This document shows positions 1 through 40,900 of a stretch of DNA of 40,900 bases, one piece after another. The DNA comes from Deltaproteobacteria bacterium (lineage in GTDB: Bacteria > Desulfobacterota > Desulfuromonadia > Geobacterales > Pseudopelobacteraceae). The notes under the pieces were generated by a model. The model was not told the origin of the DNA and ran no database searches. It was given only the letters and a program-made list of their open reading frames with translations. The position numbers were made by a program, and so were the translations under genes. The stretch spans positions 1-40,900 of the forward strand of contig JAJYCS010000015.1 of the NCBI GenBank assembly GCA_021778115.1. Reading direction: 5' to 3'. Numbering within the stretch: the stretch's first letter is position 1; every line of letters starts with the position of its first letter.

Positions 1-2
1 GC

Positions 3-719
3 CTGGAACGGTATAACGGTATCCCCTCTGTTGAGATATTGGGCCAGGCAGCACCTGGGGTGAGCACCGGCGAGGCGATGGCCGAGATGGAGAAGATGGC
101 CGCCAAGCTGCCCACCGGTATCGGCTTTGAATGGACCGGCCTCTCCTATGAGGAGAAACAGGCCGGCAAGCAGGCCCCGGCCCTGTACGCCATCTCACTC
201 CTGGTGGTTTTCCTGTCGGTGGCGGCCCTCTACGAAAGCGTGACCATCCCGTTTGTCAACATGCTGATGCTGCCGCTGGGCCTGGTGGGGGCGGTGACGG
301 CGGTAACCCTGCGGGTGCTCCCCAACGACGTCTACCTGCAGATCGGTCTCCTGACCACCGTGGGGCTCTCCACCAAGAACGCCATCCTGATCATCCAGTT
401 CATCAAGGAGCAGCTCCACCAGGGGCATGAACTGGTGGAGGCCACCCTGAACGCGGTCAGAATCCGGTTGCGGCCGGTGATCATGACCTCCCTGGCCTTC
501 TTCTTCGGCACCCTCCCCCTGGCGCTCACCAAGGGGGCCGGCGCCGGGGCCCAGAACGCCATCGGCACCGCCGTCACCGGCGGTTTGCTGTCGGCAACCT
601 TCATCGACCTGATCTTTATTCCGTTCTTTTTCGTGCAGGTCTCCCGGCTCTTTGGCCGCAAGAAGTATAAACAACTTGCAGCAGAATCTGCCGCTGACAC
701 TGCTGCCAAGGAGCACTGA
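3..719 (+). CDS. RND efflux pump inner-membrane subunit, AcrB/MexB (HAE1) family, 3' part only
   Basis: This is the C-terminal ~238 residues of a proton-driven tripartite efflux transporter. The frame is open to the left edge, so the gene starts outside the window (full family length is about 1040 aa). The visible part holds the end of the second porter domain, with the AcrB-like stretch EILGQAAPG and [14 protein letters not shown]. It is followed by transmembrane helices 8-12. The Lys in GLSTKNAIL and the Arg/Thr of RLRPVIMTS match the TM10-TM11 proton-relay residues of AcrB, so the pump looks functional. The stop lies one base before the outer-membrane factor gene, whose ribosome site sits inside this gene's last codons. 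The two should be cotranscribed, with a periplasmic adaptor gene expected further left. The substrate cannot be told from this fragment. Confidence 0.93.
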
Positions 720-720
720 T

Positions 721-2133
721 ATGACCGCTAGAACCTATTATGCGACGGGGGTCCTGCTGCTACTCACCGGTTGCACCATGGCCCCCCGCTACACCCGCCC
801 CGATGCGCCGGTTCCCGCCGCCTGGCCCACCGGCCCGGCCTACAAGGCGCCCGCCACCACGCCCCCCGGGAAACAGGCCGCCGATATCCCGTGGCAGGAT
901 TTCTTTGTCGAGCCCCGCCTGCGCCAGGTGATCGAGCTGGCCCTGCACGACAACCGGGACCTGCGGGTGGCGCTGCTCAACATCGAGAAGACCCGGGCCC
1001 TGTACCAGATACAGCGGGCCGACCTGCTGCCAACCGTGAACGGCACCGCCGGCGCCGTGATCCAGCGCCTGCCGGCCGATCTCTCCGGCACCGGTCAGGC
1101 GAAAATCAGCCGCCAGTACAGTGTCGGCCTGGGGGTCAGCAGTTACGAGCTGGACCTGTTCGGCCGGGTACGCAGCCTGAAGGACCAGGCCCTGGAACAG
1201 TACCTGGCCACTGAAGAGGCCCGGCGGGTCGTACAGATCAGCCTGGTGGCCGAGGTGGCCAACGCCTGGCTGACCCTGGCCGCCGATCGGGAACGGCTCA
1301 AGCTGGCCCAGGAAACCCTGACGAGCCGTCAGGAGAGTTACCGGCTGATACAGCGCCGCTTTGAGGCCGGAGCCTCGTCGGAGCTGGACCTACGCCAGGC
1401 CCAGACCAGTATGGAGGCGGCCAGGGTGGACAGCGCCCTCTACACCGCCCAGTTGGCCCAGGCCGAAAACGCCCTCAACCTGCTGGTGGGGGCCCCCGTT
1501 CCGGCCGATCTGCTGCCGTCCGCGTTGGGAACCATCACCGCCACCCAGGCACTGCCGGTGGGCCTCCCCTCCGCGGCGTTGTTGAAACGTCCCGACATCC
1601 TGGCGGCGGAGCACCAGCTAAAAGGGGCCAACGCCAACATCGGTGCGGCACGGGCCGCCTTCTTCCCCCGCATCGGTCTCAGTGCCAGCTTCGGCACCGC
1701 CAGCGCCAAATTGACCGACCTGTTCCAGCCCGGCTCGGCCGCCTGGAACTTTACGCCGCAGATCACCGTGCCGTTGTTCGACACCGGCCGAAACCTGGCG
1801 GGACTCAAGGTAAGCGAGGCCGATCAAAAGATCGCCGTGGCCCAGTACGAAAAGGCGATCCAGACCGCCTTCCGCGAGGTAGCGGATGCCCTGGCCGAAA
1901 ACGGCACCCTGGGGGAACAGCTGGCAGCCCAACAGGCGTTGACCGATGCCAGCGCCGCCAGTTACCGCCTCTCCGAGGCGCGCTACGACAAGGGGGTGGA
2001 CAGCTATTTGGCCGTGCTTGACGCCCAGCGCTCCACCTACAGCGCCCAACAGGGGCTGATCACGGTCCGCCTAGCCAAGCTGGCGAATCAGGTCACGTTG
2101 TACAAGGTGCTGGGGGGAGGCGCCAACCGGTAA
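721..2133 (+). CDS. Outer-membrane efflux lipoprotein (NodT/OprM family)
   Basis: A 470-residue outer-membrane channel of the TolC/OprM superfamily, the exit duct for the RND pump encoded just upstream. The ATG at 721 is chosen over an upstream in-frame start at 652. AAGGAG precedes it inside the pump gene, and it yields a lipoprotein signal with lipobox LLTG-Cys18. The mature part shows two OEP repeats, each with long alpha-helical hairpins (about 90-260 and 310-460). Family-typical stretches include [46 protein letters not shown] and [19 protein letters not shown]. Length and motif order match full-length NodT-type proteins. It is very likely intact and acts with the pump and an adaptor as a tripartite exporter. 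Confidence 0.93.
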
Positions 2134-2147
2134 GGCGGCAGCCGTTG

Positions 2148-2175
2148 TTGCCTTTCGGGGGCTATCTGGTATCAT
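2148..2175 (+). promoter_or_regulatory. Candidate sigma70-type promoter for the nitroreductase gene
   Basis: TTGCCT (2148-2153) and TATCAT (2170-2175) are separated by 16 bases and lie about 47 bases before the ATG at 2223. The -10 matches consensus at 5 of 6 positions and the -35 at 4 of 6. It sits in the short gap after the efflux gene. Read by eye only. Confidence 0.4.
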
Positions 2176-2222
2176 CATCGGTACGAAACCATGAATCCCG
2201 CCAACCGCCAAGGAGGTCTGCA

Positions 2223-2825
2223 ATGGGAACGACGTTTATCGATGCCATAACGGCCAGACGAACCTACTATGCCCTGAGCAAGGAACCGCTCACCAGCGAC
2301 CAGCGGATCGAACAGCTGGTAGGGGAGGCGCTCAAACAGGTGCCGTCCGCCTTCAACTCCCAGAGCGCCCGGGTGGTGATCCTGCTGGGGGCGCAGCATG
2401 AACGGCTCTGGGATCTGGCCAAGGCCGAGCTGCAAAAGATCGTACCGGCCGACAGCTTCACCGCCACCGAGGAGAAGATCAACACCTGTTTCCGCAGCGG
2501 CTACGGCTCCATCCTCTACTGTGAGGAACAACAGGTGGTGGAGGGGCTGCAGCAGCAGTTCCCGGCCTACCGCGACAACTTCCCGCTCTGGTCGCTGCAA
2601 TCGTCAGGGATGCTCCAGTTTGCCGTCTGGACCGCCCTGGAACTGGACGGCTGGGGTGCCTCACTGCAACACTACAACCCGGTCATCGATGCAGCGGTCC
2701 ACGCCTCCTGGCAGCTCCCGGCCAGCTGGAAGCTGATCGCCCAGATGCCGTTCGGCAGACCGGCTGCCCAGCCGGGCCCCAAGGAGTACCAACCACTGAC
2801 AGAACGGATCAGGCTGTTCAAGTAG
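2223..2825 (+). CDS. Nitroreductase-family oxidoreductase (Frm2/Hbn1-like)
   Basis: A 200-residue FMN-dependent oxidoreductase of the nitroreductase fold, closest in appearance to the short Frm2/Hbn1 subgroup. The start at 2223 follows a strong AAGGAGG site; an upstream in-frame start at 2145 lacks one. The N-terminus carries the flavin-phosphate signature ARRTYYALS and then VPSAFNSQSARVVILLG, which is typical of this subgroup. The C-terminal part holds SGMLQFAVWTALELDGWGASLQHYNP. Proteins of this group reduce nitroaromatics or act in redox and lipid-signalling stress responses, but the natural substrate is unknown. It stands between an efflux operon and sucA with only 39 bases before sucA, so read-through into sucAB-lpd is possible. 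Confidence 0.87.
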   Translation: MGTTFIDAITARRTYYALSKEPLTSDQRIEQLVGEALKQVPSAFNSQSARVVILLGAQHERLWDLAKAELQKIVPADSFTATEEKINTCFRSGYGSILYCEEQQVVEGLQQQFPAYRDNFPLWSLQSSGMLQFAVWTALELDGWGASLQHYNPVIDAAVHASWQLPASWKLIAQMPFGRPAAQPGPKEYQPLTERIRLFK

Positions 2826-2864
2826 CCAGCCGTCGTACCCACGCCATCGGTTCGTGAGGTGCCC

Positions 2865-5600
2865 ATGCCATTTCTCACCAATATCACCCCCAATTGGCTG
2901 GAGGCGCAGTACCGACGCTGGCTGGAGGCGCCCGACCAGCTCGATCCGGTCTGGCAGGCCTTTTTCAGCGGTTATCAGCTTGCCGGGGAAAGCCCTGGTC
3001 AAGCGGGGCCTGACCCGTCCAGCGGCCGCTGCCAGGACTGCTCGGCCAAGCAGGCCGGGGTGGCGGCCCTGATCCGCCGCTACCGCGACATCGGCCACCT
3101 GCTGGCCTGCACCGACCCGTTCTCACCCTGCCCCATCTCCCACCCCCTGCTGGAGCTGACCAACTTCGGCCTGGATGACGGCGACCTAGACACCGTCTTT
3201 ATCCTCCCCAATTTTCACCTGCAGCAGGCGACCCTGCGCGAGATCATCGCCTCACTGCGGGCGACCTACTGCCGCTCCATCGGTGTTGAGTACCAGCATA
3301 TCCAGGAACCGGCCGAACGCCACTGGCTGCGTGACCGGATGGAGCCCACCGCCAACCGGACCGTCCTCGACCGGGCGGCCCAGACGGCGCTCCTGCGCAC
3401 CTTGAGCGAGGCAGCCCTGTTCGAGGCGTTCCTGCACCGGCGCTTTGTCGGCCAGAAACGGTTCTCCCTTGAAGGGGGCGAGGCGCTGATCCCCTTTCTG
3501 GAGCAGGTGGTGCAGGCGGCCCCTGCGGCCGGGGTGCAGGAGCTGGTACTGGGGATGCCCCACCGCGGCCGGCTGAACGTGCTGGCCACCATCCTGGGCA
3601 AACCGCTGGCCACCATCTTTGCCGAGTTTGCCGACAACCTGGAGCTGGGTTTTGTGGGTGAGGGGGATGTGAAATACCATAAGGGGTTCGACAGCGACCG
3701 GATGGTTGCCGATGGCGACCGCCTGCACCTGACCCTGGCCTTCAACCCGAGCCACCTGGAGGCGGTTAACCCGGTGGTGGAGGGCAAATGCCGGGCCCGG
3801 CAGGACCGGCGCGGCCCGGATGGCCGCCGGCAGGTGCTGCCGCTACTGATCCATGGCGATGCGGCCTTCAGCGGCCAAGGGCTGGTCGCCGAGACCCTGA
3901 ACCTCTCCCAGTTGGAGGGGTACGGCACCGGCGGCACCATCCATCTGGTGCTGAACAACCAGATCGGTTTTACCACCCTGCCGGTGGATGCCCGTTCCAC
4001 CCATTACGCCACCGATCTGGCCAAGATGCTGATGGTGCCGGTGTTTCACGTCCACGGTGAAGACCCCGAGGCGGTGATCCACCTGGCCCGGCTGGCCCTG
4101 GACTACCGGCAGACCTTCGGCCGCGACGTGGTGGTGGAGATCATCTGCTACCGCCGTCACGGCCACAACGAAGGGGACGAACCGGCCTTTACCCAGCCGC
4201 TGATGTACGAGTGGATCCGGCAGCATCCCCCGGTGCACACCCTCTATGGGCACAAGCTGGTCACCGACGGCCTCGATCCTGCCATCCCAGCCGCCCTGGA
4301 GCAGGAGATCAACGATCGCCTGCGGGCCGCCTACGCGTCACCGGCCGAGCCGGTGGGGCTCGGCTTCAGCTCCGCATGGCACGGCATCCAGCGCGACTAC
4401 ACGCCGATCACGGTGCCGACCGGCGCCAGCCAGGAACGGCTAATGATGCTGGCCCAGCAGCTGACCACCCTGCCGGACGGGTTCAGCCCCCATCCCAAGA
4501 TCGCGGCAGTGCTGAACAAACGGCTGGAGGCGGTGCAAAACGGCGCCGGGATTGACTGGGGAAACGCCGAGACCCTGGCCTACGCCACCCTGCTTGCAGA
4601 AGGGGTCCCGGTGCGGCTCTCCGGTCAGGACAGCCGACGTGGCACCTTCAACCACCGTCACGCCGTGCTGCACGATAGCACAACCGGCGCGACCCACACG
4701 CCGCTGGCCGTACTACCGGCGGCCACCGCCCCCTTTGCGGCCTACGACAGCCTGCTGTCGGAGGCCGCAGTGCTGGGGTTCGAGTACGGCTATGCCGTAA
4801 CCTCTCCCCACCAGTTGGTGCTCTGGGAGGCCCAGTTCGGCGACTTCGCCAACGGCGCCCAAGTGATCATTGACCAGTTCATCGCCGCCGGCGCCACCAA
4901 ATGGGACCGTTCCTGCGGCTTGGTGCTGCTCCTGCCCCACGGCTACGAAGGGCAGGGGGCGGAACACTCCAGCGCCAGGATCGAACGCTATCTGCAACTC
5001 TGCGCCGAAGGCAACCTGCTGGTGGCCAACCCCTCCACGCCGGCCCAGCTGTTTCACCTGCTGCGACGCCAAGTGCACCTGCCGTTCCGCAAACCGCTGG
5101 TGGTCTTCACCCCCAAGAGCCTGCTGCGTCACCCACGCTGCGTCTCCAGCCTGGATGAGCTGACAAACGGCTCTTTCAGGGAGCTGCTGTTGGAAGCGTC
5201 TCCGCTGCAGGCCATCACCACAGTGCTCGTCTGCAGCGGCAAGGTCTACTACGACCTGCTCGAAGAGCGGGAACGGCAACAGCGCGACGACGTGGCCCTC
5301 ATCAGGCTGGAGCAGCTCTATCCCCTGCGGGAAGACCTGCTCACCGAGGCGTTTACACGCTACGCAGGGATAACGGACTGGCGCTGGGTGCAGGAAGAAC
5401 CGGCCAATATGGGAGCCTGGAGCTTTGTGCAGCCCCAGCTGACGCGGCTTTTTGCGCGTGAGCTGCGCTATGTGGGCCGGCCTGCGGCGGCGGCCCCGGC
5501 CACCGGCTCCCACCGCCAGCATGGCGCGGAGCAGGCGGCCCTGGTGGCGGCGGCCTTTGCGCCACCCCAGACCGTCAGCCAACCGGCAGAAACGAGGTAG
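2865..5600 (+). CDS. sucA: 2-oxoglutarate dehydrogenase E1 component
   Basis: The thiamine-diphosphate subunit that decarboxylates 2-oxoglutarate and passes the succinyl group to E2; 911 residues, close to the family norm. ATG 2865 is preferred to the in-frame GTG at 2859 because GAGG (2856-2859) is spaced 5 bases from it. In order it shows an N-terminal E2-docking segment (NWLEAQYRRWL), the signature RFSLEGGEALIP near 190, GMPHRGRLNVL near 230, and the ThDP motif from GDAAFSGQG near 330 to LVLNNQIGF near 362. YRRHGHNEGDEPAFTQP lies near 430. The C-terminal transketolase-like half includes LWEAQFGDFANGAQ near 650. It is first of a tight sucA-sucB-lpd operon, so the whole complex is encoded here. 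Many Geobacter relatives also use a ferredoxin-linked 2-oxoacid oxidoreductase, so this route may be conditional. Confidence 0.97.
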   Translation: MPFLTNITPNWLEAQYRRWLEAPDQLDPVWQAFFSGYQLAGESPGQAGPDPSSGRCQDCSAKQAGVAALIRRYRDIGHLLACTDPFSPCPISHPLLELTNFGLDDGDLDTVFILPNFHLQQATLREIIASLRATYCRSIGVEYQHIQEPAERHWLRDRMEPTANRTVLDRAAQTALLRTLSEAALFEAFLHRRFVGQKRFSLEGGEALIPFLEQVVQAAPAAGVQELVLGMPHRGRLNVLATILGKPLATIFAEFADNLELGFVGEGDVKYHKGFDSDRMVADGDRLHLTLAFNPSHLEAVNPVVEGKCRARQDRRGPDGRRQVLPLLIHGDAAFSGQGLVAETLNLSQLEGYGTGGTIHLVLNNQIGFTTLPVDARSTHYATDLAKMLMVPVFHVHGEDPEAVIHLARLALDYRQTFGRDVVVEIICYRRHGHNEGDEPAFTQPLMYEWIRQHPPVHTLYGHKLVTDGLDPAIPAALEQEINDRLRAAYASPAEPVGLGFSSAWHGIQRDYTPITVPTGASQERLMMLAQQLTTLPDGFSPHPKIAAVLNKRLEAVQNGAGIDWGNAETLAYATLLAEGVPVRLSGQDSRRGTFNHRHAVLHDSTTGATHTPLAVLPAATAPFAAYDSLLSEAAVLGFEYGYAVTSPHQLVLWEAQFGDFANGAQVIIDQFIAAGATKWDRSCGLVLLLPHGYEGQGAEHSSARIERYLQLCAEGNLLVANPSTPAQLFHLLRRQVHLPFRKPLVVFTPKSLLRHPRCVSSLDELTNGSFRELLLEASPLQAITTVLVCSGKVYYDLLEERERQQRDDVALIRLEQLYPLREDLLTEAFTRYAGITDWRWVQEEPANMGAWSFVQPQLTRLFARELRYVGRPAAAAPATGSHRQHGAEQAALVAAAFAPPQTVSQPAETR

Positions 5601-5605
5601 ATCCC

Positions 5606-6763
5606 ATGGAGATAACCGTTCCCGCAGTGGGTGAATCGGTCTTCGAGGCCCTGGTGGCCCTGTGGCGCAAGGAGGAGGGCGCTGCGGTCCGGCGCGATGA
5701 GGTGCTGTGTGAGCTTGAGACCGACAAGATCACCTTCGAACTCCAGGCCGAGACCGACGGCATCCTGCATATCGCGGTACCGGCCGGCCAGACGGTGAAG
5801 ATCGGCGCGATCATCGGCAGCATCGAGGATGCAGGCGCTGCGGCTGCCGCACCACCGCACGGGACCGCCGCCGAGGCGGCCCCTCCCTTTGTCATGCCGG
5901 CGGCCCGCAAGCTGGCCGCAGAACAGGGGATCGATCCGGCATCCCTCGCCGGTACCGGCACGGGAGGCCGGGTCACCGTGACGGATGTGCAGCACGCCCT
6001 GGCCGGGCAGACGCCCCCCGCTGCCATTCCCCCTGCTCCACGGCCGGCAGCAGTGCCAGCGGACAGCCGCAGCCGGCGGGTGGCGATGACGCCGATCCGC
6101 CGCCGGATCGCCGAACGTCTGCTGCAGGCGCGCCAGCAGACCGCCATGCTGACCACCTTCAACGAGGTGGACATGTCCCGGGTTATGGCACTGCGCGGCC
6201 AGTACCGGGAGACCTTCCGCCAGCGGCACCAGGTCTCCCTCGGGCTGATGTCGTTCTTTGTCAAGGCCTCGGTGGAGGCGCTCCGGGAGTTTCCGGAGGT
6301 AAACGCCTCCATCGACGGGGACGACCTCGTCTATCACGACTTCTACGATCTGGGGATCGCCATCGGCGCGGAAAAGGGGCTGGTGGTACCGGTGCTGCGG
6401 GATGCCGATCGGCTGCATTTTCACGAGATCGAGCAGCAGATCGCCGACTACGGGCGCAAGGTCCAGGAGAACCGGCTGACCATCGCCGATCTGGAGGGGG
6501 GCACCTTCACCATCTCGAACGGCGGGGTCTACGGTTCGCTGCTCTCCACACCGATCATCAACCCGCCCCAGAGTGCAGTGCTGGGGATGCACACGATCCA
6601 GAACCGTCCGGTGGAGCGGGACGGCCAGGTCGTGCTACGGCCGATGATGTATCTGGCGCTCTCCTACGATCACCGGATCATCGATGGCCGGACAGCGGTA
6701 CAGTTCCTGAAACGGGTCTGTGGGCTGGTGGCCGAACCTGACGAACTGTTTCTCGAAGTATAA
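5606..6763 (+). CDS. sucB: Dihydrolipoyllysine succinyltransferase, E2 of 2-oxoglutarate dehydrogenase
   Basis: The core subunit that carries the succinyl group on a lipoyl arm and transfers it to CoA; 385 residues. The N-terminal lipoyl domain (about 1-75) has the modified lysine at Lys41 in CELETDKITFELQAE. An Ala/Pro-rich linker follows, then the peripheral subunit-binding domain (about 98-135, with VMPAARKLAAEQGIDPASL and GTGTGGRVT), a second linker, and the catalytic domain (about 155-385). The catalytic motif is HRIIDG with His356 and Asp360. The gene starts 5 bases after the sucA stop and ends 12 bases before lpd. It is shorter than enterobacterial SucB (about 405) only through shorter linkers. 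Confidence 0.97.
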   Translation: MEITVPAVGESVFEALVALWRKEEGAAVRRDEVLCELETDKITFELQAETDGILHIAVPAGQTVKIGAIIGSIEDAGAAAAAPPHGTAAEAAPPFVMPAARKLAAEQGIDPASLAGTGTGGRVTVTDVQHALAGQTPPAAIPPAPRPAAVPADSRSRRVAMTPIRRRIAERLLQARQQTAMLTTFNEVDMSRVMALRGQYRETFRQRHQVSLGLMSFFVKASVEALREFPEVNASIDGDDLVYHDFYDLGIAIGAEKGLVVPVLRDADRLHFHEIEQQIADYGRKVQENRLTIADLEGGTFTISNGGVYGSLLSTPIINPPQSAVLGMHTIQNRPVERDGQVVLRPMMYLALSYDHRIIDGRTAVQFLKRVCGLVAEPDELFLEV

Positions 6764-6775
6764 CGGAGGAAACTG

Positions 6776-8194
6776 ATGACAGAAACCTACGACCTGGTGG
6801 TGATCGGCGCCGGACCGGGCGGCTACGTGGCGGCGATCCGGGCGAGACAGCTGGGGATGACCGTGGCAGTGGTGGAAAAACGGGCCACTCTTGGCGGGGT
6901 CTGCCTGAACGAGGGCTGCATCCCCAGCAAGGCGCTCCTGGATTCATCGGAGCTGTTCGCCCAGATCAGGGACAAGGCGGCCGGCCACGGCATCGTGGTG
7001 GAACCGCCTCGTCTAGAGCTGGCCCGGATGCAGGAACGCAAACGGGAGGTGGTGGGGAAGCTGACCGAGGGTATCGCCTTCCTGTTCAAAAAGAACGGCA
7101 TCACCCGGCTGACCGCCAGCGCCAGCCTGGCCGGAGTGGGGAACGACGGCCTGATCGCCGTCGACATCACCGGTGATGACCCGACACTGCCTGCCCAACT
7201 GCTGGGACGGCGGGTCCTGCTGGCAACCGGCAGCAGCGCTGTCGCCCTGCCCGGCATACCGTTCGATGGCCGCCGTGTGGTGGATGCCAGCGGGGCCCTG
7301 GCCTTTGAACAAGTGCCTGAACATCTGCTAGTGGTGGGGGCGGGCTACATCGGGCTTGAACTGGGATCGGTCTGGCGACGTCTGGGGGCCCGGGTGACGG
7401 TAGTGGAGGCCCTGGCAAAGCCGCTGCCGGCAACCGATGGCCAGGTGGCCGACACCCTGGTGCGCAGCCTGAAGAAGCAGGGGTTCAGCTTCAGGATGGA
7501 GACCCGGGTGAGCGGACTGACGCAGCAGGATGACGGCCTGTCCGTCGAGCTGGCAGGCCTCTCCGGCAACGAGCAGGTACACTGCGACCGGCTGCTGGTG
7601 GCGGCGGGCCGCCGGCCGGTTACCGACGGGCTGGGCTTGGAAAACGTAGGACTCACGGTGGGTGCCGATGGACGCCTGGCGGTGGACGACCGCTTTGCGA
7701 CCGCAGTACCGGGCATCTTCGCCATCGGCGATCTGGTGGCGGGGCCGATGCTGGCCCACAAGGCCTCGGAAGAGGGGGTGGTCTGCGTGGAACGGATGGC
7801 CGGTCAGGCATCACGGGTGGAGTATGCCTACCTGCCCGGCGTGGTCTACACCTGGCCCGAGGCGGCCGGTGTCGGCAGGACCGAGGAGCAGCTCAAGGCG
7901 GCGGGTCGCCCCTACCTGACGGGCCGGTTCAACTTCAGCGCCAACGGCCGAGCCCGCTGCATGGATGAGGGAGAAGGGTTTGTCAAACTGCTGGCCGACG
8001 CCGAGAGCGGCCGTATCGAGGGGGTCCATATCATCGGCCCCCGGGCCTCGGACCTGATCGCCGAGGCGGTGACTGCCATGACCTACGGCGCCACGGCCCA
8101 GGATCTGGCCATGACCTTCCACGGCCATCCGACCCTGGCCGAGGCCCTGAAGGAGGCCGCCCTGGACGCCCACAAGCAGGCCATCCACGCCTGA
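6776..8194 (+). CDS. lpd: Dihydrolipoyl dehydrogenase (E3)
   Basis: The flavoprotein disulfide reductase that re-oxidises the E2 lipoyl group and makes NADH; 472 residues, full length. The FAD-binding GxGxxG is GAGPGGYVAA (11-20). The redox disulfide is Cys43/Cys48 in GGVCLNEGCIPSK. The NAD-binding fold has VVGAGYIGLELGS, followed by a second flavin contact at GIFAIGDL. The C-terminal interface domain carries the catalytic dyad His451/Glu456 in HPTLAE. A strong site (GGAGG) precedes the ATG. Its place right after sucB argues that it serves the 2-oxoglutarate complex, though E3 is often shared with pyruvate dehydrogenase or the glycine cleavage system. Confidence 0.97.
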   Translation: MTETYDLVVIGAGPGGYVAAIRARQLGMTVAVVEKRATLGGVCLNEGCIPSKALLDSSELFAQIRDKAAGHGIVVEPPRLELARMQERKREVVGKLTEGIAFLFKKNGITRLTASASLAGVGNDGLIAVDITGDDPTLPAQLLGRRVLLATGSSAVALPGIPFDGRRVVDASGALAFEQVPEHLLVVGAGYIGLELGSVWRRLGARVTVVEALAKPLPATDGQVADTLVRSLKKQGFSFRMETRVSGLTQQDDGLSVELAGLSGNEQVHCDRLLVAAGRRPVTDGLGLENVGLTVGADGRLAVDDRFATAVPGIFAIGDLVAGPMLAHKASEEGVVCVERMAGQASRVEYAYLPGVVYTWPEAAGVGRTEEQLKAAGRPYLTGRFNFSANGRARCMDEGEGFVKLLADAESGRIEGVHIIGPRASDLIAEAVTAMTYGATAQDLAMTFHGHPTLAEALKEAALDAHKQAIHA

Positions 8195-8200
8195 TTCCAT

Positions 8201-8229
8201 TTGCCGCCCGCCGGAAGATGTTCTATACT
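8201..8229 (+). promoter_or_regulatory. Candidate sigma70-type promoter for cbiET-cbiL
   Basis: TTGCCG (8201-8206), a 17-base spacer and TATACT (8224-8229) lie in the 70-base gap between lpd and the corrinoid genes, about 35 bases before the ATG at 8265. The match is 4 of 6 and 5 of 6. The leader is too short for a cobalamin riboswitch, and none was seen. Confidence 0.5.
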
Positions 8230-8264
8230 GAGCCGCAGAACGGTTTGACGCTACGGGGGGCCAT

Positions 8265-9485
8265 ATGGCACAGGACACCATCTACCTGATCGGAGCCGGC
8301 ATCGAGGGCCAGGAAGGGGTCAGCGCCAAGGCGCGGGAGATCATCGCCGGGGCAGGCCTTTTGGTCGGCCGGCAACGGCACCTGGACCGCTTCGCGGATT
8401 TTGGCGGCGCAAAGGTGGTGTTGCCTGAACTGCCGGCCCTGCTGGAGCTCTTGAAAAACACCGACAAGCAGGCCGTGGTGCTGGCCTCCGGCGATCCCAA
8501 CTTCTTCGGGGTGGCCCGCTTTCTCTTGCGCAACCTGCCCAAAGAGCGGCTGGAGATCTTCGCCAACGTCACCAGCATGCAGTACGCCTTTGCCCGGATC
8601 AAGGAACCGTGGGACGACGCCATCTTCCTGTCGGTCCATGGCCGGGGGATGGGGCGGGTCATTGACAAGATCGTGGCCTCGGAAAAGGCCTGCATCCTGA
8701 CCGACCCGGTCAACACCCCAGCGGCCATCGCCCGCGAGCTTCTGGACCGGGGGGCAGAAGGGTATGAGGCCTGGGTCTGCGAAAACCTGGGATTGCCCGA
8801 CGAAAAATTTACCCGTACCGATGTCAAGGGGCTGCTTCAGCTTACCCCTTCCGACCTGAACCTGCTGATCCTCATCCGCACCTGGGAACCGACCCTTACC
8901 AACTACCCCTTGATCGGCATCGATGATGAGGAGTTCGCCACCATCAAGAAACTGATCACCAAACAGGAGGTGCGGGCGGTCACCCTGGCCAAGCTGCAGC
9001 TCCAGAACGACCTGGTGCTGTGGGACATCGGCGCGGGATCCGGGTCAGTCTCCATCGAGGCCTCCAACCTGATGCCCAACGGCAAGCTGTTCGCCCTGGA
9101 AAAGAACCCCCAGTGCGTGGCGCACCTGCGGGAGAACTTGGCCAAATTCTGCGCCCACAACGTCAAGCTGGTGGAGGCCTGCGCACCGGAGGGACTGGAG
9201 GAGCTGCCCGACCCGGACCGGGTTTTTATCGGCGGCGCCGGCGGCAGCCTGGAGGAGATCGTCGAGCAGGTGGACCGCCGTCTGAAGGGGGGTGGCCTGA
9301 TTGTACTCAATGCCGTGACCCTGGACACCCTGGGCCGGTCGGTGGAGTTGTTGGAGTATCACGGCTATCAGGTGGAGGTGGTCTGCATCAACGTGGCCCG
9401 TACCCGCCCGCTTACCGAGTACAAGCTATTCGAGGCCCAAAATCCGATCTACATCATCTCGGCCGCCAAACCGGGGGCAGCATGA
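8265..9485 (+). CDS. cbiET: Precorrin-6B/cobalt-precorrin C5,C15-methyltransferase (CbiE-CbiT fusion, CobL type)
   Basis: A bifunctional SAM-dependent enzyme of corrin-ring synthesis; 406 residues, the usual length of fused CobL-type proteins. The N-terminal half (about 1-205) is a tetrapyrrole methyltransferase with IYLIGAGIEGQEGVSA, VVLASGDPNFFG and LLQLTPSDLNLLIL. The C-terminal half (about 215-406) is a CbiT-like Rossmann methyltransferase with the SAM loop WDIGAGSGSVSIEA near 252-265 and FIGGAGGSLEEIV. It adds methyl groups at C-5 and C-15 and decarboxylates the C-12 acetate side chain. It overlaps cbiL by ATGA, indicating translational coupling. Other cobalamin genes are outside the window. 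Whether the route is anaerobic (cobalt-precorrin) or aerobic cannot be told here; the likely host suggests anaerobic. Confidence 0.94.
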   Translation: MAQDTIYLIGAGIEGQEGVSAKAREIIAGAGLLVGRQRHLDRFADFGGAKVVLPELPALLELLKNTDKQAVVLASGDPNFFGVARFLLRNLPKERLEIFANVTSMQYAFARIKEPWDDAIFLSVHGRGMGRVIDKIVASEKACILTDPVNTPAAIARELLDRGAEGYEAWVCENLGLPDEKFTRTDVKGLLQLTPSDLNLLILIRTWEPTLTNYPLIGIDDEEFATIKKLITKQEVRAVTLAKLQLQNDLVLWDIGAGSGSVSIEASNLMPNGKLFALEKNPQCVAHLRENLAKFCAHNVKLVEACAPEGLEELPDPDRVFIGGAGGSLEEIVEQVDRRLKGGGLIVLNAVTLDTLGRSVELLEYHGYQVEVVCINVARTRPLTEYKLFEAQNPIYIISAAKPGAA

Positions 9486-10189
9486 GCCGGCTGTTTCTGG
9501 TGGGGGTCGGCCCCGGTGATCCGGAACTGCTGACCCGCAAGGCGGAGCGGGTGCTGCGGGAGGTGGATGTGATCGCCGCCCCGGTCACCGCACCCAGCGA
9601 ATCCAGCCAGGCGCTGGGCATCGTGCGGGAGTTCCTCGATGAACGGCGTCAGCACCTGCTGCCGCTGCTCTTCCCGATGTCCAGCGACCGGGCCACGCTG
9701 GAGCCCCACTGGCAGGAGGCCTGCCGGCTGGTGGCCGAACGGGTGGACGCCGGCAAGACGGTGGCCTTCATCACCCTGGGGGACCCGCTGTTTTACGCCA
9801 CCTCGCTTTACCTGTTGGAGCGGATGCACCAGGACTTCCCGGAGGTGCCGGTTGAGGTGGTGCCGGGGGTCTCCAGCATCTCCGCCGCTGCGGCCGAGGG
9901 GCGATTCATTCTGGCCGAAGGGGCTGAACAGATGGCGGTGCTGCCGGCCACCGCCGGTGAAGCGGCAATCGCTGCGGCGCTGCAGCAGAACGACACCCTG
10001 GTGCTGCTTAAAATCAAACCGGTCTTTGCTGGGATAATGACCCTGCTTGAGGCCTATCCCGATGCCCGGCTGTTGTTGGCCCAGCGGGTCGGCATGGCCG
10101 ATCAGGTGATCCTCACCGACCGGGCCGCCATCGCCAGCCACCAGCCCGACTACCTGTCGCTTCTGATCGTCCGTCAACCCAAGCGCTGA
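9482..10189 (+). CDS. cbiL: Precorrin-2/cobalt-precorrin-2 C20-methyltransferase
   Basis: A 235-residue SAM-dependent tetrapyrrole methyltransferase that methylates C-20 of (cobalt-)precorrin-2, the first committed step towards the corrin ring. The start ATG 9482 overlaps the preceding stop (ATGA). Family features are the N-terminal GVGPGDPELLTRKA loop, FITLGDPLFYATSLYL at about 99-114, VPGVSSISAAAA, and LLLAQRVGMADQVI near the C-terminus. The length equals that of CbiL/CobI. It works upstream of the CbiET step, and the pair forms a small corrinoid cluster. The aerobic orthologue would be named cobI; the choice of name is inference. Confidence 0.92.
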   Translation: MSRLFLVGVGPGDPELLTRKAERVLREVDVIAAPVTAPSESSQALGIVREFLDERRQHLLPLLFPMSSDRATLEPHWQEACRLVAERVDAGKTVAFITLGDPLFYATSLYLLERMHQDFPEVPVEVVPGVSSISAAAAEGRFILAEGAEQMAVLPATAGEAAIAAALQQNDTLVLLKIKPVFAGIMTLLEAYPDARLLLAQRVGMADQVILTDRAAIASHQPDYLSLLIVRQPKR

Positions 10190-10225
10190 CATGTCCCTGC
10201 CCACAGTCCTGATCGCCTCCCTGCC

Positions 10226-12742
10226 ATGAATTCCGTCTTTTCCGCCGACTGCAGCGCCTTGATCAGCCACGAGATCATGGCTGCCCACGGCAACGAGGTA
10301 TTCTTCATCGCCCGCCAGGATGCTGATGGTCGCATCGCCAGCGCCGAGGCGATTGCCCGGGGCAACCGGCACGCGGTGCCGGCAATCCTCTCCCGGGCCG
10401 CTGCCGGCCAGATGGTACTGCACAACCACCCCTCAGGTAACCTCAGCCCCTCCGAGGCCGACCTGGACCTGGCCTCCATCTGCGGCAACAACGGCATCGG
10501 CTTTGCCATCATCGACAACCGGTGCGAACGCTGTTACCTCGTGGTCTCACCCCACACCCCCCGCACCGGTGAACTGCTCTCCCTTGACGAGCTTGAGCGG
10601 GCCTTTGGGGCCGACGGCATGCTCGCCAGCCACCTGAAAGGGTATGAACCACGTCCAGAACAGCTGCAGATGGCCCTATGCGTGGCAGAGGCCTTCAACC
10701 ATGACCAGGTGGCGGCTATCGAGGCCGGCACCGGCACCGGCAAATCCCTGGCCTATCTGATCCCGGCCCTGCTCTGGGCGGTCCGCAACGAGCAGCGGGT
10801 GGTGGTCTCCACCAACACCATCAACCTGCAGGAACAGCTGATCAAGAAGGATATCCCCCTGTTGCAGCGTCATAGCAGCATCCCGTTCAACGCCTGCCTG
10901 GTAAAGGGACGGGGCAACTACCTCTGCCTGCGCAAACTGACGGCCGGACAGGCCGAGCCTGCCCTGTTCCCGGATGCCGCCAGCGAGGAGCTACACGCCA
11001 TCGCCCTCTGGAGCGAGACCAGCAACAGCGGCTGCCTGAGCGATCTTTCCTTTCAGCCCAGCAACGAGGTATGGGACGACCTGCGCTGTGAGGCCGACCA
11101 GTGCGGCCGTTCCCGCTGCCCCCACTTTGGCCGCTGTTTCTTATATAAGGCCCGGCGTGATGCGGCCTCGGCACAGCTGTTGGTGGTCAATCACGCCCTG
11201 CTCCTGGCCGATATCGCCCTGCGCCGTGAGAGCGGCTACGATGCCACCGCAGTCCTGCCCCCCTTCAGCCGTCTGATCATTGACGAGGCCCACCATCTGG
11301 AGGATGCGGCCACCGGCGCCCTGTCGGTACGGATCGGCCGCGCCGGCCTGATGCGGCAACTGGCCCGCCTGGCGCCGGCCGGCAACCGCGCCGGGATCCT
11401 GACCGTCCTGAACAACAGGCTGGGCAAGGAGCTGCCGGAACAGCTGGATGACCTGTATCAGGAACTGTCGGGTCTGATCGAGGCGGCACTGCTGCCCCAG
11501 ACCCATGAGCTGGCCTCACTCTTGGAACGGGAGGTGAACTGGCTGGCCCTCGCCCTGCAACATGAGCGGCTCGCCGGGGACGACCAGCGGGGAAGCGAGC
11601 TCAAACGCCGCATCACCCCTGACGTGCGGGCGACCCCGTTCTGGCACGACCTTCATGCGCGGCTGGGACGGCTGGTGGAGAAGCTGACCGAGCTGGCAAG
11701 CGGCCTGGGGGCCCTGGACCGGGCCGCCGCCAAGCTGCCGGAGCAGCTCCGTCAAGGGTTGGAGAGCTGGCTGACCGACGCCTCCGGCATCGCCCGACGA
11801 CTGACAGCCATGGCCGATGAGATCGGCTGGTTCTGCGGCCAGGACGATCTGGCCTGCCGCTGGCTTGAGGTAAAACAGAGCAGGCGGGGCGACCAGGCCT
11901 TCATCTGCGTGGCGCCTCTTGAGGTGGCCGAGACGATCAAGACCGCCCTGCTGGAGCCGATCCCCACCGTGGTGTTGACCTCGGCCACCCTGACCGTGGG
12001 CGGTTCCTTCGGCTACCTGCGCCGCCGCCTCGGCCTGGAGCTGCTGGAAACGGATCGGCTCACGGAGCTTGCCCTGGCCTCCCCGTTTGACTACGGCAGG
12101 CAGGCCCTGGTCGCGATCCCCCGGGATCTGCCCGATCCCACCAGCGCCGCCTTTCGTCAACCACTGACCGAGGCGGTGCTACGGGCGGTCTCCCTCTCCG
12201 AAGGTGGGGCCTTTGTGCTGTTCACCTCCTTCGAGCTGTTGAAGCAGACCTATGCCGGCCTGAAAGGGGACCTTGAGCGTCTGGGGCTGATCGTGCTGCG
12301 CCAGGGGGAAGGGACCAGCCGGCACCAGTTGCTGGCACGGTTCCGCAAAGAGCGCCATGCCGTGCTGTTCGGCACCGATTCGTTCTGGGAGGGGGTGGAT
12401 GTGAAGGGGGACGCCCTGCGGCTGGTGATCATCACCCGGCTACCGTTTCAGGTGCCGAGCGAACCGATCCAGCAGGCCCGAGCCGAACGGATCGCCACCC
12501 TTGGCGGCGATCCGTTCCGGGAGATGTCGGTGCCCCAGGCGGTACTGAAGCTCCGTCAGGGTTTCGGCCGGCTGATCCGCAGCCGGGATGACCGGGGTGC
12601 AGTACTGATCCTGGACAACCGGATCGTGACTAAAAACTACGGTAAACGATTTCTCACGTCACTGCCGGAAGCGGCCCAGGCCATCGGAAACACCAGCGAC
12701 GTCATGGATCATCTGGAGCAATTCCTGCAATCATGGCATTGA
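10226..12742 (+). CDS. DinG/XPD-type iron-sulfur DNA helicase with N-terminal JAMM (RadC-like) domain
   Basis: An 838-residue SF2 helicase. Residues about 1-130 form a JAB/MPN domain with the complete JAMM signature: candidate Glu24, then His66-x-His68, Ser76 and Asp79 in HNHPSGNLSPSEAD, spaced as in RadC. From about 140 the helicase core begins with Walker A GTGTGKS (168-174). The iron-sulfur cysteines Cys234, Cys293, Cys298 and Cys304 follow, with the C-x4-C-x5-C spacing of DinG. DEAH is at 353-356 and motif VI is QGFGRLIRS near the end. DinG-type enzymes unwind D-loops, R-loops and G4 DNA 5'-3' in an ATP-dependent way. The JAMM domain suggests metal-dependent isopeptidase or nuclease-like activity, but its substrate is unknown. 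No good ribosome site precedes ATG 10226. An in-frame downstream start would lose the JAMM domain, which the intact motif argues against. Confidence 0.92.
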   Translation: MNSVFSADCSALISHEIMAAHGNEVFFIARQDADGRIASAEAIARGNRHAVPAILSRAAAGQMVLHNHPSGNLSPSEADLDLASICGNNGIGFAIIDNRCERCYLVVSPHTPRTGELLSLDELERAFGADGMLASHLKGYEPRPEQLQMALCVAEAFNHDQVAAIEAGTGTGKSLAYLIPALLWAVRNEQRVVVSTNTINLQEQLIKKDIPLLQRHSSIPFNACLVKGRGNYLCLRKLTAGQAEPALFPDAASEELHAIALWSETSNSGCLSDLSFQPSNEVWDDLRCEADQCGRSRCPHFGRCFLYKARRDAASAQLLVVNHALLLADIALRRESGYDATAVLPPFSRLIIDEAHHLEDAATGALSVRIGRAGLMRQLARLAPAGNRAGILTVLNNRLGKELPEQLDDLYQELSGLIEAALLPQTHELASLLEREVNWLALALQHERLAGDDQRGSELKRRITPDVRATPFWHDLHARLGRLVEKLTELASGLGALDRAAAKLPEQLRQGLESWLTDASGIARRLTAMADEIGWFCGQDDLACRWLEVKQSRRGDQAFICVAPLEVAETIKTALLEPIPTVVLTSATLTVGGSFGYLRRRLGLELLETDRLTELALASPFDYGRQALVAIPRDLPDPTSAAFRQPLTEAVLRAVSLSEGGAFVLFTSFELLKQTYAGLKGDLERLGLIVLRQGEGTSRHQLLARFRKERHAVLFGTDSFWEGVDVKGDALRLVIITRLPFQVPSEPIQQARAERIATLGGDPFREMSVPQAVLKLRQGFGRLIRSRDDRGAVLILDNRIVTKNYGKRFLTSLPEAAQAIGNTSDVMDHLEQFLQSWH

Positions 12743-12785
12743 TTGTGCTAAACTATCTTCAATCTGCCGCAAGGAGGAAGACCCG

Positions 12786-13322
12786 ATGCGTATCATCCCG
12801 CCATTGCTTATCGCAGCCCTTGTAACCCTGCCGATCCAGGCACAGGCCGGCGTCAACGTCGACATCAACGTAGGCCTGCCGGTGGCGCCGCTGCCACCGC
12901 CGATTGCCCCCCGCGTCACCTTTCGGAGCCCGCCGCTCTTCCTGGCCCCCGGCGGTCTCGGTTTCTATGTCGGCGTCGATATGCCCTACGACCTGATGCT
13001 GGTTTCCGGCACTTATTACCTCTTTCAGGGCAATCGCTGGTACCGCGCAAGCAGCTACAACGGACCGTGGATGGCAGTCAGGTATGACCTGCTACCGGCG
13101 CCGGTCAGACAACACCGGTTGGAGCGTATCCGTTCGGACCGCGACCGCGAGTACCGCCGCTACCGTGAAGAGCAGGAGCATTACCGGGGCCGGCCCTATC
13201 GACCGGGCCGAGACGGCGATGAACGCCGGTACGGGGAGCGACGTGAGTATCGTGATGAGGTGCCCCACTGGGACCGGGGAGAGCACCGCGGCCACCGCGA
13301 CCATGGCCGCGATGACGACTGA
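12786..13322 (+). CDS. Exported protein of unknown function with a highly charged C-terminal tail
   Basis: A 178-residue protein that I do not recognise as a named family. It has a clear Sec signal peptide (about 1-21, ending in QAQA). A short proline-rich stretch (PVAPLPPPIAPRV) follows, then a compact middle part with GFYVGVDMPYDLMLV and YYLFQGNRWYRASSYNGPW. This resembles small periplasmic proteins with a WYR...YNGPW element. The last 70 residues are almost all Arg, Asp, Glu, Tyr, Gly and His and should be disordered. A strong GGAGG precedes ATG 12786. TGCTAAACT at 12746-12754 could be an extended -10. It is probably monocistronic and ends 37 bases before the convergent uup gene. A binding role for anions or polysaccharide would be speculation. 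Confidence 0.8.
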   Translation: MRIIPPLLIAALVTLPIQAQAGVNVDINVGLPVAPLPPPIAPRVTFRSPPLFLAPGGLGFYVGVDMPYDLMLVSGTYYLFQGNRWYRASSYNGPWMAVRYDLLPAPVRQHRLERIRSDRDREYRRYREEQEHYRGRPYRPGRDGDERRYGERREYRDEVPHWDRGEHRGHRDHGRDDD

Positions 13323-13359
13323 TCGCACCCCAGGGGAAACGGCTAGACGGGATGCCGCG

Positions 13360-15147
13360 TCAGCGTAACCGCTCCAGCTCTTCCCAACGGCTATAGGCCG
13401 TCAGCAGTTCCGCCTCCAGGACTTCCAGCCGGGCAGTGAAGGTGACCACCTCGGGCCCGGCTGTTTTGTAGAAGTCAGGGTCGGCCAGGGTGGTATGAAT
13501 CGCTTCCTGCTCGGCCTCAAGCTCAGCAATCCGGTCCGGCAGCATCTCCAGTTCCCGCTCCTCCTTGAAGGAGAGCCTACGAGCCCGTTCCTTCTGGGGC
13601 TTGCCCCTTTCCGCAGTGGGCTTTGCGGGAGCAACCGGACCGGCCTCTTCTACCTGGTGCTCCCGCAGCCAGTCGTCGTAGCCCCCCTCCGTCTCCTTGA
13701 CGGTGCCGTCCGGATTGATGGCCAGGGTCGAGCCGACCACGTTGTTCAAGAACTCCCGGTCGTGGCTCACCACCAACAGCGTACCGCCGTACTCCACCAG
13801 CAGGTCTTCCAGCAGTTCCAGGGTCTCGGCGTCCAGGTCGTTGGTCGGTTCGTCCAGCACCAGCAGGTTGGCCGGCCTGGTGAACAGCTTGGCTAAGAGC
13901 AACCGGTTGCGCTCGCCGCCGGACAGGATGCTGACCGGCGAGCGGGCCCGCTCCGGCGAGAACAGAAAATCCTGCAGGTAGCCGATAATATGGCGTGACC
14001 TGCCGCCGATCACCAGGGTGTCGTTGCCTTCCCCCACGTTCTCGGCCACACTCTTGTCAGGGTCCAGTTGCTCCCGCAGCTGGTCCATGTAGAGTACCTC
14101 AAGCCTGGTCCCCTGGCGGACCGAACCGCTCTGCGGCTGTAACTCACCCAACAGCAGCTTGAGCAGGGTGGATTTACCGGAGCCGTTGGGACCGATGATG
14201 CCGATCTTGTCGCCCCGCATGATGGTGGTGCTGAGCGTGCGGATCACGGGCCGGTCAGCGTAGCCGAACGAAACCTCCTCTGCCTCAACCACCAAACGCC
14301 CCGACCGTTCCGCCTCCTGCAACTGCATGCGGGCCGTACCCTGGCGGCTGCGGCGGCTTCGGTACTCCTCCCGCAACGCCTTGAGCGCCCGTACCCGGCC
14401 TTCGTTGCGGGTGCGACGGGCCTTGATCCCCTGCCGGATCCAGGCCTCCTCCTGGGCCAGCTTCTTGTCGAACAGGGCCATGCGGGTGACCTCGGCCGAA
14501 AGCAGCGCCTCGCGCCGCTCGACGAACTGGTCGTAATTACAGGAAAAAGCAAAGAGTTTGCCGCGATCAACCTCAGCAACGCGGTTCGCCAGCCGCCGGG
14601 CAAAGGCCCGGTCGTGGGTCACGAACAGGCAGGTGGTAATGGTGCGGGCCAGGAACTCCTCCAGCCAGAGGATGGTGTCGATATCCAGGTGGTTGGTCGG
14701 CTCGTCCAGGAGCAGGATGTCCGGGTTGCTGACCAGGGCCTGGGCCAGCAGCACCCGACGCTTGGTCCCGCCGGAGAGGGTTGCAAACGGGGCCTCGCCA
14801 TCCAGGTGTAGCCGGTTCAGCACCCGCTCCACCTGCTGATCGTGCTGCCACTGGTCGCTGTCCGCCTGGAGAGGGGGATGCCGGGCCACCACCTCGAACA
14901 CCGTTCCAGTGATATCCTGGGGAATCTCTTGTGAAACCAGCGCCACCTTCAGCCCCTGCTGGCGGATGATCTCGCCCCCTTCCGACGGCAATTGACCGGC
15001 CAGCAGCTTGAGCAGGGTCGATTTTCCGGTACCGTTGCGCCCCAGCAGGCAAAGCCGGTCGCCAGGTTCGATCTGCAGGGTGATGCCGTCAAACAGGGGA
15101 GGGCCGCCAAAGGCCAGGGTGATGTCGCGCAGGGTCAGAAGTGCCAT
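13360..15147 (-). CDS. uup: ABC-F family ATPase, Uup type
   Basis: A soluble 595-residue protein with two ABC ATPase domains and no membrane segment, of the ABC-F class that acts on ribosomes or (Uup) influences transposon excision and replication. The start is ATG 15147 (MALLTLRDITLAFGG). A longer in-frame extension to 15270 runs back into argC and is rejected. Walker A motifs are GRNGTGKST and GPNGSGKST; signature motifs are LSGGTKRRVLLAQAL and LSGGERNRLLLAKLF; Walker B parts end in DEPTNHLD and DEPTNDLD. A charged coiled-coil C-terminal domain (about 515-595, with EERELEMLPDRIAELEAEQ) favours Uup over EttA. It is last in the rplM-rpsI-argC-uup gene string, 71 bases after argC. Confidence 0.92.
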   Translation of the reverse strand: MALLTLRDITLAFGGPPLFDGITLQIEPGDRLCLLGRNGTGKSTLLKLLAGQLPSEGGEIIRQQGLKVALVSQEIPQDITGTVFEVVARHPPLQADSDQWQHDQQVERVLNRLHLDGEAPFATLSGGTKRRVLLAQALVSNPDILLLDEPTNHLDIDTILWLEEFLARTITTCLFVTHDRAFARRLANRVAEVDRGKLFAFSCNYDQFVERREALLSAEVTRMALFDKKLAQEEAWIRQGIKARRTRNEGRVRALKALREEYRSRRSRQGTARMQLQEAERSGRLVVEAEEVSFGYADRPVIRTLSTTIMRGDKIGIIGPNGSGKSTLLKLLLGELQPQSGSVRQGTRLEVLYMDQLREQLDPDKSVAENVGEGNDTLVIGGRSRHIIGYLQDFLFSPERARSPVSILSGGERNRLLLAKLFTRPANLLVLDEPTNDLDAETLELLEDLLVEYGGTLLVVSHDREFLNNVVGSTLAINPDGTVKETEGGYDDWLREHQVEEAGPVAPAKPTAERGKPQKERARRLSFKEERELEMLPDRIAELEAEQEAIHTTLADPDFYKTAGPEVVTFTARLEVLEAELLTAYSRWEELERLR

Positions 15148-15218
15148 GATCGGTCGATCCTCAACGAACGGCAGGTACACAGGATGGCGGTATGCAACGC
15201 TGAGGTGTATCCTGAAAC

Positions 15219-16259
15219 CTACGGATAGAGGGGCAGACCGGTCAATCCCTCGGTTTCCGGGAAGCCGCACAGCAGGTTCATATTCTGAATCGCCTGCCCC
15301 GAGGCCCCTTTCACCAGGTTGTCGATGGCCGAGACCACGATCACCCGGTTGGTGCGGCTATCCACGGTCACGCCGATATCGCAGAAGTTGGAGCCGCGCA
15401 CGAAGGCGGTGCTGGGGAATTGTCCCTGCGCCAAAGGGCGTACGAACGGCTCGTCCCGATAGGTGGCGGCATAGCGATCCACCAGTGCTTCAGTCGTCAC
15501 ACTGCCGGTCGGCGTGGCATAGATGGTAGAGAGGATGCCGCGGTCCATCGGCACCAGATGCGGGGTGAAGGTGATCGTGATCGGGCAGCCGGCCAACCCT
15601 GACAGTTCCTGCTCGATCTCGGGAGTATGGCGATGCGCGCCCCCGACGCCGTAGGCCTTGAACCCCTCATTCACCTCGCAATAGAGCGAGTCCACCTTGG
15701 CCGACCGGCCGGCGCCGCTGACGCCGGATCCGGAGTCGGCGATGAGCGTGGCCGGGTCGATCAGGCCGGCCGTCAAAAGCGGTTTCAGCCCCAGGATGAT
15801 GCTGGTGGGATAGCAGCCTGGATTGGCCACCAGCCTTGCTTTGCGAATCTCATCCCGCCGCAGCTCCGGCAGACCATAGACCGCTTCAGGCAGCAGTTCA
15901 GGATTTTTGTGGGGTTCGTACCAGGCGCCGTAGACCGCCTGATCGCGCAGCCGGTAATCAGCCGAGAGGTCGATCACCTTGCTGCCGGCCGCCAGAAAGG
16001 CCGGCACGACTGCCATGGCGGCCTGATGTGGCAATGCCGTGAAGATTAATTCCGCCTTGGCCGCAATGGCGGCCGGTTCCAGCGGTTCCAGCAGCAGGTC
16101 GCAGCGTCCCCGCAGGGTAGGGAACAGATCGGATATCTTTTTACCGGCACTCTGCTCAGAGGTAACGCTGGTGATCATAACCTCAGGGTGACGGTCCAGC
16201 AGCCTGATCAACTCAAGCCCGGTGTAACCGCTCGCCCCAACAATGGCGACAGAGATCAT
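15219..16259 (-). CDS. argC: N-acetyl-gamma-glutamyl-phosphate reductase
   Basis: The third enzyme of arginine synthesis: NADPH reduces N-acetylglutamyl-5-phosphate to the semialdehyde. It has 346 residues, the type-1 ArgC length. The N-terminal dinucleotide fold has [15 protein letters not shown]. The catalytic cysteine is Cys149 in [10 protein letters not shown]. Further family blocks are [11 protein letters not shown], the histidine-containing [14 protein letters not shown], and [16 protein letters not shown] strong site (GGAGGG) precedes ATG 16259. It lies 84 bases downstream of rpsI, with a hairpin in the gap that may separate or attenuate expression from the ribosomal genes. Confidence 0.97.
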
Positions 16260-16279
16260 ATATCCCTCCAGAAACAGAG

Positions 16280-16309
16280 AAAGGGAACGCCCTGGCGGAC
16301 CTTCCCTTT
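16280..16309 (-). terminator. Hairpin between rpsI and argC, possible terminator or attenuator
   Basis: A perfect 8-base inverted repeat, AAAGGGAA (16280-16287) and TTCCCTTT (16302-16309), with a 14-base loop. On the minus strand it is followed by CTCTGTTT, only a weak U-tract, so it may pause or attenuate rather than fully stop transcription before argC. No folding was computed. Confidence 0.4.
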
Positions 16310-16343
16310 CCCGTTCGTTCCCATGGCCAGAGGCCGGAAAAAA

Positions 16344-16736
16344 TTAACGTTTGGAGTACTGGAACCGCTTACGGGCTGCGGCACGGCCGTACTTCTTACG
16401 CTCCTTGACGCGCGAATCACGCGTGATGAAGCCGGCCTTCTTCAAGTTGGCCCGTAGCTCGGGATCGGCCTCCAGGAGCGCCTTGGTGATGCCGTGCTTG
16501 ATGGCGCCGGCCTGACCGGAGTCGCCACCGCCACAGACATTGACGAAGACGTCAAACTTGCCGACGTTCTCGGTCAGCTCCAGCGGCTGACGAACCACCA
16601 TCTTGGATGTTTCGCGGCCAAAGTACTCATCAAGGGTCTTGTTGTTGACCACAATCCGGCCAGCGCCGGGCTTCAGCCAGACGCGGGCGACGGAGCTCTT
16701 CCGCTTGCCGGTACCGTAAAAACTGACAGCTGCCAT
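16344..16736 (-). CDS. rpsI: 30S ribosomal protein S9
   Basis: A 130-residue ribosomal protein of the small-subunit head whose C-terminal tail reaches the P-site tRNA. It begins [18 protein letters not shown], contains [20 protein letters not shown], and ends with the basic [17 protein letters not shown], all diagnostic of S9. GAGGAG precedes the ATG. It follows rplM by 38 bases in the universal L13-S9 operon order. Confidence 0.98.
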
Positions 16737-16774
16737 GTTACTATCTCCTCGAAACGTAAACGTTGAATCGGTGC

Positions 16775-17203
16775 TTACAGGGCCAGTGCCTTGGGCTGCT
16801 GAGCCTCATGGGGGTGAGCGGAACCGGTGTACACCTTGAGCTTCTTCAGCATATGGCGGGCCAGCTTGTTCTTGGGCAGCATCCCCTTAACCGCCTTGCG
16901 GATCAGCTCTTCCGGTTTTTTCGCCAGCAGTTCCCCCGCAGTGGCCTCTTTAAGACCGCCAGGGAAGCTGGTGTGGCTATAATAGACCTTACCGGCCAGC
17001 TTGTTACCGGTCAGGGCGATCTTATCGGCGTTCAACACGATCACAAAATCGCCGGTGTCAACGCTGGGGGTAAAGATCGGCTTATGCTTGCCGCGCAGCA
17101 CATTGGCGACCTGGGTGGCCAGACGCCCCAACACCACGTTCTCCGCGTCCACCACAAACCACTGATGGGCAACCTGCTCTTTTTTTGCAACCTCGGTTTT
17201 CAT
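16775..17203 (-). CDS. rplM: 50S ribosomal protein L13
   Basis: A 142-residue early-assembly protein of the large subunit. ATG 17203 is chosen over an in-frame GTG at 17215. GAGG sits 6 bases upstream of the ATG and overlaps the GTG region, and 142 aa is the standard L13 length. Diagnostic blocks are [35 protein letters not shown] and [21 protein letters not shown]. It is first in the operon with rpsI. The leader of about 55 bases from a predicted promoter could hold an autoregulatory site, but none was identified. Confidence 0.97.
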
Positions 17204-17264
17204 TGCGTTCCTCACGTCGACCCAGCTGTTGATGCAGGGCCGAATTGGTTATACGAAGAGGCGT

Positions 17265-17294
17265 ACACTACGACAGCCGCACCATGAGTGTCAA
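17265..17294 (-). promoter_or_regulatory. Candidate promoter of the rplM-rpsI operon
   Basis: On the minus strand a perfect TTGACA (17294-17289) is followed after 18 bases by TAGTGT (17270-17265), about 60 bases before the rplM start. The -35 is ideal and the -10 weak. The 219-base gap between rplM and gatC must hold divergent promoters. For gatC only a poor TTGCCA (17327-17332) with TAAATG (17351-17356) was seen. Confidence 0.5.
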
Positions 17295-17422
17295 GCAAAA
17301 AATATAGGCCAAATCCTGAACAGAGTTGCCAGTACGTACGTTTTCATGGTAAATGGGATGACTTGCCGTCATATAACGCCCACAGGCGTTCATTCGACCA
17401 AAAGAGGACACATCACACCATC

Positions 17423-17710
17423 ATGAGCATTACCCAACCCGAGATCGAACATGTCGCCCGCCTGGCTCGGCTGGCGTTGAGTGACACCGAGAAGGAGCTC
17501 TTCACCGGCCAGATGTCCGCCATCTTGCGTTACGTGGAGACCCTGAACGAACTGGACACCGACGGCATTATCCCCACCGCCCACGCTGTTCCGGTGGAGA
17601 ACTCTTTTCGCCCCGATGCTGTCCAACCTTCCATCGGCACTGACCAGGCCTTACGCAACGCCCCCGACCGGGTGGAGACCTTCTTCCGGGTCCCGCCGGT
17701 GATCGAATAG
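17423..17710 (+). CDS. gatC: Asp-tRNA(Asn)/Glu-tRNA(Gln) amidotransferase subunit C
   Basis: A 95-residue subunit that clamps GatA to GatB and stabilises the heterotrimer. The start ATG 17423 gives the canonical N-terminus MSITQPEIEHVARLARLAL. An open stretch back to 17288 is non-coding leader. Further signatures are MSAILRYVETLNELDTD and the C-terminal VETFFRVPPVIE. A GAGG lies about 15 bases upstream, a rather long spacing, so initiation may be weak. It heads gatC-gatA-gatB, so this organism makes Gln-tRNA and/or Asn-tRNA by the indirect transamidation route. Confidence 0.96.
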   Translation: MSITQPEIEHVARLARLALSDTEKELFTGQMSAILRYVETLNELDTDGIIPTAHAVPVENSFRPDAVQPSIGTDQALRNAPDRVETFFRVPPVIE

Positions 17711-17722
17711 GACCAGACGACC

Positions 17723-19176
17723 ATGGAACTGCATACCCTGACCATCCACCACCTGCACCAACTCCTGAAGAATCGCCAGGTCACCTCCCGCGAAGTCACC
17801 ACAGCGATGCTGAACAGGATTGAGTTCTCCGACCCTCGGATCAACGCCTTCATCACCGTGGCCGCCGACCAGGCACTGGCTGCTGCCGCAGCGGCCGACC
17901 AGCGGATCGCCAGCGGTGACTGCCAGCCGTTGACCGGTATCCCGCTGGCCCTCAAGGACATCTTCCTGACCGAAGGGCTGCGCACCACCTGCGCCTCCCG
18001 GATGCTGGCAGACTTCATCGCCCCCTACGACGCCACCGCCTGGGCCCGTCTGAAGAGCCAGGGGGCCGTGCTGCTGGGCAAGCTGAACCAGGACGAGTTC
18101 GCCATGGGTTCCTCCTGCGAAAACAGCGCCTTCGGCCCCACCCGCAACCCCTGGGACATCGAGCGGACCCCCGGCGGTTCCTCCGGCGGCTCGGCGGCAG
18201 CCATAGCGGCCCAGCAGGCCACCGCCACCCTGGGGACCGACACCGGCGGTTCCATACGCCAACCGGCCTCCCACTGCGGCTGCGTCGGCCTCAAGCCGAC
18301 CTACGGCCGGGTCTCGCGCTACGGCGTGATCGCCTACGCCTCATCGCTGGATCAGGTGGGACCGGTCACCCGCGATGTCACCGACGCGGCCCTGCTCCTG
18401 CAGGTCATCGCCGGCCACGACCCCAAAGACTCCACCAGCGTGGCCATGCCGGTGCCGGATTATGTTGCCAGCCTGAAGAACGACGTCAAGGGGATGAAGA
18501 TCGGCCTGCCTAAAGAATATTTTATTGCGGGCCTCGACCCTGACGTACAGCGTGCCATGGACGACGCCATCGCCCATCTGAAGGCCCAAGGTGCGGAATT
18601 CGTCGAGGTGTCGCTCCCCCACACCACCTATGCCGTGGCCTGCTACTACTTGATCGCTACCGCCGAGGCCAGCTCCAACCTGGCCCGCTACGAAGGGGTC
18701 CGTTTCGGCCACCGTGCCACGGGCAGCCAAGGGCTGATCGAGATGATGATGCAGACGCGGGCCGAAGGGTTTGGCGCCGAGGTCAAGCGCCGGATCATGC
18801 TCGGCACCTACGCCCTCTCCTCCGGCTACTACGACGCCTACTACCTGAAGGCCCAGAAGGTGCGCACCCTGATCCAGCGCGATTTCACCGAAGCGTTCAA
18901 ATCAGTGGATATCCTGCTGACCCCGGTGGCCCCCACCCCGGCCTTCAAGATCGGCGAAAAGGCGGCCGACCCGCTGCAGATGTACCTGTCCGACATCTTC
19001 ACCATCCCGGTCAACCTGGCCGGCATCTGCGGCATCTCACTCCCTGCCCAGCCGTCTTCAAACGGCCTGCCGATCGGCCTGCAACTGATCGGTAGGCCGT
19101 TCGGCGAGGAGACGATCCTGCGGGCCGCCTACAGCTTCGAACAGACCACCGACTGGCACCGCACAAAGGCAGCACT

Positions 19177-19180
<4 letters not shown>
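17723..19180 (+). CDS. gatA: Asp/Glu-tRNA amidotransferase subunit A (amidase)
   Basis: A 485-residue amidase-signature enzyme that releases ammonia from glutamine and channels it to GatB. The catalytic triad is visible: Lys78 in PLALKDIFL, the cis-Ser153 in [10 protein letters not shown], and the nucleophile Ser177 in [13 protein letters not shown]. These positions are one less than in Staphylococcus GatA. The rest ([38 protein letters not shown]) is typical, and the length is full. It starts 12 bases after gatC and overlaps gatB by ATGA. Confidence 0.98.
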
Positions 19181-20607
<1,427 letters not shown>

Positions 20608-20620
20608 GAAAGGCTGCACC

Positions 20621-21325
20621 ATGCGCATACTACTTCTGTTCCTGCTCTGTCTCGGCTGTCTGACCACACCTGCCCTCGCCGGTGAGGCCGGTCTCTCTGA
20701 GGTGGTCGGCACCCTGGAGGCGGGCTATGGCAGTCTGCACGACCTGCAGGCCTCCTTTTCTCAAACCACTACCCTGGCCGGCTTTCCCAAACCGCAAAAG
20801 GGACACGGCGCCCTGGACCTGCGCCGCCCCGGCGGTACCGCCGCCCAGTTCCGGTTTGACTACGCTGCGCCCCGGCAGCTGATCGTCTCCAACGGCCGGC
20901 AGGTCTGGTTCTATCAGCCGGACAACCGGCAGGTGATGATCACCCCCCTGGCCGGGATGTTCAAGGGGGGAGGCGGCATCGCCCTGGCCTATCTGACCGG
21001 CCTGGGCAACGTCTCCAAGGATTTTGACGCCAGCCTGGCCAAAGAGCCCCGGGACCGCCAGGGGAACTATCACCTGGTCCTGACACCCAGACACCCCACA
21101 CCGACCCTTTCCAGATTGCTGCTGACCATCGACGGCTCGGCGGTCGGCCGCTACCAGACTGAGAAGGCATTGCACGACACCTTCCCGATCCTCTCCTCGG
21201 TGGTGGTGGACGGTTCCGGCAACCAGACCCGCATCGACTACAGCCGCGTGAAGGTCAACCGTGGTCTTCCGGCCGCCCGTTTCAACTTCAAGGTGCCACG
21301 CGGCGTTGAGATCATCAAACCGTAG
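20621..21325 (+). CDS. lolA: Periplasmic outer-membrane lipoprotein carrier LolA
   Basis: A 234-residue LolA-fold protein that shuttles lipoproteins from the inner-membrane LolCDE complex to the outer membrane. The signal peptide is about residues 1-20 (ending PALA). The mature part has the family pattern [42 protein letters not shown] and the C-terminal [12 protein letters not shown]. The Cys at 13 is not in a good lipobox, so a soluble protein is expected. AAAGG precedes the ATG, 13 bases after gatB. Its pairing with gatCAB is probably just operon packing. Confidence 0.9.
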
Positions 21326-21336
21326 GAGGGGAGCAG

Positions 21337-21822
21337 ATGCCGTCGTTTGACATTGTATCCAAGGTGGATATGCAGGAGGTCGACAACGCCGTGAACCAGG
21401 CGGTGAAAGAGATCGGCCAGCGCTACGACTTCAAAGGCTCCAAGAGTGAGATCAGCCAGGAGAAGGACAGCATCAAGGTACTGGCCGACGACGATTACAA
21501 GCTGAAGGCGGTGATCGACGTGCTGCAGTCCAAGTTCATCAAACGCGCCATCTCCATCAAGTCCCTGCAGTACGGCAAGGCGGAAGCCGCCTCCGGCGGC
21601 ATGGTGCGCCAGATCATCACCATCCAGCAGGGGATCTCCAAGGAAAAAGGCAAGGAGATCATTGCGGTTATCAAAGAGAGCAAGCTCAAGGTACAGGGCC
21701 AGATCCAGGACGATCAGGTGCGGGTGACCGGCAAGAACCGCGACGACCTGCAGGAGACCATCCAACTGCTTAAGGGCAAAGACCTGGGCGTGGAGATGCA
21801 GTTTACCAACTTCCGGGAGTAA
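21337..21822 (+). CDS. yajQ: YajQ family nucleotide-binding protein
   Basis: A 161-residue protein with two ferredoxin-like domains. It begins [20 protein letters not shown], contains [12 protein letters not shown] and [21 protein letters not shown], and ends EMQFTNFRE, all diagnostic of YajQ. Some members (in Xanthomonas and Pseudomonas) bind cyclic di-GMP and act with transcription factors; others bind nucleic acids. A strong AGGAGG site precedes the ATG 11 bases after lolA. It ends only 11 bases from the convergent GNAT gene, with no terminator visible between them. Confidence 0.95.
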
Positions 21823-21833
21823 CAGCGGCCAAA

Positions 21834-23324
21834 TCAGGGCCGATTCGCATACTGCCGCGAAATGACCGCCAGCAACTCCTTGGCGGTATCAGAGACAACA
21901 GTCACCTGAGCTGGATCGAACAGTACGTTGTTCAGATACTGCAGCTTCAGGACATCACCATCTTTCAATTCCGGGATCACGCCCGCAAATAGGAAACCTT
22001 TGTTCGCCAACCTGCCAGCCAGAATCGCTGCTTCACGGCTCGCCATGGGTACATTCAGATAAATCGCCTCGACCTTTTTCTCGCACAACTCCCTAGTATG
22101 ATGAAGGATTATTTCAAACGCATCCTCGCCGATCTGATGCAGTTCGATAGAGGCGTCATTGAATGCATCCTGGCGGATCTGGATTTCGAGCTGCGTATCC
22201 GTCCCGGTTCCCAACCCGGTTTCCGTGACCTCCTCAACCTGACGGTTCATCCTGTTTTCCGCGTAAATTCGCTCGACCAGACCGGAGTATACCGGAGGGG
22301 CATAGACTGTCCGCATCTTCTCGGGATTGAGTCGCGCATAAAACAACACCAGAGCCTGCCTCTGTCCCATACATTCCGAGCCGATCTTCTTGAATGCCAC
22401 GTTATCCGACACATAGGACAGCAGAATACCGGTTTCATGTAACCCCAACGTCAAGTTTCCCTGCTGGGTATAGGGATGAATGGTCACCGCCTCGCTGAAG
22501 ATGCCATTAAGCCCTTTGCCCCTAGCGTGCTCAAACAGAAACCGTTTCATCTCCTTAAACAGGTTTAAGCCCCGATAACGAGGGTCTACCATGGCTGCTC
22601 CGCATTCGGCGACCTTTGCTTCACTCGTGTCATAAAACAAACTCAGGCTGCCGATAATCTGGCCGTTAGCCGTAACCGCCACGCAGGAATCCATCAGGCC
22701 ATGCTCAATCCGTTGGCGGATCCTGTCCGGATGATAAAAATCACTGACATAGGTATAGCCATAACTGCGGTAGGCCAACTGAGCCAGGGCCAAGGTCTCC
22801 TGTGGTTGCAGCAAGCGAAAGTGCGGCTGTTCCGTCGACGCTTCAGGCACCGGTTCCTGGGTAGCAGTCGTGCCCTCGTGCGCATGCATGGCAGCAGCAA
22901 CACTTTCAGCAGGAATCTTCTTGATCAGCTCAAGCCGTTTGCCATCCTTGCCCTTATTGATGAACACAAACCCGTCCACCAACTGTTTCAGCAGGATGAA
23001 ATTCAGGGCCAGACCTTCGTTCTCCTCCAGATGTTTCAGATCGAGGGGGAGACCGTGGTCCTCGAGAGCAATAATGAACTGCCCCGGACGCTGTTCCAGA
23101 ATAACCGCGATCTCTCCGGGGTCATCCTCTTCAAAGGCGCTCTGCACGACGCTCATGAACGCCTCTTCGACGACCAGTTCAATCCTGGAGATATCGTCGT
23201 CGGCCATGCTAAAGCAACGGGCGAACTCAACTACCCACGCCTGGACCGGACGCAATGAAAACCTGGATGCCATAACCGTGGTTCTGGCAAAAGCCCCCTG
23301 GGGAAAGATCGCTCTATCCTGCAT
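21834..23324 (-). CDS. Degenerate RsbW-like HATPase domain fused to GNAT acetyltransferase and an unknown C-terminal domain
   Basis: A 496-residue three-part protein. Residues about 1-137 resemble the anti-sigma/HATPase_c_2 domain: N-box region IELVVEEAFMSVV (48-60), G1-like EDHGLPLD (88-95), and G2-like GLALNFILLKQLVD (104-117). The N-box asparagine is replaced by Ser58, so ATP/Mg binding and kinase activity are doubtful. Residues about 168-320 are a GNAT fold with CGAAMVDPRYRGLNLFKEM (241-259) as acetyl-CoA motif A. Residues about 330-496 are an unrecognised alpha/beta domain with REAAILAGRLANKGFLFAG. The start ATG 23324 has GAGGAG upstream and overlaps the LuxC-fusion gene by 11 bases, so the two are coupled. 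It is the last gene of the Lux-like operon. Its acyl acceptor is unknown. Confidence 0.82.
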   Translation of the reverse strand: MQDRAIFPQGAFARTTVMASRFSLRPVQAWVVEFARCFSMADDDISRIELVVEEAFMSVVQSAFEEDDPGEIAVILEQRPGQFIIALEDHGLPLDLKHLEENEGLALNFILLKQLVDGFVFINKGKDGKRLELIKKIPAESVAAAMHAHEGTTATQEPVPEASTEQPHFRLLQPQETLALAQLAYRSYGYTYVSDFYHPDRIRQRIEHGLMDSCVAVTANGQIIGSLSLFYDTSEAKVAECGAAMVDPRYRGLNLFKEMKRFLFEHARGKGLNGIFSEAVTIHPYTQQGNLTLGLHETGILLSYVSDNVAFKKIGSECMGQRQALVLFYARLNPEKMRTVYAPPVYSGLVERIYAENRMNRQVEEVTETGLGTGTDTQLEIQIRQDAFNDASIELHQIGEDAFEIILHHTRELCEKKVEAIYLNVPMASREAAILAGRLANKGFLFAGVIPELKDGDVLKLQYLNNVLFDPAQVTVVSDTAKELLAVISRQYANRP

Positions 23325-25986
23325 GACGCTCCTCAACAACCCGTTTGATCTTGCCGGTGCGGGGATTGCGTGGCAGCTCCCGTGGGCCAAGCACCAGCAC
23401 CACCGGCCGTGCAATGGTGCCTGAAGCAAGGTTTGCAGCGATAACCGGCTTTTCCCTGAGGATGGTCGCTACCAACTCCTGAGAGAGCGCTGCCTGCTCT
23501 GCTTCCCCCAGCGGTTCCATGGATTCCACCTGCACCTCCAGCAGATCCAGCCCCCCGTTGGATTTCCCATAGAGGGTAAAGTTCTGACTGAGACCTGCTA
23601 CCTCTGCCACACAGGTGGCAATGGCATCGATGGAGACATTGTCCGCCCCGATCACCACCACCTCATCAGAACGTCCCAACAACTCAAACCTGCGAGTGGT
23701 ACGGCCACAGGGACAGTCTCCGGCAATAATCCGTCCACGGTCACCCACGTTGTAACGGATCACCGGCATCAGGGTCCGGTCAATATTGGTCAGGATGATG
23801 TTGCCTGCTTCGCCGTCAGGCAGCAGTTGCTGCGTCTCAGGATCAACAATCTCCAGAATGTGCAACTCTTCGTTGAGATGGTGAATCGAGCCGGTGCAGG
23901 CGGGGCATTGATAACCGACCACCCCGGTATCATTGATCGCGTATGAAGCAGAACAGATCAGCTCCGTCTTGAGTACCGCTGCAACATATGCCCTGGTTGC
24001 CTCCGGCATATGCTCGCCGCCGTAGCCGATCTTTCTGATGGTCAGATCGGTGATAGTGTTATGTTCAACGTACTGGGCGATCCCCACCAACACCGACGGG
24101 ATCGACACCACTCCGTCCACCTTGAAGGACCTGAGAAACGAGATGATGTTTTCCAGAGGGATATGACCGCCGATCGGCAGGATATGAGCGCCGATCTGTT
24201 CCAGCGCCATGTTCATACTGACAAATGAGGCCCACATGTTGCCGGCAAAAAACAGATTGGCCACCACATCACCCTCATTGAACAGACCGAGCGCAACTCC
24301 CTTGGCCATGCCCCGGGCGTTTCGATGGGCCTCATCCATGGTACGATAGACGAATTTCGGCTTGCCGGTGGTGCCGCCGCTGGAAAACGAGATTGAGTTA
24401 CCCAGCGGGCCGGTCAGCAGGCCTTCACCGTACGGGGGCAGGTGCGATCTGAAGTTATCCGGTTCCAGAATTTCAAGGGAAGACAGGTCTGACAGCTCCC
24501 GTAGCGGTTGTAACGGCAGCCGTTCCCGGTAAAACGGAGAGTTCTGGCGGGCAACGCTCAGCAGATGGTTCAGCCGGGCAAGGGTGACTGCGTCTCGTGT
24601 TGCAGTATCAGCAAAATCAAAGGGATCATCAAACTTGCGTTGGTGCCCGATGGAGACCCAGCGTACCAGTTCCGACAGCCCACGGGTACCGTCATGGGGG
24701 GTGCCATGCTTGCGTTTGTGCATCCAGCCCAGTTCGGTGATCCGGTCGGCACCAAGCCCCACCAGACGGTTTGAAAGTTCAAACAGACGCTTGCTGTCTG
24801 CCAGCAGGCCAACGGACTGGATAAACTTGCCCTGCTCCGTAAGGGAATCATACAGTTCCTGATCATTGTTGATCGTAATCACGTAGGCGGTGCGGTGCTG
24901 ACAGGAGACGGTGAAGCGGGGGTTCTTTTCCAGAATGATGGTCCAACTTTGATCACCGACACCGGGGATGATCAGCTCTGAATTCCCCAATGCCTGCTCA
25001 ACCCTGGCCAGTTCACGGGTGCGGGTGATCTCGGTCTGCTCATTCAGGTCTATCTTGGGAAACGGGTATTCCACTGCCAGACGTTCAAACGCCTTTTGCA
25101 GGGCAGTGCTAAAACGCCGCGCCTCTTCCTCGCCCTGGATAAAGACCGAATGGGGCGACGAACAGGCAGCCTGCTCCCACATGGCAAAATCCTTGGCAAC
25201 CTGATAGGCCACCTGATCGTAGTCAGCAGCTGCCAAGGCATCCCGGTCCAGCACCACCAGCGAGTACTTCGGCCCGTACTCCACCTCTTTGGTGTGCAGG
25301 CCACGCCCCTGACGGTAGATCTCCACCACTTCCTTACCGCCATAGACGATCACCACGTCGGATTGTTCCTTTACTATCCGCTCCACCGCCTTGTCGCCCC
25401 CCTTGAAGGGGACCAGCGCCACATAGGGATAGATCACCGCCTCCGGATCGCATTCCATCAACAATTTGGCAAACAGCAGCGGAAAGAGCGGATCAAAGGA
25501 GGACATCTTAAGGATATTCACGTTCTTGGTCAGAATCCCCTGCACCAGCGTATCAACCGCGCTGACAAATACGTTTCCAGCAGAGACGTGTGAGACAACC
25601 CCTTGGGGCATGGCCCGTACAAAGCCGCGAAACCGGTCATGCCAGGTGAAGGTATCGATGTAGGCCACGTCATCAAGGTCTACGGCCAGCCGTGTGATCA
25701 GGTTATCAAAGGTAAGGATTTCGCAGATAGCCCCCAGCCCTGCAGCGATCATCTCAGGCGAAAAGCTGATCTGGGCTGGCATGCTTGCCATCACCTCCTG
25801 CCGGATTGGATCATCAGGATCAGCCAACCGCTGGCCAACACAGTCCAACACCGTGGCAAGCTTCACCACCGGTATGTCCCGTATCAAGGCGATCTTCGAT
25901 TGTGCGGTCTTCAGTATCTCCTGCATGATGTCAGCGTTGATCTCGCTCGACTCGACAAATTCGCCAAAATTGAACCACGTCACCAT
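23314..25986 (-). CDS. LuxC-type acyl reductase fused to a PaaK-like adenylate-forming domain
   Basis: An 890-residue two-enzyme fusion. Residues about 1-455 match LuxC, the NADPH-dependent fatty acyl reductase: PQGVVSHVSAGNVFVSAVDT (127-146), the NAD(P)-fold VIVYGGKEVVE (213-222) and the catalytic cysteine Cys275 in EQAACSSPHSVFI. Residues about 465-890 are an ANL enzyme of the PaaK/CoF-synthetase type: P-loop SFSSGGTTGKPK (533-544), GYGGEHM, RYNVGD (744-749), Cys pairs 694/697 and 758/760 (likely structural zinc), and the C-terminal PRTGKIKRVV. LuxC reduces an enzyme-bound acyl group to an aldehyde; the fused domain could load it. GGGAGG precedes the ATG. The gene sits between luxE-like and GNAT genes. 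No luxA, luxB or luxD is present. Confidence 0.87.
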   Translation of the reverse strand: MVTWFNFGEFVESSEINADIMQEILKTAQSKIALIRDIPVVKLATVLDCVGQRLADPDDPIRQEVMASMPAQISFSPEMIAAGLGAICEILTFDNLITRLAVDLDDVAYIDTFTWHDRFRGFVRAMPQGVVSHVSAGNVFVSAVDTLVQGILTKNVNILKMSSFDPLFPLLFAKLLMECDPEAVIYPYVALVPFKGGDKAVERIVKEQSDVVIVYGGKEVVEIYRQGRGLHTKEVEYGPKYSLVVLDRDALAAADYDQVAYQVAKDFAMWEQAACSSPHSVFIQGEEEARRFSTALQKAFERLAVEYPFPKIDLNEQTEITRTRELARVEQALGNSELIIPGVGDQSWTIILEKNPRFTVSCQHRTAYVITINNDQELYDSLTEQGKFIQSVGLLADSKRLFELSNRLVGLGADRITELGWMHKRKHGTPHDGTRGLSELVRWVSIGHQRKFDDPFDFADTATRDAVTLARLNHLLSVARQNSPFYRERLPLQPLRELSDLSSLEILEPDNFRSHLPPYGEGLLTGPLGNSISFSSGGTTGKPKFVYRTMDEAHRNARGMAKGVALGLFNEGDVVANLFFAGNMWASFVSMNMALEQIGAHILPIGGHIPLENIISFLRSFKVDGVVSIPSVLVGIAQYVEHNTITDLTIRKIGYGGEHMPEATRAYVAAVLKTELICSASYAINDTGVVGYQCPACTGSIHHLNEELHILEIVDPETQQLLPDGEAGNIILTNIDRTLMPVIRYNVGDRGRIIAGDCPCGRTTRRFELLGRSDEVVVIGADNVSIDAIATCVAEVAGLSQNFTLYGKSNGGLDLLEVQVESMEPLGEAEQAALSQELVATILREKPVIAANLASGTIARPVVLVLGPRELPRNPRTGKIKRVVEERHAG

Positions 25987-26024
25987 TTCGGCCTCCCTGT
26001 TCCCTGATATACGGGATATGCGCG

Positions 26025-27143
26025 TTAGAGTTTAATCAGTTGCGAGGCCGAAATTGCGCAACCGGCATGCTTGGTCACCCCGGCGCGGCCACGCAGCATG
26101 ATGTAATCCCCTGGTATGCCGCAGGGACAAGCGGTGTCGATCCCCCCCAGGTCAGTGCTCAATACTGAAATGGCGGGTGCGCTCCTGATATAGCTGGTCT
26201 GCAGCTTCAGCAGGCCGGTTTCCCCTTTGGGCAGCACCTGCAGGGTGCCTGGATCCATGGCAGCCACATGGGCAAAGATCGGGACATGGTAATGGCGATG
26301 TCCGCAGCTCATGTAGGGCACCCCATGCTCCACCATGCCGTAGAAGTCCCGGATCCGTTCCTGCTGGATGCCGAGGATATCGTGGACCAGGTCGGCATAC
26401 CCCTCAAAACTGACCGTCTCACCCTTGTGGGATTTCCATCCGCCACCGGTTATCAGCAGGCTCTCTGCCGGAAACTGCAGCCGTATCCCACGCTTTTTCA
26501 TCTCCTGCAAGGTAACGAAACTGAAGGCCAGAAAGCCCACCACCCGCAGCGGTAGCCCGGTCTCGGCAAACCTCTCCAGGGTTGCTATGGCCTGCTCAAG
26601 GTCGAACTCCGGCTCGCCCCCCTCTCCCTGCTGGAGGGCAAAGTATTTTTCTGCTGCAGGGGCAAAGGTTGTATAGATATTGAAGGTGTGGGCTGCTCCA
26701 CGCTGATCGGCAATAGCAGGCGCATAGGAAAAGACCAGGTAATTGTGCTGCTGCTCGCTGGCCAGCCCCAAAGAGCGCACCAGCAGATTGCGCATCCCGG
26801 CCTGTCGGTCAAAGGAGATCCGGTCCAGGTTGATCTGACTCTTCTGCCCCTGGGTGCCTGAAGAGGTAAAAGTAATGCAGATCTGATCTTCGGGCAGGGA
26901 GAGCAGCCGCCGCTGTTTGAAGGCGGTCACAAAGATGTGGGGGATGGAGGTGAGATCCCCATAGGTCTGGATCTGATCAGCCGTAAAGCCGTACTGCTGA
27001 CAGATACCCCGGTACACCGGAGAATGTTCAGAATGAAAACCCGCCATCTCCCGCATGGACTGCACAAACAGCCGCTTATTCTCTTCAGAAAAATCAAAGG
27101 CCTGCGTAAGTGCATAAAGCCGGTTTGTTGCTTCTTCTGTCAT
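26025..27143 (-). CDS. LuxE-like acyl-protein synthetase
   Basis: A 372-residue ANL-superfamily enzyme of the LuxE family, which activates a fatty acid with ATP and holds it on a cysteine for reduction by LuxC. The P-loop is TFTSSGTQGQKSQINLD (91-107). The adenylate-binding motif is FYGMVEHG (267-274). LSTDLGG has Asp331. CPCG (339-342) and RGRAG follow. A cysteine at position 362, eleven residues from the C-terminus, is where the acylated cysteine of Vibrio/Photobacterium LuxE lies. The gene ends 38 bases before the LuxC fusion and starts 17 bases after the PaaK-like gene. With LuxC it should form the fatty-acid reductase pair. The acid it takes may differ from tetradecanoate, since LuxD is absent. 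Confidence 0.86.
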   Translation of the reverse strand: MTEEATNRLYALTQAFDFSEENKRLFVQSMREMAGFHSEHSPVYRGICQQYGFTADQIQTYGDLTSIPHIFVTAFKQRRLLSLPEDQICITFTSSGTQGQKSQINLDRISFDRQAGMRNLLVRSLGLASEQQHNYLVFSYAPAIADQRGAAHTFNIYTTFAPAAEKYFALQQGEGGEPEFDLEQAIATLERFAETGLPLRVVGFLAFSFVTLQEMKKRGIRLQFPAESLLITGGGWKSHKGETVSFEGYADLVHDILGIQQERIRDFYGMVEHGVPYMSCGHRHYHVPIFAHVAAMDPGTLQVLPKGETGLLKLQTSYIRSAPAISVLSTDLGGIDTACPCGIPGDYIMLRGRAGVTKHAGCAISASQLIKL

Positions 27144-27160
27144 CGTACCCAGCCTCCCAT

Positions 27161-28444
27161 TTATAAAACCCGCCGATCTACCAACCGCGCCACCTTGCCG
27201 GTAATCGGACTGCGGGACAGTTTTCCCAACGCCACTATCTCGATGTCAAATGCCCGAAGATACCCCTTCTCGGCGGAGATCCTCAACTCCGGAACCGCCT
27301 CGAACAACTCCTTTTCCAGGGCAGCCAGCACTACCGGTTCAACTTGAGCGGGTGCTTCAACCCGCAGCACCACCGTAAACTGGCTGCCCACATCCTCTAT
27401 CTCAAGCTGAAAGTTCAGGCTCAGGCTGTCGGGATGTAGGGCAATACAGCTTTCGAATACCTCCAGTGAAATAAACCCGCCCCCCAGCTTGAAGTCTTGC
27501 CCGGCGCGACCGCCCAGCTTCAGCAGGGGGTTGCGGTCGCCACAGGGGCAGGGTTCGCCGACCCAGGTGGCCACGTCCCCCACCCGATACCGGATAATCG
27601 GCGTTGAAACCCGGCTGAGATTGGTCACCACCACCTCCCCCGGTTCACCGGTACGTGCCCGGCGGCCTTCATCGAAGTTGATCAGTTCCACAAACTGAAA
27701 TGCCGTAGGGACATGATACACCCCCGGCTTCACATGATCGCACTGATATCCCATGATCCCCACGTCGGCGCTGGTATACGCCCCCGCCTTGATGCGGCTG
27801 ACGCCCAGCGCTGATGCGACATGGGCCTCGGCTGCCGTACTCAGGTGTTCACCGGCATAGTTGATCATCCGCAGGCCGTTGAAGCTGAAACCATCACGCT
27901 TGGCCATGTCGGCCATGAACACAAACAGGGTCGGCAACGACACCATGACCGTCGGTTCAAACTGCAGGCAGAGCTTGACCACCTCCTCGATCGGGATATT
28001 GGCGGAGATGGGAAGATGCACCGCACCGAGTCTTTTGATGCAATCGTGCAGCCCGAGAAACGAAGGCCAGAAATGGCCGGCTATGAACAGGTTGGCGACC
28101 CGGTCTTGCCGGGTTATGCCGAGAATCCGCATGGCAGCGGCCTGACACTCCACAAACGCGTCCCATTCGCCGTGGGTGTAAGTGGTGTAGCGGGCTATGC
28201 CGCTTGAACCGCCGGTGGAGATGATGATGGCGTCCTCAAGCGGTTGCGTCAGCATGTCCGTTGTCTGCGGATAGGAGCGTTCGTAGATCTCTGCGCGGGT
28301 CAAAACCGGCAGACGCTCCCACTGTTCGATTGATTCAGGCCGTGTAATGCCAGCGTTCTTTTCGGCATAAAATTTGGATTTCAGGGCAGCCTGAAAGATC
28401 TGGATCCCCTTGGCAAGCTGCATCTCTGTTGATACATGATCCAT
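27161..28444 (-). CDS. PaaK-like adenylate-forming enzyme (paralogue of the LuxC-fused domain)
   Basis: A 427-residue acyl/aryl-adenylating enzyme of the phenylacetate-CoA ligase/CoF-synthetase type. The P-loop is IIISTGGSSGIARYTTYT (73-90). GEHL, GYQC, IIRYRVGD and CPCG follow, and the C-terminal subdomain ends SPITGKVARLVDRR. It aligns readily with the C-terminal half of the LuxC fusion: ANLFIAGHFWPSF against ANLFFAGNMWASF, LPISANIPIEE against LPIGGHIPLEN, NYAGEHL against GYGGEHM. The two therefore look like duplicates. GGAGG precedes ATG 28444. It probably activates a carboxylic acid to an AMP ester and then to CoA or a carrier. The substrate is unknown, and no carrier protein gene is seen nearby. 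Confidence 0.83.
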   Translation of the reverse strand: MDHVSTEMQLAKGIQIFQAALKSKFYAEKNAGITRPESIEQWERLPVLTRAEIYERSYPQTTDMLTQPLEDAIIISTGGSSGIARYTTYTHGEWDAFVECQAAAMRILGITRQDRVANLFIAGHFWPSFLGLHDCIKRLGAVHLPISANIPIEEVVKLCLQFEPTVMVSLPTLFVFMADMAKRDGFSFNGLRMINYAGEHLSTAAEAHVASALGVSRIKAGAYTSADVGIMGYQCDHVKPGVYHVPTAFQFVELINFDEGRRARTGEPGEVVVTNLSRVSTPIIRYRVGDVATWVGEPCPCGDRNPLLKLGGRAGQDFKLGGGFISLEVFESCIALHPDSLSLNFQLEIEDVGSQFTVVLRVEAPAQVEPVVLAALEKELFEAVPELRISAEKGYLRAFDIEIVALGKLSRSPITGKVARLVDRRVL

Positions 28445-28498
28445 CGTGCCCCCTCCCTGTTTTCACAAAATTATGAACGCCAACATTCTCAACTCAAT

Positions 28499-29866
28499 TT
28501 AACTCTCAACAATGTATCTATGCTTGATGGCACCCGTCGTAGCGGTCAATTCCTCAACCTTCACGCGAATCAGCTCCTCGCCGATGGACCGGGTCAGGTT
28601 GGAGTATTTGGCTTCAAACTCCAGGCTCTGCCCCATGAGGTAGCGGATAAGGGCATCCTGGTATTGCTCCGCCAGCGTGCCGTCCCCCAGGTTTTCCACC
28701 TGTATCGTGAACTCAAATACCGACACATCCCCTTGCTCCACCCTGCGGACGGTGAACAGTCCCGTATAGGCCATTTCCCCTGGCAGGCTGAGAAAATGAC
28801 GGTTTATCTCCTGCACATTCAGGTTGGTCCCGTAAAAGATGATCGAATCAGACGCCCTCCCCCGCACAAACAGCATCCGCTCCGGTAGTTCAGCGAGCAG
28901 TTCCGCCGGAATGGCCCCCAGTCCCGCAAGCCCAGCCTTATCCAGCATCCCCCCCTCGTCGCCGGTATTGTACCGCACCAGAGGCACCAGCTGATCCTTG
29001 GTCACGATTATCCTGCCATCCAGCAATTCCACATGAGCCTTCGGTGCCAGGACAAGTATCATCGGCGTGTCATCCGTGCCGAACAACTCCCTTCCAAACC
29101 CGGCGTTGGTGTGGAACAGTTTTCTGAGCCGGACGGTTGCAGCGGTTTCCACCCCGATGTCACCCGTGTCCGCCGAACCATAGCCGGTCCAGACAACAAA
29201 AGGGGCATCCGGGGCATGTCCGTACCGCCGGGCAACAGACTCCCGGAACGTCTCGCTGAAATACTCGCCAACCACCGGAAAACTGCACGACCCCGGCGGC
29301 ACTGCGACACCTTTCCGTTGAATCAAGGCCGTGATCAGCCCGATATTGGAAGGGTTGGTAATCCAGAGTACGTTAGTGAAATGGGTACAGAACCGGGAGT
29401 ATATCTCCACCGCTTCCGCCAGATTCAGCCCCGGTGTGCAGACCGTGATCGGAAGCCTTCCAGTCGCAGCGATGACCCGCAGGGCCGCCGTAATGGCCAT
29501 GCCGCCGAACCAGGTGCCAAGCGCCATGCAGCAGATGATCAGGGTCCTTTTCCGGTCGATCCCGTAGTTACGGATCAACATGCTCTCCAATGAATCCAGA
29601 TACTGGATTTCGTCCTCCGGCCGTTTGGGCCAGAACACCGAGCCGCTCTTGCTGAAACCGGAACTTGAACCGATAAGGTGGCAATTACCTAGGGTACCGT
29701 TCCAGCAAAGTTCTTCGATGGGGTACTCCAAGAGGTAGTTCTGCTTGGTCTGGAGCGGAAGCGTCTCGAACGTCCCTTCGATGGAGGCCGAGTGCGCCTC
29801 CAGAAAGCTGCGATAACCCGGTACGGCATCAAACACCCGACGGGAGAAAGCCTGTACGTTATCCAT
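28499..29866 (-). CDS. Divergent PaaK/CoF-synthetase-like adenylate-forming enzyme
   Basis: A 455-residue ANL-type enzyme. ATG 29866 has AAAGGAG six bases upstream, so an in-frame extension to 29941 (inside the MFS gene) is not used. Visible motifs are the P-loop LIGSSSGFSKSGSVFW (64-79), WTGYGSADTGDIGVET (adenylate loop) and VPLVRYNTGDEGG with the ribose-binding Asp. A C-terminal domain of about 110 residues holds NLNVQEINRHFLSLPGE. Unlike its two neighbours it lacks the paired cysteines of the zinc site. It therefore belongs to a different branch and was probably recruited rather than duplicated locally. It starts 10 bases after the MFS stop. Substrate unknown. Confidence 0.78.
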   Translation of the reverse strand: MDNVQAFSRRVFDAVPGYRSFLEAHSASIEGTFETLPLQTKQNYLLEYPIEELCWNGTLGNCHLIGSSSGFSKSGSVFWPKRPEDEIQYLDSLESMLIRNYGIDRKRTLIICCMALGTWFGGMAITAALRVIAATGRLPITVCTPGLNLAEAVEIYSRFCTHFTNVLWITNPSNIGLITALIQRKGVAVPPGSCSFPVVGEYFSETFRESVARRYGHAPDAPFVVWTGYGSADTGDIGVETAATVRLRKLFHTNAGFGRELFGTDDTPMILVLAPKAHVELLDGRIIVTKDQLVPLVRYNTGDEGGMLDKAGLAGLGAIPAELLAELPERMLFVRGRASDSIIFYGTNLNVQEINRHFLSLPGEMAYTGLFTVRRVEQGDVSVFEFTIQVENLGDGTLAEQYQDALIRYLMGQSLEFEAKYSNLTRSIGEELIRVKVEELTATTGAIKHRYIVES

Positions 29867-29876
29867 GGACGCTCCT

Positions 29877-31076
29877 TTATACATACTGCTCACGCAGTTC
29901 GGTGATCCGGTACATAAGACCGGCGCACAGAAACAGGCCAATACCGCAGACCATAAATATCGCGGTCGGATCGACCAGATCCGAAAGCCACCCGGTCAAA
30001 CCGAAGGCGATCGGCTGGGCGGAGAGGGAGACCGCCGTCAACAGGCTGAAAAATTTACCCCTGACCTCACCCGGTATAGCCCTTTGAAACAGGGTAATAA
30101 GGCAGATGTTGACGCCATTCAGGGCAAAACCGACCAGGACAAGGGCAACGACAAACAGGAGGAATCGTTCGACCAGCCCCATGGCCAGAAAACTGCCCCC
30201 CACCACGAGCAGGCTTGATATGACAAGCCGGTAGATCGTGGCCTTGGGACGAAAGGTGCTTAGTGCCAGCGAGGCCAGAAACATCCCGCAGGTATAGCTG
30301 GCCAGGAGCAGTCCAACCCCTGTCGATCCGGATTTGAATACCCCCTCGGCGAAGACCGGAATCAACACCGCAAGGGACGAGAACAGGAAATTGACGACCA
30401 CCAACGGCCCCAGCATCCTGGACACCATCGGCATGCCCCGGACAACGGTCCACCCTTCTTTCAGATCAGATACGAACGATAACGTTTCCACGGATGGGCT
30501 GTGCTGGTAGGCAATTCTCCGGATAAGCAGGGCAGACACTAAAAACGAACCTCCATTGAAAAAGAACGCAGCCGGGACGCCAATTGCAACTATCAACCCA
30601 CTCCCCATCAAAAAGCCGAGGGCTCCGCTGGCATTGGCCGAAAGCTGCGTGAGCGCGTTGGCGCGCCCTAGATCCTGCGAGGAGACAATGGACGGTATCA
30701 TGGCGAGCGTTGCTGGGTTGAAAAAGGCGGAGGCGATCGAGATCAGCGCCGTCATGAGGACAAGCACCGGCATATTAAGCAGGCCGTAGTAGGCCATCCC
30801 GGCCAGGATGATCACCAGCACGCTACGGACGAGATCACAGGCGATGGCGATCTGCTGCCGGCTCATCCGGTCAGAAATAGCTCCTGCCCAGGGTGAAATC
30901 ATCACAGACGGCAGGGTTGCGGCAATGAGTACCAGCCCCAGGGCCGTGCCTGATCTCGTCCAGGAGTACACCAGCCAGATTACGGCAAGGGTATGAATCC
31001 GGTCGCCAATCTGGGAGACCACCTGGCCAACCCAGAAGTTTCTAAAGTTTGGATGCTCCTGCAGAAACGTATTCAT
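29877..31076 (-). CDS. MFS transporter (DHA3/MefA-like drug or metabolite exporter)
   Basis: A 399-residue major facilitator with 12 predicted helices, of the class of macrolide-type exporters. Helix 1 begins after NFRNFWVGQVVSQIGDRIHT, and the loop 2-3 motif A is GAISDRMSRQQIAI (about 66-79). FFNPATLAMIPSIV and RAIPGEVRGKFFSL are typical for this subgroup. ATG 31076 is chosen over TTG 31079, with AAGGAG five bases upstream. It is the first gene of the Lux-like operon and probably exports its product or provides immunity. Import cannot be excluded. Confidence 0.86.
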   Translation of the reverse strand: MNTFLQEHPNFRNFWVGQVVSQIGDRIHTLAVIWLVYSWTRSGTALGLVLIAATLPSVMISPWAGAISDRMSRQQIAIACDLVRSVLVIILAGMAYYGLLNMPVLVLMTALISIASAFFNPATLAMIPSIVSSQDLGRANALTQLSANASGALGFLMGSGLIVAIGVPAAFFFNGGSFLVSALLIRRIAYQHSPSVETLSFVSDLKEGWTVVRGMPMVSRMLGPLVVVNFLFSSLAVLIPVFAEGVFKSGSTGVGLLLASYTCGMFLASLALSTFRPKATIYRLVISSLLVVGGSFLAMGLVERFLLFVVALVLVGFALNGVNICLITLFQRAIPGEVRGKFFSLLTAVSLSAQPIAFGLTGWLSDLVDPTAIFMVCGIGLFLCAGLMYRITELREQYV

Positions 31077-31165
31077 CAAGACTCCTTAATCGGGTTCGAC
31101 ACCATATCTGCGCATCCGATCAAGCAGAGAGGTCAGGGAGGAACCGGATGCTCCCCAAATTGGAC

Positions 31166-31223
31166 GCATTGTGCTTGCAGTGCATTGTGTATGTTTTTTC
31201 TGGCAGTTGCTCCTGACGTGCCC
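31166..31223 (-). promoter_or_regulatory. Leader of the Lux-like operon: candidate sigma54 site and direct repeat
   Basis: The 168-base gap between the SpoIIE stop and the MFS start holds, on the minus strand, GGGCACGTCAGGAGCA (31223-31208). This has the GG-N10-GC spacing of a -24/-12 promoter but departs from the TTGC consensus. Just downstream, GCATTGTG occurs twice on the plus strand (31166-31173 and 31182-31189), 16 bases apart, a possible operator. Both are eye readings. Confidence 0.25.
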
Positions 31224-31244
31224 CCATCCGACGAGGCCTCATGC

Positions 31245-33155
31245 TTACCCCCTGTACAGCACCATCATCATGGTTATGTCGTCAGACTGGGGCGCGCCTT
31301 CGGCAAACCGACCCACCTCCGCCATGACACCGGTTACGGTCTCCCTGATCCCGCTGCCGCAAAGGAGGGCCAGGGTCCGCTCCAGCCTTTCCTCCGAGAA
31401 TGCCTGATCCCGGAGGTCCATGGCCTCGGTCACGCCGTCGGTGTAGAGAAACAGGCTGTCGTCCGGCTCCAGCAGCAGGCGCTCACGCCGGTAGGTGATC
31501 CCTTCCATGGCCCCCACCACGACTCCGCCGGACGTGGGCAGCCAGGAGATCCCTCCGCTACGCTTCATGTGCAGGGGCGGATTGTGGCCGCCGTTGGCGT
31601 AGACGAGTTCGCCGGTTTCCGTGTCCAGCAAGCCGCAGAAGGTTGTCACGAACATGCAGGAGTCGTTGTCCCGGGCAAGCTCGCCGTTCACCCGGCAGAG
31701 GATCTCGTCGGGTGCTATCCCCTGGCGGGCCGTTGCCTTGATCAGGGTCATGGACATGGCCATGAAGAGCGCGGCCGGCACCCCCTTGCCGGAGACATCG
31801 GCGATGACGAAACAGAGATGGGTGTCGTCCACCAGGAAGAAATCGTAAAAATCACCCCCCACCTCCCTGGCCGGCGCCATCAGGGCATAGAGGTCGAACT
31901 CCCGCCGCTCGGGAAAGGGTGGGAAGTTCTTGGGGAGAAGACCCATCTGGATGTCGTGTGCGATGTTCAGTTCGCTCTCGATCCGCTCCTTGGCGGCCGT
32001 AGTTTCGGTGAGCCTTGCTATATACTCCTTGAGTGAGCCTTTCATCACCTGGAAGGCGGTGGTGAGGGCCCCCACCTCGTCTCGGCTGCGCACAGGCGGC
32101 AGATCCACCTCAAAATCGCCGCCGGCTATTGAGGCGGTGGCCTGCGCCAGCCCGTAGAGCGGGGTTGTGATGGAGCGGGCGATGAACACCACCGCTACGG
32201 TCAGGAGCAGGATGCCCGCCATCCCCATGGCCGCGCCGGTCAGGCTCAGCCTTTTCACCTGGGCCAGCAGTTCGGCCTCGGGAAAAACGACCGCCAGGGT
32301 CCAGCCGACGGACGGGATCGGCGCATAGTAGAGCCAGCACGCTCTCCCGGTTATGTCGGTGTACGGGATGAAGTCAGTCCCACCCCGGATCATCTTCCTG
32401 CCGAGTGCGCGCAACCCCGGATCGTTCCGGGCCTCGGCAAGGCTGAAGATGGTCTCGTTCATGATCATATCCTTGGCAGGATGGGTGACGATGGTACCGT
32501 TGCGGGAGAGGAGAAAGGCATAGCCCGTTTTCAGCACCTTTATGGATGCGACCAGTTCCGTAAGCCACTCCAGGGAGACATCCGAGGCAACCACCCCCTT
32601 CAGGCGCCTGGTGCCGTTCGTGGTTTCGTAGAACGGGACGGAACAGGTGGCCATGAGGATGTTGGCGCCGTTGTCGCCATAATATGGCTCGGTCCACTCG
32701 GCCATCCCCAGCTCGCGGCTGATCTGGTACCAATCCTGGCGAAGATACTGAAAGGTGTCCTCCGGGTCGTACACAAGAGTCTTCCCCTGTTTGTAGAAAT
32801 AGGGGCCGTAAGGGCGGGCATGGGGAGTGAGTGGTTCAAAGGCCGCGCAGCAGCCGTAAATCTCCCGGTTGTCCCTGACCGTGGCGCGAAGCAGGGAAAG
32901 GAGCTGCCGGTGGGTGTATCCGCCGCTTTCCAAGGACCGCGCAACCCCTTCGGTCACCTTTGCGACCGAGGTGAGCACCGTATCCACCCGGTACACCGAC
33001 GCGAGGGCCAGGTTGCGGGCGTTGTTTTCCAGCTCCTGCTGAAGCATGAGCCGGGAACGGTAGTAGTTGTAACCGAGTACGGCGGCGAAGATCAGCGTGC
33101 CGCTCAGGGTGATGACAAAGATCAGCTTGAAGGCTATGCTTCTATCAGCGAGCAT
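31245..33155 (-). CDS. Membrane dCache-HAMP-SpoIIE (PP2C) phosphatase
   Basis: A 636-residue sensor phosphatase. TM1 is about 9-29, then a periplasmic double-Cache domain (about 35-295, with WYQISRELGMAEWTEPYYGD), TM2 about 307-327, and HAMP about 328-380 (ITTPLYGLAQATASIAGGDF). A linker helix (ERIESELNIAHDIQMGLLP) leads to the SpoIIE/RsbU-type PP2C domain (about 420-636). The metal-binding motifs are GGDFYDFF, IADVSGKGVP, YTDGVTEAMD and SDDIT. Such enzymes dephosphorylate a STAS antagonist, which then captures the anti-sigma or partner kinase. The start ATG 33155 has TGGAGG upstream; a TTG at 33170 is less likely. It overlaps the binding-protein gene by 11 bases, so ligand binding protein, phosphatase, kinase and STAS protein are one expression unit. 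Confidence 0.93.
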   Translation of the reverse strand: MLADRSIAFKLIFVITLSGTLIFAAVLGYNYYRSRLMLQQELENNARNLALASVYRVDTVLTSVAKVTEGVARSLESGGYTHRQLLSLLRATVRDNREIYGCCAAFEPLTPHARPYGPYFYKQGKTLVYDPEDTFQYLRQDWYQISRELGMAEWTEPYYGDNGANILMATCSVPFYETTNGTRRLKGVVASDVSLEWLTELVASIKVLKTGYAFLLSRNGTIVTHPAKDMIMNETIFSLAEARNDPGLRALGRKMIRGGTDFIPYTDITGRACWLYYAPIPSVGWTLAVVFPEAELLAQVKRLSLTGAAMGMAGILLLTVAVVFIARSITTPLYGLAQATASIAGGDFEVDLPPVRSRDEVGALTTAFQVMKGSLKEYIARLTETTAAKERIESELNIAHDIQMGLLPKNFPPFPERREFDLYALMAPAREVGGDFYDFFLVDDTHLCFVIADVSGKGVPAALFMAMSMTLIKATARQGIAPDEILCRVNGELARDNDSCMFVTTFCGLLDTETGELVYANGGHNPPLHMKRSGGISWLPTSGGVVVGAMEGITYRRERLLLEPDDSLFLYTDGVTEAMDLRDQAFSEERLERTLALLCGSGIRETVTGVMAEVGRFAEGAPQSDDITMMMVLYRG

Positions 33156-34152
33156 CTGGCCTCCAGACAAAGGAGTCGAAAGGCGGGATCTTGCGGATCA
33201 CGGCGTTATCCAGAAGTATCCGCGCCGTGGTTTCGTAGTCGCTCCGGGCCAGGCGGCCGTATCCGGCGGTATTTCCCTGGGGCATGATCAGGTCTCGCAT
33301 GCGGGCCAGCATCCATTTCTGGTGCATCCTGTTGGCCGGGATCTTTGCAGCCCGCATGTACTTCATGATGATGTCCAGGGCCTCGTCGGGGTGGGCAAAG
33401 GCATACTGCCACCCTTCCAGGGAGGCGGCGACGAATTCCCGGGCGAGGTCGGGATCGTTGTTTACGGTCTTTTCCAGGGCATAGAGACCGTCTTCGGGAA
33501 GATTCAGTCCCTCGTCCTTGAGGAAGAACACCTTCAGTGCATCCGGGTCGACCCCTGAATCGATGATGGTGTGGTACTCGTTGTACCACATGGCAGATGT
33601 GACATCGATCCCGCCGCGCAGGAACAGGTTGACGGTATAGGATTGCGGCACCTCGTGCACCCGGATATGAAACTTCTTGAAGAAGGCGTGGGGAGGTATG
33701 GCGAAATCGCCGCCCCAGAGGCCGACCTTTTTGCCGTTCATGTCGGCCGGTGTCCTGATGCCGCTCGATTTCCTGGCAATCAGCATGATGGAGGTCTTCT
33801 GGACGATCTGGGCGATGTTGACGAGCTTAACCCCGGCTGCCTGCTCCTTGAGCGCGGTAGTGAGCCAGAGCAGCGCGAAGTCCGCCTTCCCCTTTGCCAG
33901 ATAAGTGGCGGACGAATAGTTCGGGCCTCCGCTGATGATGGTCAGGTCGATGTCGTGCTTGCGATATATCCCCTTGTCCAGTGCGGTGTAGTAACCGGCA
34001 AACTGGGCCTGGGGGCTCCAGAGCGGAATCAGGGTCGCCTTTTTGAGCGTTCGCTCCGCCGCAAAAGCCTGTGCCGCGGCCAACGCAACGATGAGCGCCG
34101 CGGTGAGCAGCCGGGCAACACCAAATATCCGCGCCGCCGGAATTTCCCTCAT
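33145..34152 (-). CDS. Periplasmic NMT1/SsuA-like substrate-binding protein (orphan)
   Basis: A 335-residue solute-binding protein with a signal peptide of about 31 residues (core LLTAALIVALAAAQAFA). The mature part matches NMT1/THI5-type proteins: LIPLWSPQAQFAGYYTALDKG, YRKHDIDLTIISGGPN, GKADFALLWLTTALKEQAAG, MNGKKVGLWGGDF and MWYNEYHTIIDSG. These usually bind pyrimidine, sulfonate or nitrate-like ligands for ABC importers. No permease or ATPase gene is near. It lies inside a partner-switching operon, overlapping the kinase gene by ATGA and the phosphatase gene by 11 bases. The likely role is ligand presentation to the dCache sensor. The ligand is unknown. Confidence 0.88.
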   Translation of the reverse strand: MREIPAARIFGVARLLTAALIVALAAAQAFAAERTLKKATLIPLWSPQAQFAGYYTALDKGIYRKHDIDLTIISGGPNYSSATYLAKGKADFALLWLTTALKEQAAGVKLVNIAQIVQKTSIMLIARKSSGIRTPADMNGKKVGLWGGDFAIPPHAFFKKFHIRVHEVPQSYTVNLFLRGGIDVTSAMWYNEYHTIIDSGVDPDALKVFFLKDEGLNLPEDGLYALEKTVNNDPDLAREFVAASLEGWQYAFAHPDEALDIIMKYMRAAKIPANRMHQKWMLARMRDLIMPQGNTAGYGRLARSDYETTARILLDNAVIRKIPPFDSFVWRPDAR

Positions 34153-34580
34153 GCCGTGCCGTCATCCGTGCGCTGCAGGACCATGCGGAGCACGTTGCGA
34201 CCCTCATCCCGCCGGTAGCTTACCTCGTCGGTCAGCGTGCGGATGAAGTGTACCCCGAGTCCGCCGATCTTTCGTCCCATGAGATCTGCGCCGGTATCCG
34301 GCTCAGGGAGGGAGAGAATATCAAACGGTATCCCCCAGTCCATCATCGTGACCACAAAACCACCTCGGTCACAGCCGCAAGCCAGCTCTACATCACCGGT
34401 ACCGCCGGGATAGGCATAGTGGCAGACATTGACGAAGGCCTCCTCCACGGCGATCAGCAATCCGATCCCTTTCCCGGTGTCCAGAGCGCAGCGCTCGGCG
34501 TGCGCTTCGACAAAGCCGGTCACTTCAGCGAGGTTCCCGACATCGGCCGCGCATCGCAAGGTATCCGTTTCGTTCTCCAT
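34149..34580 (-). CDS. RsbW/SpoIIAB-like serine kinase (anti-sigma or partner-switch kinase)
   Basis: A 143-residue HATPase_c_2 protein. The start ATG 34580 overlaps the STAS stop (TGATG); a longer frame to 34697 runs through the STAS gene and is rejected. N-box: LLIAVEEAFVNVCHYAY with Mg-binding Asn51. G1: DWGIPFD (81-87). G2: GGLGVHFIRTLTDEV (106-120). All three ATP-binding motifs are present, so it should phosphorylate the neighbouring STAS protein and bind a target factor. No sigma factor gene lies in the window, so the output partner is elsewhere or is not a sigma factor. Confidence 0.92.
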   Translation of the reverse strand: MENETDTLRCAADVGNLAEVTGFVEAHAERCALDTGKGIGLLIAVEEAFVNVCHYAYPGGTGDVELACGCDRGGFVVTMMDWGIPFDILSLPEPDTGADLMGRKIGGLGVHFIRTLTDEVSYRRDEGRNVLRMVLQRTDDGTA

Positions 34581-34915
34581 CAGGCCGGCTCGGCCAGTGC
34601 GCCGGACACCGAATCGTACATCCGGAAAATCGATCCGAAACCGGAGATGTCGAACACCTCTTTGACCGCTCCTCCGACAGCGGCGAAGCGGATCCATCCG
34701 CCCTTCCCCTTCAACGCCTTGGCCGTTGCCAGGATGCCCCTCAAGCCGGCACTGCTGATATACTCCAGCCCGGACATTTCCATCACGAACTGTGTTTCTC
34801 CCTCGGCAATCCGCTCATTCAGGGCTTTCTCGAACGAAGGAGCGGTTATGGCATCCATCCTCCCTGTTATCTTCACAATTGTTGTGTCGTTTTCCGTTCT
34901 GCACGCTATTTCCAT
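34580..34915 (-). CDS. STAS-domain anti-sigma factor antagonist
   Basis: A 111-residue SpoIIAA/RsbV-like protein and first gene of the signalling operon. It shows ITGRMDAITAPSFEKAL, the phosphorylation loop LEYISSAGLRGIL with Ser55 at the phospho-acceptor position (Ser54 replaces the usual Asp), and GGAVKEVFDISGF. Phosphorylation by the adjacent kinase would release it; dephosphorylation by the SpoIIE protein would let it sequester the kinase. GGGAGG precedes the ATG. It overlaps the kinase gene by one base. Confidence 0.93.
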   Translation of the reverse strand: MEIACRTENDTTIVKITGRMDAITAPSFEKALNERIAEGETQFVMEMSGLEYISSAGLRGILATAKALKGKGGWIRFAAVGGAVKEVFDISGFGSIFRMYDSVSGALAEPA

Positions 34916-34980
34916 GAGTACCTCCCGTGCTTAGAGATTGTTGAAATTCAACTCAACGTCTTAAACGATTGTATGATGTA

Positions 34981-35009
34981 TGAATACCTGTACATCTTGC
35001 CCTCGTCAA
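34981..35009 (-). promoter_or_regulatory. Candidate promoter of the partner-switching operon
   Basis: On the minus strand TTGACG (35009-35004) and TATTCA (34986-34981) are 17 bases apart, about 65 bases before the STAS start. The -35 is good, the -10 poor. Confidence 0.3.
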
Positions 35010-35046
35010 GCTGCCCAAAGTTGATTTCATGACGGACAAACCGGAC

Positions 35047-35071
35047 AACCCCCTTGCCGTTGCAGGGGGTT
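35047..35071. other. GC-rich hairpin between divergent STAS and rimO genes
   Basis: AACCCCC (35047-35053) pairs with GGGGGTT (35065-35071), with an inner TGC/GCA extension and a 4-base loop. It lies 47 bases before the rimO start. As the flanking genes diverge it ends neither of them; it could be a 5' leader structure of rimO or an operator. Function unknown. Confidence 0.45.
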
Positions 35072-35117
35072 TCGGGTATGTATGCCGATCATATATCTAG
35101 ATTGGAGAGAGGTACCT

Positions 35118-36467
35118 GTGGAGAACAAGACACCGCAGAAGGTCAGCATGGTCAGCCTGGGCTGCCCCAAGAACCTGGTGGATGCCGAGGTGATGCTGGG
35201 GGTCTTGGCGCAGCAGGAGTATGAGATCACCACCGACGAACAGCAGGCCGACGTGATCATCGTCAATACCTGCTCGTTCATCAAAGAGGCCCGCGAGGAG
35301 AGCGTAGACGCCATCCTCGACCTGGCCGACCGCAAACATGACGCCAAATGTCACACCCTGATCGTGGCCGGCTGCCTGCCGCAACGCTACCAGGAGGAAC
35401 TGGCCAGGGAGCTGCCCGAGGTCGATATCTTCATCGGCACCGGCGACTATCCCAAGGTGGCGGAGATTCTCGCCGAGCACCACGTCCAGGAAGGGCAGAT
35501 CAAGTACGTGGGCGATCCGAACTACGTCTACGACGAAACCCTGCCCCGCCTCAACTCGTCACCGGGCTGGTACGCCTACCTGAAGATCGGCGAGGGCTGC
35601 TCCAACTGCTGCACCTACTGCGTGATCCCCTCCATCCGCGGAGGTTACCGTTCACGGCCGCACGAGGCGCTGGTGAGCGAGGCGAAGCGGCTGGTCAACG
35701 GCGGCGTGCGGGAGCTGATCCTGGTCTCCCAGGACATCACCCGCTACGGCAGCGATCTGGCCGACGGCAGCAGCCTGGCAGGCCTGATCCGCAGCCTGGC
35801 TGGCATTGAAGAACTGAAATGGATCCGCCTGTTGTACGCCTACCCCGACGGCATCGATGAGGAACTGATCGACCTCTTGAAACATGAGCCGAAACTCTGC
35901 AAGTACCTGGATATCCCGATCCAGCATATCAGTGACAGCGTCCTGCAGCGGATGAACCGCCGCTCCACCTCCGAGCAGATCCGTACCCTGGTGGACCGGC
36001 TGCACGCCGAGATTCCCGAGATCGCCCTGCGCACCTCGCTGATCGTCGGCTTCCCCGGCGAGACCGTGGACGACTTTATGGAGCTGACCCGCTTTGTGGA
36101 GCAGGCTAAATTTGATCGATTGGGTGTGTTTTGCTACTCCAGGGAGGAAGGTACCCCGGCGGCAGAGATGCCGGATCAGGTCTCGGAGCGGGTAAAAAAG
36201 GAACGCTACCGCAAGCTGATGAAGGTACAGGCCCGGCTCTCGTTCCGCCGCAACCGGGCCCAGGTGGGGCAGATCGAGCAGGTGATCGTGGAGGGATACA
36301 GCGAGGAGACCGAGCTCCTCTTAAAAGGGCGCACCTCCCGTCAGGCACCGGATATCGACGGCCAGGTCTACATCACCAGCGGCACCGCCAATGTAGGGGA
36401 CATCGTCCCCTGCCGGATCACCGACTCCTCCGACTACGATCTGATCGCAGAGATGCTGGAGGAGTAA
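35118..36467 (+). CDS. rimO: Ribosomal protein S12 methylthiotransferase
   Basis: A radical-SAM enzyme of 449 residues that adds a methylthio group to a conserved aspartate of ribosomal protein S12. GTG 35118 is preferred: AGAGG lies 5-6 bases upstream, and the N-terminus then matches the family ([19 protein letters not shown]). The frame is open back to an ATG at 35082 without a site. The N-terminal UPF0004 domain has three cluster cysteines in LGCPKN, VNTCSF and AGCLPQR. The radical-SAM CxxxCxxC is [12 protein letters not shown], and a TRAM domain ends the protein (about 380-449). It converges on pelG with only 4 bases between the stops. Confidence 0.95.
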
Positions 36468-36471
36468 TCAT

Positions 36472-37842
36472 TCACTGCAGCATGAAGGTCTCGTACTCAA
36501 GCCGCTCCAGGTCCTCATCCAGAAAAATCATCCCCACGGCGATAACAGCCACCAGGGCCAGGGCGAAACCGTAACCGTAGTAGTACGGTCCCAACTGGAT
36601 CGACACCAGGGTGAAGAGGAGGTTCAAAACGGTGAAACACCCGGTAAGGATCAACACACGCCGGCGTTTATCCAGATAGAAGAAGATGTTCAAAATCCCC
36701 AGCAGCACCACCTGAAATCCGGCAGCAGCCACCTGAATGGCGAGAAGCGGCAGATGGATCTCGGCGATTCCGGCCAAGGCCAGCAGGCGACTGCCCGCAA
36801 CAATCACCACCATGGTGGTGATCCCCTGGATCTTCATGATATCGTAGAGCCCTTCCCTCGCCACCCGTACCATCTCGTCCTTCATCTCCTGGATGTAAGA
36901 GAGTGAGCCCCCTTCCCGCACCGCGTCGTAGAACCGGTCGTAATACTCCACAAAGTCGCTCTCCATCCGCACAAGAAAGACCGCCATACCGGGGATAATG
37001 GCCAGATAGGCGAGAAAAACCGGCAGGTCGTACACCAGTGAACCTCGTAATGGCCCGATCACCTGCCGGCCGGTAACCGGATGAAACCAGAAGACAAACT
37101 TGTCTCCCCATATCCCTAAATTATAAAAGAGACCGGTGGCCATCAGGGACCGAAACATACGCCCCTTGCCGAGAAAATCGAATTCGATGAAGCGGTTAGA
37201 TGGGTAGTCACGGGCAATAATCCGCATCATCCCGAGGAATACGATGAACTGCCCTGTCAGAAAGGCCAGCACCAACCCTTCCAGGTTACCATGACGCAGC
37301 AGTATCGTCAGTGCCAGCGCGCTGCCATAGCCCAGAGCGAAGTTGGCCAGGATCGCCTTGTATGCCTTGAGGCCCGAGAGGAGGATGGCCGTGACCCAGA
37401 CACAGCAGAGCACCACAAAGGTGGCGGCAAACAGCAATCGAAACAGGAGGCTTTGCTGGGTAAAACAGCAAAGGCCCACCGGATAGGAGATGATGGCGGC
37501 GGCCGGGATAACCAACGCCAGGAGACCGTTCAGGTTGGGCAGCAACCGGTAATGTTCCTTGCAGAAGATCCGGTCAGCGGCATACCGGGTGAAGGCCAGC
37601 TGCACCAGGCCGGTGAGGATGAGACTGCCGGCGATCAGGTAGGTGACCACGGTCTGAAACTTGGACACCAGGAGAGCCGGTATGACCACCGGAATGGAGA
37701 TGATGCCGATCAAGAGCACGGCGACGATGGACAGAATCCAGGGACCGGAGCTGATGATCCCGGCGTAGGCATATGCCATGACCAAGGAGCTGTAGCTCTC
37801 CCCCTGCATCAGCTTGCGCAGTTCAAAACCGATCCCCGCCAT
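36472..37842 (-). CDS. pelG: PelG, inner-membrane protein of Pel polysaccharide export
   Basis: A 456-residue polytopic protein of the MATE/Wzx-like (MVF) superfamily with about 12 helices. PelG forms part of the inner-membrane Pel synthase/transport complex with PelD, PelE and the glycosyltransferase PelF. It begins with MAGIGFELRKLMQGESYSS, as PelG proteins do, and holds NLGIWGDKFVFWF, FVEYYDRFYDAV and the charged C-terminus FLDEDLERLEYETF. The length equals that of PelG. Its start immediately follows the pelF stop without an intervening base. It is the last gene of the operon. Confidence 0.92.
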   Translation of the reverse strand: MAGIGFELRKLMQGESYSSLVMAYAYAGIISSGPWILSIVAVLLIGIISIPVVIPALLVSKFQTVVTYLIAGSLILTGLVQLAFTRYAADRIFCKEHYRLLPNLNGLLALVIPAAAIISYPVGLCCFTQQSLLFRLLFAATFVVLCCVWVTAILLSGLKAYKAILANFALGYGSALALTILLRHGNLEGLVLAFLTGQFIVFLGMMRIIARDYPSNRFIEFDFLGKGRMFRSLMATGLFYNLGIWGDKFVFWFHPVTGRQVIGPLRGSLVYDLPVFLAYLAIIPGMAVFLVRMESDFVEYYDRFYDAVREGGSLSYIQEMKDEMVRVAREGLYDIMKIQGITTMVVIVAGSRLLALAGIAEIHLPLLAIQVAAAGFQVVLLGILNIFFYLDKRRRVLILTGCFTVLNLLFTLVSIQLGPYYYGYGFALALVAVIAVGMIFLDEDLERLEYETFMLQ

Positions 37843-39360
37843 CTAGGCCAACCCCTCCCGGTATAGCTCCCGGTACTGCCGAAACATCAATTCCTGGCTG
37901 TAGTAACGCTCCACCCGGTGGACAGCCACCTGAGCGGCCCGCCGCCATGCCTGATGGTCCTCCAAAAGACGTCGGCAGGCGTCAGCCAAGGCCTGGGGAT
38001 TGTTGATCGGCACCACGGCGCCGGCATCTCCCAAGGCGCGGTCCTCGTGTCCCCCCCCCTCCACCAGTTGCCGGCAGGCCCCTACGTCGGTGGTCACCAA
38101 AGGCACCCCGGCGGCAAACCCCTCCAAGGCCACCAGCGGCAGACCCTCACTGATGGAGGAGAGCACCAGCAGACCGATACGGGGGAACAGGGCCAGGGGG
38201 TCCATAAAACCGGTGAAACGGACCCGTCCCTCCAACTCCAGACTCTGCACCAATGCCCGGCATTCAGCGGCGTAACCGGGGTCTTCCCCCTCAGGGCCCA
38301 CCACCCAGGCCTCAATCCCCGGAAGATGGCCACTCAGGACCCGAACCGCACGGATGAAGGTTTTTACATCCTTGATCGGCACCACCCGCCCCAGCAGGGC
38401 CAGGACCATGGGCGGTTCCTGGGGACGTTCGCACCGTAACGGGGCAAAGCGGGCCAGGTCAATGCCGTTGGGGATCACCCGAATCCGTTCTGCTGGTGCA
38501 CCGTCACTGATCTGGCGCTGCCGCACCCCCTCGAAAAGGGAGACGATCTGGCCGGCTGCGTCGTAACAGAACCTCCCCAGGGTCTCGAAGAAGCGAATCC
38601 AGAGGTCCCGGTAGTAACTGAGTTCAGCAGGATCCCGCTGCAGGGCGTTACGCGTATCCTGTATCCAGTCGCTGTTAAAGATGTCGATCCGCCGCTCTTT
38701 GGTATAGATGCCATGTTCCGAGAGGAGGAGGGGGCGGCCGGAGGCGTGGTGGAGCAGGCCGCCGAGGAAACCGGCATAGCCGGTGGAAACGGTGTGGTAG
38801 AGCCGGGCCGGTATCAGGGCATCGGCAACGGCGGCCAACTGCCAGATCGGGGCATGCATATTGCGGACAGTCCAGAAGTAGTCCACAAAGGAGGGATCTT
38901 TGCAGCGCTGCCTGTAGAGCTCACAGATGTACTCCCAGGAACGCTCGGCAAAGAGGAACTGGCGGTAATCGACCCCTCCCGCCCCCCCCTGATAGAAGGA
39001 GATCCGCTTCAGTTCAGCCGGCAGTCCGTCAGGAAACGGGTCGGCAAACCAGCCGTGGAGTCGACGGAGGGTCTCAAATCCCTGTCGGTCGCCGAGGCAG
39101 GAACTAGGGTGCGGCTGGAGCCGGTCATCATGCAGGTAGTGGATCTGCAGATGCTTCAGATTTGCCGGCAGCGGATATTTCTGTTCCCCATACTCCTCCG
39201 GCCTGCTGCCGATGAAGACAGCGCCGAAGGTGAGCTCAGGAAAGCCTTGGATGATCTGGTTGACCCAGCTGGAAACGCCGCCGCTGACGTAGGGAAAGGT
39301 CCCCTCCAACAGCAGCATGACGTCTACCCGTTCGGCCGTTGGCAGGAGGTGACCATTCAT
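37843..39360 (-). CDS. pelF: PelF, cytosolic GT4 glycosyltransferase for Pel synthesis
   Basis: A 505-residue retaining glycosyltransferase that polymerises the Pel chain (partially de-acetylated N-acetylgalactosamine-rich polymer in Pseudomonas). The N-terminus has LLLEGTFPYVSGGVSSWVNQ, a PelF hallmark. LLLSEHGIYTKERRIDI and the GT4 nucleotide-sugar motif EGLPLVALEGFAAGVP (E-x7-E) are intact, with RVIPNGIDLARF in between. It overlaps pelE by ATGA and abuts pelG. Substrate by homology is UDP-GalNAc or UDP-GlcNAc; not shown by the sequence. Confidence 0.94.
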   Translation of the reverse strand: MNGHLLPTAERVDVMLLLEGTFPYVSGGVSSWVNQIIQGFPELTFGAVFIGSRPEEYGEQKYPLPANLKHLQIHYLHDDRLQPHPSSCLGDRQGFETLRRLHGWFADPFPDGLPAELKRISFYQGGAGGVDYRQFLFAERSWEYICELYRQRCKDPSFVDYFWTVRNMHAPIWQLAAVADALIPARLYHTVSTGYAGFLGGLLHHASGRPLLLSEHGIYTKERRIDIFNSDWIQDTRNALQRDPAELSYYRDLWIRFFETLGRFCYDAAGQIVSLFEGVRQRQISDGAPAERIRVIPNGIDLARFAPLRCERPQEPPMVLALLGRVVPIKDVKTFIRAVRVLSGHLPGIEAWVVGPEGEDPGYAAECRALVQSLELEGRVRFTGFMDPLALFPRIGLLVLSSISEGLPLVALEGFAAGVPLVTTDVGACRQLVEGGGHEDRALGDAGAVVPINNPQALADACRRLLEDHQAWRRAAQVAVHRVERYYSQELMFRQYRELYREGLA

Positions 39361-40352
39361 CTGCGGCTCCAGAACAGGGCCACTTGGCCGATGCTTGGCT
39401 TCAGACGCAGTGACGTATCGCGTCCCAGAAAACGTTTTACGGCGACGAAGTCCCGCTGGTGAAAGGCAAGTTCAGCCTGGTACGGCAGAAATTTAAGGAG
39501 ATCCCCTCCCGCTGCACGAGCGGCTTGAATAACGGCCCCCGCATCCTCGAACGCCCCCCGGTGCAGATGGATCCGTACCGTCAGCAGTGCCAGGGAGGGG
39601 TCGTCTCCCCCCTGCCGCCGGGCTTCATCGGCATACCGTGCAGCCTGCTCCACAAAAAATGACTGGAGTTCGTCCTGGGCCAGGGCGCTGTATACCATCT
39701 CCCAGTAGGCAAAGGCGAGATTGCGACAGAGAGAGGCCCGGGCTACGGGGTCCTGTGTCTGTTCCAGCTCAACTCGGGTCGCTGCGATGGACTGCTGAAT
39801 CTTCTGCTCCTGACGTTCGCACAGATTGAAGGCCAGCAGCCGAATCTCGTCGTCCAGATCGCCGGTGGCCTCCTGAAGGAAGCGGCTGACATTGAGGCCG
39901 CTGCCGGTTCCCACCGTCATAAGGGCCTTTAGACGCTGCTCGCGGGGCAGTTCCGCCGTCTTCAGGCGGGTCCAGGCCCCGCCTTCTCCCATGCCAGGGG
40001 CCAGATCTGCCGAATCCGCCAGGAACGGGGGCATCGGTACCGAGGAAAACTCGGGTCGGCTGCCATGGTGGCCTAACCGCCTCAAATACAAAAGGGTGAG
40101 CAGGATGCCAAGGGCTCCGAAACCCGGCAGAAAGAGGGCAAAAAGGAAGAAGAAAACCGTCACCTCCAGCGGCGTATTCTCATACTGTCGAGGAATGCCC
40201 CGGGCCATGAGAAGGGCAAACAGGAGGGAGGCGATGAGATGACCGGTAAGAAAACACAGCCCCTGACGCCAAAACGCTTGGCGGCTGTAGAGTGCCAGCA
40301 AGGCTGCCTGTTCACTAACAACCCCGTAGAGCAGCAGCTTGAAACCGCTCAC
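39357..40352 (-). CDS. pelE: PelE-like inner-membrane TPR protein
   Basis: A 331-residue protein with two N-terminal transmembrane segments (about 32-51 and 62-90) and a cytoplasmic helical part (about 130-320) that looks TPR-like (LAFAYWEMVYSALAQDELQ, ALLTVRIHLHRGAFEDAGAVI). The start is GTG 40352, overlapping the pelD stop as GTGA, with GGAGGAG just upstream. The frame is open back to 40547, but that part lies inside pelD in another frame. PelE is the least conserved Pel protein; the assignment rests on position between pelD and pelF and on architecture. It scaffolds PelD with PelF in the synthase complex. Confidence 0.83.
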   Translation of the reverse strand: MSGFKLLLYGVVSEQAALLALYSRQAFWRQGLCFLTGHLIASLLFALLMARGIPRQYENTPLEVTVFFFLFALFLPGFGALGILLTLLYLRRLGHHGSRPEFSSVPMPPFLADSADLAPGMGEGGAWTRLKTAELPREQRLKALMTVGTGSGLNVSRFLQEATGDLDDEIRLLAFNLCERQEQKIQQSIAATRVELEQTQDPVARASLCRNLAFAYWEMVYSALAQDELQSFFVEQAARYADEARRQGGDDPSLALLTVRIHLHRGAFEDAGAVIQAARAAGGDLLKFLPYQAELAFHQRDFVAVKRFLGRDTSLRLKPSIGQVALFWSRR

Positions 40353-40900
40353 GGCTCCTCCGACAGCAGGTTCGCCAGCTGGATCAGCGGTTCCTCGCCG
40401 GAGACCAGAAGATACCGGAAGCCGATCCCGGTACTGCGCAGGGTGGTCTGAAACTGTTTCTTCAGCATCCCATCCATCCGGGCTTGGTAGCCATCGATGG
40501 CGGTAGGGCCGGAAAACGGCATCAAGGTCACAAACTGTACCCCCCACCCCAAGTCCCGGCGCCAGGCATGGTCAAGTCCCCGTTGTTGCCGCTCCAGGAG
40601 CAGGCATAACTCGTCGACGCGGGGCCCCGGCTGGAGATTGATCACCGCCAGCGTGCTGACGACGTCCAACTCCCGTTTCAGGCGCGTCATCTTCACCAGC
40701 TCAGCAGCGAATACGGGGGGGCAGTCGGGATAGACCGTCAGCAGCCCCCGGGCGATGCCGGCCGCCTCAACGTGATCGGCGCTGTAAGCCAGCAAAACCG
40801 CCAGTATCTGCAGGGTCTCCCGGTGCAGGGCCATGAACGGCATGTCGGTCACCAGGAGTAGCCCCAGCACCTGACCGCTGCTGGTGCGCAACGAGATCGG
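40349..40900 (-). CDS. pelD: PelD, c-di-GMP receptor of Pel synthesis, C-terminal part only
   Basis: The last 183 residues of PelD; the frame is open to the right edge, so the N-terminal membrane segments lie outside. The visible part begins inside a GAF domain (GQVLGLLLVTDMPFMALHRE). A degenerate GGDEF domain follows, with RELDVVSTLAVINLQPG. The inhibitory-site-like RxxD is RGLD at 40582-40571, and an Arg about 31 residues further on is close to where Pseudomonas PelD has its third binding arginine. The active-site GGDEF itself is missing, as in PelD. It should therefore bind c-di-GMP and switch on Pel export. First visible gene of pelDEFG. Confidence 0.88.
   Translation of the reverse strand, partial: PISLRTSSGQVLGLLLVTDMPFMALHRETLQILAVLLAYSADHVEAAGIARGLLTVYPDCPPVFAAELVKMTRLKRELDVVSTLAVINLQPGPRVDELCLLLERQQRGLDHAWRRDLGWGVQFVTLMPFSGPTAIDGYQARMDGMLKKQFQTTLRSTGIGFRYLLVSGEEPLIQLANLLSEEP

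Follow-up and report, generated by a model that had tools for sequence, protein, structure and literature searches.

Peptide aldehydes inhibit proteases, and leupeptin is such a protease inhibitor. The biosynthesis of leupeptin by leupABCD operons in Xenorhabdus, Photorhabdus and Klebsiella is said to have been described by Li and colleagues in 2020. In the available portions of two published accounts, leupABCD spans 315,353-321,183 with an adjacent transporter (PMC8283571), and leupeptin is reported to arise through AMP-dependent ligases that are separate enzymes, together with a reductase (PMC11212599). A sequence-only reading of the locus described here knew of no described product for its genes and so overlooked leupeptin, to which the latter account refers (PMC11212599).

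The window, i.e. the whole analysed stretch of DNA (40,900 nucleotides of a Deltaproteobacteria contig), carries at 21834-31076 the six tightly spaced minus-strand genes claimed in that reading, as six open frames (A to F) with gaps of -11, 38, 17, 54 and 10 bp. The boundary drawn at 31076 proved too narrow, because genes for a SpoIIE phosphatase, a substrate-binding protein, a HATPase and a STAS protein follow upstream on the same strand and the partner-switch families among them recur with the cassette. The features are as follows.

21834..23324, minus strand: A, HATPase-GNAT protein (Pfam HATPase_c_2 and Acetyltransf_1)
23314..25986, minus strand: B, LuxC-PaaK fusion (Pfam LuxC 3e-81 and AMP-binding 1e-10; NCBIfam)
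26025..27143, minus strand: C, LuxE-type acid-activating acyl-protein synthetase (Pfam LuxE 8e-47)
27161..28444, minus strand: D, PaaK-type AMP ligase (Pfam AMP-binding 1e-11)
28499..29866, minus strand: E, very divergent PaaK-like AMP ligase (family-profile comparison)
29877..31076, minus strand: F, MFS transporter, putative exporter (Pfam MFS_1/MFS_3; MFS 9e-34)
31245..33170, minus strand: dCache-HAMP-SpoIIE (RsbU-like) membrane phosphatase, regulatory sensor (Pfam)
33145..34152, minus strand: NMT1-type periplasmic substrate-binding protein adjoining the sensor (Pfam NMT1 6.5e-40)
34149..34580, minus strand: separate HATPase, RsbW-like kinase (Pfam HATPase_c_2 1e-26)
34580..34915, minus strand: STAS protein, anti-anti-sigma-like, with conserved Ser (Pfam STAS 8e-20)

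Likely starts lie at 23324 for A (an ATG overlapping the end of B), 29866 for E and 31076 for F, each preceded by a purine-rich, Shine-Dalgarno-like stretch, and a longer ATG start is possible for the separate HATPase at 34697. The NCBIfam matches of F, to the TIGR00900, EntS and Mef models, are all below cut-off.

Among 84,980 species genomes scanned, 47 loci with B were identified, distributed amongst many phyla. Gene order is conserved: 19 of these loci, belonging to several phyla, have E-D-C-B in sequence, and 15 have F-E-D-C-B. This counters the refuting outcome named in the sequence-only reading, an order shared by no relative. The distances of A to F covary (r 0.77-0.94). A chance neighbourhood is ruled out by this recurrence, the conserved order and the distance covariation. 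Among frames of at least 90 amino acids, the identified families recurring in at least three of the 47 loci are A to F, STAS, SpoIIE and HATPase. Among the 690 small frames around the cassettes, 12 families occur in at least three loci; one is STAS, and the other 11 come mostly from near relatives. The PF00155 proteins of sister clusters, considered as candidate CqsA-like signal synthases, were identified by NCBIfam and PDB comparison as HisC-like aminotransferases.

Protein B possesses an N-terminal LuxC acyl reductase domain (about residues 1-450) and a C-terminal PaaK-type adenylate-forming ligase domain (about 455-890), and its family profile matches solved structures of both (LuxC 7xc6, E 2.3e-68; PaaK 4r1l, E 1.7e-68). 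LuxC occurs once. Protein C matches the solved LuxE of 7xc6 (E 1.7e-50) with its C-terminal Cys aligned. LuxC Cys275 of B is invariant in all 35 aligned rows and LuxE Cys362 of C in all 29, and homology predicts that the two residues belong to a dedicated acid-to-aldehyde reductase. Neither protein reaches equivalog level, with NCBIfam scores of 132 of the 750 bits needed for LuxC and 129 of 550 for LuxE. No Bac_luciferase homologue was found in the whole genome (Pfam profile, E 0.001), which rules out lux-type light emission, and luxD is absent from the operon. The view that LuxE/LuxC acid reduction without luciferase forms one unit with a transporter is supported.

The earlier count of three adenylate-forming domains besides LuxE also holds, D and the PaaK half of B being recognised by Pfam and E by profile. 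Protein E, present in 24 of the 47 loci, has no Pfam or NCBIfam match; it is counted as adenylate-forming because its family profile matches that of D (hhalign 97.5 %, E 5e-12, 357 columns) and a solved phenylacetate-CoA ligase (PDB PaaK, E 1.3e-5). In D, T415-G416-K417 is invariant in 25 aligned rows. For the ligase tree, 7 of 14 ordinary PaaK loci gave a usable frame, and length rather than a domain model set where the B proteins were divided. The tree places D in one clade (100/100). Most B proteins have a PaaK half that joins 4 of the 7 ordinary PaaK-family proteins instead of D (91/93, with a long-branch warning), so that amide ligation by B stays putative. D and E, like B-PaaK, are adenylate-forming-fold proteins with putative amide-forming activity.

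Protein A consists of a SpoIIAB/RsbW-like HATPase domain (about 6-138), a GNAT acyltransferase domain (166-340) and a half-GNAT-like C-terminal domain. Its predicted structure (pLDDT 87.4, pTM 0.70) superposes on SpoIIAB with a Z of 16.7, and GNAT rows at Z of about 14 agree with Pfam on the presence of a GNAT. Modelled alone (pLDDT 94.4), the C-terminal domain gave a weak half-GNAT match (Foldseek E 7e-4; in VIA, Z 8.5 to an NUDT7 N-terminal domain and 6.5-7.6 to GNAT rows), so that it is half-GNAT-like at best and does not count as an active second GNAT. Of 33 cassette A HATPase domains, 26 lack the Mg-binding Asn of the N-box and 7 keep it, four of these being of the Desulfobulbaceae/Sulfurimonas type; the Asn is also kept by 6 of 8 A-family proteins classed as lying outside cassettes and present in 6 of 6 SpoIIE-fused HATPases. 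With the Asn lost from most cassette domains and kept in all 18 separate HATPases, the kinases, the HATPase domain of A may dock STAS rather than act as a kinase. Twenty-five of the 33 cassette domains retain the D-box Asp, and nucleotide binding may therefore persist. Protein A is proposed to act first in the pathway, as an N-acylating enzyme whose HATPase domain would dock STAS.

The window contains three parts of an RsbU-STAS-RsbW module: the SpoIIE phosphatase, a STAS protein with its Ser, and a separate HATPase with its N-box Asn. STAS Ser55 is present in 25 of 25 STAS rows. An RsbU-like profile match occurs in 23 of the 47 loci; SpoIIE was confirmed by Pfam in 14 of 19 tested loci, against 0.40 expected, and is absent from the other 5. 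All 7 genomes that have just one SpoIIE carry it inside the cassette. Its covariation with B is weaker (r 0.575). Relatives of the NMT1 protein adjoin the sensor in loci L037 and L048. For the Salmonella, Streptomyces, Vallitalea, Chloroflexi and Riflebacteria forms, the stretches covered showed no switch. A Nonomuraea stretch (L145) contains E-like and SpoIIE-like frames and no B.

The core of LuxE, LuxC-PaaK, PaaK and GNAT also occurs as a stand-alone operon of 5,759 bp on a Salmonella plasmid (L133), whose GNAT matches the A profile at 5e-30. On a Streptomyces plasmid the core is found with an MFS gene beside three I36 peptidase-inhibitor genes; its GNAT is one by Pfam, without a match to the A profile. 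In a tree with 7 other LuxE proteins, those of the cassette, the Salmonella plasmid and the Streptomyces plasmid fall together in a clade of their own (96/95). A LuxE search of 369 genomes, a class sampling around Marichromatium, gave 7 matches; no Enterobacteriaceae genome was recognised in this sampling with an E. coli mur probe (114, and 80 of the genomes), long matches being at most 73 % identical. The Salmonella operon has no match in the E. coli genomes searched. For Ac-Leu-Leu-argininal, the smallest sufficient set would be two ligases with LuxE, LuxC and a GNAT. The published leupA and leupB primers have 0 matches in the Salmonella operon, its whole plasmid also having been searched, so that its likeness to leup is one of gene number and size.

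On the best reading, A to F form a leupeptin-type pathway that makes a small N-acyl-peptide aldehyde without a carrier protein, has one ligase more and is controlled by a partner switch; we consider this reading evenly balanced between right and wrong. The GNAT of A would N-acylate the first amino acid, and the AMP-forming ligases D, E and B-PaaK would contribute one amide bond apiece. LuxE (C) would then activate the terminal acid as acyl-AMP and acyl-Cys, the LuxC half of B would accept the acyl group on Cys275 for NAD(P)H-dependent reduction to the aldehyde, and F would export the product. The membrane dCache-SpoIIE phosphatase, STAS and the HATPase kinase would constitute the partner switch, in which dephosphorylated STAS may dock on the HATPase domain of A and gate the first acyl-transfer step.

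The sequence-only reading had proposed a small-molecule or lipid-aldehyde pathway, of which the aldehyde route with a transporter stands. In the lipid version LuxE and LuxC would reduce a long-chain acid, the PaaK-like proteins would be acyl-CoA ligases and the GNAT would move a fatty acyl group, giving an exported or envelope lipid. It is consistent with the matches of LuxC and LuxE to a solved fatty-acid reductase (7xc6), with the solved PaaK relatives, which are largely CoA ligases, and with Aeromonas islands that, in the part of the account available, carry luxE, luxC, ACP, ketoreductase and AMP-synthetase genes with a suggested role in liposugar addition (PMC7874193). No carrier protein, NRPS or ketosynthase family recurs in the 47 loci, however, and no ACP-like motif was found among the 690 small frames. 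These negatives, with the grouping of LuxE with a leupeptin-like gene set, make a lipid aldehyde less likely than a peptide aldehyde, and we judge it improbable. PaaK-like aryl ligases with a carboxylate reductase could also yield another aromatic or amino-acid-derived molecule, such as an aryl amide or an aminoaldehyde-derived pyrazine or pyrazinone; B and D have sub-cut-off NCBIfam matches that include BagE/FevW and FlxY, and leupeptin-derived pyrazinones act as Klebsiella signals according to the available part of one report (PMC11480411). Such a product seems quite unlikely, as the gene set is closer to the leupeptin-type minimum and no further biosynthetic enzyme family recurs in the 47 loci.

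The switch may instead be an ordinary transcriptional regulator (STAS, HATPase and sigma factor) that accompanies the cassette, the HATPase of A serving as nucleotide sensor or anti-sigma domain. HATPase/STAS pairs classically control sigma factors, and retention of the D-box Asp in most A proteins and of the N-box Asn in 7 agrees with this possibility. No sigma factor family recurs in the 47 loci, although rare or divergent ones could escape, and the contrast in N-box Asn between cassette A proteins and separate HATPases also argues against it; we regard it as possible and somewhat doubtful.

If the peptide-aldehyde reading is true, carrier-free peptide-aldehyde synthesis, described for leupeptin in gammaproteobacteria, extends to anaerobes and gut bacteria of many phyla. 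The fused HATPase-GNAT makes it testable whether a partner switch directly controls a biosynthetic enzyme. In a wider and rather unlikely version, the cassette would be a horizontally spread, self-contained signalling unit. Its membrane dCache phosphatase would sense a signal from outside, which might be the peptide aldehyde that the cassette itself exports, and STAS would turn the committing acyltransferase on or off by binding to the fused pseudo-kinase domain, i.e. post-translational control of a natural-product pathway. Searches covering titles and the starts of abstracts, with subscription papers outside their scope, found no description of this cassette among the papers listed, nor, with the same exclusion, any paper uniting three of the four subjects LuxE, acyl-CoA reductase, SpoIIE and STAS domain. 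One paper, on a cyanobacterial phosphatase, unites three of five partner-switch and GNAT subjects.

Compared with luxCDABE, the cassette shares the LuxE and LuxC families with their conserved Cys residues (cf. the LuxC-LuxE fatty acid reductase, PDB 7xc6), but it lacks a luciferase homologue and an operon luxD, its LuxC is fused to PaaK, and its scores are far below equivalog cut-offs. The Aeromonas flagellar glycosylation islands likewise combine LuxE, LuxC and an AMP synthetase without luciferase, but differ in their ACP, ketoreductase and glycosyltransferase genes, and neither a LuxC-PaaK fusion nor a partner switch is seen in the part of the account available (PMC7874193). As described in the available portions of the sources, leupABCD is likewise carrier-free, with separate AMP-dependent ligases for amide bonds and a reductase for the aldehyde (PMC11212599), and its operon, which has a transporter next to it, is close in size to the Salmonella core operon (PMC8283571); the window differs by the extra ligase E and by a partner-switch module with a HATPase-fused GNAT. 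Finally, the module resembles RsbU/SpoIIE-STAS-RsbW systems in its sensor phosphatase, STAS Ser, HATPase Asn and the superposition of the A domain on SpoIIAB, but differs in that an acyltransferase carries a second HATPase, often degenerate, and in that the module goes with an enzyme cassette.

The six minus-strand genes proposed by the sequence-only reading, here A to F, are all present as reading frames at 21834-31076, with short gaps or overlaps between them. Pfam domains are distributed amongst them as follows.

Domain content of the cassette genes (Pfam)
A, minus strand: HATPase_c_2 and GNAT
B, minus strand: LuxC and AMP-binding
C, minus strand: LuxE
D, minus strand: AMP-binding
F, minus strand: MFS

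E has no match to any Pfam or NCBIfam model. A profile built from 27 aligned E proteins matches the D family of PaaK-type ligases (97.5 %, E-value 5e-12) and a solved phenylacetate-CoA ligase (E-value 1.3e-5), and shows no match to the LuxE family (0.3 %). Because of the two former matches, the earlier count of three full adenylate-forming domains besides LuxE is correct.

The operon is real and conserved across phyla. Of 297 sampled genomes of the phylum, 269 have a match of some kind, in most cases through PaaK; full-length matches to B are found in the genome itself, in a congeneric one (77 %) and in a distantly related one (44 %), and Desulfogranum mediterraneum (locus L081) possesses a more diverged LuxC-PaaK fusion. 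When 84,980 species genomes were scanned using an alignment of four B sequences and strict patterns, 81 pattern matches emerged, which reduced to 49 relatives and 47 distinct loci, a lower bound given the strictness of the patterns. By title, these belong to Geobacteraceae, Bacteroidota, Acidobacteria, Chloroflexi, Armatimonadetes, Marichromatium gracile, Rhodopseudomonas palustris JSC-3b, Riflebacteria, a cyanobacterium, Sulfurimonas, Vallitalea and others. At a profile coverage of at least 60 %, B is found in 46 of the 47 loci, C and A in 32 each, D and E in 24 each, F and STAS in 21 each and the separate HATPase in 16; an RsbU-like match of any length occurs in 23. Many loci are truncated by contig ends. 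Among the 22 that reach 18 kb or more, counting matches of any length, B is present in all 22, A in 21 (some of these matches weak or limited to GNAT), C in 19, each of D, E, F and RsbU-like in 14, STAS in 13 and HATPase in 8. Both HATPase and GNAT are spanned by 29 of 35 A matches. The order C-B is kept in 36 of the 47 loci, E-D-C-B in 19 and F-E-D-C-B in 15. Distances of A to F covary across loci (15 pairs, r 0.77-0.94; permutation p at its floor of 0.001), and those of SpoIIE covary less with them (r 0.56-0.87). When neighbouring proteins of at least 90 aa were clustered, the further families in at least three loci were a 125-aa frame and a 437-aa protein between E and D in three Paludibacteraceae loci, and no ketosynthase or NRPS family recurred.

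Two BACON-domain proteins with weak Leukocidin-family matches lie amid the cassette genes of a Desulfuromonas MAG (L051, 1723-3537 and 5101-6882). A Nonomuraea gerenzanensis stretch without B (L145) contains E-like and SpoIIE-like frames at most 5 kb apart.

The cassette is often accompanied by a partner switch. In the window it is preceded on the same strand by STAS, HATPase, NMT1 and SpoIIE genes (Pfam); PelG- and PelF-like genes, as we take them to be from their translations, adjoin this regulatory block at 36472-39360. Genome G485 shows the order STAS-HATPase-(336 aa, NMT1-like in its locus L037)-SpoIIE-(270 aa)-F-E-D-C-B-A, Desulfogranum C-B-ligase-A-STAS-HATPase-SpoIIE, and in another genome (G098) F is directly preceded by SpoIIE. 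SpoIIE, located by the coordinates of its Pfam matches, is present in 14 of 19 tested loci (of the 47), compared with an expectation of 0.40 given genome size and the number of SpoIIE (P 2e-21, assuming an independence that relatives violate). Seven of 23 searched genomes have a single SpoIIE, and in all seven the cassette holds it. Amongst ten scanned SpoIIE proteins, eight match dCache or PDC (L058 scoring below the cut-off) and three carry a fused HATPase.

The N-box Asn is found in all 18 separate HATPases and all six SpoIIE-fused ones, but in only 7 of 33 cassette A proteins, four of these seven being of the Desulfobulbaceae/Sulfurimonas type. It is kept in six of eight A-family proteins counted as outside cassettes; one lacking it, L124, shares a contig with L051, judged by length, and so counts among the cassette A proteins. 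The D-box Asp does not discriminate (25/33 cassette A, 12/18 separate, 6/6 SpoIIE-fused), and all 25 STAS proteins compared carry the Ser. The N-box Asn and STAS Ser are presumably functional, as in SpoIIAB, RsbW and RsbV. The structure model of A can be superposed on SpoIIAB (Z 16.7; 130 residues at 2.7 A) and also on GNAT enzymes, there with Z about 14. In most cassettes A may be an output of the switch, with putative docking.

HATPase-less A relatives (GNAT plus a C-terminal domain) occur two to four per stretch in L114, L116, L122, L123 and L129, near HisC-like aminotransferases, HATPase-X proteins (441-469 aa) and KAS-III or an E1-lipoyl-KAS-III fusion, with a xanthine-dehydrogenase-like protein in L123 and STAS or SpoIIE in some stretches (same-class genomes). 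These appear to be sister clusters for small molecules, likewise controlled by a partner switch.

The cassette is apparently mobile. Third-position GC is 0.64-0.71 in its six genes versus 0.75-0.88 in ten other measured window genes, SpoIIE included, most of which bear names that we assume. Amongst compared loci, the closest for A, B, D and E is L037, from another family, and for C and F that of G558 (L038), of the same genus. Any A match is found in 29 of 277 genomes of the class, and phyla are intermixed in the ligase and LuxE trees.

A plasmid search identified the core of the cassette in two further places: LuxE, LuxC-PaaK, PaaK and GNAT within 5,759 bp in Salmonella, and PaaK, MFS, GNAT, LuxE and LuxC-PaaK in Streptomyces. 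Their LuxE proteins form one clade with those of the cassettes (96/95), apart from seven others; within it the switch-bearing Desulfobulbaceae and Sulfurimonas cassettes group with the two plasmid sets (100/100). D groups with the plasmid ligases (98/89), and most PaaK halves of B are nearer four of the seven ordinary PaaK representatives (91/93), a placement that carries long-branch warnings. Of the two plasmid GNATs, the A profile recognises that of Salmonella (5e-30) but not that of Streptomyces. The Salmonella operon lies within the stretch CP054717.1 98002-117978 (L133) of a conjugative plasmid, with transposase, recombinase and toxin-antitoxin genes around it; its LuxC-PaaK gene recurs at 99.8 % on another Salmonella plasmid. 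Next to the Streptomyces version, three genes encode I36 peptidase inhibitors (L131, 11887-13254).

LuxC Cys275 (motif ACSSP) is invariant in 35 of 35 aligned B proteins and LuxE Cys362 in 29 of 29 LuxE proteins; we take both to be the acyl-carrying cysteines. The two family profiles also find the solved LuxC-LuxE structure 7xc6, and Lys879 of B and Lys417 of D are invariant in the aligned rows. No ACP-like motif was identified in the 690 small frames (50-120 aa) near cassettes, nor a luciferase homologue in the whole genome. The cassette has about an even chance of working like a carrier-free, leupeptin-type peptide-aldehyde pathway, of which it would be a variant; the product is possibly a lipid aldehyde instead, or possibly some other aldehyde-derived compound.

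The leupABCD operon of strain CAV1374 occupies 315,353-321,183 with a transporter adjacent (PMC8283571), and it resembles the Salmonella set in its number of genes and its length, the features compared. The leup primers have no match in the Salmonella operon. Acetyl-Leu-Leu-argininal would need two ligases, LuxE, LuxC and GNAT; compared with this minimum, the window cassette possesses one ligase extra.
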